This document shows positions 1 to 64,000 of a stretch of 64,000 bases of DNA, in pieces (position 1 is the stretch's first letter; each line of letters begins with the position of its first letter). Both the position numbers and the translations under genes were made by a program. The DNA is from Thiobacillus sp. (GTDB lineage Bacteria > Pseudomonadota > Gammaproteobacteria > Burkholderiales > Thiobacillaceae). Under the pieces are notes generated by a model. It worked only from the letters and a program-made list of their open reading frames with translations, was not told the origin of the DNA and made no database searches. The DNA is taken from positions 1 through 64,000 of the forward strand of contig JAIBFA010000034.1 of assembly GCA_019459325.1 (NCBI GenBank), in the 5' to 3' direction.

Positions 1-2
1 CC

Positions 3-602
3 ATGATGACCTTGTATTCCGGTAGTACCGATCCGTACAGCCACCGCTGTCGCATCGTCCTGTTCGAAAAGGACATGGACTTTGAAGTCATCGATGTGGA
101 CATGCACAACAAGCCGGAAGAAATCGCCAGCATCAGCCCCAGCGGCAAGATGCCGGTGCTGGTCGAACGCGACCTGATTCTGACCGAGTCCAACATCATC
201 AACGAATACATCGACGAGCGCTTTCCGCATCCGCAGCTGATGCCGCCGGACCCCGTCATGCGCGCCCGCGCACGGCTGGTGCTGTTCAACTTCGAGCACG
301 ACCTGTTCTCCCACGTCAACACGCTGGAGCACAGCCTCGGCAAGGGGTCGGACAAGGCGCGCCAGGAAATCCGCGACAGCCTGTCGCAGCTCACGCCCAT
401 CCTCACCAAGCAGAAGTATCTGATGAACGACGAGTTCTCCATGCTGGATGTGGCGATCGCGCCGCTGTTGTGGCGCCTCGAGCACTACGGCATCGAACTG
501 CCGAAAGTGGCCGCGCCGGTGCTCAAGTACCGCGAGCGCCTGTTCAGCCGTCCCGCCTTCATCAACGCGCTGACCCCCACCGAAAAGGCGCTGCGCAAGT
601 AA
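3..602 (+). CDS. sspA: Stringent starvation protein A (GST-fold)
   Basis: 199-aa ORF with GST N-terminal motif (LYSGSTDPYSHRCRIVLFEKDMDFE) and adjacent sspB. Confidence 0.95.
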   Translation: MMTLYSGSTDPYSHRCRIVLFEKDMDFEVIDVDMHNKPEEIASISPSGKMPVLVERDLILTESNIINEYIDERFPHPQLMPPDPVMRARARLVLFNFEHDLFSHVNTLEHSLGKGSDKARQEIRDSLSQLTPILTKQKYLMNDEFSMLDVAIAPLLWRLEHYGIELPKVAAPVLKYRERLFSRPAFINALTPTEKALRK

Positions 603-629
603 GCGGCGAAAGGATCAAGGGCAGCGCAG

Positions 630-1028
630 GTGGCCGAAATTTCAACCAAGCCGTATCTGATCCGCGCGCTGTATGAATGGTGCGCGGATTCAGGCTACAC
701 CCCGCAGCTGCTGGTTGCGGTGGATGGCCGCACCCGCGTGCCGCCCGGCTTCGTCAAGGATGGCCAGATCGTGCTGAACATCAGCGCGGGCGCCACCCGC
801 AATCTCACCCTGGAAAACGACTGGATCCAGTTTTCCGCGCGCTTCGGCGGTGTTTCACACGAGATTTCCGTTCCGGTGGATCGCGTGGCTGCCATCTTCG
901 CGCGCGAAAACGGCCAGGGCCTGCATTTCGAACCCGTCGATTCGCCGGAGCAGACACCGCCGCCTTCCGCGCCTGAGGATGCGCCTGCGCCACCCAAGGG
1001 CCGGCCTTCGCTTAAAGTCGTCAAGTAA
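630..1028 (+). CDS. sspB: ClpXP protease specificity-enhancing factor SspB
   Basis: Family-like sequence (KPYLIRALYEWCADSGYTPQLLV...) directly downstream of sspA. Confidence 0.93.
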   Translation: MAEISTKPYLIRALYEWCADSGYTPQLLVAVDGRTRVPPGFVKDGQIVLNISAGATRNLTLENDWIQFSARFGGVSHEISVPVDRVAAIFARENGQGLHFEPVDSPEQTPPPSAPEDAPAPPKGRPSLKVVK

Positions 1029-1070
1029 TCGCTTAATCAAACGCGCGGCATCGCTATAATGTCGCCCGTC

Positions 1071-1145
1071 GCCGCTTTAGCTCAGGGGTAGAGCAACCGC
1101 CTTGTAAGCGGTAGGTCGTCAGTTCAAATCCGACAAGCGGCACCA
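1071..1145 (+). tRNA. tRNA-Thr (anticodon TGT), CCA encoded
   Basis: GCCGCTT/AAGCGGC acceptor stem, anticodon loop CTTGTAA, T-loop GTTCAAATC, 3' ACCA. Confidence 0.95.
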
Positions 1146-1154
1146 CCTACACAT

Positions 1155-1191
1155 TAAAAACCCGCATCCAGCGACGGATGCGGGTTTTTTA
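1155..1191 (+). terminator. Rho-independent terminator after tRNA-Thr
   Basis: AAAAACCCGCATCC...GGATGCGGGTTTTTT. Confidence 0.85.
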
Positions 1192-1218
1192 TTGCGCGCA
1201 ACGCTGACACAGCACGCG

Positions 1219-2541
1219 TTATTCGATCCCTAGGCGCTCCAGGCGATAGCGCAGGCTGCGGAAGGTGACGCCGAGCACGCGGGCGGCAGCGGTCTTGTTG
1301 TAGCGCGTCTGTTCCAGCGCTTCCAGGATGGCCTCGCGCTCCATCTGGTCGAGGTAATCCTGCAGCGGATATTTGCTGCCGGCCGCGGCGCTGGCCGCAG
1401 GCAGGGCTGGCGCCAGATTGAGATCGGCGGCGCTGATGTGCTGGTCTTCGCACAGCGCCAGCGCGCGCTCCAGCGTGTTTTCCAGTTCGCGTACGTTGCC
1501 GGGGAAGGCATAGGCGCAGAGCGCCTTGTCAGCGTCGCGATCCAGCCGGACATCGGCGCCGCCCAGTTTGTCGAGCAGAAAGCGCGCCATCTCGGGGATG
1601 TCCTCGACGCGATCGCGCAGGCTGGGCATAAGCAGATCGATGACGTTGAGGCGGTAATACAGATCCTGGCGGAAACGCCCGGCTTCCACCCATGTGGCGA
1701 GATTCTGGTGGGTGGCGCTGATGATGCGCACGTCGACCGGCTCTTCGGCCGTGGCGCCGACCTTGCGCACCTTCTTTTCCTGCAGCACGCGCAGCAGTTT
1801 CACCTGCATCGACAGCGGCAGGTCGGCCACCTCGTCGAGAAACAGGGTGCCGCCGTCGGCCGCCTGAAAAAAACCATTGCGGTCGGCGTCGGCGCCGGTG
1901 AACGCGCCTTTCCGGTAACCGAAAAATTCGCTTTCCATCAGCGTTTCGGGAATCGCGCCGCAGTTGACCGCGACGAAAGGCTTGTCCGAACGATTGCCCA
2001 GCCGGTGGATCAGGCGCGCCGCGAGTTCCTTGCCGCTGCCCGATTCGCCGGCGATGTGTACCGGCGCCTGGGTGCGCGCGAGCTTGGCGATGCGTGCGCG
2101 GATGTCCTGCATGGTGGCGGACTGGCCGATCAGGTCGCGCGCCGGGCTGTCCGACTGCGCGGCCTCGGGGATTTTCAGCGCGGACTTGACCAGCGCGCGC
2201 AGTTGGTCGAGCGCCACCGGCTTCGCCAGATAGTCGAACGCGCCTGCCTTCAGCGCCGCCACGGCGTTGCCGGCGTTGCCGTACGCAGTGATGACCGCCA
2301 CCGGCACCGGCGCTGACAGCGCGCTGGCACTGGCGATCACCTCCAGTCCTTCGCCATCGCCGAGTCGCATGTCGGTCAGGCAGAGATCGTAATGCCTTTG
2401 TTTCAGGCGGGTTTGCGCTTCCGCCACGCTCACCGCGCGGTCGGTTTCCAGTCCCATCTTGACCAGCGTCAGCTCCATCAGATCGAGCAGGTCGGTCTCG
2501 TCGTCCACCAGCAGAATGCGCGGAGAGCTGGCCATTTTCAC
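1219..2541 (-). CDS. pilR: Sigma-54-dependent response regulator, PilR-like
   Basis: Receiver domain, AAA+ (GESGSGKE, GAFTGA) and Fis-type HTH. Confidence 0.88.
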   Translation of the reverse strand: MKMASSPRILLVDDETDLLDLMELTLVKMGLETDRAVSVAEAQTRLKQRHYDLCLTDMRLGDGEGLEVIASASALSAPVPVAVITAYGNAGNAVAALKAGAFDYLAKPVALDQLRALVKSALKIPEAAQSDSPARDLIGQSATMQDIRARIAKLARTQAPVHIAGESGSGKELAARLIHRLGNRSDKPFVAVNCGAIPETLMESEFFGYRKGAFTGADADRNGFFQAADGGTLFLDEVADLPLSMQVKLLRVLQEKKVRKVGATAEEPVDVRIISATHQNLATWVEAGRFRQDLYYRLNVIDLLMPSLRDRVEDIPEMARFLLDKLGGADVRLDRDADKALCAYAFPGNVRELENTLERALALCEDQHISAADLNLAPALPAASAAAGSKYPLQDYLDQMEREAILEALEQTRYNKTAAARVLGVTFRSLRYRLERLGIE

Positions 2542-4118
2542 TCGCTCCCGCGCAGACTGAGGCGGAAGCGGGCACAGCCCGCGCCCGGCACATAAGCCAG
2601 CTCGGCGTGGTTGGCCTCGGCCAGTTCACGTGCGAGAAACAGGCCCAGCCCGGTTCCCTGCGCATCGGTGGTGAAAAACGGCTCGAACAGTTTGCCCTGG
2701 TGTTCCGGAGACAGACCCGGCCCGTCGTCCTCGATCTCGAACTGCATGCTGCCGTCATGCATGTGGGCGCGGAAGCGGATGCTGGCCGCCTGCTTGCGGC
2801 TGTAACGCCAGGCATTGCGCAGCAGATTCCACACGATCTGGCGCAGGTGGTCAGGGTCGAACTGAAAATGCAGGGATTCGGACATGCTGACTATGACGGC
2901 GTCCGCCGGGATTTCTTCAGTCTGACGCAGCTCGTCGATCAGGGTGCCGAGCGTCGCGGCATCGAAGCGGACCGGATTGAGGCGGTCGCGCCGGTTGAGC
3001 GTCAGCACTTCTTCCACCAGGCGGTCGAGTCGCCGTGCGTTGTTTTCGATGATCGCGCTCAGTCTCACCTGTGCGGCGTCGTGCGCTTCCTCGTGCAGCA
3101 ATTGCGCCGCGTGGCTGATGGCCGACAGCGGATTGCGGATCTCGTGCGCGATGTTGGCGGTCAGCCGACCGAGCGCCGCCAGTTTCAGCCGCTGCGCCGC
3201 CTGCTCGGCCTGGCTTTGGTCTTCCAGCACCAGCACCCGGCTGTCGTCCGGCGTGGATAGTGGAATGCAACGCACCCGCAACTGGGCGTTCGGCGTGCTC
3301 AGAGTGGGGGCCGTGCCGGGACTCAATTGCCGCGAAAGGCGCGCCAGTTCGGGTGAGAGGGCGTCCAGCCGGGTGATGCCGGGTTTCAGCGGAAGCGTGA
3401 CGCCGAGCAGCGCCAGCGCACGCGGGCTGGCGTGGCGCACCACGCCGTCGCCACGTACCGCCAGCAGGCCATCGGGAGAATTCTCGATCGCCAGCGCGTT
3501 GATGCGATTGAGCAATGCCAGTTCTTCAGCCTGCTGTTGCGCCAGCGTTTCCGAGCGCAGCGCGCGCTGCGTCAGCGCATGCGCCAGCCAGCCGATGGCG
3601 AAGTAACCCGCGCACAGCACGCCGACCTGGAAAAAACTGTTCATCCCCTGGCCGCCGCCGAGCAGGCTGAAGCCGTGCTGCAGCAACACGGCGATCGACG
3701 CGATCGCCGCATACAGCAGGGTCAGCCGGCCGCTGCCGACCAGCCCGCCCGAGGCGATGGAGATCACCAGCAGCAAGCTCATGCCGTTTGCCAGTCGATC
3801 GCTGGTGCTCATCAACAGCATCACGAACAGGATGTCGGCGATGATGTGGGTGGTGAGCTGGACCTGAAACCCCGGCCAGCGAGCGCGGATGCCCAGCACG
3901 AACAGCGCCGCGATCACCAGATAGGCGTAGGCGATCCCCTGGAAACGCGCGCTGGCACCTTCGCGAAACAGATCCGACGTGCCGAACAGCAGACTGCTGA
4001 ACACCAGTGCCACCGCCAGGGTCAGTCGATACAGGTTGAAGTAATCGAGACTGCGCCAGTGCGACGCGTAATAACCGTGCGCTGCAGGACGGGGCGGGGC
4101 ACCCGCCGGGTCGATCAT
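2538..4118 (-). CDS. pilS: Membrane sensor histidine kinase, PilS-like
   Basis: N-terminal TM segments, H-box ANIAHEIRNPLSAI, G-box DDGPGLS; ATG at 4118 chosen (MIDPAG...) over the longer ORF. Confidence 0.88.
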   Translation of the reverse strand: MIDPAGAPPRPAAHGYYASHWRSLDYFNLYRLTLAVALVFSSLLFGTSDLFREGASARFQGIAYAYLVIAALFVLGIRARWPGFQVQLTTHIIADILFVMLLMSTSDRLANGMSLLLVISIASGGLVGSGRLTLLYAAIASIAVLLQHGFSLLGGGQGMNSFFQVGVLCAGYFAIGWLAHALTQRALRSETLAQQQAEELALLNRINALAIENSPDGLLAVRGDGVVRHASPRALALLGVTLPLKPGITRLDALSPELARLSRQLSPGTAPTLSTPNAQLRVRCIPLSTPDDSRVLVLEDQSQAEQAAQRLKLAALGRLTANIAHEIRNPLSAISHAAQLLHEEAHDAAQVRLSAIIENNARRLDRLVEEVLTLNRRDRLNPVRFDAATLGTLIDELRQTEEIPADAVIVSMSESLHFQFDPDHLRQIVWNLLRNAWRYSRKQAASIRFRAHMHDGSMQFEIEDDGPGLSPEHQGKLFEPFFTTDAQGTGLGLFLARELAEANHAELAYVPGAGCARFRLSLRGSE

Positions 4119-4339
4119 TTTTTGCCGAGTTGTTTGTGTTCGGGTGTACAGAAAAAGTCGCCGCTGGAATAAATCGCTTCGCTGCGCGGGAGGTTCACCC
4201 CGCAATGGGCGCACTTCACCATGTCCTCGACCGTGTTTTCACGGGCAGGGGCGGAGGGTTTGTCGAGCGAGCGCTGGTAGGCGCGGATCACCGCCCACAC
4301 CGTGAAACCGATCACTATCAGCAACAAAATCTTGATCAC
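4115..4339 (-). CDS. Small TM protein with zinc-binding CxxC (PP0621-like)
   Basis: GTG-initiated 74-aa VIKILLLIVIGFTVWAVIRAYQRS...MVKCAHCGVNLPRSEAI; overlaps pilS start. Confidence 0.75.
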   Translation of the reverse strand: MIKILLLIVIGFTVWAVIRAYQRSLDKPSAPARENTVEDMVKCAHCGVNLPRSEAIYSSGDFFCTPEHKQLGKK

Positions 4340-4499
4340 ACCACCCCCTAAATGGCGCTCAGCATAGCATGGCCGCGCACAGACGGCGTGGCGCGGGGCT
4401 TTGTCTGTGCAAAGCAGGCTGAGCGCATGTTGACGGCATCCGCCGAGGTGACGCGACGACGCTTCCCGACGTGATCGCATTGCTTGACACTCGATCGGT

Positions 4500-4516
4500 T
4501 GTCGGGATTTTTTACA
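4500..4516 (+). promoter_or_regulatory. Shared upstream motif copy A (TGTCGGGATTTTTTACA), candidate enhancer/UAS
   Basis: Near-identical to motifs at 6360, 23127 and 26132; imperfect dyad TGT...ACA. Confidence 0.7.
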
Positions 4517-4600
4517 CTGCATTCGCATGTGTCTAGTACTTTTGGGTGGTGAGATAAAAAACATCCGAAAATACATGTGATTATTTATTGCCACGACAAG

Positions 4601-4618
4601 TTGGCATAGCTTCTGCTT
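4601..4618 (+). promoter_or_regulatory. Sigma-54-like -24/-12 promoter A (TTGGCATAGCTTCTGCTT)
   Basis: GG-N10-GC, 87 bp after motif A. Confidence 0.7.
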
Positions 4619-4680
4619 ATGTTTGACCAAGCCATTTGGACAGCAGATTCGAAGGCCCGCAACATAAAAAAGCAGTAAAA

Positions 4681-4828
4681 AATAAAGCAACAAACAGTGC
4701 GCGTGAAAAGCAGTGGACATCCGTAATTTTGATGTCCAGGCGAGTTCGATGAGCGAGCTTGCCGCATCCTGTCGTCGTTGGCTTTGCTCTCAACGATATC
4801 TCATGCGCACGCCGAGACGGTGCTGCGC
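4681..4828 (+). ncRNA. Candidate structured leader/ncRNA, copy 1
   Basis: Homologous to 5001-5145 at exactly 320-bp offset; corresponding hairpins with compensatory differences. Confidence 0.5.
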
Positions 4829-5000
4829 CGCATTTCCGATTGCAGATACCGTTTCAACGTGCGCTTGAGCCCGTTTTCCGATGCATGGAAAACAGGCGGG
4901 ATGAAATCGGCCGCGAGGCGAATAACGAGTGGTTAATTAAAAACAGCAGGGCAGGGCAAGCCGGGGATAAAACCGGCATCCCGGCCCATGAAGCTGAAAA

Positions 5001-5154
5001 AATAAAGCAATAAGCAGTGCGCGTGAATAGCAGTGGGCGTCGGAGTTTTGGCGCCAGGACGGGGTATCTCCATGCCCCATCCGTTTCTGTTTCGCCGGGC
5101 GACAGCCCGGCGATGTCTCATGCGCACGCCGTTACGGCGCTGCGTGTTTTTTTT
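5001..5154 (+). ncRNA. Candidate structured leader/ncRNA, copy 2, ending in a terminator hairpin
   Basis: Same architecture as copy 1; ends GCGCACGCCGTTACGGCGCTGCGTGTTTTTTTT. Confidence 0.55.
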
Positions 5155-5338
5155 GCGGATCCTGCGGCGTGCGCTGAGTCTTGTTTGCTCGGGCGGATTT
5201 GCGTCCGGCGAACGGGCAGTTTGCATGCGGCCGCAAGGCCTAACTGCTTGACAGATTTTCGACTGGAGATTTGCGTAATTCACCTGGATGACTTGTCCGG
5301 GGCTTTATCCCAACCCATACAACCCAAAGGAGCAATCC

Positions 5339-6034
5339 ATGAAGCGCGTGAAAACACTGACTGCAGGTATCTTCCTGCTGAGCCAGGCACTCTCCGGGGC
5401 CGCTTTCGCGGCCTCCGTCACCCTGGCTGGCACCACCGTCGATTTCACCTTCGACGACACAATGCTGGGACTGTTCGGACAAGCCAATGTGTCCGGCGAC
5501 ACCCTGTATTTCACACCGATCGATTTTGAAGCCCAGTCGCTTAATGGCGCAGGCTATGCGCTGACCAACGACACGATGAACATCAAGGTGGCTGCGCATG
5601 CCGGCTGGTTGTTCTCCAGCATCGATCTCTCGGAGAAAGGCGACTATCTGCTGCTGGGGTCGGGCAGCACGGCCGATGTCGGGGGCCAGATGCGGGTCTT
5701 CGATGTCGCAACACCGCTGGTGGACGTGACCGCCAGCATCCAGTCCAGCAGCCCGCTCAACCAGGTGGGTTTGCCCACCCACAACTGGGCGGCCGGCGCT
5801 TCGACCGACCTGTCAGCGTGGAACACCACCCAAGCGATCAACGTGACCGTTCAAAATCTGCTTCTGGCTTCGACGGGCGTCACGCCTTCTCTGTCATTCC
5901 TGGAGAAGAAATTCGTCGGCCTGACCGCGGTCATGGCGCCGGTTCCAGAGGCCGAAACCTACGCCATGATGCTGGCAGGCCTGGGGCTGGTGGGCTGGGC
6001 GGCCGTGCGTCGTCGCCGTCCTGTTTCGAAATGA
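5339..6034 (+). CDS. PEP-CTERM protein (paralogue 1)
   Basis: ATG at 5339 (MKRVKTLTAG), signal peptide, C-terminal VPEAETYAMMLAGLGLVGWAAVRRRR. Confidence 0.9.
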   Translation: MKRVKTLTAGIFLLSQALSGAAFAASVTLAGTTVDFTFDDTMLGLFGQANVSGDTLYFTPIDFEAQSLNGAGYALTNDTMNIKVAAHAGWLFSSIDLSEKGDYLLLGSGSTADVGGQMRVFDVATPLVDVTASIQSSSPLNQVGLPTHNWAAGASTDLSAWNTTQAINVTVQNLLLASTGVTPSLSFLEKKFVGLTAVMAPVPEAETYAMMLAGLGLVGWAAVRRRRPVSK

Positions 6035-6171
6035 ACAATAGGGTCAATAAGGTGAAACCCATAATGGCGGATTGAGCCGCCCGCTTCATGGCGTGAGCCG
6101 CCCCGAAGCGGCATCGCTTGCATGAGCGATGCCGGGGGTACGTTTCCTCGAATGCGTTCACGCGCATCTTT

Positions 6172-6198
6172 GGCCCGCCTCATGGCGGGTCTTTTTTT
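6172..6198 (+). terminator. Rho-independent terminator
   Basis: GGCCCGCCTCATGGCGGGTCTTTTTTT. Confidence 0.75.
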
Positions 6199-6359
6199 GC
6201 GATGCCTGCATAGCGGGCACCACGCCTGGGTGATCGGTCTTTACCCTGATCATTCAGGGGGTTGCCTATCAGCCGCGCCATGTCACGGTCAGCGCTATTT
6301 CCTGCTATCCGCTGTCGGCGGCACCCTGAACAAGGATGGTAGAGACTCGGCGCGGGTAC

Positions 6360-6376
6360 TGTCGGAATTCTTTACT
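6360..6376 (+). promoter_or_regulatory. Shared upstream motif copy B (TGTCGGAATTCTTTACT)
   Basis: Match to copies A, C, D. Confidence 0.65.
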
Positions 6377-6458
6377 CGCCGCCGGAATCGGGCCGCCGCC
6401 AACCGGACCAAAAAGGGGAATGCTTTAACAATCAATAAGGTACAAAAACTTGTTGAAA

Positions 6459-6477
6459 TGGGTGTGCATCTTGCTTA
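6459..6477 (+). promoter_or_regulatory. Sigma-54-like promoter B (GGTGTGCATCTTGC)
   Basis: GG-N10-GC, 85 bp after motif B and about 40 bp before the next ATG. Confidence 0.6.
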
Positions 6478-6516
6478 GTCAACCATGCTGAATAAACTCA
6501 ACAGAAAATCATAAAA

Positions 6517-7218
6517 ATGCTGTCACTTCGCAAAGTACTACTGAGCTTGAGCCTGCTGGCGCTTGCCCACGCATCCCTGGCTGCCCCCATCACGCTGGAC
6601 GCCGATCGCTTTACCGTCACCTATGACGCGGATCAGACAGGTCTCTACGGTCAGGGCTTTCTGTCGGGTTCGCTCGACACGGTCTATTTTCAGCCCAGCG
6701 CCTTTGCTGCCCTTTCGGGTGGGGGTCAGACCAGCACCCCGGCCACGCTCCAGCTGAGTTTCACCATCGACCCGGGCTACGCCTTTGCCGGCTTCACCTT
6801 CACCGAGCGCGGCGACTACTTCCTGTTTGGGCAGGGCGCAGTCAATGTAGCGGCCAGCGTCCTGGCCGCCAACGCCGACACGGCGGCGTCCGCCGCACTG
6901 AGCCTGACTCCCGGTATGCCACTCGATCAGACGGGGAGTTCCACAGCTTGGGAGCTGGCCGGAAACCTCGCGTCGCAAGGACTGGGCATGCCGCAGACCC
7001 TGCTGGTCACCCTCGATAATGAATTGTTCGCCAGCGCCGCGGCGGGCAGCCTGGGCTTTATCAAGAACACCTATGTCGGATTCCGGCTTCTCACCGTGGC
7101 TCAGCCGGCTGCCGTCCCCGAACCGTCCGGGTGGGCCCTTTTGCTGGCCGGCATGTTGGCGGCCTTGCTGGTTGGGCGTCGGCGAGTGGTGCGTGTGCCA
7201 TCCGGCATGCGGGGTTGA
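6517..7218 (+). CDS. PEP-CTERM protein (paralogue 2)
   Basis: Signal peptide; C-terminal VPEPSGWALLLAGMLAALLVGRRR; shares internal pattern with flanking paralogues. Confidence 0.88.
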   Translation: MLSLRKVLLSLSLLALAHASLAAPITLDADRFTVTYDADQTGLYGQGFLSGSLDTVYFQPSAFAALSGGGQTSTPATLQLSFTIDPGYAFAGFTFTERGDYFLFGQGAVNVAASVLAANADTAASAALSLTPGMPLDQTGSSTAWELAGNLASQGLGMPQTLLVTLDNELFASAAAGSLGFIKNTYVGFRLLTVAQPAAVPEPSGWALLLAGMLAALLVGRRRVVRVPSGMRG

Positions 7219-7295
7219 GCAGCACGAATGAGCGTAGTATCCGCAAGGCAACATCGATAACAACATCAGATAAATAAATAGAGGCAGGAGGAAAC

Positions 7296-8015
7296 ATGAG
7301 CACTTTCAAGAAAACCGCGCAAGCGGTGCTGGGTTTGTCTGCCGCGCTCCTAACGGGCGCAGCCCTGGCGGACATCCCTGCCCCTCTGGTGGGCACATAT
7401 GTGACCTACACGTTTGTCACTGATCCGGGGCTTTTTGGCGCTGCGTCCCTGTCCGGGGATGATCTGGTCTTTACCCCCGTCCTGGTGCCCACCCCGGCCT
7501 TCAAGGCTGTGTCTGCAAACGGAGTGGGCGGGTTCCAGTATCAGGACCTGATTGTCACCGTCAGTGCCAATACCGGCTACCAGTTGTCGGCTTTCAATCT
7601 GACGGAAAGCGGCAGCTACAGTCTCGCCGGGAGTATGGCTGTCGCCGGGGTGACAGGCAGCATTACTGCGCTGGATATCGAAGGCACGACTGAAAAATCG
7701 GAAATTGGAGGCATCGTGGCAACCGGTTTGGGAGTCAACGGCGTCACCACCGGCTGGACGGGCACTGCAGGAATCGCCCTGCCCACAACGGGCTGGGGCG
7801 GAGTCGATGGCGTGGTAACCAGCGTCAAGCTCACTATTTCGAACCAGCTGTTTGCCACGACCGGGCTGGGTAGCACAGCTGAAATCTGGAAAAACGCTGT
7901 CGGCCTCAATGTTGTCACTACGCCCGTTCCAGAAGCCGAAACCTACGCCATGATGCTCGTGGGGCTCGGCTTGGTCGGCTTCATGGTGCGACGCAGAAAC
8001 CGCGCTGTCGCCTGA
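7296..8015 (+). CDS. PEP-CTERM protein (paralogue 3)
   Basis: Signal peptide; C-terminal VPEAETYAMMLVGLGLVGFMVRRRNR. Confidence 0.9.
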   Translation: MSTFKKTAQAVLGLSAALLTGAALADIPAPLVGTYVTYTFVTDPGLFGAASLSGDDLVFTPVLVPTPAFKAVSANGVGGFQYQDLIVTVSANTGYQLSAFNLTESGSYSLAGSMAVAGVTGSITALDIEGTTEKSEIGGIVATGLGVNGVTTGWTGTAGIALPTTGWGGVDGVVTSVKLTISNQLFATTGLGSTAEIWKNAVGLNVVTTPVPEAETYAMMLVGLGLVGFMVRRRNRAVA

Positions 8016-8044
8016 CGCTAACGAGTATTTCCTATGAAACGGCC

Positions 8045-8054
8045 CCCGATTGGG
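8045..8054. repeat. Left copy of 10-bp target-site duplication (CCCGATTGGG)
   Basis: Identical to 23015-23024, directly outside the TIRs. Confidence 0.85.
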
Positions 8055-8079
8055 CTAGCCGTTACGTTAAACTGTTGAT
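8055..8079 (+). repeat. Left terminal inverted repeat (CTAGCCGTTACGTTAAACTGTTGAT)
   Basis: Exact reverse complement of 22990-23014. Confidence 0.95.
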
Positions 8080-8104
8080 GGCTAGCCCCTAGGGGCTGCA
8101 ATTA

Positions 8105-8141
8105 GAAGACCCGCAAGCCGAAAGGCTTCGCGGGTCTTTTT
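8105..8141 (+). terminator. Terminator hairpin just inside left end of the element
   Basis: GAAGACCCGCAAGCCGAAAGGCTTCGCGGGTCTTTTT. Confidence 0.75.
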
Positions 8142-8177
8142 CATCTGGGGATTCAGTAGCCCGTCCTGGCCTGATTT

Positions 8178-8247
8178 CGTTGTCATAAACTACAAGATAG
8201 CGGGCTTTAAGCCAGAATTACAGCCTTAATTGTCGTTTATGACAACG
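8178..8247. repeat. 13-bp inverted repeat CGTTGTCATAAAC / GTTTATGACAACG
   Basis: Perfect arms at 8178-8190 and 8235-8247. Confidence 0.7.
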
Positions 8248-8285
8248 TTTTGTGCGCTGCCACATAATGCCCCGCACGTCGTCGG

Positions 8286-9038
8286 CTACCACGCTGTCGG
8301 AAGAAGCTTGAGGGTCTCCGGGGAGTGTGCCCAGTGGTTAAGGGACTTGTTGAGCCGGCCGTCTGGACCGGTAAGGGTCGTGGTCGCCAGGTCCAGTATC
8401 TTCAGGCTGGCAACTGCCTTGTCCATGGCCGCCCGGTCCGATACCGGCGGCAGCTTCAGGTGCCGCGCAAGGGTGACGATCGCGTAGGAGCTAAGGCCGG
8501 GCCATGCGACCCGGGCCAAATCTTTGGTGCAGCCGAAGTGGTTCTTGAACGGGAGCCGATACTGACCGGCGGCGTGCGCCAGCAGGTCTTGCGTGGCCGG
8601 GCCATCGTACGCAAACAGAAACTCATCCCCGACGAACGATAAGAGCCCGGTCAGCGCGTCCTGGAGGCTGATCCCCGACTCGGCCAGGATCCCGCCATGG
8701 ATGCCGCTCGCCCGGATGGCGCTGGCTGGAAGGTCGTGCGCGGTTCGGACGAGGGTGGAGTGCTCCCGAACGACGATACCTCTATCAACCAGCAAGGCAG
8801 CAATCTCAAACACCTCAGCGGTGCCGGCGTCGCGGCCGGTGCTCATGACCTCAACTACGGCGAACCGGCCCTTGCGCACCACGGTCGCGGGAACCATGAG
8901 CGCGATGGTGTCCTCGAGGCTCAGCAGGCTTGCGCTGTCCTTGAGGAACGGGCGGGAGAGCGAGGATACCTTTGGAATTCGCAGCCGTCTCGTGGGAGCA
9001 GATGCTACGAGGGCTGTGCGGGGGCGTTTCTTGGTCAT
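8286..9038 (-). CDS. DnaQ/DEDD-exonuclease-fold protein, probably catalytically inactive
   Basis: Fold pattern RFAVVEVMSTG...EIAALLVDRG...FLFAYDGPATQDLL...DRAAMDKAVASLKIL; catalytic residues substituted. Confidence 0.65.
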   Translation of the reverse strand: MTKKRPRTALVASAPTRRLRIPKVSSLSRPFLKDSASLLSLEDTIALMVPATVVRKGRFAVVEVMSTGRDAGTAEVFEIAALLVDRGIVVREHSTLVRTAHDLPASAIRASGIHGGILAESGISLQDALTGLLSFVGDEFLFAYDGPATQDLLAHAAGQYRLPFKNHFGCTKDLARVAWPGLSSYAIVTLARHLKLPPVSDRAAMDKAVASLKILDLATTTLTGPDGRLNKSLNHWAHSPETLKLLPTAW

Positions 9039-9167
9039 GTGCGGTGGCGCGCGCCAGGACGTGGCGCGGAGTATTCAGCTATGCCTCGTTACGGCAATGG
9101 GGTGTCAAGCTTGAGCCTATAGGCCTGGTGCCTATATCCTCGCTCACATCCCGACCGGTCCAAATCT

Positions 9168-10262
9168 ATGCCAACGATATCTACTGAAGAGTACGTCCAC
9201 CAGCGGCGCTTAAAGCTTGGCGAATGGGTTATGGCGAGAGATCGCGTCTACTTGGACAAGCGCTTTTGGATATATCTGCGTGATGCCCGCCTTGGACGAC
9301 CGGCTCCCCCCGCTGCAAGCGTGCTGCTTGAGGCCCTTACCCTCGGCGTAAGAGAGGGGCGCCAACTTTGCCCTGTCAGCGACGTGCTTTTCATGGAGCT
9401 GATGAAGCAAGCGGATTTGAGCACAAGATCCGCTACGGCAGAGCTGATGGATGATCTCAGCTGCGGTGTCACATTGGTTTCACACCCAGAACGGGTTGCC
9501 ATTGAAGTTGAGCAGCTCTTCAGCCCGGCGACCGGCTGCGGGACGCGCCCTCGACTAGAGGCGCGAGTGTGGTCAAAGGTCAGCTACATCTTTGGCATTT
9601 CGCACCGTGACTCGCCCGAATTGACCGAAGCGCAGCGGCATACGATCCAGCAGGCTTTCTTCGAATATATGTGGAACATCCCGCTTGCGCGGATGATCGC
9701 TGACCTAGGCAAGCATCAGTTCCCTGAGGCCCCGTACCCGGGCCTCGTAAACCGCCTCAATGAAGGCAATGCTGCGCATGCGGATGAGATGCGGAGCTTT
9801 CCGAAAGTCTACAAGGACGAAGTGCACGGCGCGCTTGAAGCGGCGATGCCAATCGTTGGCGAGGTTCTCGGCAGGATGGCGGTTACCGCCGGCTATCCGC
9901 AGGAAATGGTCGCCGCGGAGCGTGATTCTTTCAACCGAGAGGTTTACGCTCTTCTGCGCGTAGCAATCGCCAAAGACGATGTCCGACGGGCCCTGAGAAC
10001 CCTGCATATCGGGGCCTCCTTGCATGCCGGCGTCAGGTGGAAGCGGAGGCAAAAACTCGTCCCCAATGACCTGTACGACTTTCACCACGCAGAAGCCGCG
10101 GTGGGCTACTGCGACGTTTTCCTCACGGATGGGCCAATGCACGCCCTCTTAGCGCAACGCCACCTTAGGATTGAGCAGGACTTTCCGTGCCGCATCATGT
10201 CGTCATGGGATGAAATCTTGGATTGGACACAGAAGTCCTCGGCCATAGGACAGCCTTCTTGA
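9168..10262 (+). CDS. PIN-like nuclease domain protein
   Basis: N-terminal VYLDKRFWIYLRDA, C-terminal NDLYDFHHAEAAVGYCDVFLTDGPMHALL. Confidence 0.6.
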   Translation: MPTISTEEYVHQRRLKLGEWVMARDRVYLDKRFWIYLRDARLGRPAPPAASVLLEALTLGVREGRQLCPVSDVLFMELMKQADLSTRSATAELMDDLSCGVTLVSHPERVAIEVEQLFSPATGCGTRPRLEARVWSKVSYIFGISHRDSPELTEAQRHTIQQAFFEYMWNIPLARMIADLGKHQFPEAPYPGLVNRLNEGNAAHADEMRSFPKVYKDEVHGALEAAMPIVGEVLGRMAVTAGYPQEMVAAERDSFNREVYALLRVAIAKDDVRRALRTLHIGASLHAGVRWKRRQKLVPNDLYDFHHAEAAVGYCDVFLTDGPMHALLAQRHLRIEQDFPCRIMSSWDEILDWTQKSSAIGQPS

Positions 10263-10417
10263 GGCTAGGCCGCCCCTGCACGACATATCTGGTCAACCAA
10301 GCTACCGGCGCCGAGCACACTGTTACAGCCGGCACGGAACCGGATGGCCAGGCGCTAGTGATCGATCAGGAGCCGTCGTTATACTGGCTCTCCACGCCCG
10401 AAAGCGACTTTCCATGA
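10223..10417 (+). CDS. Small hypothetical protein, possibly translationally coupled
   Basis: 64-aa ORF overlapping the end of the previous gene and, by ATGA, the start of the next. Confidence 0.4.
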   Translation: MDTEVLGHRTAFLRLGRPCTTYLVNQATGAEHTVTAGTEPDGQALVIDQEPSLYWLSTPESDFP

Positions 10418-11322
10418 CCACGCCACTCCTCGACAAGGCCGCCAAGCTTGTTTCCCACCTTAAGGCCATGCGGCCTGAAGATAGAGATCGCGCCAGCGAG
10501 GAGAGCATTCGTCAGGCGGAGGCAGAGCATGAGGAATTTCTAGCAGCTTTCAGCATTGGTCACTGCTATCTCTGCGGGAACCCGCTGTCCTCGTTTAGCA
10601 AAAAAACGCCTTGTCTGCACTGGCTACTCAAGCCGAAGGGGTTCAAGAAGAACGACCTGCCCGCCGTTGCGCAACGATTTGGCTTCTTCCAGGCACAAAC
10701 CTACCTTCGGTGGGTGGCCAACACCGAGGGCTTCGCCCGACACATTAATGATCTTCCGGAGGAGGGGACCGGGGGCAAGCTAATCGAGCTTACCGTCCGG
10801 TACCGAAGCTTGGAGTGGTCGTTTTCCTGTGCGGAGTCCGATTTTCTCGGCCATGCTACCTCGCAGCACTCCAAGCACCCCCATTACCACTTTCAGATGC
10901 GGATCGAGCAGCGCCCCTTCATCAACTTCAGTGACTTCCATGTCCCGTTCAAGGAAGCGGACATTGTCGGTTTAGAGGCGAAGCGCGTCGCCCCTCATCT
11001 TGTTAAGCACGCTTTTCCCCGAGGGGAAGGGATGGCCGAAGTGATGAATGAAGCTAGCCTGGATACACTCGTGTCGGCCGGCAGCACCCCCGACATCGAA
11101 TCCGAGGCCTTGGTCCATCTCAGTTCGATGGTTATGGCCGACGAGGGCTCTCAGATCGACGGCACGGAACTCTATAACCTTTTCCAAGAGGCTAAGGCAA
11201 AGGGTGTAACGGTAGCGAGCCTGTTGCATAAGCTCCAGAACACCAGCACGCGCGTTGTCGTCAGCCCGGGGTCCGGGGTGGTCGAGCAGGCCCCCCGGTC
11301 CGGCAGGAAAAAAGACCTTTAA
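10414..11322 (+). CDS. Hypothetical protein with zinc-binding-like CxxC...CxH cluster and His-rich segment
   Basis: CYLCGNPLSSFSKKTPCLHW; SQHSKHPHYHFQMRIEQRPF. Confidence 0.6.
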   Translation: MTTPLLDKAAKLVSHLKAMRPEDRDRASEESIRQAEAEHEEFLAAFSIGHCYLCGNPLSSFSKKTPCLHWLLKPKGFKKNDLPAVAQRFGFFQAQTYLRWVANTEGFARHINDLPEEGTGGKLIELTVRYRSLEWSFSCAESDFLGHATSQHSKHPHYHFQMRIEQRPFINFSDFHVPFKEADIVGLEAKRVAPHLVKHAFPRGEGMAEVMNEASLDTLVSAGSTPDIESEALVHLSSMVMADEGSQIDGTELYNLFQEAKAKGVTVASLLHKLQNTSTRVVVSPGSGVVEQAPRSGRKKDL

Positions 11323-11331
11323 TTTTTCGGG

Positions 11332-11511
11332 TCACGTGACGGCGTCACCTGGGACGCCGCGATCAATTACCGACTCATCCCTCATCGCAATCGCCTCCCG
11401 GACCACCGCCGCGGCCATCTCCTCATCGGCCGGCAGCATCATGCGCGGGATGTTCTCCCCGAACACTTTCCGATACTCCTCATTCAGGTCGAGCCAGTCC
11501 TGCTCGGTCAC
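11332..11511 (-). CDS. Small hypothetical protein (59 aa, GTG start)
   Basis: VTEQDWLDLNEEYRKVFGENIPRMMLPADEEMAAAVVREAIAMRDESVIDRGVPGDAVT; GTGA overlap with upstream ORF. Confidence 0.5.
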   Translation of the reverse strand: MTEQDWLDLNEEYRKVFGENIPRMMLPADEEMAAAVVREAIAMRDESVIDRGVPGDAVT

Positions 11512-11615
11512 TGTGACCTCGCTGCTCGGATCGCGGCCATGATCGGCGCGAAATAGATCGCCGGCCCTTCCTTGGCCGCCGCAATCACCTCTCGTAGAAA
11601 CGCCCGCATCTCCAT
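11508..11615 (-). CDS. Small hypothetical protein (35 aa)
   Basis: MEMRAFLREVIAAAKEGPAIYFAPIMAAIRAARSQ, read from sequence (below ORF-track cutoff). Confidence 0.5.
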   Translation of the reverse strand: MEMRAFLREVIAAAKEGPAIYFAPIMAAIRAARSQ

Positions 11616-11903
11616 CCCTCCCGCCAAGCTGCTCTGGCTCCATTATGGGCCATCCGCCGGCCCCCCGCGCACCGGCCTCGCGCAGGCCCTGACCGCCACT
11701 GGATTCAAACTCGATTTGAGAAATTGAAACTATCCGTTACATAATAACAACACACAATTGAAGGCTTATACAGCTATTCACGATGCAAGCATTACAAGGA
11801 TTCTATGGAAAACAGAGGCAGTAATTTGCCAATTAACCTGAACGTTAATGACATAATGCCAAAACAGACTAACCTTGTGTTATGCGCTAACATCTGCTAG
11901 TAT

Positions 11904-11916
11904 GTTACGGCGTAAC
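11904..11916. promoter_or_regulatory. Palindrome GTTACGGCGTAAC, candidate operator
   Basis: 5-bp perfect arms immediately upstream of the 11939 gene. Confidence 0.4.
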
Positions 11917-11938
11917 TTTTCGAAAAAAGGGCTTTAGT

Positions 11939-12232
11939 GTGGCGCTAACGAACGCGGAGCGGCAGAAGCGGTTCAGGGACCGGCAGCAGCTCGGCCGCCA
12001 GTCCGGCGGATCGAATCGGGTCCGCCTCGGCGGCTATGTCGCGGCCGGGTCGGCGGCCCGCCTGAAAAGCCTGGCAGCGTACTTTGGGAAGTCGCAGCAG
12101 GCGGTGGTCGAGATGCTGATCGATGCGGCTGACCTGCGCATAATGGAGCGCCTGAGAAAGAACCCGGACGACCGTCTCCTGAAGGCGTACGTTCAGGCCC
12201 GACTGCAACAGGACGGCTCAATAATCGAATAA
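11939..12232 (+). CDS. Small putative DNA-binding protein (GTG start)
   Basis: MALTNAERQKRFRDRQQ...YFGKSQQAVVEMLIDAADLRIMERL. Confidence 0.6.
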   Translation: MALTNAERQKRFRDRQQLGRQSGGSNRVRLGGYVAAGSAARLKSLAAYFGKSQQAVVEMLIDAADLRIMERLRKNPDDRLLKAYVQARLQQDGSIIE

Positions 12233-12245
12233 GGGGAGTGGCGTC

Positions 12246-12335
12246 ATGCGGCTACTGGCCGGTTTCATTCATCTCGCCGCTGCGGCGGTGATCTTCTCGA
12301 CGGTAGCCTACCCCACGTACTGCGAGCCCCGCTGA
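12246..12335 (+). CDS. Possible 29-aa membrane peptide
   Basis: MRLLAGFIHLAAAAVIFSTVAYPTYCEPR, read from sequence. Confidence 0.3.
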   Translation: MRLLAGFIHLAAAAVIFSTVAYPTYCEPR

Positions 12336-12439
12336 CCCGGCGGCCACACTGGATAAACCCCGGAGATAGACCTGATCTCACCTCGGAACACCTGCGCAGC
12401 CGGGCCGAGAAGCTCAAGCCGGACAAAACAAGGAACTCT

Positions 12440-14275
12440 ATGACTTTCACTGAACTCGCCAACTTCATCTGGTCTGTCGCCGACGATCTGCGCGGAGACT
12501 ATCGCCAGTCCGACTACGGCAAGATCATCCTTCCGTTTGCGCTGCTGCGCCGCCTCGATTGCGTGCTTGAGCCCACCAAGGACGCTGTCCTTGCCGAATA
12601 TGCCAAGCGCAAGGATCAGGCCGTCGACCTCGACGTATTCCTGAAGCGCAAGAGCAAGCAGGCCTTCTACAACACCTCCGAGTTCACCTTCGCGTCCCTC
12701 CTGGACGACCAGAAGCACATCCGCCAGAACCTGGTGAAGTACATCGGCGACTTCTCCGAGGACGCCCGCGACGTGTTCGAGCGGTTCAAGTTCATCGACC
12801 GCGTGGCCGAGCTGGACGACAAGAACCTGCTGTTCATCCTAGTAAAGAAGTTCGCCGCGATCGACATGCACCCCGACGTCGTTCCCAACGAGAGCATGGG
12901 CCTGGCGTTCGAGGAGTTGATCCGGAAGTTCGCGGAAGCCTCCAACGAGACCGCTGGTGAGCACTTCACCCCGCGCGAGGTGATCCGCCTCATGGTCATG
13001 CTGCTGTTCGCCGGCGACGACAACGCACTATCGAAGCCCGGCGCCGTGCGCTCCCTTTACGACCCCACGGCCGGCACCGGCGGCATGCTCTCCGTCGGCG
13101 AGCATGTCATCGCCAGCCTCAACCCCTCGGCCCGCCTGCGCCTTTATGGCCAGGAGCTCAACGACGAGTCCTACGCCATCTGCAAGGCGGACATGCTCAT
13201 CAAGGGCCAGGATCCCAACAACATCCACCGCGGCAACACCCTGGCCGAAGACAAGCTGGCCAGCCTCGTGTTCGACTACGCCCTCTCGAATCCCCCGTTC
13301 GGCGTGGACTGGAAGAAGGTCTACGACATCGTGAAGGCGGAGTACGAGAAGAAGGGCTTTGCCGGCCGCTTTGGTCCCGGCCTGCCGCGTGTCTCCGACG
13401 GCTCCATGCTCTTCCTGCTGCACCTCATCAGCAAGATGCGTCCGGCCAGCGAGGGCGGCAGCCGCATCGGTATCGTCCTGAACGGCTCGCCATTGTTCAC
13501 CGGAGGCGCCGGCAGCGGCGAGAGCGAGATCCGCCGTTACCTCCTCGAGCATGACCTGGTCGAGGCCATCGTCGGCCTCCCGACCGACCTGTTCTTCAAC
13601 ACCGGCATTGCGACCTACGTCTGGATCATCAGCAACCGCAAGGGCAAGGATCGCAAGGGCAAGGTCCAGCTGATCGACGCCAGCGGCTTCTGGCAGAAGA
13701 TGCGCAAGAGCCTGGGCTCCAAGCGCAAGGAGATGTCCGAGGAGCACATCGCCGAGGTGCTCCGTCTCTACTCGGACGCTGGGGAAGCCCGCCTCGCCAC
13801 CGTGTTCGACGCCGCCGGCAAGGAGATCAGCCACCAGATACTCAAGCCTGGGGACAAGGCGCCAGTTGCCCCGAAGGGCGGCAAGGTCAAGGCGGTTCCG
13901 GTCTCCCGCATCTTCAGCAACGAAGAATTCGGTTACCAGACCATCACGGTCGAGCGCCCCCTGCGCGACGAGGCCGGCAAGATTGTGATTGGCGACAAGG
14001 GCAAGATGAAGGGCAAACCCCTACCGGACGCCAACCTGCGCGACACGGAAAACGTACCGCTGGCCGAGGATGTCGAGGCGTACTTCAAGCGCGAGGTGCT
14101 GCCGCATGCCCCGGACGCCTGGATCGACCACGAGAAGACCAAGGTGGGCTACGAGATCCCGTTCAACCGGCACTTCTACATGTTTGAGCCCCCGCGCGAC
14201 TTGGCCCTGATCGATGTGGACCTTGAGGCATGCACTGACCGCATCAAGGCCATGATTCATGGGCTGGCAGCATGA
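12440..14275 (+). CDS. hsdM: Type I restriction-modification N6-adenine methyltransferase subunit
   Basis: DPTAGTGGML and SNPPFG motifs, HsdM N-terminal region. Confidence 0.95.
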   Translation: MTFTELANFIWSVADDLRGDYRQSDYGKIILPFALLRRLDCVLEPTKDAVLAEYAKRKDQAVDLDVFLKRKSKQAFYNTSEFTFASLLDDQKHIRQNLVKYIGDFSEDARDVFERFKFIDRVAELDDKNLLFILVKKFAAIDMHPDVVPNESMGLAFEELIRKFAEASNETAGEHFTPREVIRLMVMLLFAGDDNALSKPGAVRSLYDPTAGTGGMLSVGEHVIASLNPSARLRLYGQELNDESYAICKADMLIKGQDPNNIHRGNTLAEDKLASLVFDYALSNPPFGVDWKKVYDIVKAEYEKKGFAGRFGPGLPRVSDGSMLFLLHLISKMRPASEGGSRIGIVLNGSPLFTGGAGSGESEIRRYLLEHDLVEAIVGLPTDLFFNTGIATYVWIISNRKGKDRKGKVQLIDASGFWQKMRKSLGSKRKEMSEEHIAEVLRLYSDAGEARLATVFDAAGKEISHQILKPGDKAPVAPKGGKVKAVPVSRIFSNEEFGYQTITVERPLRDEAGKIVIGDKGKMKGKPLPDANLRDTENVPLAEDVEAYFKREVLPHAPDAWIDHEKTKVGYEIPFNRHFYMFEPPRDLALIDVDLEACTDRIKAMIHGLAA

Positions 14276-15543
14276 GCGTCCCTCGTTATCCCGAGTACAA
14301 GGACAGCGGCGTGGAGTGGCTAGGGGATCTCCCCGCGCACTGGGACGCCTCTCCGCTAAAGCACCTGCTTAGCATCCAGAACGGGGCTGACCATAAGCAC
14401 GTGGAGCAAGACGTAGGCTATCCCGTGATCGGTTCCGGTGGGGTCTTCGCTTATGCCTCTGATTACCTGTATGACGGGGAATCTGTTCTTCTAGGCCGAA
14501 AGGGGACGATTGATAAGCCCCTGTATGTATTCGGCAAGTTCTGGACTGTCGACACCATGTATTGGTCGAAGGTGCTGGCCGGCAACTGTGGGAAGTTTGC
14601 CCACTACTTAGCCACCACAATCCCCTTCGGCTATTACGCAACGAACACAGCCTTGCCTAGTATGACGAAGGGCGCATTGAACGCCCACGTAGTCGCGCGT
14701 CCGCCGCTCGACGAGCAGGCCGCCATCGCCGCCTTCCTCGACCGCGAAACTGGCAAGATCGACGCCCTGGCCGCAGAGTACGAGCGGCTGATCGACCTGC
14801 TCAAGGAAAAGCGCCAGGCCGTCATCTCCCACGCTGTCACCAAGGGGCTTGACCCTAAGGTGCCGATGAAGGACTCGGGGGTGGAGTGGCTGGGGGAGGT
14901 GCCGGCGCATTGGGAAGTAAGGAGGCTCAAGCGCATATCGCCATGCATCACAGTCGGTATCGTCGTTAACCCCAGCACGTTTGTGGCCGATGATGGGTTT
15001 CCGTTTATTTACGGCGGCGACATTCGGGAAGGCGTAATCGATTGGAAAAATTCCCGTCGAATTGCGGCGAAGTCTAGCGAAGCAAACGCAAAAACCCAGC
15101 TACAAGCTGGGGATCTTCTAACGGTGAGGGTCGGTGCGCCGGGCATTACCGCTGTTGTTCCGTCTGAGTGCGAAGGCGGAAACTGCGCGTCCGTGATGCT
15201 TGTTCGTCGAGGGCCTTTTAACTCAAACTGGCTATGCTATGCGATGAACACTCGGATCGTCCGCTATCAGGTGGAAGTTGTCCAATACGGCGCAGCTCAA
15301 GAGCAGTTCAACATCAGCCATGCCGTCAATTTCTGGACGCCCGTTCCACCCCGTACCGAACAGGACGAGATAGCCGCATTCCTTGCAACTGAAACCGCCA
15401 AGTTCGACACACTGGCGGCCGAGGCCGAAAAAGCCATCGACCTGCTCAAGGAGCGCCGCTCCGCCCTGATCTCAGCCGCCGTGACCGGCAAGATAGACGT
15501 GAGAGGCCTGGTGCCGGTTGCAGCCAGCAAGGAGGCCGCCTGA
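14272..15543 (+). CDS. hsdS: Type I restriction specificity subunit
   Basis: Two target-recognition half-repeats (SGVEWLG..PAHW; EQ..IAAFL..ET.K.D.L..E). Confidence 0.95.
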   Translation: MSVPRYPEYKDSGVEWLGDLPAHWDASPLKHLLSIQNGADHKHVEQDVGYPVIGSGGVFAYASDYLYDGESVLLGRKGTIDKPLYVFGKFWTVDTMYWSKVLAGNCGKFAHYLATTIPFGYYATNTALPSMTKGALNAHVVARPPLDEQAAIAAFLDRETGKIDALAAEYERLIDLLKEKRQAVISHAVTKGLDPKVPMKDSGVEWLGEVPAHWEVRRLKRISPCITVGIVVNPSTFVADDGFPFIYGGDIREGVIDWKNSRRIAAKSSEANAKTQLQAGDLLTVRVGAPGITAVVPSECEGGNCASVMLVRRGPFNSNWLCYAMNTRIVRYQVEVVQYGAAQEQFNISHAVNFWTPVPPRTEQDEIAAFLATETAKFDTLAAEAEKAIDLLKERRSALISAAVTGKIDVRGLVPVAASKEAA

Positions 15544-15941
15544 TGAGCCGACGCTACCGAGGCTACGGCGGGCGGCGCCGATCGAATAACAGCCTCGGCG
15601 GAACCGTCGGGGACGCAGCCTTCATCGCGGGCAGGCTCAGCCCCAAGTGGGCGCTGATCTTGGGCCTCTTTGGGTTTGCCGTGTTCTACTTGGGTATCCC
15701 CTGGTTCATCGAGGCACGCATCCAAGCCATGGAAGCTGCGCGCCAGAGCATCACGCATGAGGTGGTCGCCCAAGTGCTCAACCGCCGGTTCGTGCGGCCG
15801 AGCGAGTGGGCAGGGATCGCCATCCTGCTCGTGTGCACAGCCATTGCAATCTGGAAAGCGGCAATATACTCAGCACCCAATAACAGCAGTACCCGACAAA
15901 TGAGCCTTCTGGCCCGGATTCTGGCCAGATTCCTGGATTAA
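15543..15941 (+). CDS. Small two-TM protein in hsd operon
   Basis: RRYRGYGGRRRSNNSLGGTVGDAAFIAGRL plus two hydrophobic segments. Confidence 0.65.
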   Translation: MSRRYRGYGGRRRSNNSLGGTVGDAAFIAGRLSPKWALILGLFGFAVFYLGIPWFIEARIQAMEAARQSITHEVVAQVLNRRFVRPSEWAGIAILLVCTAIAIWKAAIYSAPNNSSTRQMSLLARILARFLD

Positions 15942-15945
15942 GCCT

Positions 15946-18900
15946 ATGCCAACCCTATCCAACGTCCACACCGAGATGGTCTTCGAAGACGAGCTGTGCA
16001 CCCACCTGGTGGCCAACGGCTGGTCCATCCGCACTCACCTGAGGGACGCCACCGGCTACAGCCGTGAACTGGCCCTGTTTCCCGACGACCTGCTGGCCTT
16101 CGTCCAGGAGACCCAGCCCGCCGAGTGGGCCAAGTTCAAGAAGTGGCACAACGGCCAGTCCGAGCAGATCTTCGTGAAGCGCGTGGCCGAGCAGCTGGAT
16201 AAGCACGGCACCCTGCACCTGCTGCGCAGCGGCTTCAAGGACCGTGACGCCAAGTTCTTCCTGTGCCAGTTCCGCCCGGCGCACTACAAGAACCAGCAGC
16301 TAGTGGATTGGTACCAGGCCAACCGCCTGACCTGCATCCGGCAGCTGCATTACAGCCTCCACAACGAGAACAGCATCGACCTGGTGCTGTTCGTCAACGG
16401 CATCCCGGTGGCCACGTCCGAGCTGAAGACGGACATGACCCAGAACATCGTGGATGCCGTGAACCAGTACAAGCACGACCGGCATCCCAAGGACCCCAAG
16501 ACCAAGGAACCGGAGGCCCTGCTGCAGTTCAAAACGCGGGCCCTGGTGCACTTCGCCGTTTCGACCGACGAGGCCTACATGGCGACCCGCCTGGCCGGGC
16601 CGGATACGCGGTTCCTACCCTTCAACCTGGGCAAGCCGGATGGCCTCGGCGGCCGCGGTGCTGGCAACCCGGCCGCGCCCGACGACAAGGGATACCCGAC
16701 CTGGTATCTGTGGGAAAAGATCTGGGACCGCGACGTCTGGCTGGAGATCCTGGGCAACTTCCTCCACCTCAAGCGCGAGGAAGAAGAGATCGCGGGCAAG
16801 AAGCTGATCTCCGAAAGCCTGATTTTCCCCCGGTACCACCAGCTCGACGCGGTCGTGAACCTGGTCTACAGCGCCACCCACGAGGGCGCCGGCAAGACCT
16901 ATCTGGTCCAGCACAGCGCCGGCTCCGGCAAGTCGAACACGATCGCCTGGACCGCGCACCGGCTGGCTTCGCTGCACGACGCCGCCGGCAAGAAAATCTT
17001 CGACACGGTCGTCGTCATCACCGACCGCAAGGTGCTCGACCGCCAGTTACAGGAGACCATCTCACAGTTCGAGCAGAAGGATGGCGTGGTCATGAAAATC
17101 GATCAGGACAGCCAGCAGCTGGCCGACGCGTTGAACGCGAACACCCCCATCATCGTTACCACGCTCCAGAAGTTCTCCTTCATCACCGAGAAGGTCCAGG
17201 GCCTTGCTGCCAAGCGCTTTGCGCTGATCGTCGACGAGGCCCATTCGAGCCAGACCGGGGCGGCCGCGAAGAATGCCAAAAAGGCCCTGACCTCCGGGGC
17301 GAAGAACCCGCCCCTGACCGTCACACTGGCCGGCGAGGAGCACACCATCACCCCGGACGTCGCGATCGATCCTGAGGAGGTTACGGCCGAGGACGTGATC
17401 AACGAGGTCATGGCTTCGAGGACGCGCCCCGCGAACGTTAGCTACTTCGCCTTCACGGCCACGCCCAAGCCTAAAACCCTGGAGCTGTTCGGCCGACCCG
17501 GCAAGGATGGGGTGCCTGAGCCGTTCCATGTCTACTCGATGCGCCAGGCCATCGAGGAAGGCTTCATCATGGACGTGCTGAAGAACTACGTCTCCTACGC
17601 GGCTTACTACAAGCTGGGCTCGCAGGCCGACCAGAAACTGGTTCCGGCCGGGAAGGCCAAGAAGTCCCTTGCCCGCTTCGCCAGCCTCCACGAAACCAAC
17701 ATCGCGCAGAAGGTGGCGGTCATTGTGGAGCACTTTCGGACGACGGTCATGCCCAAGATTGGCGGCAAGGCCAAGGCCATGGTGGTGACGAACGGCCGCG
17801 TGGCCGCCGTCCGCTACAAGCTAGCCATGGACCGGTACCTGAAAGACTTGGCCGCGAAGGACCCGGCCTACGCGCAGATGGGCACCCTGGTCGCGTACTC
17901 CGGCAGCGTCAAGGATGCAGAATCCGGCCCGGACGAATTCACCGAGTCCGGCATGAACGCCATCCATGGCCGTGAGCCGGCGGAGGCCTTCAAGGAAGAT
18001 GAGTACCGGCTGCTGCTGGTCGCCAACAAGTACCAGACGGGGTTCGACCAGCCCTTGCTGCACACCATGTACGTCGACAAGAAGCTGTCCGGCGTGCTGG
18101 CGGTCCAGACACTGTCCCGCCTGAACCGCGTATGCCCCGGCAAGAACGAGACCTTTGTGCTGGACTTCGTGAACAAGCCCGAGGACATTCTGGCGTCCTT
18201 CAAGCCTTACTACCGTACGGCTGAGCTTGAGGATGTCACCGACCCCAATCTTGTGCACGAGCTGCACATCAAGCTCGACCAGGCGAAGGTCTATCACTGG
18301 AACGAGGTGGAAGCGTTCGCCAAGGCGTTCTTCGACCCCAAGCGCAAGCAGTCGGCCCTGCACGGGCACCTGAAACCAGCCTATGACCGCTGGAAGGACC
18401 TGGATGCCGCGGAGGCCGAGCAGTTCCGCAAGAACCTTGGCACCTTTATCCGGATGTACGATTTCCTATCCCAGATCATCCCTTACGATGACCTGGAGCT
18501 GGAGCAGCTGTATGCCTTCGGCAAGCATCTGATGCCGCGGCTGGTCGAGCATGGCGGCGGCGGTTTGCCTGACCTGACCGCCGACGTGAAGCTGACGCAC
18601 TACCGGCTGCAGAAGCTCGGCGAGCAGAAGCTTGACCTGGAGACAGGGGATGTTGTGAAGCTGCACCCGTCGACGGGTGCAGGCCCCAAGGCCCGGCCCT
18701 CAGACGACGAGGTGGAGCTGCGTGAGATCGTCGAGAAGATGAACGACCTGTTCTCCGGTAGCCTGACCGAAGCCGATCTGGTCGGTTACGTCGCGACCAT
18801 GAAGGGCAAGCTGCTCGCCAACGACCGGCTCGCCGACCAGGCGGCCAGCAACACGGAGGAGCAGTTCGCCATGGGCGACTTCCCCGTCATTCTTACGGAC

Positions 18901-19035
18901 ATCGTGATCGAGGGCCAGGAGGCACACAACGCCATCGCCGACCAGCTGCTGCAAGATAAGCGGGTCTTCGCGGCCATGCAGGGGATGCTCGCCCGGATGG
19001 TGTACCGGGCCTTTCAGAACAAGGGCGCGGGCTGA
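15946..19035 (+). CDS. hsdR: Type I restriction endonuclease subunit R
   Basis: Nuclease region ATSELKTDMTQNIVDAVNQY; helicase motifs HSAGSGKSNTIAW, VDEAHSSQ, TATPKP. Confidence 0.95.
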   Translation: MPTLSNVHTEMVFEDELCTHLVANGWSIRTHLRDATGYSRELALFPDDLLAFVQETQPAEWAKFKKWHNGQSEQIFVKRVAEQLDKHGTLHLLRSGFKDRDAKFFLCQFRPAHYKNQQLVDWYQANRLTCIRQLHYSLHNENSIDLVLFVNGIPVATSELKTDMTQNIVDAVNQYKHDRHPKDPKTKEPEALLQFKTRALVHFAVSTDEAYMATRLAGPDTRFLPFNLGKPDGLGGRGAGNPAAPDDKGYPTWYLWEKIWDRDVWLEILGNFLHLKREEEEIAGKKLISESLIFPRYHQLDAVVNLVYSATHEGAGKTYLVQHSAGSGKSNTIAWTAHRLASLHDAAGKKIFDTVVVITDRKVLDRQLQETISQFEQKDGVVMKIDQDSQQLADALNANTPIIVTTLQKFSFITEKVQGLAAKRFALIVDEAHSSQTGAAAKNAKKALTSGAKNPPLTVTLAGEEHTITPDVAIDPEEVTAEDVINEVMASRTRPANVSYFAFTATPKPKTLELFGRPGKDGVPEPFHVYSMRQAIEEGFIMDVLKNYVSYAAYYKLGSQADQKLVPAGKAKKSLARFASLHETNIAQKVAVIVEHFRTTVMPKIGGKAKAMVVTNGRVAAVRYKLAMDRYLKDLAAKDPAYAQMGTLVAYSGSVKDAESGPDEFTESGMNAIHGREPAEAFKEDEYRLLLVANKYQTGFDQPLLHTMYVDKKLSGVLAVQTLSRLNRVCPGKNETFVLDFVNKPEDILASFKPYYRTAELEDVTDPNLVHELHIKLDQAKVYHWNEVEAFAKAFFDPKRKQSALHGHLKPAYDRWKDLDAAEAEQFRKNLGTFIRMYDFLSQIIPYDDLELEQLYAFGKHLMPRLVEHGGGGLPDLTADVKLTHYRLQKLGEQKLDLETGDVVKLHPSTGAGPKARPSDDEVELREIVEKMNDLFSGSLTEADLVGYVATMKGKLLANDRLADQAASNTEEQFAMGDFPVILTDIVIEGQEAHNAIADQLLQDKRVFAAMQGMLARMVYRAFQNKGAG

Positions 19036-19076
19036 CGCCTGTGGATAACCTCAGGCAGGGGCAGTAAACTCGCGCC

Positions 19077-19739
19077 TTGACCGATCTCAAAAAGAAGCTG
19101 ATGACCGTTGTAGCTTATCGTATCGTCCTTGTAGACACTAACTGCTTTCTTCGGCTCTACCAATCTCCGGCAAGCCCGCTCCTGGGCCAGGATATTGGGG
19201 GCTACCGGCTGCTAACCCTTGGTTGCCTGATTGATGAGTTCCTTGAGAACCCGGCTCTCGTGCTGAATTACCGGTGGATCTCGAGCAAGCCAATAATCGA
19301 TGAGGTCCAGAAGGCCAAACTCAAGATCTCTGAAATCTACAAACGCAAAGTGCGCGCTAACAGCCTAGAGCTAAAGCTTTTCGCTGACACCTTCATCCGT
19401 GATTATTGTCGTAAGCGCAAGATTGTTCCCCGAGGGCTCTCGTCACGAGATCTGGAGCTCCTCGGCACCGCAATTGTGCTCAAGTGCGTCATTGCAACCG
19501 ACGAATGGCCCCTCACTCAGGTCTCCAAAGAATTGATGGAGGACCCTGATTACGAGATCGAGATATTCAACAGTCTCGACGTGCTAAGTATTCTGGAATC
19601 GCACGGGAGACTGAGCGCGGATGAGCGCAGGCAGACTGTTGACTCCTGGAAACGGCTGAGCGAGAAACTGCCTCGAGACTGGGAGGCGCAGTATCAGTTG
19701 CTGTTCGGCGAAGCCCCAGGTTCACCCGACGAGGAGTGA
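19077..19739 (+). CDS. PIN-domain protein, toxin-like
   Basis: RIVLVDTNCFLRLY and VIATDEWPL; start could be TTG 19077 or ATG 19101. Confidence 0.6.
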   Translation: MTDLKKKLMTVVAYRIVLVDTNCFLRLYQSPASPLLGQDIGGYRLLTLGCLIDEFLENPALVLNYRWISSKPIIDEVQKAKLKISEIYKRKVRANSLELKLFADTFIRDYCRKRKIVPRGLSSRDLELLGTAIVLKCVIATDEWPLTQVSKELMEDPDYEIEIFNSLDVLSILESHGRLSADERRQTVDSWKRLSEKLPRDWEAQYQLLFGEAPGSPDEE

Positions 19740-20863
19740 AGCCGCATCAGGAGATGTGACAGCTCTTGGGCTTGTCCAATCCCGATATTCAACGCCGATG
19801 CGATGAAGGAAGGATCCCTTCCGCCTTCGGCAACTTGCCATTGGGCCAGCGCCCTGAAAACGGGGGTGCTGAACTCGTCCTCTGACTTCAGAACGTATTC
19901 CTCGGCAGAAAGTTCTTTAACGCCAAACGTGGACTCGACCACAGTGGGCACACGAACCCGGTTGGTCTGCCAATCCGCCCAGAAGGCTCGAGTGTTCAGC
20001 CCGGTGGGTTCTTTCTTGTGAACTCTGGCGGCACGGTCAGCCTGGCTAAAGACGGTAACAACGGATATGCCGTAGCTGCCCGCATACCACGTAGCCCGCT
20101 CTTTGCGCTGTGAGTCCGAGGTGATGGCACAGAGTGCATCAACCGCCACTTCCATTGGGAAGAGCAGCTCCTGGGCGAATCGCTCGGCGAAGGCTTCCCC
20201 CTCGGCCCCCTGCAGGGCGTGCAATGAGTAGCAGTGCCCGAGTTCGTGCGCCAGCCAGTAGTTGAAGTCGTCGTCCCGTGAATTCAGACTGAACACCACC
20301 CACGATGTCCCCGACTCCGGCAGGAACACGCTCAGCGCGTTTTCGTGCCCGGCCTTCTTGCTGTCCCACAGGACTGGCACAAGCAGCGCGCCAAAGTCGT
20401 GAAGCAGCCCTAGCAACTGAGCTCGGGAAAGGGGGGCTTTAGGGGCCAGCCCAATACGGGCGCGAACCTGCCGTGCCGCTTCGCGAATGTACTCGTCATC
20501 CTGCTGAGGGTCTTCGAGAACAGGGGGGGCGAACACGGGCCGGCTGCGCACGAAAGGAACCAGTGCTCTGAGATGCGCCGCCAAGTCCTCGGCCGCTTCC
20601 AGTGCGGGCCCGGTTACAGGCCGATTCCTTTTGGTGCGGAACGCGATGAGGGGTGTGGGATCGGCCTCATCCACGGCGAAAAGCCTCTCAACCTCGAGTT
20701 GGAGGGCCACAGCCAGGGACTTCAGCTTGTTGGGACGCGGGATGGACTCCCCTGCGAGCCAATTGGAAACGGACTCCTTGCTCACTGAGCATTTCTCGGC
20801 GAGCGCTGTTTGGTTGAGCCCTTGCCCAACCATGGCAGACTTGATGAGTGTGGTGTTCAGCAT
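19694..20863 (-). CDS. XRE HTH plus ImmA/IrrE metallopeptidase-domain protein
   Basis: HTH LNQTALAEKCSVSKESVSNWLAGES; HELGHCYSLHA; ATG at 20863 chosen. Confidence 0.85.
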   Translation of the reverse strand: MLNTTLIKSAMVGQGLNQTALAEKCSVSKESVSNWLAGESIPRPNKLKSLAVALQLEVERLFAVDEADPTPLIAFRTKRNRPVTGPALEAAEDLAAHLRALVPFVRSRPVFAPPVLEDPQQDDEYIREAARQVRARIGLAPKAPLSRAQLLGLLHDFGALLVPVLWDSKKAGHENALSVFLPESGTSWVVFSLNSRDDDFNYWLAHELGHCYSLHALQGAEGEAFAERFAQELLFPMEVAVDALCAITSDSQRKERATWYAGSYGISVVTVFSQADRAARVHKKEPTGLNTRAFWADWQTNRVRVPTVVESTFGVKELSAEEYVLKSEDEFSTPVFRALAQWQVAEGGRDPSFIASALNIGIGQAQELSHLLMRLHSSSGEPGASPNSN

Positions 20864-21032
20864 GGCGTTGGAGGTTAGCTTAGGTAAGCCCGATTGGTCA
20901 AGTTTCGTCAAGTTGTATAGGGATAATAGGTTATTTAAGCGTGGCTGCCTGGCAACACGCCGGCCTTGCGCTTCCGGTTGACTGCCCCATCCGGTTGCCG
21001 CCGCACCCCAGCCTGCGCACTCCAAGCGCAAC

Positions 21033-22946
21033 TCAAGCCGCAGCGGCTGCAACCCCAGGTGCAACAGCCTCGGCGCTTTCGCCGATTGGCTCTTCCGGCC
21101 TCCGAACGAAATACAGGATGTCCTCTGACGCCACTGGTCCGCGTGCCAAACCCATCCGCATCGCCGGCGTCATGCCGTCCTCGCCGACCTCACAATAGTT
21201 GAAGTAGACCCGGAAGACCTCCAGCATCTTGGCGAGGATGGCAGGGTCGTAGGCATTCTTGCCGAACCACCTGCGCTCGCCAGACGAGGCGCTGACGATC
21301 CCGCGCTCAGCCAGCGTTACGCCCCTCCGCACCTGCATAAAGAAGCGGTCGATGGACCGAAGCGAGGCCTTCCGGTAGAGCCTGGCCGCGTGGTTCAGCT
21401 GTGACTCCCGCGCCTCCGGGTCTTCCGCGGGCTCCTCGATGTCCGTGAGCCAGCAGACCTGCTTCTCGGGCTCGCGCATGTCGGGCAGTGGGTGCCACAG
21501 CCACCGGTCCTGCCACTTTCCGATAGTCCTCAGGCGTTCCATTTCCGCCCGGAGCATCCGGATCTCTGCCTCCCGCGCGCTCAGCCCCTCATCTGCCTGC
21601 AGCTTCTTGAGCCGCTGCTGGGCCTGGCGCACCAGATTCCGCTTGGTGTCGACGGTGGCCTCTTTCAGCACCCGGACGTAGTAGGCATCGGCAGTCCGGT
21701 CAAGGACTCGCTTGGGCACGGCAGCCATAATGGCAGCACGTAGCCCTGATTCCTGGTCGACGAAGAATCTGAGCTTTTCCGCACCCCTGAGCAGCCGCGT
21801 GACGAACTGGATGTGCGCGTTCATGGAAACCTGTTCGTGGATCTGCATGCCCCGTACCGGCACGCGAGTAGAGGGCTGCGGCCCATCCCCTGCCTCGATG
21901 TTGTCCCGGCCCACAGCGTCCGCGTAAGTGGCCTCAATGGCCTTTTCCAGCCCCTCTGCGGTGCTCCCTTCCGCCCGTTTTCTGCCGTCGGCGCGCTTGG
22001 CCGCGTCCTCGAAGTCCTGAGGAAGCCAGACTCGCGCGTAGCGGCGAAAGGGTTGGCTCAGCTTGTCGTCCCCGTAACGGGGCATATCGGCGAGTACCTC
22101 GTCGGTGGTGATATCTGGGTCGTAGTTGAGGTGCACGCCGTAGACGTACCCCGTCTCGAGGTCAGCGCTGCCGCAGGAGAGCAGGAGCGTGTTGCGACGG
22201 TCCTTGCGGGTGGTCCAGTTGACCATGAGGGCCTGGCGATCGACCGTGATGTAGCGCTTGCCAAGGTTGTCGGCGAACGCCAGCACGCGCTCCCGCTCAC
22301 CCGCGAACTGGCGGCACTGCCGCCAGATAAAGTCGATTCGCCGGTACAGGGTGCCCGGCGTGATGCCGAGGAGCTTGATGGTTCGCCGCAGCGGGACGGA
22401 GTTGACTAGGTGCTCGAAGATGTCGCGGTTGCGATGGGTTTCCCGCTGCCGGTGGGTCGCCTTGCCTCCGTGAGCGAAGACGCTCTTGCAGGCCTTGCAG
22501 CGGTAGCGCGGGGTGCCGTGGGTCGAGGTACCGAACCGCACGTAGTTCTTGGGCGCCTTGGTTATAGGGACGTCGTAGAACTCGCACTCGTCGTTGGTGC
22601 ATGCCGGGCCGCTGGGTGGCTCGAGGTAGGCACTGATGCGCAGCAGTTCCTCGGCGATCGCGAGGTTGCTCTGCATGGGGATGCGCTCATTGCATAGTTC
22701 GCATTGAAGGGTCGGCTCATCACGTCCATGGGCGCCAACAATGTAGTCCCCTTGGCCCGGCGGCGGAGGAACGAAGCCCACAGGTGGACGCCCGCGAGGA
22801 ATGCGCGGGCTGTCCTTCGGGGGCACGCCGAAGTTGGCGCACAGGGGGTTTTTGCAGTGGTTTACCTGGATGCCGGCAGCCGTTGGCGGGTGCCGCCAAG
22901 GCCATTTTCCTGAAGACGATTTCTTCTTGGACAAAATGCGCTCCAC
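21033..22946 (-). CDS. Putative DDE transposase with N-terminal zinc ribbons
   Basis: CKNPLCANFG, CELC, YRCKACKSVF; core ITVDRQALMVNW and FVDQESGLRAAI; C-terminal TPAMRMGLA; next to TIR; GTG start. Confidence 0.7.
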   Translation of the reverse strand: MERILSKKKSSSGKWPWRHPPTAAGIQVNHCKNPLCANFGVPPKDSPRIPRGRPPVGFVPPPPGQGDYIVGAHGRDEPTLQCELCNERIPMQSNLAIAEELLRISAYLEPPSGPACTNDECEFYDVPITKAPKNYVRFGTSTHGTPRYRCKACKSVFAHGGKATHRQRETHRNRDIFEHLVNSVPLRRTIKLLGITPGTLYRRIDFIWRQCRQFAGERERVLAFADNLGKRYITVDRQALMVNWTTRKDRRNTLLLSCGSADLETGYVYGVHLNYDPDITTDEVLADMPRYGDDKLSQPFRRYARVWLPQDFEDAAKRADGRKRAEGSTAEGLEKAIEATYADAVGRDNIEAGDGPQPSTRVPVRGMQIHEQVSMNAHIQFVTRLLRGAEKLRFFVDQESGLRAAIMAAVPKRVLDRTADAYYVRVLKEATVDTKRNLVRQAQQRLKKLQADEGLSAREAEIRMLRAEMERLRTIGKWQDRWLWHPLPDMREPEKQVCWLTDIEEPAEDPEARESQLNHAARLYRKASLRSIDRFFMQVRRGVTLAERGIVSASSGERRWFGKNAYDPAILAKMLEVFRVYFNYCEVGEDGMTPAMRMGLARGPVASEDILYFVRRPEEPIGESAEAVAPGVAAAAA

Positions 22947-22969
22947 ATCATAGATATGGAGCGCATTTT
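22933..22969 (-). promoter_or_regulatory. 13-bp inverted repeat overlapping transposase start codon
   Basis: AAAATGCGCTCCA-N11-TGGAGCGCATTTT. Confidence 0.7.
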
Positions 22970-22989
22970 AGGTCCGTCCGAAGACGGGA

Positions 22990-23014
22990 ATCAACAGTTT
23001 AACGTAACGGCTAG
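22990..23014 (-). repeat. Right terminal inverted repeat
   Basis: Exact reverse complement of 8055-8079. Confidence 0.95.
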
Positions 23015-23024
23015 CCCGATTGGG
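23015..23024. repeat. Right copy of 10-bp target-site duplication
   Basis: CCCGATTGGG, as at 8045-8054. Confidence 0.85.
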
Positions 23025-23126
23025 GGCCGTTTTCTTTTGGTGCATGGTCGATCAAGCAGAATTCCGCCCAGTTCCAGATCCGGCTGACGTCTAACAATGA
23101 AATGTACTCAGGGCATATTCGACGGC

Positions 23127-23143
23127 TGTCGGAATTTTTTACA
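23127..23143 (+). promoter_or_regulatory. Shared upstream motif copy C (TGTCGGAATTTTTTACA)
   Basis: Same motif as copies A, B, D. Confidence 0.7.
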
Positions 23144-23236
23144 TTCACGGAATATATGGCCATGGTTCTGTGGATAAATTATTTTAATTTTATTCAGGTG
23201 GTTGATAGTACAAGTGAATAAATTAAATACATGGAA

Positions 23237-23254
23237 TTGGCATTCGTATTGCTT
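23237..23254 (+). promoter_or_regulatory. Sigma-54-like promoter C (TTGGCATTCGTATTGCTT)
   Basis: GG-N10-GC, 96 bp after motif C. Confidence 0.75.
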
Positions 23255-23376
23255 ATCTTCCTGCCGTGATTTTATTGTTGGCTCGTGACGCGTTGTTGAT
23301 AGCTTGTGCTGCTATCGACTCGGTGCGTTAAATCTGCTTATGACTAATACATAAAAAACACGAGGAGGAGGGTTGT

Positions 23377-24162
23377 ATGAGCGTTTCGTTCGACAAACCA
23401 AGAGCAAAGACCAGGCTGGTGGCGTTTGCCTTGCTGTTCGGCCTGTCTGGCGCCGGTACCGCCCAGGCCGTTACTTTATTCAGTGAGGATTTCGAGGGGT
23501 ATACCAGTTTCCCCACTTGGGATCCGTTCTTGGATCCGGTCAATGCCGGCATCCCCACGATTTCCGAGGGTGCAAACGAGGTCTGGTATGGTGCTCGCTT
23601 CGAGACGCCGGACAACGGCACGATCGATGCTGATCTGGCCGTGCAGCAGTTCGGCGGGATCTTGAGCAGCAACAACACCCATACCGGCCGGGTGGAAGAC
23701 GACGCCGGCATGCTGCTCAGGATCGACACGACCGGCATGAGCAGCGTCAACCTGAGCTTTGACTGGCGTACTTTCCTGGTCAACTCCACCAGCGACCGTT
23801 TCGTCGTGGGCTACCACGTGGGGCCGATCGCCGATTTCGGGGCGTGCAGCGGCGAGGGTGAAACAGGCTGCTTCGCCGATCTGAGGACGAGCATGCCGTG
23901 GTCGGCTGGCAACTGGACCGAACTGCTGCGTGCCAGCAGGAGCAGCAGTTGGACCGGTGAATCCTATTTGCTTGGAAACGACGCCAACAACCAGTCCGAA
24001 GTCTGGATCGCATTCTGGATGGACAACGGCGAGGGCGATTACGCCAAGTTCGACAATGTGCTGGTCACCGCCGTCCCCGAAGCCGAAACCTACGCCATGA
24101 TGCTGGCCGGCCTGGGCCTGATCGGTTTCATGGCACGGAGACGCACCCGCGCGTCTGTCTGA
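23377..24162 (+). CDS. PEP-CTERM protein
   Basis: Signal peptide; VPEAETYAMMLAGLGLIGFMARRRTR. Confidence 0.92.
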   Translation: MSVSFDKPRAKTRLVAFALLFGLSGAGTAQAVTLFSEDFEGYTSFPTWDPFLDPVNAGIPTISEGANEVWYGARFETPDNGTIDADLAVQQFGGILSSNNTHTGRVEDDAGMLLRIDTTGMSSVNLSFDWRTFLVNSTSDRFVVGYHVGPIADFGACSGEGETGCFADLRTSMPWSAGNWTELLRASRSSSWTGESYLLGNDANNQSEVWIAFWMDNGEGDYAKFDNVLVTAVPEAETYAMMLAGLGLIGFMARRRTRASV

Positions 24163-24189
24163 TACCCCGTTCCAGTCGTTATATATATA

Positions 24190-24216
24190 GCGGCTTTCGC
24201 AAGAAAGCCGCTTTTT
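24190..24216 (+). terminator. Rho-independent terminator
   Basis: GCGGCTTTCGCAAGAAAGCCGCTTTTT. Confidence 0.85.
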
Positions 24217-24372
24217 ATTGGGGTCCCCGCCGATTCAATTATGGTTAACCCCTATCTGGTACTTTTGTTGGATAATGGCCGTGCCCTGTCGGTATCATGC
24301 AGGGTGAAAACCGATAAATAACGCGCCTGCCCACAGGCCACGGGAAACCCCCACCGTGACGACGTATCTGGA

Positions 24373-25758
24373 GTGATGACTAACCACAATCAGTGGCTGT
24401 TCCGACAGCAGCTTTCCGTTGTAACGCTCACCAAGATTCTGCTCGACCCTTTCGTGGCCGTCCTGGTGCTGATCGGCTGCACGCTGTATTTCGGCGAGCC
24501 CTTTCGCGGGCCGTATCCCATCCTCGCCCTCATCGTCTTCACCCTGACTTTCCCCGGAAAATGGCCCGAAGTCACCCTGCGCGCCTTCTGGAACGAGGTC
24601 GTCATGCCCTGGTTCTTCCTGTCCGGGCTGATTCTACTGTTCGGCTATTCCACCGGCTACCTGGACTGGTTCCCGCCCAACCTGGTGATGGCGTGGATGC
24701 TTGCCACCCCCGTTGCCATGTGGCTGGCGCACCGCGTCGTCCGCAAGATCCTGCCGCGCCTGCTGCTGCTGGAAGGCGGGCGCCGCCGTGCCATCGTCGT
24801 GGGCGCAGGGCATCTGGGCACCGAATTGCGCGGCCGCTTTGCCAACGACAGTGCGCTGGGCGTCGACGTGGTCGGCTTCTTCGATGACCGCACCCTCGAT
24901 CGCACCGAACTCGTCGACCCCCAAAAGCTGCTCGGCAAGTTGGTCGACATCCCGGAATACGTCAACCGCAACGGCATCGACCTCGTCTACATCACCCTGC
25001 CCATGGCCGCACAGCCGCGCACCCTGGGCCTGCTCGACGCCCTGCGCGACACCACCACCTCGGTCTATTTCGTGCCGGATATCTTCGTCTCCGACCTCAT
25101 CCAGGCGCGGGTCGATCATATACACGGCATGCCCGTGGTGGCGCTGACCGAAACCCCAACACTCGGCGTTTCCGGCATCGGCAAGCGCATCAGCGACGTC
25201 GTCATCGCCGGCCTCATCCTGCTGATGATCTGGCCGCTGCTGCTCATCCTGGCCGCCGGCGTCAAGCTGTCCTCGCCCGGCCCCGTCATCTTCAAACAGC
25301 GCCGCTACGGCCTCGACGGCCAGGAAATCCTCGTCTACAAATTCCGCTCCATGCGCGTCTGCGACGATGGCGACATCATCAAGCAGGCTGGCCGCTGCGA
25401 CCCCCGCATCACCCGCTTCGGCGCTTTCATCCGCCGCACCTCGCTCGACGAACTGCCGCAGTTCATCAACGTCCTGCAGGGCCGCATGAGCGTCGTCGGG
25501 CCGCGTCCCCATGCCGTCGCCCACAACGAGCAGTACCGCAAGCTCATCAAGGGCTACATGCTGCGCCACAAGGTCAAGCCCGGCATCACCGGCTGGGCCC
25601 AGGTCAACGGCCTGCGCGGCGAAACCGAAACCCTCGACAAGATGCGCGCCCGCGTCCAGTACGACATCGACTACATGCGCAACTGGTCGCTGGTGTTCGA
25701 CCTCATGATCATCGGCAAGACCCTCGCCGTCGTCTGGCGCGACCAGAACGCGTACTGA
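24373..25758 (+). CDS. Undecaprenyl-phosphate sugar phosphotransferase (EPS initiating enzyme)
   Basis: N-terminal TM segments; C-terminal bacterial sugar transferase motifs KRISDVVIAG...FRSMR...RRTSLDELPQFINVL...VGPRPH...VKPGITGWAQVNG. Confidence 0.93.
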   Translation: MMTNHNQWLFRQQLSVVTLTKILLDPFVAVLVLIGCTLYFGEPFRGPYPILALIVFTLTFPGKWPEVTLRAFWNEVVMPWFFLSGLILLFGYSTGYLDWFPPNLVMAWMLATPVAMWLAHRVVRKILPRLLLLEGGRRRAIVVGAGHLGTELRGRFANDSALGVDVVGFFDDRTLDRTELVDPQKLLGKLVDIPEYVNRNGIDLVYITLPMAAQPRTLGLLDALRDTTTSVYFVPDIFVSDLIQARVDHIHGMPVVALTETPTLGVSGIGKRISDVVIAGLILLMIWPLLLILAAGVKLSSPGPVIFKQRRYGLDGQEILVYKFRSMRVCDDGDIIKQAGRCDPRITRFGAFIRRTSLDELPQFINVLQGRMSVVGPRPHAVAHNEQYRKLIKGYMLRHKVKPGITGWAQVNGLRGETETLDKMRARVQYDIDYMRNWSLVFDLMIIGKTLAVVWRDQNAY

Positions 25759-26131
25759 GTGCAGAGGGCGTGGCCGCGGCAAGGGCTCGGGCAAGGGGCT
25801 TTGCTCGGGCGGCACCCGACGCCCCTCTGGCGGTGACTGAGCTCATGGCCCCGGGTCCCGATCGTGCGACCTGGTCAAAAATCAGTAGAACCCCGCCTCA
25901 CCTCAGGTTCACGAGCGTTGCCGTCTCCTTGAACCGCCAAAAACAATGTTTATGGATCAATTAAATAAATTGATCAAAAGCATTTTGTCGATAAAATTTA
26001 CACATGTGTTTTCATGCGGTACGTAATTACCAAGTAACTGATAAATAACAATTAAGTTTCAATTCCGTCAGGGGCGGCGCCAAAAATATTGCCTAAATCA
26101 GTCTTGGTTTTCGATTTTCTTCATAGAATTT

Positions 26132-26148
26132 TGTCGGAATTCTTTACA
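26132..26148 (+). promoter_or_regulatory. Shared upstream motif copy D (TGTCGGAATTCTTTACA)
   Basis: Same motif as A-C. Confidence 0.7.
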
Positions 26149-26244
26149 CGGATGGTTCATCCCTACTAGATGGCTCATGCAAAGCAACCAAATTCATTTA
26201 TTAAATGCTTGATTGCAAAGGCCATAAGCAAATGTGTCGCAATG

Positions 26245-26262
26245 CTGGTACGTCCGTTGCTA
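26245..26262 (+). promoter_or_regulatory. Sigma-54-like promoter D (CTGGTACGTCCGTTGCTA)
   Basis: GG-N10-GC, 99 bp after motif D. Confidence 0.7.
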
Positions 26263-26373
26263 AGTATGGGTCGCCGCGAAGGGATTTATTCGGTGAAAGA
26301 GTTTTGCACCGTGTGGCAGGAGGATGTAGCTGTTTGATCGATCGATACCTATCTACATGAGGAGATTTAAAAA

Positions 26374-27012
26374 ATGAAATTCACAATGACTAAAATCGCT
26401 GCTGTTGCGGCTCTGGCTCTGGCCTCTTCCGCTGCCATGGCTGCTCCGGTTGCCACCGGTGGCACGTTCCAAATGAATGTTAATGAAGGTTTTGACTACG
26501 ATCCGGCAGGCGGCGGCGGCCCAGTCAATACCGACAACTCCATCAGCGGCTTCGTTGACATGGCGGCCGGCACTTGGGGCGTGTCCTCTGCTGCGACGTT
26601 TTTTGGTTTTAACTGGACGGCTAGCAACGGAACACTGATCACCACCGCCGGTTCCTACGCCCTGAACGTCGCGACTGGCGCCTTGACTACTGAGGCTCCG
26701 TATGCCGGCGCGAATGTTAACGATGGCACCATCCACTTCCAGGTGGGGGCAAACCAGATGGCCGGCCTGATCGACTTTGCCTGGAGTTCCAGCAGCGGTA
26801 TTAATGTCGTCAACGTGTGGGACATCAATTCCAACGGCAGCCTTACCGCCATCCTTGCTCCTGGCATGGAGGAGGCCCCCTTCCCCGGCTACAACGCCCA
26901 CTTCAATCTGACCGCGGCTGGCTTGGTGCCCGAGGCTTCAACCTACGGCATGATGCTGGCTGGTCTGGGCCTGGTCGGTTTCGCAGTGCGCCGCCGCAAG
27001 CTGATGGCCTGA
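26374..27012 (+). CDS. PEP-CTERM protein
   Basis: Signal peptide; VPEASTYGMMLAGLGLVGFAVRRRK. Confidence 0.92.
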   Translation: MKFTMTKIAAVAALALASSAAMAAPVATGGTFQMNVNEGFDYDPAGGGGPVNTDNSISGFVDMAAGTWGVSSAATFFGFNWTASNGTLITTAGSYALNVATGALTTEAPYAGANVNDGTIHFQVGANQMAGLIDFAWSSSSGINVVNVWDINSNGSLTAILAPGMEEAPFPGYNAHFNLTAAGLVPEASTYGMMLAGLGLVGFAVRRRKLMA

Positions 27013-27082
27013 GTGTTCACGCCCGGAGCATGTTCCGGGCTGACCACGCTTCCGGCTGGGTTCTGGCTGGAAAGGGTTAAGG

Positions 27083-27110
27083 ATACGGCGGGCAACCGCC
27101 GTATTTTTTT
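27083..27110 (+). terminator. Rho-independent terminator
   Basis: ATACGGCGGGCAACCGCCGTATTTTTTT. Confidence 0.85.
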
Positions 27111-27217
27111 GCGCCTATACGCGGGCTACCGCTCATGGTGCGCAACCCGCTCAGTCGTACAGAGTGCCTTGCACTGTGCGCACTGATGGGGATTCCTTAG
27201 GTTCCTGGAGAATAAAC

Positions 27218-28444
27218 ATGAAGCACAAGCTAACCGTGTTGGCCGTCGCGCTTTGCGCCAGCCCCGCGCTTGCGGCGACCACTTGGGATTCCGATCTTGG
27301 TGTCTGGGCAACCACGATCGATGCCGCGACCTATGGTGGCTCGACCGGCACTATCACCTTTAACGACTGGGGCTATAAAGGTCCCACTGTCAACGGCTAC
27401 ACGGTTGGCGCCAACGACTTCCAGGTCGGCGCGGGCTTCGACGCCAGCAGCATCGGCCAAAGGCAGCACGTAGTGACCAAAACGCCCGACTATCTGACTT
27501 CGGACCCGGCCAGCAATGTGGTAGGGGATTTGGGCGATATGACTACCTTCGCCAATGCCAACATGGACGGCGGGGTCAACTTCTACAAGTGGGGCTACAC
27601 TACGCCGACGAACAGCACCTTTAACAAAATGCTGATCGACACCGCCGGCAATTACCACATCGCAAAGCAGGACATGTCCTTCGGCTATTACGATAAGTTC
27701 GAGTATCGCGACACTACTAAAGTCAACCCTGACCAAAGCTACGATACCCGGATCAACTTCAAACCCTATACCGTCTCCGATGCCAAGGGCTGGTGTGGTT
27801 CGGTACTGACGCCCAACCCCGGCGGCTTGGCGCAGATGGCTGGCCAGGTCACCTTCGATTTCGCCATGGACGTGTATTTCGATTTTGGCGGAACGCCGAT
27901 CTATTCCTCTACTCAGCTCGTACCCGGATTCGTCATGCGCAGCTATGGCGACTACACAGTCAACGTCACTACCCCAGGGGGCGACCAGCAGGTATTCGAA
28001 GCCCATGCGGTCGGCAACAACACCAACCCGGAATCGATCGTTGAGGGTGTGGGTGGAACGCTCGATCCCGCCTTCCAGAACGATGTATCCTTCCTTGGTG
28101 CGGGGGTGCTGCCCGCAGGCGTGTGGGTATCAGCGGATTCGTTCGAGTCTGACGGGAAGACGCGAAAAATGCGCACTGACTTCAACGCCACCACCGGCGA
28201 GAGTACCGAGGTGTGGGACGTGACCATCGTCGAGGCCGGCACGGCCGGGGCGGTGTGGCACAGTAATGCTTATGCCGGCTTTGCTTATGTGTTGCGCGCC
28301 GACGGCATGCGCATCCTCGACTACGTCAACCCGACCGGGCACTCCGACTATGTGGCCACCGTGCCCGAACCGGAGAGCTACGCCATGATGCTATTAGGCG
28401 TTGGCTTGGTCGGCATGGCGGTGCGCCGGCGCAGATCGGCCTGA
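27218..28444 (+). CDS. PEP-CTERM protein
   Basis: ATG at 27218 (MKHKLTVLAVALCASPALA); VPEPESYAMMLLGVGLVGMAVRRRR. Confidence 0.92.
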   Translation: MKHKLTVLAVALCASPALAATTWDSDLGVWATTIDAATYGGSTGTITFNDWGYKGPTVNGYTVGANDFQVGAGFDASSIGQRQHVVTKTPDYLTSDPASNVVGDLGDMTTFANANMDGGVNFYKWGYTTPTNSTFNKMLIDTAGNYHIAKQDMSFGYYDKFEYRDTTKVNPDQSYDTRINFKPYTVSDAKGWCGSVLTPNPGGLAQMAGQVTFDFAMDVYFDFGGTPIYSSTQLVPGFVMRSYGDYTVNVTTPGGDQQVFEAHAVGNNTNPESIVEGVGGTLDPAFQNDVSFLGAGVLPAGVWVSADSFESDGKTRKMRTDFNATTGESTEVWDVTIVEAGTAGAVWHSNAYAGFAYVLRADGMRILDYVNPTGHSDYVATVPEPESYAMMLLGVGLVGMAVRRRRSA

Positions 28445-28626
28445 GTTATCTTTTTTGGAGCGCTTTGGAATCGGCACTTATGTGCCGATTCTTTATGGGC
28501 ATTCGGTTAGTACCCCGTTAAATTGGCTCATGTGGACTTCAATGCCAACATTTGAACGGATTTTGGGCGATTCATGCGTGCCCAGGATTGAGTTCTATTC
28601 GTTAAACGGCCACCCAAGCTAAATGG

Positions 28627-29331
28627 ATGATGAGAAATAATCTTTACCAAAACCTGTCTGTCAGCGCAAACATCAACATAGTTCTTGGCATGCTGGGAAT
28701 CTGTAGCCTGGGAATATTTCTGGCATGGTTTGTTACAGCCATGCAGTTGCTCCCCTTGCCAAGAGACCCGATATGGTCAGCACTGGCCGGCGCATCATGG
28801 CAATTTTTTACCACGGTTGTTGTGTTGTATTGGTGGGCAAAAAAGAGATTGCGCCTGCCTTTCGATCAACTGGGTATAACAACTAAGAATTTACTCCAGA
28901 CGACAATTCTTGGCTGCCTACTTTATAGCCTGGCATTGATAGCATTTATAAGTTGCAGCAACGACCCCTTCATCGCTCAACATGGGTTGCGACAAGCAAG
29001 TACAGAAGATGCAATGACACTTCTACTCAGTATGAGCATGATTGCGGCAGGCACCGATCTCACCACGCGCGGTTTTATTTTGCTTGGGCTTGCCCGATAT
29101 AGCCCGTTGATCTTCGCCATCATCGTCCAGAATGCGCTCTGGTATTTGGGGCATATAACTGAGATCACCCAGCTCACGGGATGTCTGACATTGTGGGGAG
29201 CAATTGGATTAACGCTTACTCTGGGCATTTTGGGTGACATTGTCGCCCTAAAAACAAGGAATATCTTAGGATTGGCTATTGCTCACATATTGCTGAACAT
29301 AAGCATGATGGTGTTTATCAGAAATCTTTGA
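28627..29331 (+). CDS. Polytopic membrane protein, CPBP/CAAX-protease-like with degenerate motif 1
   Basis: GTDLTTRGFIL, NALWYLGH, AHILLN in CPBP order. Confidence 0.55.
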   Translation: MMRNNLYQNLSVSANINIVLGMLGICSLGIFLAWFVTAMQLLPLPRDPIWSALAGASWQFFTTVVVLYWWAKKRLRLPFDQLGITTKNLLQTTILGCLLYSLALIAFISCSNDPFIAQHGLRQASTEDAMTLLLSMSMIAAGTDLTTRGFILLGLARYSPLIFAIIVQNALWYLGHITEITQLTGCLTLWGAIGLTLTLGILGDIVALKTRNILGLAIAHILLNISMMVFIRNL

Positions 29332-31607
29332 TTGTTCTCGACATGAATCTTTTTTTCGTGGTGTGTGTGGCGTGTGTGGTAGGGCTGTTTACAGTTTCCC
29401 ACTCTATCGCACTGACTTCCGTTTTCGACTTTTATTTTTATTTGTTGCCGTTTGGAATGGCGCTTGTGGGGCTGTTTCTGTCTGCTGGAATCGCACGCTT
29501 ACCTTCTCCCGCATCCGTTAGTACTGGAATCCTGCCGGCGTTTTCAATATTCGGTGCATTTGCGATGTTGGCGTGTGTTCTCGTGTACCTGTACGCAGCA
29601 TCGCTAGGCCCATCTTTGTTTGTTTTATTGGTCATCATCATTCAATTATCGGCCTATATTTTCTTCTGGTCTGTCATTGTGCGGGAGCGGCACCTTGCGT
29701 TGTCTGCAATAGGTATCGTAGCCGGCTTGGCTCTCGGGTATTTATTCATCAGTTATCTGAACATGGATCCGCTGGTGGCGATTTTGATAGCCTGTGTTTT
29801 TTCTGCTGCGCTTTACGTCGCTCAATTGTTGAAGCGAGTTCAACGTGTCGCATACATATTAATTGTTGGTTTTATTGCATTCGCAGTTTTTCAAGGCAAG
29901 CATTATCAAGTCATGCCAACCTCAATGGGATGGATATTGGATTACGGCAAGGCCGGGCCGGAAAATATTGTTGATAGGAATGCAGGTACAAAAATCTGGG
30001 GTCCGGCAGGGATGTCGGAAATGTACCCATTAAGTTCTGATGAACGTGCCGCATGGTTGTACACGAATGGCAGCTCAGCTGCTTTGGTGCTTACGGGTGA
30101 ATTGGCCAGCTACGATAACGCTTGGTGGGAGCAGAAAGCTCCATTGGCAATGGCAATTCACGATGCCGTGCAGCCGAAGTCCATCATTGATATTGGTATT
30201 GCTCCAAGTGATATGGCCTGGCGAGCAATTGGCCGGGACGTGCGAAGTCTTTATGGACTGTACGGATCGCATGATTGGTCCCTTATGCCTGTGCGCGGTA
30301 TCGAATTAATACGGAAATCTGTCGTGCTGCTACAACAACCCGTTTTGAACGCGGAAGAAAAGATCAAATTGCCTGTTGATATGATCGTTCTCTCGTCAGG
30401 GCATGAAGGGAAGGAAGGTTGGGTAAGTTCGAATCTGGGCGAGCAGAGATTTCTTAATCAGGAAAGTATCCTGTCGTACTGGCAGACCCTGGATGAGGAC
30501 GGTGTTCTGGTATTGCTTTCGAGACAGGAATCAGTGTTTCTAAGGCAATTTTTCAGCGTCTGGACTGCTCTGAATAATGCCGGAATGTCGGATGCTGAAT
30601 TTCTGGATCGTGCATGGAGTGTGGTGCCCGATACAGCATCAGTTGAGAGCCCCTATCGCTATGCATTTGTTCTAACCAAGAAGGCAAGGGATGGAAAATT
30701 CGCACAGGCGCTTAGAAGCCAGGTATTGAAGTTGCCTGTCAGATATTTATTTGGTTATGGCCTGCCCCCTAGCTCTCCATACGAGGTGTTTTATCAGAAG
30801 GACATGAATAATGTCCATGGCATATTCACGCTGGCGGCGTCCCGAAAATATGGGAAGCATGTGACGCTAGATCCTTCACATTTGCATAAGTCGATTCCTT
30901 ATCAATTTGTCAAAGATGTGTTTCCACAATACAAAAATATGCTGGTCTTGTCAGTGAGTATTCTGATTGGAATTATTCTGTTTCCGCTGCAAAAATTTCG
31001 CCGGATCGAAAATATTCAGTCATTGCATGGGCCAAGCGTTGCAGTATGGATGGTGACAGGTGGCGCGACAGGTATCTTGATGGTTGTTGCGTTGGCTTTT
31101 CTTTTTGTCTATCCGTCAGGTGTTACGCAAGAAATCAGATTGCTTTATCTGGGCATTTTGCTATCGATTGCATCCTTGATGCATCTTTACAAAAAGTCGT
31201 CCAGCATTACAAGACAAACGACACGGCTGCTCATGTTTGCATCCGCGTTGGTTCTAATGATTTATCTGGCCACCAGGTATATCCAGATCACTGTGGATGA
31301 CAGCACGTTGTACCTGGGGGCTGCGGGGATATTGTTCGTTACGTTAGGGATAACTTTGCCCGGTATGCAATCGAGTTTAATGCGTGATTCGGAGCCCCCT
31401 TTGACTTGGTGGTGGTTCGCGATGGCTGCAGGTGCCGCCGCAGCGCTGTTCTGGTCAATGAGGCTGTATGCCGTATTGGGTGATAGTTTATTATTTTTTG
31501 CAGGCTTGCTTGTGCTGTGCATCGCTGGCGTTTTTTGGTGGCATGCGCGCTCGCTTAACGGCGAAATTCGCGAGCGCGGAGCAGCGGAAGTCAATTCGGT
31601 TATTTGA
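29328..31607 (+). CDS. Large membrane protein with internal spermidine-synthase-like soluble region
   Basis: Many TM segments; SIIDIGIAPSDMAWRAIGRDVRSLYGLYGS; TTG start or ATG 29343. Confidence 0.55.
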   Translation: MIVLDMNLFFVVCVACVVGLFTVSHSIALTSVFDFYFYLLPFGMALVGLFLSAGIARLPSPASVSTGILPAFSIFGAFAMLACVLVYLYAASLGPSLFVLLVIIIQLSAYIFFWSVIVRERHLALSAIGIVAGLALGYLFISYLNMDPLVAILIACVFSAALYVAQLLKRVQRVAYILIVGFIAFAVFQGKHYQVMPTSMGWILDYGKAGPENIVDRNAGTKIWGPAGMSEMYPLSSDERAAWLYTNGSSAALVLTGELASYDNAWWEQKAPLAMAIHDAVQPKSIIDIGIAPSDMAWRAIGRDVRSLYGLYGSHDWSLMPVRGIELIRKSVVLLQQPVLNAEEKIKLPVDMIVLSSGHEGKEGWVSSNLGEQRFLNQESILSYWQTLDEDGVLVLLSRQESVFLRQFFSVWTALNNAGMSDAEFLDRAWSVVPDTASVESPYRYAFVLTKKARDGKFAQALRSQVLKLPVRYLFGYGLPPSSPYEVFYQKDMNNVHGIFTLAASRKYGKHVTLDPSHLHKSIPYQFVKDVFPQYKNMLVLSVSILIGIILFPLQKFRRIENIQSLHGPSVAVWMVTGGATGILMVVALAFLFVYPSGVTQEIRLLYLGILLSIASLMHLYKKSSSITRQTTRLLMFASALVLMIYLATRYIQITVDDSTLYLGAAGILFVTLGITLPGMQSSLMRDSEPPLTWWWFAMAAGAAAALFWSMRLYAVLGDSLLFFAGLLVLCIAGVFWWHARSLNGEIRERGAAEVNSVI

Positions 31608-32002
31608 TCGTTGAGCACTTCCTGATTTTTGCGCTGCTACGCCCCTGCAATGACCACGTGCTAAGCGCTGCCCCAGAAATGGTAGTGAACCACCAAAATT
31701 GAAGCGGGCAGATAAATACATGTGATGCGCCATCTATGATGCTCAGCCGCAGGGTGAAGCGGCCGAGTGGCGTAAGGTTGTAATTCATCAGATTACTCTG
31801 GGACACCGAGCCTTCGAGGGATTTGGAGGTGATTTGTTGGATTTTTGCAACCGACCATAAATAAAATTACGCTTTTGAATATATAGTGCGTTTGCCGGTT
31901 GGCTAGTAAAATTGCACCAGTTTTTTGCGTGGGATGGGGCATTCAGATTAAGCACCTCCTCGTAATTTGAAATTACATACCACAATCATAATGGAGGAGT
32001 TT

Positions 32003-33895
32003 ATGCGTTTCTTATTGAAGCACACCGCGCTGGTCGCGGCCTGCTTGGCCGCGTTCCCGGCCCACGCCACTAACGGTTATTTTCTGCCCGGTTTCGGCTT
32101 CCGCTCGCAGGGGATGGGTGGCGTCGGCATTGCCTATGGTCGTGATTCCCTGTCAACCGCGGCCAACCCGGCCAATGCCGTAAATACCGGCATGCGCGGC
32201 GATATTGGAATGGCCGTTTTTAACCCGGAGCGGCATGCCACGGTGGGGACCCCTGCGGGTGGCAACAGGTTTTTTGCTTTCATTGGGGATACCGAGAGCG
32301 ATGCAAAATATTTCCTGATGCCGGAAATGGGTTTCAGCATGCCGCTCAACGACAAACTGCACGTCGCGCTGGCGGTGGTGGGGAACGGCGGTATGAATAC
32401 CACCTATCCGCAAAACTTCTTTTCCTTTAATGCGGAATTTGTTCCGGATACGGATCCGGCTACGCTGAACCCATCCCCTACCGACAAACTCGGCATTGAC
32501 ATGATGCAGTTGCTGGTGCCCGTTAGCGTTGCCTACAAGGTCAACGAGAACCATGCGGTTGGCGCCTCGCTGATATTGGCCGAGACCCGCTTCCGGGCCT
32601 ATGGCTTGGAAGCTTTCCCCTATTTTGAAAGCTTTGGCTACACTATTGTTGCAGACCGGGACAACATCACGGGCAATGGCTTTGACTACAGCTATGGTGC
32701 TGGCATCCGCCTGGGCTGGCTGGGCAACTTCATGGACGACAAGCTCTCCGTGGGCCTCACCTATGCGTCGAAGACCTACATGACCAAGTTCGACAAGTAC
32801 CGCGGCCTGTTTGCCGAACAGGGCGATTTCGATATTCCTGAAAACTATGGCATTGGCATTGCGTTCAAACCTGCGAAAAATCTGATCATTGCTGCCGATG
32901 TTGTTCGAATCAATTACAGCGACGTGGCTTCGATTGGCAACCTGGGGCCCATCACTGAGCCTTCCTTTCCTCTCAGTTTTGGCATTCCATCCATTCAGGA
33001 TCCAAGCAAGGAAACAGGTAATGACGCGGGCATGGGCTTTGGCTGGAAGGACGCGACGGCTTATAAGTTGGGTGTCCAGTATGGTGTCAATAATCGCCTG
33101 CAGGTGCGCGCCGGCTACAACTACGGCAAGACGACAATCTCCGACGACCAGTTGACCTTCAACCTGCTGGCACCGGCCACCGTCGAAAGGCATTACACGG
33201 TTGGTTTCACCTACAAAGCCAACGACAACCTCGAAGTGACCGGCACCTACTTGTACGCCGCTTCCCATAGCCAGTCGAATTGCCAGCAGAGCATCCTCAA
33301 TTGCGTCGAGTTCAATATGCACCAGAATATGTTCGCCCTGTCGATGGGTTGGGTGCTGGATCCGGGTCCCGGGTCGCTGGAAGAGTATGGCGAGAGCGAG
33401 TGGGCAGGCATCAACTTCGACGGCTGGTACGGCGGCCTGAACTTCGGCCAGTCGAAATACCACAGTGTGGACGCTGATTCTGCCAACACCCGCACCGAAG
33501 GTTGGAAAGTTTACGCAGGGTACCAGTTCAACAAATACTTGGGTGTTGAAGGCGGATATGCCAACCTGAATGACATGACGGCCACAACAGGGACGGTTAC
33601 TACCAACTTAGATACTGATGCTTGGGCTCTGGCTGCCGTGCTCAGCTATCCGCTGACGGAGAGATTCTCGATCATGGGCAAGTTGGGCGCCGCCTACATG
33701 CTCGCCGATATCAGTGAAAAGAATGGTACCGGACTCGCAGTTAGGAGTGGTGACGATAGCTACGAACCCAACTATGGTATCGGTGTCAGCTATGCACTGC
33801 TCGATAACCTGAGCCTGCGTGCCGAATGGGAGCGCTTCGACAGGAAAGACTACGACATCGACCTGATGTCAGCGGGCATTGCGGTGAAATTCTGA
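32003..33895 (+). CDS. Outer-membrane protein: FadL/OmpP1-like barrel fused to OmpA-like barrel
   Basis: ATNGYFLPGFGFRSQGMGGVGIAYG... then WYGGLNFGQSKY...KVYAGYQFNKYLGVEGGYANL...LSLRAEWERF. Confidence 0.75.
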   Translation: MRFLLKHTALVAACLAAFPAHATNGYFLPGFGFRSQGMGGVGIAYGRDSLSTAANPANAVNTGMRGDIGMAVFNPERHATVGTPAGGNRFFAFIGDTESDAKYFLMPEMGFSMPLNDKLHVALAVVGNGGMNTTYPQNFFSFNAEFVPDTDPATLNPSPTDKLGIDMMQLLVPVSVAYKVNENHAVGASLILAETRFRAYGLEAFPYFESFGYTIVADRDNITGNGFDYSYGAGIRLGWLGNFMDDKLSVGLTYASKTYMTKFDKYRGLFAEQGDFDIPENYGIGIAFKPAKNLIIAADVVRINYSDVASIGNLGPITEPSFPLSFGIPSIQDPSKETGNDAGMGFGWKDATAYKLGVQYGVNNRLQVRAGYNYGKTTISDDQLTFNLLAPATVERHYTVGFTYKANDNLEVTGTYLYAASHSQSNCQQSILNCVEFNMHQNMFALSMGWVLDPGPGSLEEYGESEWAGINFDGWYGGLNFGQSKYHSVDADSANTRTEGWKVYAGYQFNKYLGVEGGYANLNDMTATTGTVTTNLDTDAWALAAVLSYPLTERFSIMGKLGAAYMLADISEKNGTGLAVRSGDDSYEPNYGIGVSYALLDNLSLRAEWERFDRKDYDIDLMSAGIAVKF

Positions 33896-33920
33896 TCATC
33901 CGACCAGGCTGAAATTCGCC

Positions 33921-33949
33921 AAGCCGGGGATTCGTCCCCGGCTTTTTTG
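33921..33949 (+). terminator. Rho-independent terminator
   Basis: AAGCCGGGGATTCGTCCCCGGCTTTTTTG. Confidence 0.85.
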
Positions 33950-34117
33950 TATCCGGAAAGCGCTTGTGGGCGGCTTACTTTGTCGAGTCCGGATTATCTA
34001 TAGGATGGCTCGTTCATGTACATGCATGGCGCAGCCTCCGGCGCGATCGTCGTTTATTCCCCCTCGTTGGCATAATGGCCAGAGAGGCTATCCGGGAGAA
34101 AGTGTGATGGAGGGGGT

Positions 34118-36007
34118 GTGAGTAATAAAAACATTCTGTTGCGGACTAAGAAAAAGAAGGCGCTGACGAGTTTTCAGGCCAAGCGGTATGACGAGGCGTG
34201 GTCGCTTTACCAGGGGATTTGCCAAGCGGATCGCCTGGACGCCGATGCCCGGCTTGCATGCGGCGTGATCGCGGGACTGCGTGGCGACAATGCGCTTGCG
34301 GCGGATTATTGCCGGCAGGCGGTGGCGTTGGATCCGAAACTGGCGGTTGCTCACTTTAATCTGGGCATTGCGCTGCGCAGCCAGAACCGGTTCGAGGAGG
34401 CCTGTCAGTCGTTCAAGCGGGCGATCGCGTTGCTTCCGAATTACATTGAGGCGATGGAAGCCCTGGCGCATGCCTATATCGCGCTTTACGACTGGCCGGC
34501 TGCGGTGCAGGTGCTGAACGAGATTATCGCAATCTGGCCGCACAAGGCTGAAATCCACAGCGATCTGGGCACGATCTATCAGGCTATGGGGCGTTCGCAG
34601 GACGCCATCACCGCCTACGAGACGGCCTTGAAAATCAATCCGCGTTTGGGTGTTGCCCTGAACAGCCTTGGCAGTGCTTACCAGGGTCAAGGTGATTTCG
34701 AGCAAGCCGAGCGCTGTTATCGGCAATGTCTGGCGGCCACGCCCGGCGACCTGCAGGCCCGTTCCAATTTGCTGATGCTGCTTAATTACCTACCGGATGC
34801 GGATGCGGCCACGGTGTTCAAGGAACATCTTGAGTGGGGCCGGATCGCTCGGACCAGGATTTTACTTATTGACCCGATTGAACTCGATCAAGATCCGCGG
34901 CGGCGTCTCAGGGTAGGCTACCTGTCGCCTGACTTCAGGGAGCATTCCGTGGCCTCATTCATCGAGCCAGTGCTGAGGCATCATGACCGCAGCCGGTTCG
35001 ACGTCTGGTGCTATTCCAACCTGCCTACGCCGGACGAGACCACGAAGCGCCTCAAGGCGGCAGTGGATGGGTGGCGCGACATCGACAAGCTGTCGGATGG
35101 GGAGGCCGCGCGTCTCATTCGCGATGACCGCATCGATATTCTGGTCGACCTGTCGGGCCATACTGCCAACAACCGCCTGGGGATTTTCGCGGCCAAACCC
35201 GCGCCGGTCCAGATGACCTGGATGGGCTATCCGAACACCACCGGACTGAACACGATCGACTACCGGATCACCGACAGAATTGCTGACCCTGCGGGCGAGG
35301 AGGCATATTACAGCGAGGCAATGCTGCGCCTGGACGACTGTTTTCTTTGTTATCAGCCGGATCCGAATACGCCTGAGGTGGCACCGTTGCCGGCTTTGAC
35401 CAATGGCCATATCACCTTCGGCTCCTTCAATAATTTCAGCAAGATCAATCGTGGCGTACTCCAGTTGTGGGCCGCGGTGCTGAAGCAGGTGCCCAATTCA
35501 CACTTGTTACTAAAATGCCCAGCGCTGACGGATGCTACGGTAAGGGCTAGCGTGAGCGCCTCCTTGCAGGAACTCGGCGTCGGTACCGAGCGAATTGATC
35601 TGCTGGGGCACACCCGCACGCGCCAGGAGCACCTTGCTCTCTATGCAAAGGTGGATATTGCCCTCGACACCTTTCCTTACAACGGCACGACGACCACCTG
35701 TGAGGCACTTTTGATGGGGGTGCCGGTATTGTCGCTGGTGGGGAAACACCATGCGGGTCGGGTTGGCGCCTCGTTGCTAAAGGCGGCGGGGCTTACCGAT
35801 TGGCTGGCCGATACGTCCGAGGCGTTGGTTGCAAATGCCCGGGCGCGGGCTACCGATGTTGCAGGACTTGACCGTCTGCGCAGATCGTTGCGTGGTCAGC
35901 TAGCCGGTTCATCCTTGTGTGATGCGAAGGGCTTTGTGAACCGTTTTGAGGCGGTTGTACTTCAGGCTTGGGCCAGTCGTATAAGTCAGTTGTCCCCGCG
36001 ACGTTGA
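34118..36007 (+). CDS. TPR protein with O-GlcNAc-transferase/SPINDLY-like catalytic domain (GT41)
   Basis: TPR array, RVGYLSPDFREHSVASFIEPVL, TWMGYPNTTGL, DTFPYNGTTTTCEALLMGVPVLSL; GTG start. Confidence 0.88.
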   Translation: MSNKNILLRTKKKKALTSFQAKRYDEAWSLYQGICQADRLDADARLACGVIAGLRGDNALAADYCRQAVALDPKLAVAHFNLGIALRSQNRFEEACQSFKRAIALLPNYIEAMEALAHAYIALYDWPAAVQVLNEIIAIWPHKAEIHSDLGTIYQAMGRSQDAITAYETALKINPRLGVALNSLGSAYQGQGDFEQAERCYRQCLAATPGDLQARSNLLMLLNYLPDADAATVFKEHLEWGRIARTRILLIDPIELDQDPRRRLRVGYLSPDFREHSVASFIEPVLRHHDRSRFDVWCYSNLPTPDETTKRLKAAVDGWRDIDKLSDGEAARLIRDDRIDILVDLSGHTANNRLGIFAAKPAPVQMTWMGYPNTTGLNTIDYRITDRIADPAGEEAYYSEAMLRLDDCFLCYQPDPNTPEVAPLPALTNGHITFGSFNNFSKINRGVLQLWAAVLKQVPNSHLLLKCPALTDATVRASVSASLQELGVGTERIDLLGHTRTRQEHLALYAKVDIALDTFPYNGTTTTCEALLMGVPVLSLVGKHHAGRVGASLLKAAGLTDWLADTSEALVANARARATDVAGLDRLRRSLRGQLAGSSLCDAKGFVNRFEAVVLQAWASRISQLSPRR

Positions 36008-36071
36008 CCTGTAGGGCGATTTTCGGACCAACTGAAACTTGAGAAGATGACTTCCTTCTAGAAAGGAAGTC

Positions 36072-36224
36072 ATGAGAAAGAGTCGCTTTACCGAGTAACA
36101 GATCGTCTCAATCCTGCGCGAAGCCGACCGCAGTTCGGTCGCCGAAGTGGCCAAGAAGCACCGGATCAGCGAACAAAGCATCTACACTTGGCGCAAGCAC
36201 TCGGAGGGAGCCTTCTCAGGTTAG
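36072..36224 (+). pseudogene. Truncated IS3-type transposase OrfA remnant with in-frame stop
   Basis: MRKSRFTE*QIVSILREADRSSVAEVAKKHRISEQSIYTWRKH then loss of homology. Confidence 0.75.
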
Positions 36225-36356
36225 ATTACGAGAAAATTCCACTTCTGACTTCAGTTGGGCGGTTTTGCGTGACGGGCAGGGGGATTGGCTCTCTGAAATG
36301 CGCGGCCGCATAAAATCGTTTGTGCCCTGCATAGGAAATTTTTAGCGGATTTGCCC

Positions 36357-36374
36357 TTGGCATGTTTTCTGCGT
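36357..36374 (+). promoter_or_regulatory. Sigma-54-like promoter upstream of epsD (TTGGCATGTTTTCTGCGT)
   Basis: GG-N10-GC about 80 bp before ATG. Confidence 0.55.
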
Positions 36375-36450
36375 GTGCTACTAGGCTGTGCGCTTGATGT
36401 AACATTCGTACCACATAATTTCCAATAACCCTGATTTGAGGAAGACAAAC

Positions 36451-37419
36451 ATGCAAGGTATCAAGAAGCTGTATCTGCCGTTGTTGATTGCTGCGCTGGT
36501 TGCCGGTTGCGGCGACAAGAAAGAGGAGCCAGCAGCAGGTGGCGAAAAGGCCGCGACCCAGGTCGCAGCCAAGGTCAACGATACCGAGCTTACGGTGCAT
36601 CAGGTGAACAACGCGCTGCAGCGCATCCCCAATCTCGACAAGGACCAGACCAAGGCGGCTTCGCTGCAAGTAGTACGCAGCCTGGTGGATCAGGAAGTGA
36701 TTCTGCAAAAGGCGCTGAGCGATAAGCTGGATCGCGATCCAGTCGTTGTGCAGGCGCTGGACGCGGCGCGCCGCCAGATTCTGGCCGAGGCCTATATGAG
36801 CCGCAAGTTGGGCACGCCTGCCGTGCCGACCGATGCAGAGGTGTTGGACTATTTCGACAAGAATCCGGATTTGTTCGCTAAGCGCAAGATTTATCGTCTG
36901 CAGGAAGTCTCGATCAAGGCGTCGCAGGATAAGCAGGATGCCATTCGCGCGCAGCTGGGCGCGTCCAAAACCCTGGACGATTTTGCCGCCTGGCTGAAGG
37001 CTGAAAATCTGCCGATGAAAGTCGCGCAGGGCGTGAAGCCGGCCGAGCAGCTCCCACTGCAAATGCTGCCCCAACTGGCCAAAATGGCGGACGGCCAAGC
37101 GATGGTTGTGAACGCGCCGGATGGTCTGATGGTGATCGTGCTGGCCGATTCGCAGACGCAGCCAGTGACGCTGGAGCAGGCCAAGCCGGCGATCACGCGT
37201 CTGCTGCAGACGCAGGCGCGCCAGAAGGCTGCCAAGGCCGAACTGGATGCGTTGAAGGCTGTTGCCAAGATCGAATACGTGGGTGAATTCGCCGACGCGG
37301 GCAAGGAAGTGGCCGCTCCGGCAGCAGCACCTGCCGAGCCTGCTGCCACCCCGGCTGCGGACGCCACCCCTGATGCAGACGCCGAAGCGATCAGCAAGGG
37401 CGTTTCCGGTCTGAAGTAA
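36451..37419 (+). CDS. epsD: EpsD-family peptidyl-prolyl cis-trans isomerase lipoprotein
   Basis: Lipobox LVAGCGDKKEEP; SurA/parvulin-like; first gene of eps run (ATG 36451 preferred over 36436). Confidence 0.8.
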   Translation: MQGIKKLYLPLLIAALVAGCGDKKEEPAAGGEKAATQVAAKVNDTELTVHQVNNALQRIPNLDKDQTKAASLQVVRSLVDQEVILQKALSDKLDRDPVVVQALDAARRQILAEAYMSRKLGTPAVPTDAEVLDYFDKNPDLFAKRKIYRLQEVSIKASQDKQDAIRAQLGASKTLDDFAAWLKAENLPMKVAQGVKPAEQLPLQMLPQLAKMADGQAMVVNAPDGLMVIVLADSQTQPVTLEQAKPAITRLLQTQARQKAAKAELDALKAVAKIEYVGEFADAGKEVAAPAAAPAEPAATPAADATPDADAEAISKGVSGLK

Positions 37420-37429
37420 TCAAAGAGGG

Positions 37430-37457
37430 CAAGGGGCAAGATACAAGACACAAGATA
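37430..37457 (+). repeat. CAAG heptad tract (4 units)
   Basis: CAAGGGG CAAGATA CAAGACA CAAGATA. Confidence 0.7.
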
Positions 37458-37538
37458 TTCGCGGGTGGCAGAAAGCCGCCCGCTTGTCTTGGGGTCATGC
37501 CGCTTGAGCCTTGCTTCCTGAGCTTTCAACTCGTGTTC

Positions 37539-38198
37539 ATGTCCCCAATTTTCGTCCGCAGCCTGCCGTTCGGGCTGTATATCCTCCTGCTTGCGCTGGA
37601 AAGCTTGCTGCCCGACTGGGCACCGGGTTTCGACGTGCGCTGGTTATACCCTCTGAAGGCCGGGCTGGTGGCGCTGGCACTGGCGGTCTTGTGGCGCCAT
37701 TACACCGAACTCAAATCCTGGGGCCTGCCGCTGCGGCATCTGCTGCTGTCGCTGGGGGTGGGTATTGTGGTGCTGGTGCTGTGGGTCAACCTCGACGCCG
37801 GCTGGATGCTGATGGGCGAGATGGGCGAAGGCTACAACCCTACCGATGAGGCCGGCCAGATCGACTGGCTGCTGGTGGCTTTCCGCATCGCCGGCGCCGC
37901 GCTGGTGGTGCCGGTCATGGAAGAGCTGTTCTGGCGCTCGTTCGTGCAGCGCTGGGTGCAGCAGTCCGATTTTCTGGCGCTCGATCCGGCGCGGATCGGC
38001 CTCAAGGCGCTGCTGATCGCCAGCGCGCTGTTCGCCGTCGAACATCTGCAGTGGTTCGCCGGGCTGGTCGCGGGCCTGGCCTACGGCTGGCTGTACATCC
38101 GCACCCGCAACCTGTGGGCGCCCATCGTCGCGCATGCCGCCACCAACGGCCTGCTCGGTGCGTATGTGGTGGCCACCAGGCAGTGGAGTTTCTGGTGA
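37539..38198 (+). CDS. CAAX prenyl protease-related (CPBP) membrane protein of exosortase locus
   Basis: MEELFWRSFVQR, EHLQWFAGL, HAATN motifs. Confidence 0.85.
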   Translation: MSPIFVRSLPFGLYILLLALESLLPDWAPGFDVRWLYPLKAGLVALALAVLWRHYTELKSWGLPLRHLLLSLGVGIVVLVLWVNLDAGWMLMGEMGEGYNPTDEAGQIDWLLVAFRIAGAALVVPVMEELFWRSFVQRWVQQSDFLALDPARIGLKALLIASALFAVEHLQWFAGLVAGLAYGWLYIRTRNLWAPIVAHAATNGLLGAYVVATRQWSFW

Positions 38199-39376
38199 AA
38201 ATCCGGCTGTCGTGCGTGGCACTGGGTGCGTTGCTGGCCCTGCCGGCAATGGCGAAGGAGGGCGACACCTTCCGGCCGTTCGTCTCCTATACGCGGTATT
38301 ACGACAGCAACCTGTATCGCCTGGCCCAGAGCGAAGAGGCGCTGGTGCCGCAGTTGTCCGACCAGTACGGCGTGCTGAGCGCCGGGCTGGACGTGGACTG
38401 GCAGCCCGGTCGCCAGCGCGTCATCGCCAGCGCCAGCAAGAACCTGGTGCGGTTCTCCCGCTATTCCAATCTGGATTACGACGGCTCCGACTACCAGCTG
38501 AATTGGAACTGGCGGCTGGGCAACCACTGGTCGGGGCAGGTGGGCGCAACCGAAAGCGTCACCCAAAGCAGCCTCAGCGATCAGCTGGGTTTGCCGGTCA
38601 ACAACACGGTCACCCGTGAAAACCGCTTCGCCAACGCCGAATGGCAGTTCCATCCGCGCTGGAATGTGGGTGTGGGCGCGGCTGCGGCCGCCTCGACCAA
38701 CAGCACCGCGGGGCTGGCGCCGGCGGATTACGAAGACACCAGCGTGTCGGCCACGCTGGGCTACACCACACGCAAGGGCAGCAATCTGCGCGGGCAGTTG
38801 CGGCAAGTGGATGGTGAATACCCCAATCGTCCGGTCACCTACATCGACCGACTCTACACGCAGACCGAATACAACCTGCTGGGCGACTGGAACCTCACCG
38901 GCAAGCTGACGGTGCGCAGCAAAATCGGTTATACCCAGCGCGAGAACGACACCCAGTCCCAACGCGATTTCTCCGGGGTGACGGGGCGCGTCTCGGCGGA
39001 TTATTTCCCGACCGGGAAGACCATGCTGACCTGGGCGCTTTATCGCGAAATCGGGAACTCGGACGACCTGAACGCCAGCTATCAGTTGAACACTGGCACC
39101 AGCCTGGGTGCGGCCTGGCTGCTGACCTCCAAGGTTAAGCTGCGTGCCAATGGCAGCTTCGTGAATCTCAGTTTCGGAGGTGAAACCGGCCTTGTGATTC
39201 CCGGTCTCGTCCAGCGCGATGAAGACACCCTGAGCGGATCGCTCTCGCTGAGCTATGCTCCCGTGCGCATGGCCACGATCGATGTTGGTCTGCAGGGCGG
39301 GCGGCGGGATTCCAACATTCCTGTCAACGATTACACGTTTCATTCGGTGTTCGTCAGCGTGCGGGCTGATTTCTAG
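38195..39376 (+). CDS. epsL: EpsL-like outer-membrane beta-barrel
   Basis: GTG start overlapping previous stop; signal peptide; FVSYTRYYDSNLYRL... ending FVSVRADF. Confidence 0.8.
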   Translation: MKIRLSCVALGALLALPAMAKEGDTFRPFVSYTRYYDSNLYRLAQSEEALVPQLSDQYGVLSAGLDVDWQPGRQRVIASASKNLVRFSRYSNLDYDGSDYQLNWNWRLGNHWSGQVGATESVTQSSLSDQLGLPVNNTVTRENRFANAEWQFHPRWNVGVGAAAAASTNSTAGLAPADYEDTSVSATLGYTTRKGSNLRGQLRQVDGEYPNRPVTYIDRLYTQTEYNLLGDWNLTGKLTVRSKIGYTQRENDTQSQRDFSGVTGRVSADYFPTGKTMLTWALYREIGNSDDLNASYQLNTGTSLGAAWLLTSKVKLRANGSFVNLSFGGETGLVIPGLVQRDEDTLSGSLSLSYAPVRMATIDVGLQGGRRDSNIPVNDYTFHSVFVSVRADF

Positions 39377-39429
39377 TCGCCGTACTGCGAGATGGGACAG
39401 GTATGGGTTTTGCATTGAGAGACGGGTTG

Positions 39430-39450
39430 CAAGATTCAAGATTCAAGCGA
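39430..39450 (+). repeat. CAAG heptad tract (3 units)
   Basis: CAAGATT CAAGATT CAAGCGA. Confidence 0.7.
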
Positions 39451-39513
39451 GTATGGCTTCGCGCCTGTGATGCGGATCAAGGGGTGGACGGATGCTGGGC
39501 GCAACCACATCCC

Positions 39514-39548
39514 CTTGTAACTTGAATCTTGTAACTTGCACCTTGAAA
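39514..39548 (-). repeat. CAAG heptad tract, minus orientation (5 units)
   Basis: CTTGTAA CTTGAAT CTTGTAA CTTGCAC CTTGAAA. Confidence 0.75.
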
Positions 39549-39603
39549 AATTCGAGGCAGTAGAGCGGTCCGCCTGTGCAGCGGCCGCCGATTGGAGAGA
39601 GTA

Positions 39604-40398
39604 ATGACGAAGTTGTGGCATGGTGTTTTGATGATGTGCGCGTTGCTGCTGGCGGCGCCGGCGTGGAGCGCGGATAACGACTACCGTATGGGCACCGGCG
39701 ATGTGTTGCGCATCACGGTGTACGGGCAGCCCGATCTCACTACCGAGGCGCGCGTGGGCGATAGCGGCAACATTTCGTTTCCACTGATTGGCGACGTCAG
39801 GATGGCTGGCGTAACCCCTGCCCAGGGCGAGGCCGAAATCGCGCAGCGCCTGAGCAAGGGCGGCTTCATCAACGAACCTTTCGTCACGCTCAACGTGGTG
39901 CAGTATCGCGGCCAGATGATTTCGGTGCTGGGGCGCGTCAATCGGCCGGGCAGGCACACGCTGGAAAAAGTCAGCCGCGTGACGGATGCGCTGGCGCTTG
40001 CCGGCGGCATCATTGCCGACGGCGCCGATACCGTCACCCTGGTGCGTACCCGCGACGGCAAGCCCGAATACCGTGACATCGACGTGATTGCGCTGTTCAA
40101 GCCGGGCGGCGAAGCCAGCAACGAACTGGTGCAGGACGGCGACATCATCAACGTGGCGCGCCAGCCCATGTTCTACATCTACGGCGAAGTACAACGGCCT
40201 GGCGCGTTCCGTCTGGAACAGAACATGAGCGTGGTGCAAGCCTTGTCGATGGGTGGCGGCGTCACTGCGCGGGGTACACAGCGTGGCATCAAGATTCTGC
40301 GCCGCGATGCCAACGGCGTCATGCAGCAACTGGACACCCAGCTCGCCGACCTGGTCAAAAAAGACGACGTGATCTACGTCAAGGAAAGCCTGTTCTAA
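39604..40398 (+). CDS. epsE: Polysaccharide export periplasmic/OM protein (Wza/EpsE-like)
   Basis: NDYRMGTGDVLRITVYGQPDL; SLBB-like repeats. Confidence 0.9.
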   Translation: MTKLWHGVLMMCALLLAAPAWSADNDYRMGTGDVLRITVYGQPDLTTEARVGDSGNISFPLIGDVRMAGVTPAQGEAEIAQRLSKGGFINEPFVTLNVVQYRGQMISVLGRVNRPGRHTLEKVSRVTDALALAGGIIADGADTVTLVRTRDGKPEYRDIDVIALFKPGGEASNELVQDGDIINVARQPMFYIYGEVQRPGAFRLEQNMSVVQALSMGGGVTARGTQRGIKILRRDANGVMQQLDTQLADLVKKDDVIYVKESLF

Positions 40399-40410
40399 GG
40401 GACACCCGCA

Positions 40411-41799
40411 ATGAACTTCACTCAATTCCTACTGATTCTCAACGCCCGCAAGTGGATCATCCTCGGCGTGCTGCTGCTCACCGTTGCTGTCACCGCGGCT
40501 GTGAACCTGTGGCTGCCCAAGGAATATACGGCCGCCACCACGCTGATCATCGATTCCAAAAGCAAGGATCCGTTCACCGGCCAGTTTCTGCCCTCGCAAA
40601 TGTTCCCCGGCTACATGGCGACCCAGGTCGACATCATCAAGAGTTCGAACGTTGCGCAAAAAGTGGTGAGCGAATTGAAACTGGCGGACAACCCGGCCAC
40701 CCGCGAGCAGTTCATGCGAGCGACCAAAGGCAAAGGCACCATTGAGCAGTGGCTGGGCAACCTGCTGCTGACCAGACTGGATGTGGAGCCTTCACGCGAA
40801 TCCAGCGTGATCACGATCTCGTTCAGCGGAGCCGACCCGCAGTTTTCTGCAGTAATGTCCAACGCTTTTGCAAAGTCATACATTGAAACTAGCCTTGATC
40901 TGCGCCTTGAACCAGCCAAGCAGACCGCCGCCTGGTTCGATCAGCAGATTGTCCAGTTACGCGAGAAAGTCGACCAGGCTCAGCAGAAATTAACCGCGTA
41001 CCAGCGCGAAAAAGGCCTGGTGGAATCCGAAGAGCGAATGGACGTCGAAACGCGTCGCATGGCCGATCTGGCCGGGCAGATGGTAGCCGCTCAGTCGGCT
41101 GCTTTCGATGCGAGTTCGCGTACGCGTGACAGCGCCAGCCTACCGGAGGTCATCAACAGCCCGGTGGTGCAAAGCCTTAAAGCGCAAGTTGCACAAGGCG
41201 AAGGCAAATTGGCCGAGCTCTCCAATCGAGTGGGTTCCAATCATCCCGATTTCATTCGCCTGCAGGCTGAGGTAAACAGCTACAGGGCCAAGCTCGCCAA
41301 TGAACTCAACACCGCCACCCGCGGCGTCGGTGCCACCGCCGGCGCGGCCCGCCAACGCTTCAACGAACTCTCTGGCGCATTCGATCGGCAAAAGGTTAAA
41401 GTGCTGGAGCTGAAGCAGCAGCGCGAAGAAGCCACCTTGCTGGCACGCGATTTGGAGAACGCTCAGCGGATCTATGATTCCGCCCTGCAGCGTTACGGCC
41501 AGAGCCGCATGGAAGCGCAGTCCACGCAAACCGATATCGCCGTTCTAAATCCGGCTGTCGCGCCCACCAGTCCTTCCAGGCCAAGGGTGTTTCTGAATAT
41601 TGTGCTATCGATATTTGCAGGCACACTGCTGGGCATTGGCATCGGTTTTGTGGTCGAACTGCTGGATCGCCGCGTCCGCTCCGGGCAGGACATCGCCGCA
41701 GGGCTGGGGATCCCCGTGCTTGCCGAAGTCACCAAAAAAGGTCGCCGCCTGGAAGCTTTGCGTCGCATGTTCCGTCGCAGCCGCCCCGCGATGGCCTGA
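40411..41799 (+). CDS. epsF: Chain-length determinant protein EpsF (Wzz-like)
   Basis: Two TM segments, coiled coil, FLNIVLSIFAGTLLGIGIGFVVELLDRRVR. Confidence 0.9.
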   Translation: MNFTQFLLILNARKWIILGVLLLTVAVTAAVNLWLPKEYTAATTLIIDSKSKDPFTGQFLPSQMFPGYMATQVDIIKSSNVAQKVVSELKLADNPATREQFMRATKGKGTIEQWLGNLLLTRLDVEPSRESSVITISFSGADPQFSAVMSNAFAKSYIETSLDLRLEPAKQTAAWFDQQIVQLREKVDQAQQKLTAYQREKGLVESEERMDVETRRMADLAGQMVAAQSAAFDASSRTRDSASLPEVINSPVVQSLKAQVAQGEGKLAELSNRVGSNHPDFIRLQAEVNSYRAKLANELNTATRGVGATAGAARQRFNELSGAFDRQKVKVLELKQQREEATLLARDLENAQRIYDSALQRYGQSRMEAQSTQTDIAVLNPAVAPTSPSRPRVFLNIVLSIFAGTLLGIGIGFVVELLDRRVRSGQDIAAGLGIPVLAEVTKKGRRLEALRRMFRRSRPAMA

Positions 41800-41834
41800 A
41801 CGTTCGTACCCATACTGTATAAGTCGAGGTTCAC

Positions 41835-42722
41835 ATGAATTCGTATTCCAGCCCTAGTGAGCAAGGCCACATCGCCGAAGCGGCAGTGAGCATCCGCGCC
41901 GAAGCCAACATCGGCAAGCTGCTGCAGGATGCCGGCAAGCTCAAGCCGCAGGACATGGAGCGCGTGCTCAAGCTGCAGCAGGAACAGAACTTGCGCTTTG
42001 GCGAGGCCGCGCTCAAGCTCGGCCTGGTGACCGAGGCCGACATTCAGCAGGCGCTGTCACACCAGTTCGAATATCCCACCATTCCCGCCTCGGAAGCCAA
42101 TCTGAGTCCCGAGCTGACCGCCGCCACCGATCCCTACAGCAAGGAAGCCGAAGCGCTGCGTACGGTGCGTTCCGAACTTCTGCTGCGCTGGTTCCGCGAT
42201 GGCCGCAAAACGCTGGCGATCGGCAGCGCGCGCGCCGATGAAGGCGCCGGTTACCTAACCGCCAATCTGGCGGTGCTGTTCGCGCAAATGGGGCGCAAGG
42301 TGCTGCTGATCGACGCCAACATGCGGCAGCCACGCCAACATGAAATATTCAATCTGGGCAACGGCATGGGGCTGTCCGACATCCTGGCCGAGCGTGTGCC
42401 CTCGCTGCAGGTGCGCACGATCAAATCGTTTCCGACATTGAGCGTGCTGCCCGCCGGATCACCGCCACCCAACCCGGCCGAGTTGCTCGCGCGCCCGTCG
42501 TTTGGTGCGCTGCTTTCAGGCCTGGAAACCAGTTACGACATCATTCTGCTGGACACTGCGCCGTCGCAGCTCAGCTCGGACTTCCAACCGGTTGCGGCGC
42601 GTGTCGGCGGCATGCTGATCGCCACTCGCCGCAACGTCAGCCGCCTGGCCCCGCTGGCCGAGCTGAAAGAAAAAATCGTTTTCACCGGTGCGCAAGTGGT
42701 CGGCGCCGTCGTCCTGGATTGA
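41835..42722 (+). CDS. epsG: Chain-length determinant tyrosine-kinase-like protein EpsG
   Basis: GspE-N-like region followed by ParA/BY-kinase fold (LLIDANMRQPRQHEIFN). Confidence 0.88.
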   Translation: MNSYSSPSEQGHIAEAAVSIRAEANIGKLLQDAGKLKPQDMERVLKLQQEQNLRFGEAALKLGLVTEADIQQALSHQFEYPTIPASEANLSPELTAATDPYSKEAEALRTVRSELLLRWFRDGRKTLAIGSARADEGAGYLTANLAVLFAQMGRKVLLIDANMRQPRQHEIFNLGNGMGLSDILAERVPSLQVRTIKSFPTLSVLPAGSPPPNPAELLARPSFGALLSGLETSYDIILLDTAPSQLSSDFQPVAARVGGMLIATRRNVSRLAPLAELKEKIVFTGAQVVGAVVLD

Positions 42723-42726
42723 CCCC

Positions 42727-43626
42727 ATGACTACGTTTGCCCCGCGCGCGTCTGCGCTCGACGCTATGGCCCCCCTCAAAACCTGGTGGCCGATCGTGCT
42801 CGGCCTGCTGGTGCTGTATGTGCCCACCTACTGGACGCTGGCGCACGGCCTGTGGAATTCGGACGACCATGCACATGGCCCCATCGTGCTGGTTGTCACC
42901 CTGTTTCTGATCTGGCAGCAGCGCGCCGTGTTCATGGATGAGGCCAGCGCCCCACCCACGCGCGGCGAGGTGGCGAGCGGCTGGGTGCTGCTGATCGTGG
43001 GCCTGCTGGCCTATGCGCTGGGCCGCTCACAGGACATCCTGCTGTTCGAAGTCGGCTCGCAGGTGCCGGTCATTCTGGGCGCGCTGCTGATCACGCGGGG
43101 TGTGCGCGCCGTGCGTGCCCTGTGGTTTGCGCTGTTCTTCCTGCTGTTCATGATCCCGTTGCCGGGCTTTGTGGTCGATGCCGCCACCGGCCCGCTCAAG
43201 CAGTACATTTCGGTGATCGCCGAACAGGTGTTGTATACAGCCGGTTATCCTATCGCGCGCAGCGGTGTCATGCTCACCGTCGGGCAATACCAGCTGCTGG
43301 TGGCTGACGCCTGCTCCGGCCTGCACTCCATGTTCAGCCTGTCGGCCATGGGCCTGCTGTACCTGTACCTGATGCAGCGCACCAGTGTCGCCCGCAACCT
43401 CATCATCATGGCTGCCATTTTGCCGATTGCGTTTGCCGCCAACATCGTGCGCGTCATGGTTCTGGTGCTGGTCACCTACCATCTGGGCGACGAAGCCGGA
43501 CAGGGTTTTTTGCATGGCTTTGCCGGCATCATGCTGTTCGTCATCGGCCTGCTGTTTGTGTTTGTGCTGGACTGGGTGCTGGGCTTCATCTTCCCCGATC
43601 GCCCCCGCACCCGGGCGCAGGCCTGA
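42727..43626 (+). CDS. Exosortase (EpsH family)
   Basis: Polytopic; LLVADACSGLHSMFSLSAMG (catalytic Cys) and PIAFAANIVRVMVLV (Arg). Confidence 0.92.
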   Translation: MTTFAPRASALDAMAPLKTWWPIVLGLLVLYVPTYWTLAHGLWNSDDHAHGPIVLVVTLFLIWQQRAVFMDEASAPPTRGEVASGWVLLIVGLLAYALGRSQDILLFEVGSQVPVILGALLITRGVRAVRALWFALFFLLFMIPLPGFVVDAATGPLKQYISVIAEQVLYTAGYPIARSGVMLTVGQYQLLVADACSGLHSMFSLSAMGLLYLYLMQRTSVARNLIIMAAILPIAFAANIVRVMVLVLVTYHLGDEAGQGFLHGFAGIMLFVIGLLFVFVLDWVLGFIFPDRPRTRAQA

Positions 43627-43650
43627 TCCCCGGCTTCTGGAGGCCAAGAT

Positions 43651-44343
43651 ATGAAACTTATCAGCTTCAAACACCTGGTCATCGGCCTGTGCATGTTTGT
43701 TGCGGCGGGCATGGCACTGGCGCTCAAGCCCACCCACAAAATCGCCGACGCCGGACCGAAAATCGATCTGGAAGTGCTGATTCCAAAACAGTTCGGCGAC
43801 TGGAAAATCGACGAAACTATTGCTCCCCTAATCGCCAACCCCGAGCAGGAAGCGCTGATCACCAAAATCTACAATCAGACGCTGTCGCGCACCTACGTCA
43901 ACCCGCGTGGCGAACGCATCATGCTATCCATCGCCTATGGAGGCGATCAGTCAGATGACATGCAAGTACACAAACCGGAAATTTGTTACCCCGCGCAGGG
44001 TTTCCAGATCCTGAAAAATGCCACCGACACGCTTTCTACTGGTGACAGCCGCATTCCAGTCAAACGCCTGATCGCCACGCAGGGGCAACGCATTGAGCCG
44101 ATCACGTATTGGAGGACTGTGGGTGATGCGGTTGAAGTGAGCGGTGTGAAGTGGAAGCTTCAGCAATTGAAATATGGGCTCACCGGAAAGATTCCCGATG
44201 GCCTGTTGTTCAGGATATCAAGCATTCAGGCTGATGAGGCCAAGGCCTATCAAACACAGGATGCTTTCACACGCGATTTACTTAAGGCGATGTCTCCGAG
44301 TGGACGTGAGCGCATTATTGGCAATCCCACTCCGGCAACCTGA
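43651..44343 (+). CDS. epsI: EpsI-family protein
   Basis: Directly after exosortase; VHKPEICYPAQGFQI motif. Confidence 0.9.
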   Translation: MKLISFKHLVIGLCMFVAAGMALALKPTHKIADAGPKIDLEVLIPKQFGDWKIDETIAPLIANPEQEALITKIYNQTLSRTYVNPRGERIMLSIAYGGDQSDDMQVHKPEICYPAQGFQILKNATDTLSTGDSRIPVKRLIATQGQRIEPITYWRTVGDAVEVSGVKWKLQQLKYGLTGKIPDGLLFRISSIQADEAKAYQTQDAFTRDLLKAMSPSGRERIIGNPTPAT

Positions 44344-44397
44344 TAGGCGACATTGCCGCTATAACCCAACTGCCCACAACTTTCCAGCGAAAACGTT

Positions 44398-45483
44398 ATG
44401 ACTAAAAAAGCCCTCATCACCGGCGTCACCGGCCAGGACGGCGCCTACCTCGCCGAATTCCTGCTGGGCAAGGGCTACGAAGTCCACGGCATCAAGCGCC
44501 GCACCTCGCTGTTCAACACCGACCGTATCGATCACCTGTACCAGGATCCGCACGAGACCAACCGCAAGTTCATCCTGCACCACGGCGACCTCACCGATTC
44601 GTCCAGCCTGATCCGCATCATCCAGCAGGTGCAGCCCGACGAAATCTACAACCTCGCCGCGCAGTCGCACGTCGCCGTCAGTTTCGAGGAACCCGAATAC
44701 ACCGCCAACTCCGATGCCTTGGGCGCGCTGCGCATCCTTGAAGCCATCCGCATCCTCGGCCTGGAAAAGAAAACCCGCTTCTACCAGGCGAGCACCTCCG
44801 AACTCTTCGGCCTGGTGCAGGAAATCCCGCAGAAGGAGACCACCCCCTTCTACCCGCGCAGCCCCTACGCCTGCGCCAAGCTCTACGCCTACTGGATCAC
44901 CGTCAACTACCGCGAGGCCTACGGCATGTATGCCTGCAATGGCATCCTGTTCAACCACGAGTCCCCGATCCGCGGCGAGACCTTCGTCACCCGCAAGATC
45001 ACCCGTGCGCTGGCGCGCATCAAGCTCGGGCTGCAGGATTGCCTGTTCCTCGGCAACATGGACGCCAAGCGCGACTGGGGCCACGCCAAGGACTACATCG
45101 AAATGCAGTGGCTGATGCTGCAGCAGGACCAGGCCGAAGACTTTGTCATCGCCACCGGCGTGCAGTACTCGGTCCGGGACTTCGTCAACGCCGCAGCAAA
45201 AGAACTTGGCATGGACATCCGCTGGGAAGGGCAGGGCGTCGACGAGAAGGGCTACGACGCCCACGGCAAATGCATCGTCGCCGTCGACCCGCGCTACTTC
45301 CGTCCCACCGAAGTCGAAACCCTGCTGGGCGACCCCAGCAAGGCCAAGAACAAGCTCGGCTGGACCCCGAAGATCAGCTTCGACGAACTGGTCGCCGAGA
45401 TGGTGCGCGAAGACCTGAAGGCCGCCGAGCGCGATGAGCTGGTGAAGAAGCATGGCTACAAGGCCATGGACTATCACGAATAG
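44398..45483 (+). CDS. gmd: GDP-mannose 4,6-dehydratase
   Basis: [31 protein letters not shown]. Confidence 0.97.
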
Positions 45484-45487
45484 GCCC

Positions 45488-46462
45488 ATGGACAAGAACG
45501 CGAAGATTTACATTGCCGGCCATCGCGGCCTGGTGGGTTCCGGACTCATGCGCAACCTGCGCGCCAAGGGCTACAGTAACTTCCTGACCCGCACCCACGC
45601 CGAGCTCGATCTCACCAGCCAGGCTGCCGTTGAAGCCTTCTTCGCTGCCGAGAAACCCGACTACGTCTTTCTGGCAGCCGCCAAGGTCGGCGGCATCCAC
45701 GCCAACAACACCTATCCGGCTGAGTTCATCCGCGACAACCTCGCGATCCAGACCAACATCATCCATGCGGCGTACAAGAACGACGTCAAGCGCCTGCTGT
45801 TCCTGGGCTCCAGCTGCATCTACCCAAAGCTGGCGCCGCAGCCGATGAAGGAAGAGCACCTGCTCACCAGCGAGCTTGAGCCGACCAATCGTCCCTATGC
45901 CCTGGCCAAGATCGCTGGCATCGAAATGTGCTGGGCCTACAACCGGCAATACAAAACCCAGTACCTCGCCGTCATGCCGACCAACCTGTACGGCCCTGGC
46001 GACAACTATCACCCGGAAAACTCCCACGTCATCCCTGCCCTGATTCGCCGCTTTCACGAAGCAAAGCTGGCCAACGCGCCGAGCGTGACCGTGTGGGGCA
46101 CTGGCACGCCCAAACGCGAATTCCTCTACAGCGAAGACATGGCCGACGCCTGCGTCTACCTGATGAACCTGCCGGACGACAAGTTCGTCCCGCTACTGGG
46201 GCAGGATCGCAACGATGGCCTGCCGCCGCTGATGAACATTGGCGTGGGGCACGACCTCACCATCCGCGAACTGGCCGAAACCGTGGCTGCGACGGTGGGC
46301 TACGCGGGCAAGCTGGAATTCGACAGCAGCAAGCCCGATGGCACCCCGCGCAAACTGATGGATGTGGCGCGCCTGAATGCGATGGGATGGCATGCGCCAA
46401 CCACATTCAAGGCGGGGCTCGCGGAAGCCTATCTGGACTTCATGAACAATTGCGGTAAGTAA
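45488..46462 (+). CDS. fcl: GDP-L-fucose synthase
   Basis: [40 protein letters not shown]. Confidence 0.97.
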
Positions 46463-46539
46463 AGAAGGTGTGACCTTCCACTGCCTTTCGAATATTGGCG
46501 CTTGCTCCAGGGCGCTACGCAACTGGGAAAACGTAGTGT

Positions 46540-47463
46540 ATGACGGAGCAAAACACACCAAAAATTAGCGTCTGCATCTGTACCTACAAGCGTCCGGCGT
46601 TGCTGCTGCACCTGCTTGAAAGCCTGGCCAAGCAAACGTTTCCACTCGCAAGGTTCGAAGTCATTGTCGTTGATAACGACAAATCTGCCTCGGCCAGGCA
46701 AGTAATCATGCAGACCGCCCAACGTCATCCAACGCTTGCTGTTCGCTACGAAATAGAACCAACCCAGGGGATAGCGTATGCACGCAACAAGACCGTAGCA
46801 CTCGCAGCCGGCGAGTTGCTCGCGTTCATTGATGATGATGAATGGGCGGTCAGTCACTGGCTATCGGACCTGGTTGAGTGCATGACGAAACTGGAAGTCG
46901 ATGCCGTGCTGGGGCCGGTTATCCCTCAGTATCCGGCGGGCACCCGTGCATGGGTGGTCAAGAGCCGATTTTTTGAGCGTCCCCGGTTTGCCACGGGGAC
47001 GTTCATCGGGAGTGACACTTGCCGCACGGGCAATGCCCTGGTCAAGGAGCGTTGGGTGAAATCGCGCCAACCGGCACCTTTTGACGAGCGCCTCGCGCAA
47101 TCGGGCGGCGAGGATCACGACTTTTTCAAGTGGTTCGAAGGTCAAGGGGGCAAGTTCATTTGGTGCGATACGGCGGAGGTGAGCGAAGAAGTGCCACTTG
47201 TACGGCAAACCTTGGGTTATATGCTGGAGCGGGGCTTGCGCGTCTCAACAACCTACTGGCAAAACATTAATCAGAACCGGAGCAAACCCCGTGCCGTCGC
47301 TGAAGCCATCCTAGGGGTCGGTATTGGCATCGGGTTTGCTGTCTTGGGACTCTGTTTTTTACCAGCGGGGTTCCACCGTACTGCACGCAGTTGGGTCATC
47401 AGTGCAAAGGGTTTTGGTCGCGTGACTGCACTGGCTGAGACCAAGCTTGTTGGATACCGCTAA
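46540..47463 (+). CDS. Family 2 glycosyltransferase
   Basis: ISVCICTYKRPALL...IAYARNKTVALAAGELLAFIDDDEW. Confidence 0.9.
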   Translation: MTEQNTPKISVCICTYKRPALLLHLLESLAKQTFPLARFEVIVVDNDKSASARQVIMQTAQRHPTLAVRYEIEPTQGIAYARNKTVALAAGELLAFIDDDEWAVSHWLSDLVECMTKLEVDAVLGPVIPQYPAGTRAWVVKSRFFERPRFATGTFIGSDTCRTGNALVKERWVKSRQPAPFDERLAQSGGEDHDFFKWFEGQGGKFIWCDTAEVSEEVPLVRQTLGYMLERGLRVSTTYWQNINQNRSKPRAVAEAILGVGIGIGFAVLGLCFLPAGFHRTARSWVISAKGFGRVTALAETKLVGYR

Positions 47464-47536
47464 ACGTTTTTTGACCACGCATAAACCGGTCGTCTGATGC
47501 GCATACAGCTCTTACTCAATATTTGGATTTCACCCA

Positions 47537-49030
47537 GTGGCCACAGATAGCATTTCATCACGCAGCACCACGGCACTCTTTTGGGGGGCGGGGGGCGCCG
47601 TCGGGAAAATTGCGGGTCAACTGCTGGTTCAGATCACCCTGGCCCGAATACTCGGGCCGGAAACGTTTGGGCAATTCGCGGTAGTGCTCTCGATTTTGTC
47701 GCTGGGGGGGGTTCTTGCTGATTGTGGTTTTGGTGCCGCACTCATACAGAAGAAAGAAATCAGTTCAGCCGACGTGAGCCTCGCGCTGGGCTGGTCCCTG
47801 ACGATTGCCATTGTGATCGCCCTCGTTATCAGCCTGATGGCGCCCTTCCTCGCAAATCAGTTTGGGGATGATTCCCTCGTGTGGATGTTCACGGTGAGTG
47901 CCTTTTTGATTATTCCGCAAGCAATGGGAAATCTATCGACCAATCTGCTGCAACGTGATCTGCATATGAGAAGTATCCAGATCATCCATGTCTTTGCTTA
48001 TACCGTCTGCTTTGGCGGTGTTGCAACCACATTGGCGATTTTGGGATGGGGGGGATGGAGCCTGATTATTGCTTATGCTGTGCAGACAGCTTTTAAAGTG
48101 GTTGCGACCTATTCCATTTGCAGACATACGCTGCGACCGCGTCTGAGAGGAGATCGGGCGCTGATTCATTTCGGCTTGAAGTCGCTGGCAAACGACCTCA
48201 CAAATTGGTCTATCGATAACCTTGATCGCTTCCTGATTGGGAAATTTTGGGGGCTTTATTCGCTCGGTCTTTATTCGGTTGCCTTTAATCTTTCCAAGGC
48301 GCCATTGGGCGTATTAATTTATGCGGTGCAAAATATCGCTTTTGCCAGCGCGGCGCGTTTGCACGGCAACGTGGCCGCCGTGCGCAAAGGCTTTCAGGTT
48401 GTCCTGGCTGCGATGGCGCTCGCCACCCTGCCGCTCTTCGCGATTGTCGCGTTTGAATCGGAGGTCGTGTTGCACATCGTCTATGGCGACAAGTGGATCA
48501 AGGCAGCGCCCTATATGACGGCGCTGGCGCTGTCCATCCCACTGATCTCTTTGGGTTCGATCACCGCTGCAATCCTGCGGGGAACCGGTGCTATCGGGAC
48601 TGAGCTCCGTGTCCAGATGGTGACTGCAGTTGTTTTCTTCAGTGGCTTCATCATGTTGAGTGGCTTCTCGCTGGCGGTGGCGGTATGGGTGGTGCCTGCC
48701 GCTTATCTTGTGCGGCTCATGTTGTTGCTGGCCATGATTCGCGATCGTCTCGAACTGCGCATGGCGGATATGCTGGCGCCATTCCGAGGTGCACTGGTGT
48801 TGGCTGTAGCGGGCGTCTGCGTGGCTGCCCTGGCGAGCGGCTTGCCGCAAGCTACGACTATTGGTATGGGTGTATTGCCATTATTGGCTGGTTGCTGCGC
48901 CATCGTGCTGTTGCTTACTTTCAGATTCACCTGGTTTTTGGGCGCGCCACTGGCGGCGATGGTACGGGCAAAGTTTTCCGCAGGCCGTCTTGGTCCCGCC
49001 ATTGCCTGGTTGGAAAGGGGAAAGAATTGA
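47537..49030 (+). CDS. Lipopolysaccharide/EPS flippase (Wzx-like)
   Basis: Multiple TM; LARILGPETFGQFAVVLSILSLGGVLADCGFGAALIQ; GTG start. Confidence 0.88.
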   Translation: MATDSISSRSTTALFWGAGGAVGKIAGQLLVQITLARILGPETFGQFAVVLSILSLGGVLADCGFGAALIQKKEISSADVSLALGWSLTIAIVIALVISLMAPFLANQFGDDSLVWMFTVSAFLIIPQAMGNLSTNLLQRDLHMRSIQIIHVFAYTVCFGGVATTLAILGWGGWSLIIAYAVQTAFKVVATYSICRHTLRPRLRGDRALIHFGLKSLANDLTNWSIDNLDRFLIGKFWGLYSLGLYSVAFNLSKAPLGVLIYAVQNIAFASAARLHGNVAAVRKGFQVVLAAMALATLPLFAIVAFESEVVLHIVYGDKWIKAAPYMTALALSIPLISLGSITAAILRGTGAIGTELRVQMVTAVVFFSGFIMLSGFSLAVAVWVVPAAYLVRLMLLLAMIRDRLELRMADMLAPFRGALVLAVAGVCVAALASGLPQATTIGMGVLPLLAGCCAIVLLLTFRFTWFLGAPLAAMVRAKFSAGRLGPAIAWLERGKN

Positions 49031-50307
49031 TCAACGCTCCAGTTTCAGATAACGGCAACACAATTCAAATCGCTCCACCCATTTCGCTGCCGCCACCTCC
49101 GGTCGCGCGCAGGAAGTGGGATCTGCCGCCGTTTTCTTCCTGGCTGCTGCTTCTTCTGGTAATGGCTAAGCCACTCGCCGATGCGTTCTACGAACAGGCG
49201 GCGGTTAAATATGGCTACATGTTGTTACTTGTAGTTGCGGCGCTATTTGCAAAATACGGCCAGGTATTTCAGTGGGTCAAACCGGATCCACGCAATAAGT
49301 CATTGTTCGCGTATCTCTGGTTGATCACCCTGTATTTCTGCTTTCATTTCGGACTGGCTATTACCTATGGAGGCTCCCTGTCGGAGATATTCAAGATCGT
49401 CAGCCCGTTCGTGTTTTTCGTGCTGGTGGCTTATGCGGCGGATCGCTGGCTGATTTATGCGCTGGCAACCGGGGCGGTACTGACCATCGTCGTCAATGCG
49501 GCGCTGTTGCCATTCGATTACGGTTGGGTTGCGTGGGGATCGGTAAATACGTTCAAGGGGTATTACTTCTTCAAGACCGACCTGGCGTATGCACTGAGTT
49601 TTTCTGTTCTGCTATACGCTTTCTACGCGCGTAATTCGATCACGCCCCTGTTGGCACTGTTGATGCTGATTGCCGCGGTGGAGGTTGTGTTATCCAATTC
49701 GCGGCTGAATTACCTGACCTTCCTGTGCGTGGTGATTTTCATCGCGGTCAAACAGGGGATGAGCCTGCGTTCCATTATCCGTTTTGGCCTGATATTCGGC
49801 TTGCTGGCGGTGGTTGTCGCGTTGTTATACGACCCGACAAAACTGCTTGGCTTCGATATCAGTAACGAGGCGGCCTTCACGCAAGGGCGTAGCGTGACCT
49901 GGAGGAATCTGCTGGATGCACAGGGCGACTCTTCGCTGCTCCAGTGGTTGTTCGGGCGTGGCCCTTATGCGGATTTGATCCTCTCGGCGGACCTCAAGGG
50001 AATCGGCGAGACGGCTCATAATGCGCACAACGAGTTCCTGCATCTGTTGTTTACACAAGGCATTGTTGGGGCTGCCATTTACGTTGCGCTTTGGGCCATG
50101 ATGTTTCGCATGTCGCTTAGCCAGGGCATGCCGACATGGGCGCGCGGCACGGCGGCGATGGCGCTGTTGCTCTTCATGCTTCAAGGCATGACAGCCGTGG
50201 TGTCGTCGTATGCCAGCAAGACCTGGCCCCTGGTGATGGTGCTCCTGGCTTTGCGCGGACTGTCGTACACCGTTGAACGGCGCAAGCAAGCTGTTGCGCC
50301 ATCATGA
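49027..50307 (+). CDS. O-antigen ligase/polymerase-like membrane protein
   Basis: TTG start overlapping upstream stop; polytopic; GETAHNAHNEFLHLLFTQGIVG. Confidence 0.8.
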   Translation: MINAPVSDNGNTIQIAPPISLPPPPVARRKWDLPPFSSWLLLLLVMAKPLADAFYEQAAVKYGYMLLLVVAALFAKYGQVFQWVKPDPRNKSLFAYLWLITLYFCFHFGLAITYGGSLSEIFKIVSPFVFFVLVAYAADRWLIYALATGAVLTIVVNAALLPFDYGWVAWGSVNTFKGYYFFKTDLAYALSFSVLLYAFYARNSITPLLALLMLIAAVEVVLSNSRLNYLTFLCVVIFIAVKQGMSLRSIIRFGLIFGLLAVVVALLYDPTKLLGFDISNEAAFTQGRSVTWRNLLDAQGDSSLLQWLFGRGPYADLILSADLKGIGETAHNAHNEFLHLLFTQGIVGAAIYVALWAMMFRMSLSQGMPTWARGTAAMALLLFMLQGMTAVVSSYASKTWPLVMVLLALRGLSYTVERRKQAVAPS

Positions 50308-51533
50308 AACAGCGGTTAACCCTGGCATGGGTGCTGGCGCTGGCTGTTTGGGACGTGGCTGCCGCCGGCGATGGAATGACGCTGGGGATTCATGTGCACG
50401 AACCGGTGCATATCGAGGCTGCGGCCCGCACTGGTTACAGCGCTATCCGACTGTGGGATACGGGTACGGACTGGGCCAGTTTGAAACCGCAACCAGATCT
50501 ATGGAGGTTAGACCGCGTCGAGGCCTACCTCGCGGCCAGCGAAAAAACCCATCTGAAAGTCCTCTGGACCATCGGCAACACCCCGCGCTGGGCATCTGCG
50601 CGGCCCAATGAGAAATGTGCGTACGAGTTGGGATGTGCCGCCGAGCCGGCAAACATCGAGGACTGGCGCCGCTATGTCCGCACCGTCGCCACCACGTTTC
50701 GTGGCCGTATCGAGTGCTACGAGCCCTGGAATGAGGTGAGTTTTCCGACCGACCCGGCTTTCAAACAGCCCGGGGTAGGTGGGGATCCGGCACAGTTCTT
50801 TACCGGTTCTGTCGATGCCATGGTGACCCTCGCGCGGGTGGCTTACGAGGAGATCAAGCGCGCCGACCCGCAAGCATGCGTGCTGTCTCCGTCTTTCCAT
50901 TCTTCCGGCAATTGGGCGGAGAAGTTAGATCGGTTTCTTGCGGCCGGGGGCGGGCGGTATCTCGATGTCGTCAGCCAGCATTTTTACTTCGGCGAAGAGC
51001 CTGAGAAAGCCGTTCCAATCATCCGCGCAATGCGGCAGGTGCTGGCAAAGCACGGTCTTGATCATAAGCCGATCTGGAACACCGAAATCGGTTTTCCATT
51101 TGAAGCGAAGGCGAGTCAATGGCCAAGCTTGTCGCTGGAAGATCTGGTCTATGCACTGACGCTGCGAACCTACCTGCTCAATGCATCCGAAGGGGTTCCA
51201 CGGGTTTACTGGTATGCCTGGGATAACAAGGGAATGGGTTTCTTTAAACCGGAAACGAACCTCGATTTTGGGAGTGCGGCGGCCTCGGCGGCCGTGCATC
51301 TGTTCGATGGTTTTGAAGCCGCGAATTGTGAATCTAATGGGCGCTTGTGGCAATGCCGAGTAAGTTCGGGCGGACGGCGCCTCAAGGTGGTCTGGGTGGC
51401 CGGGAAAAACGCCAAGCCCATCCCCATAGCGTTTGACCGCGACGCAACGCGCTGGGGTCGCATACGGGAGTCGCTTCCCGCTGGGCGCCAGATTGTGCTG
51501 GATGGTCGGCCAGTCATTATTGAGGATGAATAG
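50304..51533 (+). CDS. Glycoside hydrolase (clan A TIM-barrel-like)
   Basis: ECYEPWNEVSFP and IWNTEIGFPFEA carry candidate catalytic glutamates. Confidence 0.75.
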   Translation: MKQRLTLAWVLALAVWDVAAAGDGMTLGIHVHEPVHIEAAARTGYSAIRLWDTGTDWASLKPQPDLWRLDRVEAYLAASEKTHLKVLWTIGNTPRWASARPNEKCAYELGCAAEPANIEDWRRYVRTVATTFRGRIECYEPWNEVSFPTDPAFKQPGVGGDPAQFFTGSVDAMVTLARVAYEEIKRADPQACVLSPSFHSSGNWAEKLDRFLAAGGGRYLDVVSQHFYFGEEPEKAVPIIRAMRQVLAKHGLDHKPIWNTEIGFPFEAKASQWPSLSLEDLVYALTLRTYLLNASEGVPRVYWYAWDNKGMGFFKPETNLDFGSAAASAAVHLFDGFEAANCESNGRLWQCRVSSGGRRLKVVWVAGKNAKPIPIAFDRDATRWGRIRESLPAGRQIVLDGRPVIIEDE

Positions 51534-51552
51534 TGTCTGAAAATATTGGCGC

Positions 51553-52386
51553 ATGCTTTGGTCACATTGGAATGAAAAAATGATGAAGAATTTCAATCAA
51601 TTTTTACCGGGAGCTACGATGTCGCTGCTTAGCCTAACTAAACCCATTTTGAAACGTGTGCTGCCTACCCGTGTGCGGCAATGGCTGCATGAGGTCAATA
51701 TCAGGCGGGCCGACGGAAAACTGCAGGCGCTTGGGCGGGCTGAACTGTTTGATGCAGTGTATCGGGAGCGCATGTGGGGCGGTACTCCGGATCAATCATC
51801 CGGATGGGGGTCTCACGGGGAGCACTCGTCCGAATACGTGGAATTCGTGCGGGATTTTATCGACCGGAATGACATTGAAAGCATACTCGACGTTGGATGC
51901 GGGGATTTTCAAATTGGGTCACGCATCTGCGGTGTTGTTCCTCACTATATCGGTGCCGACGTCTCTCGCGTGATCGTCGAGCGAAACGCTACTGCTTTCA
52001 GCGATCTCGGCAACGTTCGGTTCATGGCGCTTGACGTCTGCGCCGATCCGCTGCCTCCAGTAGACCTCATTACGATCCGCGAGGTGTTGCAGCATCTATC
52101 GAATACTGATGTTGCACTCGCTCTGGACAATATCGAGCGATCTCAAGCCCGCTTCGCGCTGGTGACCGAACATCTGCCCGCGTCGCATGTACTCCGCGCC
52201 CCCAATCTTGACAAGCCTCGTGGCCCTAATATCCGTAATCCCTTCGGATCCGGCGTGTTCATTCATCTCGCGCCCTTCAACCGGCCAGCGGAGTTGGTTC
52301 TGTCTGTCAAGCATCCATCCTATGCCGGGTCACCAAGCCATTTGGTCACTTACCTGTGGAAACTTGACCAGCGCGCCAGCGCGTGA
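51553..52386 (+). CDS. Class I SAM-dependent methyltransferase
   Basis: IESILDVGCGDFQIGSRI. Confidence 0.8.
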   Translation: MLWSHWNEKMMKNFNQFLPGATMSLLSLTKPILKRVLPTRVRQWLHEVNIRRADGKLQALGRAELFDAVYRERMWGGTPDQSSGWGSHGEHSSEYVEFVRDFIDRNDIESILDVGCGDFQIGSRICGVVPHYIGADVSRVIVERNATAFSDLGNVRFMALDVCADPLPPVDLITIREVLQHLSNTDVALALDNIERSQARFALVTEHLPASHVLRAPNLDKPRGPNIRNPFGSGVFIHLAPFNRPAELVLSVKHPSYAGSPSHLVTYLWKLDQRASA

Positions 52387-52529
52387 CTGGTTGCATCCCC
52401 GCCTCCCGGGTGAGAGGCTGATCGATGCGCATGAATTGAGTAACTCGTTCCGCCGTCGCTCTCTATGGGTTTCCAGTGCGAGGTAAGAACTCGGCGAGTT
52501 GTCGCTGAGGGATATCTAAGAGTTTAGGT

Positions 52530-54782
52530 ATGTTTAGATTTCTAAGAGGAACAGCGCGATTGAATCCCGTCATCAACGCGGTCATTGTGTCTAATGCGCC
52601 CGCACCTTATCGCGTGCCGGGTTGGCGCCGCGTTGCGGAGGCGGAGGATATCCATCTCGACGTCATTTATTGTACGCAACCGCACATCGATACCACGCTT
52701 GACGCCGCAGCGCATGGGTTTTCCACACACTTTTTGACTGGCCGTTACAAGGCGATGGATCGCCGCTTCATGCACAGTGATCTGGGTATATGGTCCTTGC
52801 TTAACCAGTTGCGCCCGGATGTTGTCATTACAACCGGCTTCATTCCCACGTACCTGTTTGCCTTTGCCTGGGCAGTCATGCACGGGGTGCCGCATGTGGC
52901 GATGACTGACGGGACTGCGCAGTCGGAGAAGTCGCTATCATGGCTGCATCGTTTTGTGCGCCGCATAGTGTTTGCGCGTAGCGCCGCATTTGTTGGCGCC
53001 TGTGAAGGCTCCCGCGATTTGTACAGGGAGTATGGCGTGCCTGACGATCGAATTCACACGTCTCAACTCTGCGCAGATAACGACCGCTTCTCCCGGCCGG
53101 GGTCGGCAACCCCGGTGGACTTCATTTTTTGTGGGCGCTTCATGGAATCCAAACGGCCGCTGTTTGCTATGCAGGTGGCGCGTGAAGTGGCCGTTCGTCT
53201 GGGGCGGCGGACATCGATCGATTTTGTCGGTAGTGGCGAGATGGAGCCAGAGATGCGCGACTATGCTGCGCAGATTTCCGATTTTGTCGATGTCCGCTTT
53301 CATGGGTATGCCACCCAGGCCGAGCTTCCATCCCGCTATGCGGATGCCCGGATTTTCCTCTTCCCGACAGAAGCCGATGTTTGGGGGGTGGTTGCCAATG
53401 AGGCGTGTGCGGTCGGCCTGCCGGTGATCGTCTCACCCCATGCGGGGGTAGCAGGGGAACTCGTGCTGGATGGAAGCAACGGCTATGTCAGGGAATTGGA
53501 TGTTGCGCAATGGGCGGAGGCTGCCGTGAGCTTGCTCACGGACGAGGCACGTTACAGCCGCTTCTCGCAAAGCAGTCGCGAACGTGTCGCTGAGTACACT
53601 TTCGAACATGCAGCACGTGGACTGTTGGATGCGATAAGACAGGCCCATCCCGCGCGCAAGGTCTGCATTGTTCAGGCGGTGGCCAAGCAATATCGCCGCC
53701 CCTTCTTCGATTTGCTGCATGCGCGTTTGCAGGCGGAGGGCGTGGCATTAACGGTGATCTATAGTGCCGCCAACAAGCTGGAAGCCGAGCGCAAGGATGC
53801 GGTCGATTTACCCATCGCCTATGGACACAAGGTCCATGCCTACTGGAGCCGGGACTTTCGGATGCTCTATCAGCCCTGCCTGGGTCGTGTCATGGCCGCC
53901 GATCTGGTCATCGTCGAACAGGCGTCCAAGCACGTGCTCAATTACATTTTGGGCGCCATGCGTGCGTTTGGGCTGGTCCGGATGGCTTATTGGGGCCATG
54001 GCCGCAACTGGCAGCAGGATGGATCGCGATGGCTGGAGCCGGTCAAACATGCCTTGTTAGGCAAGTCGGATTGGTGGTTCGCCTATACGAACAGGGTTGC
54101 ACGGTACGTGGTGGATAGCGGCTTTCCGGCTGATCGCGTCACCGTGGTCCAGAACAGTATCGACGTAAATGCCTTTGGTAAGGCTGTTGAGTCCATCGAA
54201 GCAGATCAGCGATTGGCACTGAGACATAGCCTGGGCATATCGCCTGAAGCGCCCATCGGTCTGTTTTGCGGCAGCATGCATCCTTCGAAAAAGCTGGGTT
54301 TTCTGGTCGAGGCGGCAATCCAGGTTCATGCGCGGGTACCCGATTTTCATCTGGTTCTGGTTGGGGCCGGGCCGGATGAGCACATTGCGCGCAAGGCGGC
54401 AACCGAACATGACTGGATTCATTACACCGGGCCGTTATTCAGCACGGATAAAGCCGCCCATTTCGCCATTGCCGACCTTTTTATGTGCCCCGGCCTGGTT
54501 GGACTGGCTGTGCTTGAAGCCTTCGCCGCCGGCCTGCCGCTGTTCACGACCAACATTCCTGTGCATTCCCCGGAAATCGATTATTTGACCGATTCGGTAA
54601 CAGGCGCGATCACAGACTTTGACCCGAGGAAGTATGGTGAGGCGGTGTCCGCTTGTCTCCATGACCCTGCCTCGCTCGCGCGCATGAGCGAGGCAGCACG
54701 CGACGCATCCCGATGTTATGGGTTGGAGCCCATGGTCGAAAACTTTGCACAGGGGGTACTCGCATGTCTAAACCAATCCTGA
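52530..54782 (+). CDS. Two-domain GT4-type glycosyltransferase
   Basis: Two GT-B-like halves: FLFPTEADVWGVVANEACAVGLPVIVS and FMCPGLVGLAVLEAFAAGLPLFTTN. Confidence 0.8.
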   Translation: MFRFLRGTARLNPVINAVIVSNAPAPYRVPGWRRVAEAEDIHLDVIYCTQPHIDTTLDAAAHGFSTHFLTGRYKAMDRRFMHSDLGIWSLLNQLRPDVVITTGFIPTYLFAFAWAVMHGVPHVAMTDGTAQSEKSLSWLHRFVRRIVFARSAAFVGACEGSRDLYREYGVPDDRIHTSQLCADNDRFSRPGSATPVDFIFCGRFMESKRPLFAMQVAREVAVRLGRRTSIDFVGSGEMEPEMRDYAAQISDFVDVRFHGYATQAELPSRYADARIFLFPTEADVWGVVANEACAVGLPVIVSPHAGVAGELVLDGSNGYVRELDVAQWAEAAVSLLTDEARYSRFSQSSRERVAEYTFEHAARGLLDAIRQAHPARKVCIVQAVAKQYRRPFFDLLHARLQAEGVALTVIYSAANKLEAERKDAVDLPIAYGHKVHAYWSRDFRMLYQPCLGRVMAADLVIVEQASKHVLNYILGAMRAFGLVRMAYWGHGRNWQQDGSRWLEPVKHALLGKSDWWFAYTNRVARYVVDSGFPADRVTVVQNSIDVNAFGKAVESIEADQRLALRHSLGISPEAPIGLFCGSMHPSKKLGFLVEAAIQVHARVPDFHLVLVGAGPDEHIARKAATEHDWIHYTGPLFSTDKAAHFAIADLFMCPGLVGLAVLEAFAAGLPLFTTNIPVHSPEIDYLTDSVTGAITDFDPRKYGEAVSACLHDPASLARMSEAARDASRCYGLEPMVENFAQGVLACLNQS

Positions 54783-55900
54783 TCGCGACACTCTTGCGGC
54801 CTGAGGGTGACACGGGGGTTCAGACGCACTTTCGCACATTCATGGCATACCTGCACAAGACAGGCCTGCAATGCGACCTGGTCACCCCTTATAACGCGCC
54901 CCTGTGGCAGGTATATCCGACATTTGGTCTGCGTAAGCTGGTCAATCTGGTTAATCGAGAGCTGGGGGTGTGGTGGTATCGCCACTGGCATGCCTTTTTT
55001 TTACAGCAGGCATTGAGGCGCCGCTTGCAATCGGGGGCCGCCTGCGTTGTCTATGCGCAATGCCCGCTTTCCGCGCAAGCAGCACTGCGCGCGAGGGTGT
55101 CGAACAACCAGCGGGTTGTGATGGTGGCCCACTTCAATATCTCGCAAGCCGACGAGTGGGCCGGCAAGGGGTTGATCCCGGACGGCGGGCGACTCTATCG
55201 TGCAATCCAGGCTGCCGAAGCCAAGGTGTTGCCGCGGCTGGATGGGTTGGTGTTCGTGTCCGATTTCATGCGGCGCGAACTGGTCGGGCGCATCCCGGCC
55301 ATTACGAAAGTTGCCGCCGCCGTGGTGCCGAATTTCTTGTCCGACCCTGGCATGCCGGAAGCGAACACGGCGTTGGCTGACCTGATCAATATCGGCACGC
55401 TTGAACCGCGTAAAAATCAGCAATACCTGCTTGATATTGTGGCAGCCCTGCGCGAGTTGGGACAGCCGTTGACGCTGACCCTGGTAGGCGACGGGCCGGA
55501 TCGGAGGGCACTGGAAGACAAGGCGCGGGCCCTGGAAATCGACGATCTGGTGCGCTTTGCCGGATACCTCGGCAATGCGGCCGAGCACATTGGACGACAC
55601 CGCGCCTACATTCATGTGGCCACGCTGGAGAGTTTCGGGATCACGCTCATTGAAGCAATGGCGCGTGGGCGGCCGGTGTTTGCCGCGCCGGTTGGCGGCA
55701 TTCCGGAGGTGCTGGGCGACAGCGCAGCAGGTTTGGCGCTGCCGCTGCACGATGCCAAGGCGGCAGCACGGATTGTCGCCGAAGCCATGAGCGATCCTGC
55801 CTGGATGGCGGCTGCCGGTCTCGCTGCACGCGAGCGTTTTCTTGGGGAATATATCAGTGGCGTCGCGGCACGGCGACTAACGCAGTTTCTTGAAGGTTAA
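54764..55900 (+). CDS. Family 4 glycosyltransferase
   Basis: ATG at 54764; IGTLEPRKNQQYLL; ATLESFGITLIEAMARGRPVFA. Confidence 0.88.
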   Translation: MSKPILIATLLRPEGDTGVQTHFRTFMAYLHKTGLQCDLVTPYNAPLWQVYPTFGLRKLVNLVNRELGVWWYRHWHAFFLQQALRRRLQSGAACVVYAQCPLSAQAALRARVSNNQRVVMVAHFNISQADEWAGKGLIPDGGRLYRAIQAAEAKVLPRLDGLVFVSDFMRRELVGRIPAITKVAAAVVPNFLSDPGMPEANTALADLINIGTLEPRKNQQYLLDIVAALRELGQPLTLTLVGDGPDRRALEDKARALEIDDLVRFAGYLGNAAEHIGRHRAYIHVATLESFGITLIEAMARGRPVFAAPVGGIPEVLGDSAAGLALPLHDAKAAARIVAEAMSDPAWMAAAGLAARERFLGEYISGVAARRLTQFLEG

Positions 55901-56085
55901 TCTGGCGAGTGCATAAAGGTGTATGGGCGAATGATGATGGCGGATGCACGATGCAAAGTGACTGGTTCAGTCAGCTGGTTTATCAACTGGGCCGGGTCTG
56001 GTTCGGTGATTGTGGATAACGAACTGCCAGGCAGAACTGGGGAGAGCACGCCCGTGCGCCAGTTTTATGCAGGAGGCTGGGCGAA

Positions 56086-57255
56086 GTGAGATCGTTACGC
56101 ATATTGCTGGCACACAATGCCTATCAGCAGCGCGGCGGCGAGGATGCCGTGGTTGAGGATGAGCTGGCATTGTTGCGATCCAGGGGGCATGTGGTGGAGA
56201 CGTATTTCCGCCATAACGACGAGATCAAGGAGGCATCGCGGATTAAAACCGCCTCGCAGACCACATGGTCATTCAAGACGCGAGATGAGGTAACGGCGCG
56301 CATTCTGGACTTTAAGCCTGACCTGATTCATGTCCATAACACTTTTCCTTTGATTTCCCCTGCTATCTACTGGGTTGCCGATCGCCTGGCTGTGCCGGTG
56401 GTGCAGACGCTGCATAACTTTCGTCTGATGTGCCTGAATGCTCTGTTTCTGCGCGAGGGAAAAGTGTGCGAGGACTGCATGGGGCATGTGCCCTGGCGCG
56501 GCGTGGCGCGGGCGTGTTACCGGGAGTCGCGCACGGCGTCAGCGGCGCTGGCGGGGATGCTGGCGCTGCACCGCGGGCTGGGCACGTATCGCAACAAGGT
56601 GACGCGCTATATCGCGCTGAATGAATTTTGCCGGGGCAAGTTCATCGAAGGCGGCCTTCCTGCCGAGCGCGTGGTGGTGAAGCCGAATTTCGTGGATTTT
56701 GATATGCCCGAACCGGTGGCGCGTGCGGGCTTGCTGTTCGTGGGGCGGTTGTCGGTTGAGAAAGGCGTGGCCACGCTGGCCCAAGCCATGACGTTGTTGC
56801 CCAATGCGAAGTTGCGGGTGGCGGGCGACGGCCCGGAAGCAGGCTTACTGGACGGTGTGGCTGGGGTGGCCCGCTTGGGCAGCCAACCGGGCGAGACCGT
56901 GCGCGAGGAGATGAGCCGCGCGATGGCGCTGGTGGTGCCGAGCATTTGCTATGAGAACTTTCCACGCACCATTGCGGAAGCCTTTGCATGCGGCTTGCCG
57001 GTGATCGCCAGCCGCATCGGCGCGCTGGCCGACATCGTGCAGGACGGCGAAACCGGGCTGCTGTTCGAGCCGGGCAATCCGCGCGAGCTGGCCGACAAGA
57101 TGGCCTGGGCGCAGGCACACCCGGAAGAGATGGCAGCGATGGGGCGCAACGCTCGCGCGCACTATGAAGCAAAGTTCTCGGCCGAGGTGAATTACCGGCG
57201 CCTGATGGAAATTTATGATGGGGTGCTGGAACAGAAGAATCGGGACGCCTCATGA
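56086..57255 (+). CDS. Family 4 glycosyltransferase
   Basis: LLAHNAYQQRGGEDAVVEDE; FVGRLSVEKGVATL; NFPRTIAEAFACGLPVIAS; GTG start. Confidence 0.9.
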   Translation: MRSLRILLAHNAYQQRGGEDAVVEDELALLRSRGHVVETYFRHNDEIKEASRIKTASQTTWSFKTRDEVTARILDFKPDLIHVHNTFPLISPAIYWVADRLAVPVVQTLHNFRLMCLNALFLREGKVCEDCMGHVPWRGVARACYRESRTASAALAGMLALHRGLGTYRNKVTRYIALNEFCRGKFIEGGLPAERVVVKPNFVDFDMPEPVARAGLLFVGRLSVEKGVATLAQAMTLLPNAKLRVAGDGPEAGLLDGVAGVARLGSQPGETVREEMSRAMALVVPSICYENFPRTIAEAFACGLPVIASRIGALADIVQDGETGLLFEPGNPRELADKMAWAQAHPEEMAAMGRNARAHYEAKFSAEVNYRRLMEIYDGVLEQKNRDAS

Positions 57256-57614
57256 GCAGAGTTCCACGTTTTCATCGTCATGCGCTGTTACTCGTTGCGC
57301 TGTTGCTGTCGTTCTATTTCTGGGGCAATAGCCAGCCCGAGGCGGTCGGGTTGATTCCGCCGCCGTGGGACAAGCTCGCGCATCTGGGGTGGTACGCGGT
57401 ACTGTCGGGGTTGCTGCTGGTGGCGTTTGGGCGGCGCACCTGGCCGTGGGTTCTGGCGGGCACGTTGCTGCTGGCAGGATGGGACGAGTGGCATCAGTTT
57501 GCCTTGCCCGGACGTCAGCCCGGCCTCGATGACTGGCTGGCGGACGCGCTGGGGATCGTGGCCGGGATAGGGATAAGCCATGCAATCGGGCGGCGTTTGT
57601 GGCCGGCACGGTGA
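57252..57614 (+). CDS. VanZ-like protein
   Basis: DKLAHLGWYAVLSGLLL; WDEWHQFALPGRQPGLDDWLADALG. Confidence 0.85.
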   Translation: MSRVPRFHRHALLLVALLLSFYFWGNSQPEAVGLIPPPWDKLAHLGWYAVLSGLLLVAFGRRTWPWVLAGTLLLAGWDEWHQFALPGRQPGLDDWLADALGIVAGIGISHAIGRRLWPAR

Positions 57615-57615
57615 G

Positions 57616-57707
57616 ATAGGTAAGGTGGGCGGAGCTCGCGCGGTGCGGTGGCGAGTCGGGCATTGACGTTCGGCGACGGGTGTAACGGTGGGCTCTGCCC
57701 ACCCTAT
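57616..57707. repeat. MITE/REP-like intergenic element
   Basis: TAGGTAAGGTGGGC...GGTGGGCTCTGCCCACCCTAT, imperfect terminal inverted arms. Confidence 0.45.
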
Positions 57708-57742
57708 GTTGAGGCGGCGGGTTTCTATTTCGACCGAATTGA

Positions 57743-58513
57743 ATGAACGCTAAAAGGGAACAAACATTGGATCGCCGTACTACGGGCAAGGTGCTCGGCG
57801 CACAGATCGACGCGTTGTCTTGGGACGCCGCGATGGCGCGCCTGCTCGGCTGGGCGCATGCGCGCGAAAGCCGCTATGTGACGATCTGCAATGTACATGT
57901 GGTGGTGAGCGCGTCGCGCGATGCGGCGTATCGCGACATCATCAACGGCTCGGACATGGCGACGCCGGACGGCGCGCCGGTGGCGTGGATGCTGCGGCGG
58001 CAGGGGTTTACCGGGCAGCCGCGCATCAGCGGGCCAGATCTGATGTGGGCGCTGTGCGAGCGGGCGGCGGCAGAATATCTGCCGGTGTACTGCTACGGCA
58101 GCACGCCGGCGACGCTGGGTTTACTTGAAGAGCGCCTGTGTGCGGCGTTTCCGGCTTTGCGTATCACGATGGAGTCGCCACCCTTCCGCGCGTTGACGCA
58201 GGAGGAGGATGTGGCGGCGGTGGACCGGATCAACACCAGCGGCGCCGGCATCGTGTTCGTGGGCCTGGGCTGCCCCAAGCAGGAACGCTGGATGGCGGAA
58301 CATCGCGGCAGGATCAATGCAGTGATGATCGGCGTGGGCGCGGCGTTCGATTTCCACGCCGGCACGGTGCAGCGCGCGCCGGCCTGGATGCGCGACAACG
58401 GGCTGGAATGGCTGCACCGTTTGCTCTCCGAGCCGGGGCGGTTGTGGAAGCGCTATCTGGTGACGAATACGCTGTTCATTCTGGGCGCGGCGCGGCAGCT
58501 GCTCTGGAAGTGA
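57743..58513 (+). CDS. WecG/TagA/CpsF-family glycosyltransferase
   Basis: TPDGAPVAWMLR; VFVGLGCPKQERWMAEHR. Confidence 0.93.
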   Translation: MNAKREQTLDRRTTGKVLGAQIDALSWDAAMARLLGWAHARESRYVTICNVHVVVSASRDAAYRDIINGSDMATPDGAPVAWMLRRQGFTGQPRISGPDLMWALCERAAAEYLPVYCYGSTPATLGLLEERLCAAFPALRITMESPPFRALTQEEDVAAVDRINTSGAGIVFVGLGCPKQERWMAEHRGRINAVMIGVGAAFDFHAGTVQRAPAWMRDNGLEWLHRLLSEPGRLWKRYLVTNTLFILGAARQLLWK

Positions 58514-58531
58514 GATTCAAGATTCAAGGGG
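58511..58531 (+). repeat. CAAG heptad tract (short)
   Basis: TGAGATT CAAGATT CAAGGGG. Confidence 0.55.
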
Positions 58532-58574
58532 CGAGGTTCGTGGCTGAGCCTGCGAAAAAAACAGGGGAAAGGCA

Positions 58575-59585
58575 ATGAAGGTTCTGTTGACCGGCGGCGC
58601 CGGCTATATCGGGTCGCACACCGCAGTGGAATGCCTGGCGGCGGGGCACGAGGTGGTGGTGTTCGACAACCTGTCGAACAGCAGCGTGAAATCGCTGGAG
58701 CGAGTGGCGCAGATTGCGGGCCAGCCGGTGGCCTTCGTGCAGGGCGACATCCGTGACCGTGCTGCGCTGCGTGCGCTGTTCGCCGGCCACGCGATCGATG
58801 CGGTGGTGCATTTTGCGGGATTGAAGGCGGTGGGCGAGTCGGTGGAAAAGCCGATCCTGTATTACGACAACAACATCGGCGGCAGTATCGCGCTGTTCGA
58901 CGAGATGGCGGCGGCGGGGGTGAAGGCGGTGGTGTTCTCGTCGTCGGCCACGGTGTATGGCGACCCGGCGACGGTGCCGATCACCGAGGATTTCCCTCTG
59001 TCGGCGACCAATCCCTATGGCCGCTCCAAGCTTTTTATCGAGGAGATGCTGCGCGACATCGCACTGGCGGATGCGGGGTGGAAGGTTGCGCTCTTGCGCT
59101 ATTTCAATCCGGTGGGGGCGCACGAATCGGGGCTGATCGGCGAGGACCCGCGCGGCATCCCCAACAACCTGATGCCCTATGTGGCGCAGGTGGCCGTGGG
59201 CCGCCGGCCGCATCTCAACGTGTTCGGCGGCGACTACCCGACGCCGGACGGTACCGGGGTGCGCGACTACATCCACGTGGTCGATCTGGCGCGCGGGCAT
59301 GTGGCGGCGCTGAACAAGCTGCAGCAGCTGGGCGGGGTGCAGACTTGGAACCTGGGCACGGGGCGCGGGGTGAGCGTGCTCGACATGGTGCGCGCGTTCG
59401 AGGCGGCCAGCGGCAAGCCGGTGCCGTATCGGATCGTGGCGCGCCGTGCCGGCGACGTGGCGCAATGCTGGGCCGACCCGTCACGCGCAGCGCAGGAACT
59501 GGGCTGGCGCGCGGAATACGACCTGCAGCGGATGTGCGCGGATGCCTGGCGCTGGCAGTCGGGAAATCCGGACGGATACGCCTGA
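58575..59585 (+). CDS. galE: UDP-glucose 4-epimerase
   Basis: [35 protein letters not shown]. Confidence 0.96.
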
Positions 59586-59595
59586 AAGCCAGGTT

Positions 59596-59623
59596 CAAGT
59601 TACAAGATTCAAGTTTCAAGGAG
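59596..59623 (+). repeat. CAAG heptad tract (4 units)
   Basis: CAAGTTA CAAGATT CAAGTTT CAAGGAG. Confidence 0.75.
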
Positions 59624-59654
59624 AGCGAGCGGCTTTATACCGAGCCGCTACCAC

Positions 59655-59682
59655 CTTGGATCTTGCATCTTGAGTCTTGAAT
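59655..59682 (-). repeat. CAAG heptad tract, minus orientation (4 units)
   Basis: CTTGGAT CTTGCAT CTTGAGT CTTGAAT. Confidence 0.75.
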
Positions 59683-59685
59683 CTT

Positions 59686-60312
59686 TCAGGCCGAAGGCCG
59701 CTTGCCGAACACCCCGCGACCGCGGAAATACTGCACGCTGAGCCAGCCGCCGAACAGCCCGCCCAGATGGGCGAAGTGGGCCACGCCGGCGGCGGTGTTG
59801 GTGACCCCCAGGAACAGTTCGACGGCGCCGTAGCCGAGCACGAAGGTGCGCGCGGGGATCTGGATGAACGGCAGAAAGATGATGACGATGACCCGGTTGG
59901 GGAAGTACATCGCATAGGCCAGCAGCAGGCCGAACACGCCGCCCGATGCGCCGATGACGGGGCCGCTGGCGTGCAGGAAATAGCCGCTGACGGCGATCTG
60001 CGTCATCGCGGCGACGACGACGCTGATCAGGTAGGTCAGCAGATAGCGCAGCTCGTCCCAGCGTTTTTCCAGCGCGGCGCCGAACATCCAGATGGCGACC
60101 ATATTGAATCCCAGATGCAGCAGCGAGCCGTGCAGAAAGCTGTAGGTGACCAGCTGCCACAGATGGAACGCGCCGCCCGATCCCGGCGGCCACAGTCCGA
60201 ATACGCGGACGATGTCCGGCCCGGTGGCCATGCCAAGCGCATAGATCAGCATGTTCAGCAGGATGAGGGTGTAGGTGATCGGCGGCATGTCGGGTGCAGT
60301 TTCAAGTCTCAA
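59686..60312 (-). CDS. Rhomboid-family intramembrane serine protease
   Basis: GASGGVFGLLLAYAMYFPNR; HFAHLGGLFGG. Confidence 0.92.
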   Translation of the reverse strand: MRLETAPDMPPITYTLILLNMLIYALGMATGPDIVRVFGLWPPGSGGAFHLWQLVTYSFLHGSLLHLGFNMVAIWMFGAALEKRWDELRYLLTYLISVVVAAMTQIAVSGYFLHASGPVIGASGGVFGLLLAYAMYFPNRVIVIIFLPFIQIPARTFVLGYGAVELFLGVTNTAAGVAHFAHLGGLFGGWLSVQYFRGRGVFGKRPSA

Positions 60313-60330
60313 GCTGCAAGTTGCAAGGAC
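60303..60330 (+). repeat. CAAG heptad tract (4 units)
   Basis: CAAGTCT CAAGCTG CAAGTTG CAAGGAC. Confidence 0.7.
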
Positions 60331-60333
60331 AAA

Positions 60334-62058
60334 TCAGCTGGCCGGCTCCCAGTGATGCAGCTTGAGCTGCAGCGACTGCTGGCCGTTGAATTCGTTGGGC
60401 ATCAGGGCGTAGACGGCACGGATGCGATCGGGGAGGGGGTCGGGGTGGAAGAAGCGCATGGCTTCGAACGCTGCGCCCTCGCGCGCGAGTTTCAGCTTGA
60501 GGTGTTTTTCGCCGACGACGCGCTGTGCCAGGACGTCGAAGGTGGCGATGAACAGCGGGGCGGGAAAGCCTTGTCCCCAGACCGCGTGGTCGATCTCGAC
60601 CGCAAGTTCGTAGCGGTGCTCGGCGGCGTCGAGTTCGCCGTCGGTTTCGATCACGCCTTCAAGGTCGGCCGGGTCGATCAGTTCGCGCACCACGGCCTCG
60701 AAGGCCTGGGCGAATTCTTCGTGGCGGCCGGCGGAGAGGCTGAGTCCGGCCGCCATGGCGTGGCCACCGAATTTGAGGATGAGGCCGGGATGGCGCTTGT
60801 CGACCAGATCGAGCGCGTCGCGCAGGTGCAGGCCGGGGATCGAGCGGCCGGAGCCCTTGAGCTCGCCGCTGTTATGCCCCGCAGGGGCGGTATCCAGTGG
60901 GGCGCTGCGGGCCAGCACGATGGTGGGGCGGTGGAACTTGTCTTTCAGCCGCGAGGCAAGGATGCCGATCACGCCGATGTGCCAGCCGGGCTGGTAGGCG
61001 GTGAGGCTGTAGCTGTCGCTGGCGTCGAAGCTGGCAAGGATGGCGAGCGCTTCGTCCAGCATGTCGCCTTCGACGTCGCGGCGGGCGCGGTTGAGCGTGT
61101 CGAGCTGCTGCGCCAGTTGTTGCGCGGTGGCGGGGTCGTCGGCCAGCAGGCATTCGATGCCGAGCGCCATGTCGTCGATGCGGCCGGCGGCGTTGAGGCG
61201 CGGGCCGAGCGTGAAGCCGAGGTCGAACACGGTCGCGCGCGCGGGATCGCGTCCGGCGGCGCGGAACAGCGCGTTGACGCCGGCGCAGGCCTTGCCGGCG
61301 CGCATTCGCGCCAGGCCCTGGGCGACCAGGGTGCGGTTGTTGGCGTCGAGCTTCACCACGTCGGCGACGGTGCCGAGTGCGACCAGATCGAGCAGGGCGC
61401 GCAGGTCGGGCTCGGTCTTTTCCGCATACGCCCCGCGTTCCCGCAGTTCGGCGCGCAGCGCCAGCAGCACGTAGAACATCACCCCCACGCCCGCCAGGTT
61501 CTTCGATGCGAAACTGCAGCCGGGCTGGTTCGGGTTGACGATGCAGGCGGCGTCCGGCAGCGCGTCGCCGGGCAGGTGATGGTCGGTGACCAGCACCGGG
61601 ATGCCGAGCGCATTGGCCGCCGCCACGCCTTCCACTGCGGCAATGCCGTTGTCGACGGTGACCAGCAGGTCGGGCCGGCGCGCTGCGGCGAGCTTGACGA
61701 TGTCGGGCGTGAGGCCGTAGCCGTGTTCGAGCCGGTTGGGCACGATGAAATCGACCTGCGCGCCGAGCATGCGCAGGCCGCGCACGCCGACCGCGCAGGC
61801 GGTGGCGCCGTCGGCGTCGTAATCGGCGATGATGAGCAGGCGCTTGTTTGCCGCGATGGCATCGGCCAGCAAGGCGGTAGCACGCTCGATGTGCAGCAGG
61901 CCGGCGGGCGGCAGCAGCTGCGGCAGGCGGTGCGCGATCTGGTCAGGGTGGGTGACGCCGCGCGCGGCATATAGACGGGCCCAGGTCGGCGCAATGCCGG
62001 CTTGTTGCAGGGCGGTGCAGGTGTCGGCAGGGCTGGGGCGGGTGGTGATGGCTGGCAT
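60334..62058 (-). CDS. recJ: Single-stranded-DNA-specific exonuclease RecJ
   Basis: LLIIADYDADGATACAVG; VTDHHLPGDALPDA; GGHAMAAGLSL. Confidence 0.96.
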   Translation of the reverse strand: MPAITTRPSPADTCTALQQAGIAPTWARLYAARGVTHPDQIAHRLPQLLPPAGLLHIERATALLADAIAANKRLLIIADYDADGATACAVGVRGLRMLGAQVDFIVPNRLEHGYGLTPDIVKLAAARRPDLLVTVDNGIAAVEGVAAANALGIPVLVTDHHLPGDALPDAACIVNPNQPGCSFASKNLAGVGVMFYVLLALRAELRERGAYAEKTEPDLRALLDLVALGTVADVVKLDANNRTLVAQGLARMRAGKACAGVNALFRAAGRDPARATVFDLGFTLGPRLNAAGRIDDMALGIECLLADDPATAQQLAQQLDTLNRARRDVEGDMLDEALAILASFDASDSYSLTAYQPGWHIGVIGILASRLKDKFHRPTIVLARSAPLDTAPAGHNSGELKGSGRSIPGLHLRDALDLVDKRHPGLILKFGGHAMAAGLSLSAGRHEEFAQAFEAVVRELIDPADLEGVIETDGELDAAEHRYELAVEIDHAVWGQGFPAPLFIATFDVLAQRVVGEKHLKLKLAREGAAFEAMRFFHPDPLPDRIRAVYALMPNEFNGQQSLQLKLHHWEPAS

Positions 62059-62160
62059 GATGCGATTGTATTGGCAGAAGCGCTTGGCGTTCGAATCAGG
62101 GATTCAGAATCTGGTGAATTGCCGATTCTGTCTGTCCGGCGCACGGAGTACCATCGCGGC

Positions 62161-63621
62161 ATGAGCCATTTACTCCCGCTCTCTCGCGTGGCCAAGCTGG
62201 TCGGGCAGCCGCGGCATACGCTGCAGGAAATGATCCGCAACGGCACGCTGGCGACCTTCGACGGCATGGTCGAGCTCGATGAGTTGCTGCGCGCGTTTCC
62301 GGAAGTGAAATGGGACGATGATGCGGAGTTCCGCCGGGTAACCGAAATCAAGGACAAGGCGTTTGCCAGGCGTGTCCGCGATCTCGTCCTGCCGGACAAG
62401 GATGTGCTGGTGGCTCGACTGAACGAACTGAGTGACGATTACGCGGCGGCCAGAGCCTTGTTGCTGCACTACGGCAATGTGATGACTTGGCTGGACGAGA
62501 AGATCGACGAGCTCGCGGAAAATGCGAGCGCCGAAACCTACCATGCGCTGCACACGGTGCGTGCATTTCTGCTGCGCAATCTGTCTGAAACGCCGCAGGA
62601 TGCGGTGCTGGCGCAGGCCGTGATTGCGCAGGAAAGGATACTGAAACTCATGTCGGCTCACGTCACCATCCAGCCCAGTGGTCACGAATTCTTTGTCGAA
62701 GGCAACGACACGCTGCTGGAAGCGGCGCTGCGCAACGGAGTGTCGCTCAGCTACGGCTGCAGCAACGGCAACTGCGGCGAGTGCAAGGCGCGCGTGGTGT
62801 CGGGCGAGGTAAAGAAAGTCCACGCGCACGACTATGTGCTGAAGCAGGCGGAAAAGGACGCCGGGGTGATCCTGTTGTGCGCCTATGCGCCGGTGAACGA
62901 TGTGGTGATCGAGGCCAACGTGGCGGGCGCGCGCGATATTCCGGTGCAGCAGCTTGCCGCCAAGGTGAAATCGGTGGAGGTGTTCAATCCGCAGATGGCT
63001 GCGCTGCACATTCTGGCGCCGCGCAGCCAGCGCCTGCGCTATCTCGGCGGGCAAAGCATCCGGGTAGGCGCCCGGGGGACGAGCGGACGCTATGCGATTG
63101 CCAGTTGTCCGTGCGAGGACCGCCATATCGAAGTGCATATTCCGCGCCGGTCCGGCGATGCGTTTGCCGAACTGCTGTTCGACGGGCTTAAGGCCAACGA
63201 CTCGGTGGAGGTGGAAGGGCCGTATGGCGAATTCGTGCTGGACGAGGATTCGCCGCGACCGGTGATCTTCCTGGCTTTCGGCGCGGGCTTTGCGCCGATC
63301 AAGAGCCTGATCCAGCACGCCATGTCGCTGGAAATCGCCGAGTCGATGGACCTGCACTGGCTGGCCGACGACGCCGGGCATTATCAGGACAACCTGTGCC
63401 GCGCCTGGACCGACGCGCTGGACAATTTCAATTACGTGCCGCATGAGCCGACCGGTGATCTGGATGCCATGCTGAAAAGCATCGTGCTGGATTACCCGGA
63501 CCTGCTCCGCTTCGACGTGTATGCGGCCGGCAACGCGGCGCAGCTGCAGCAGGCGCGGGAGCATTTTGTGCGCGGAGGGCTGCACGAGGCGCGCTGGTTT
63601 GCCGAAGCGATCGATCGCTGA
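62161..63621 (+). CDS. 2Fe-2S ferredoxin/FAD/NAD(P) oxidoreductase with N-terminal extension
   Basis: SYGCSNGNCGECKARVVSGEV plus FNR-like FAD/NAD region; ATG 62161 gives an extra ~160-aa N-terminus. Confidence 0.85.
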   Translation: MSHLLPLSRVAKLVGQPRHTLQEMIRNGTLATFDGMVELDELLRAFPEVKWDDDAEFRRVTEIKDKAFARRVRDLVLPDKDVLVARLNELSDDYAAARALLLHYGNVMTWLDEKIDELAENASAETYHALHTVRAFLLRNLSETPQDAVLAQAVIAQERILKLMSAHVTIQPSGHEFFVEGNDTLLEAALRNGVSLSYGCSNGNCGECKARVVSGEVKKVHAHDYVLKQAEKDAGVILLCAYAPVNDVVIEANVAGARDIPVQQLAAKVKSVEVFNPQMAALHILAPRSQRLRYLGGQSIRVGARGTSGRYAIASCPCEDRHIEVHIPRRSGDAFAELLFDGLKANDSVEVEGPYGEFVLDEDSPRPVIFLAFGAGFAPIKSLIQHAMSLEIAESMDLHWLADDAGHYQDNLCRAWTDALDNFNYVPHEPTGDLDAMLKSIVLDYPDLLRFDVYAAGNAAQLQQAREHFVRGGLHEARWFAEAIDR

Positions 63622-64000
63622 TGTGGCGCTGGCTGATTTATGTGTGGCCGCTGCCGGTGACGCTGCTCGGCATGCTGGCCGCACTCGTTGCGCGCAGCAG
63701 CGGCGGGGTGGTGCGGCGGGTGGACGGTGTGCTGGAATCCGCCGGCGGCTGGCCGGCCCGCGTGCTGCGGTGGGGGTTCCCTTTCAGCGGCGCAGTGGCG
63801 GCGATCACGCTGGGGCATGTGGTGTTGGGCGTGTCGCTGGACGCGCTGACGGCAACTCGCGCACATGAGCGTGCGCACGTGAGGCAGTTCGAGCGGTGGG
63901 GGGTGTTGCTGCTGGTGCTGTATCCGCTGGCCGGGCTGGCCGCCTGGCTGCGTGGCGGCCATCCGTATCGCGATAATGTGTTCGAGTGTGAGGCGCGGGC
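63621..64000 (+). CDS. Hypothetical membrane protein (truncated by window end)
   Basis: MWRWLIYVWPLPVTLLGMLAALVARSSGG...HERAHVRQFERWG; ATG overlaps upstream stop. Confidence 0.6.
   Translation, partial: MWRWLIYVWPLPVTLLGMLAALVARSSGGVVRRVDGVLESAGGWPARVLRWGFPFSGAVAAITLGHVVLGVSLDALTATRAHERAHVRQFERWGVLLLVLYPLAGLAAWLRGGHPYRDNVFECEAR

Follow-up and report, generated by a model that had tools for sequence, protein, structure and literature searches.

Cargo-carrying transposons with a single zinc-ribbon transposase occupy many intrinsic terminators in distantly related bacteria

As a rule, transposons either pick their targets almost at random or depend on an ATPase with a guide or a sequence-specific protein. 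Tn7-like elements carry a TnsC-like ATPase together with a target-selector protein, in contrast to the group described here, in which bare copies of 2 kb encode a transposase only. Bacterial group IIC introns insert next to the stem-loops of intrinsic terminators; however, they use a ribozyme and a reverse transcriptase, lie beside the hairpin rather than in its apex, and have neither terminal inverted repeats (TIRs) nor target duplications. Members of the IS1 family are known to produce duplications of 8 to 10 bp. The closest described system is Tn7491, which carries dfrG and initially came to light in Listeria Tn6198, and for which a TIR of TAAGTAGTTCAGTTTTGGAGTACAAAA and a 9-bp duplication have been published (PMC10763498). 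The word "terminator" is absent from that report (PMC10763498), and a preference of Tn7491 for terminators is apparently unpublished; no prior statement of terminator targeting by this group was found in an open-access library.

The element examined here is a real one and lies in the window, a 64,000-nucleotide stretch of a Thiobacillus sp. contig (JAIBFA010000034.1, positions 1 to 64,000). It spans 14,960 bp between perfect 25-bp TIRs at 8055-8079 (left, distal, forward strand) and 22990-23014 (right, transposase proximal, reverse strand), each flanked by the identical 10-bp sequence CCCGATTGGG (8045-8054 and 23015-23024); the original prediction had placed all four exactly. With up to 3 mismatches allowed, the TIR sequence CTAGCCGTTACGTTAAACTGTTGAT is found within the window only at these two positions, and it had 0 occurrences in 100 shuffles. 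No further copies were found in the rest of the 3.07-Mb assembly, and no gene for a reverse transcriptase or ribozyme of the group IIC kind was found in the element. Several PEP-CTERM proteins are encoded in the neighborhood (5288-8015, 23377-24162, and 26374-27012), as is an exopolysaccharide-type glycosyltransferase (24373-25758).

The joined flanks of the element read CGGCC[CCCGATTGGG]GGCCGTTTTC, the palindrome of an intrinsic terminator (CGGCC CCCGATTGGG GGCCG TTTTC) with the 10-bp repeat as its apex, 24 bp 3' of the stop codon of a PEP-CTERM gene at 7296-8015. An empty site, which the original prediction had proposed to look for, is present in the same-genus genome G022, where the ortholog of this gene is followed by CGGCTCCCGGTTGGGGGCCGTTTTTC in single copy and with no insert. 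The terminator in the joined flanks and the uninterrupted site in G022 therefore indicate that the element entered a terminator hairpin at its tip and duplicated 10 bp. Of the split host terminator, the left half (CGGCCCCCGATTGGG, 8040-8054, forward strand) includes the first copy of the target site duplication, and the second copy (23015-23024) is followed by the right half with its T-tract (GGCCGTTTTC), the two together occupying 23015-23034 on the forward strand. The 10-bp flank had been read correctly as a target site duplication, while its identity as the tip of an intrinsic terminator had been missed. Because the target is a palindrome, the junction is ambiguous in the window copy, which taken alone can be read either as a 28-bp TIR with a 4-bp GATT duplication or as a 25-bp TIR with a 10-bp repeat. 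The former reading is ruled out by the relatives, whose TIRs start C(T/G/A)AG and which have 9- to 10-bp duplications.

The transposase gene (21033-22934, reverse strand) encodes several Cys-pair zinc ribbons, a helix-turn-helix (HTH), and a predicted RNase-H/DDE-like core, in that order. Judging from its leader, translation probably starts at the TTG at 22934 rather than at the GTG at 22946. The fold is predicted to be RNase-H-like (pLDDT, 77), with strands bearing D231 and D392 and with E542 immediately following a long helix toward the C-terminal part (residues are numbered as in A2, whose first codon is the one after the TTG). These three acids are conserved among relatives, apart from the L027 transposase, which lacks D231. 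D528 is an alternative third acid that is less favored as a catalytic residue, being N in Pontibacillus and Tn7491, where E542 is kept. The zinc ribbons of the original prediction are borne out, and its "DDE-like" label corresponds to the predicted fold and the conserved acids, from which we infer a DDE enzyme; the chemistry of the element appears ordinary as far as can be told. The best Foldseek match in the PDB is the transposase of ISCth4, an IS256-family element, which shares an RNase-H fold with insertion, at an E value of only 8.6e-3 and TM-scores of 0.22 to 0.39. In contrast to this structural likeness, no match to the IS256 sequence family rose above cutoff, the only model matched being a 31-position zinc-binding domain. 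The likeness to IS1 is confined to the N-terminal zinc ribbon and HTH region (E values of 4e-4 to 1e-10), and the curated IS1 model NF033558 gave 20 to 42 bits against a cutoff of 100 bits; the present group further differs from IS1 in protein length (570 to 650 versus ~230 amino acids), in its several zinc ribbons and different TIRs, and in carrying passenger genes. No Pfam family was above cutoff for the transposase or its relatives. A PDB sequence search returned eukaryotic zinc fingers only, which were judged to be an artifact of the Cys pattern.

Relatives of the transposase with 22 to 58% identity were found in Pseudomonadota, Thermodesulfobacteriota, and Bacillota by searches of genome contigs, plasmids, and whole genomes, the upstream repeat being paired with its inverted partner where the contig permitted. 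They are uncommon, occurring in 4 of 369 genomes sampled from the class and in 7 of 399 sampled from the order (the window's own genome included in both), and a profile scan of viral contigs found none. The checks set out in the original prediction were passed, since TIRs of this kind occur in other genomes together with homologous transposases, cargo of other sorts, and 9- to 10-bp duplications; the bounded elements range from 1.9 to 27 kb. Examples are 2.0 kb (L022), 2.1 kb (L002), 3.7 kb (L009), 5.9 kb (L003, Dechloromonas), 7.1 kb (L030), 8.6 kb (L065), 10.1 kb (L024), 12.3 kb (L066), 19.6 kb (G870), and 27.1 kb (G869) in size. TIRs of the proteobacterial branch mostly begin C(T/G/A)AG and are accompanied by duplications of 9 to 10 bp; the duplication has one mismatch in L067 and L069, L024 has no exact duplication, and L004, L005, L016, and L023 have none. 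In L004, L016, and L023, both TIRs are present without a duplication and the flanking sequences either come from two different terminators, one half of each, or are unrelated, possibly a consequence of recombination between two copies.

No TnsC-like ATPase, resolvase, or integrase is common to the family, in agreement with the original prediction, and the bare copies of 1.9 to 2.1 kb contain the transposase only. It could be argued that the window holds an integrative defense island with chance repeats and not an autonomous transposon, since defense cargo alone is typical of islands; the perfect TIRs, the duplications, the empty site, and the bare transposase-only copies contradict this reading and make it hardly credible. 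Several members have a more complex structure. The 12.3-kb element of L066 holds a tyrosine integrase and an IS91-like Y2 transposase, and open reading frames of the same sizes (248 and 376 amino acids) at 6228-8253 and 10905-12930 suggest a duplicated inner element (6228-12930). Two transposon ends lie in tandem on the distal side of L065 (~9859-9940), as a nested or captured end, and a second near-identical TIR far from a transposase fragment (G873:C1:119444-119468; L074 and L092) may represent another copy of the element or a lone end.

Tn7491 belongs to the same group as the window element. Its transposase is homologous (~22% identity; E value of 1e-23 from L010), it makes a 9-bp duplication, and many of its copies lie in terminators; its repeat and duplication were recovered independently here, before comparison, and agree with the published ones (PMC10763498). 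It differs in carrying dfrG, which confers trimethoprim resistance, and an extra upstream open reading frame of 98 amino acids, and in a TIR unlike the proteobacterial ones. Tn7491 occurs in staphylococci and enterococci and forms a distant, fully supported branch, with a split in the tree between the Bacillota (Tn7491 and Pontibacillus) and the rest and with terminator targeting on both sides of it.

Cargo differs in each element and, within this family, is mostly related to defense. It includes type I, II, and IIG restriction-modification systems, Hachiman, a Mokosh-like helicase, ApeA, and HipA. The window element carries a type I system on the forward strand, consisting of hsdM (12440-14275; E value of 3e-265), hsdS (14272-15543; 3e-111), and hsdR (15946-19035), with a small membrane protein of no family between hsdS and hsdR (15543-15941). 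It also encodes an RmrA-like regulator with XRE-HTH and ImmA/IrrE-like parts (19694-21064, reverse strand; HTH E value of 2e-9, weak M78 match) and a DEDDh-exonuclease-like protein with an altered catalytic motif, EVMSTG (8286-9038, reverse strand). Family searches thus support the restriction-modification genes, the XRE-ImmA/IrrE gene, and the pseudo-exonuclease of the original prediction. The "PIN-like" label given to two further proteins stays unproven, with no significant Pfam match: one of 364 amino acids (9168-10262, forward strand) is PIN-like by eye and has no family, and one of 220 amino acids (19077-19739, forward strand) is PIN-like by motif only. No family was found for another cargo protein of 302 amino acids (10414-11322, forward strand). 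Elsewhere, the cargo comprises Hachiman HamA and HamB with a type IIG enzyme (G869); a type IIG enzyme in two open reading frames, SIR2, and a two-partner secretion exoprotein (G870); a type IIG-like enzyme (L065); a type II methylase with a weak restriction endonuclease match (L067); an MkoC-like helicase (L024); an ApeA-like protein (L009); HipA (L011 and L012); a CoiA-like nuclease (L003); and, in the Gram-positive copies, dfrG.

Reconstructed empty sites across the family mostly read as an A-tract, a GC stem, the duplication over the apex, the second stem arm, and a T-tract, as in aaaaaacccg[ATCACTATC]gggtttttt (G869), aaaaaccctttgca[TTATCACAA]tgcaaagggttttt (L066), and aaaaaaaaggccg[GGATCGCTC]ccggcctttttt (L003). 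A strict criterion for a terminator (a stem of 7 or more that may contain one mismatch, a 40-nucleotide energy of -5 or lower, and 4 or more consecutive A or T residues) was passed by 20 of 30 sites and by 0.6% of 11,733 positions drawn at random from these flanks; with both tracts required, the figures were 15 of 30 sites and 0.09% of random positions, contrasts that are somewhat inflated by control positions that were random and not matched for intergenic location. The binomial p of 1.6e-37 assumes independent sites, while L097 and L102 share one, and is best read as "far beyond chance." The third of the sites that fail the criterion include weak or interrupted hairpins (L061, L062, L069, and L098), a palindrome without tracts (L067), and sites unlike terminators (L011, L025, L026, L103, and L104). 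For Tn7491, 10 insertions with a perfect duplication were found at 9 distinct sites, of which 6 are terminator-like by eye, with one more (L062) doubtful; the strict criterion accepts 5 of the 10 insertions. A clear example is aaaaaaaaaggaaagac[ATTTTCATT]gtctttcctttttttt (L094), and pMW2 contains the empty version of the Tn7491 site in S. aureus p199. In L097 and L102, both Enterococcus plasmids, Tn7491 lies in one terminator with the same 9-bp duplication and in opposite orientations, through either independent insertions or a flip in place. The idea that the element always faces one way with respect to the terminator was abandoned, given the tracts on both sides of most targets and the use of both orientations at this one site.

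All of these copies are natural, selected insertions, and a bias toward intergenic survival is known for transposons generally, so that terminator copies could be survivors of insertion anywhere, harmless to the host; some copies do lie outside terminators. However, selection for harmless sites predicts varied intergenic positions and not a 9- to 10-bp duplication over a hairpin apex, splitting a terminator would not obviously harm the host less than inserting beside it, and the pattern is repeated in distant branches and on plasmids, all of which makes survivorship an improbable explanation. Insertion directed to terminators is instead favored. In the tree, terminator users are found throughout. 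The copies L011, L025, and L026 have 9- to 10-bp duplications at nonterminator sites and stand beside terminator users. The scatter of other-site copies (L005/L011, L025, and L026) among terminator users therefore points to an old target rule that has been relaxed or missed in places.

What is recognized at these sites may be debated. Any perfect palindrome or cruciform-forming DNA could serve as the target, terminators being the commonest strong intergenic palindromes, and the strong palindrome without T-tracts at L067, the short tracts at L012 and L014, and the centering of the duplication near the dyad in most cases are consistent with this. Palindromes and tracts nevertheless occur together, with an A or T tract of at least 4 at nearly all strong sites, and this tentative alternative differs on what is recognized and not on the observation itself. 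A transposase steered by transcription, one drawn to RNA polymerase as it pauses at terminators or to the hairpin in the RNA and not to a DNA structure, would fit targets that are functional-looking terminators by gene ends, such as that of the window, which follows the stop of the gene at 7296-8015 by 24 bp. No domain that binds RNA or interacts with polymerase was recognized, and the single site of L097 and L102 is occupied in both orientations, though with tracts on both sides there; this mode of targeting seems unlikely. Recognition of the terminator architecture (A-tract, GC palindrome, and T-tract) by the transposase itself, in DNA or during transcription, combined with replacement terminators at both ends that would render insertion nearly neutral for transcription, is given an even chance.

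Hairpins inside the element ends bear on this last point. The distal end of the window element has an inward-facing intrinsic terminator (AAGACCCGCAAGCCGAAAGGCTTCGCGGGTCTTTTT, 8106-8143, forward strand, -24.2 kcal/mol), and inward terminator-like hairpins within ~150 nucleotides or less of the tip were found at 14 proximal and 15 distal ends (of 21 each), compared with 34 of 315 random 200-nucleotide stretches. Their distance from the tips varies (18 to 123 nucleotides), because of which a role in insulation is favored over second binding sites for the transposase. At the proximal end, a leader hairpin predicted from folding and alignment (22937-22965, reverse strand) holds the Shine-Dalgarno motif GGAG in its 3' arm and is followed by a T-run and the TTG start. 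A promoter predicted from consensus (22965-22994, reverse strand) has its -35 TTGATT at the inner TIR end (22989-22994) and its -10 TAAAAT at 22965-22970. This arrangement is conserved, with TTGA at the inner repeat edge, a TAAAAT-like -10, a hairpin with a 5' arm that overlaps or abuts the -10 and a 3' arm that contains GGAG or GGGG, and then a T-run and a start codon of TTG or ATG. A hairpin is present in 19 of 19 leaders examined, with differing stem sequences, and RNAalifold drew 4 pairs, each with changes on both sides, in an imperfect alignment of the arms. In IS10 and IS50, a leader hairpin hides the ribosome site in RNA arriving from outside; the transposases are unrelated to those described here, and the present hairpin is also terminator-like. 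By analogy, the leader should silence transposase RNA entering from outside.

The locus is thus very probably a cargo-carrying DDE transposon that has one zinc-ribbon transposase, inserts at or near the apex of terminators, and carries putative replacement terminators. In the proposed mechanism, the transposase would pair both TIRs and insert the element with a 9- to 10-bp stagger at or near the palindrome apex of an intrinsic (Rho-independent) terminator, splitting the terminator and sparing the host genes, and the inward-facing terminators just inside the ends would usually substitute for the one lost. Because the hairpin at the transposase end would overlap the promoter -10 and bury the Shine-Dalgarno sequence, read-through RNA from host genes is proposed to be terminated and untranslatable, whereas transcripts from the element's own promoter would lack most of the 5' arm.

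These elements form a real, new group of transposons, probably of the DDE kind, that is widespread and largely unnamed, and what is unusual about it is the target and how broadly the target rule is kept. If the rule holds, a single transposase finds a structural class of sites that is very abundant in each genome and always outside coding sequence, and landing in terminator hairpins would therefore allow insertion without gene disruption. This would explain the cheap spread of large defense cargos and the movement of dfrG between plasmids, and it could provide a compact tool for insertion at gene ends. Defense-carrying transposons and a clinical resistance transposon would then have a "safe-harbor" target rule in common.
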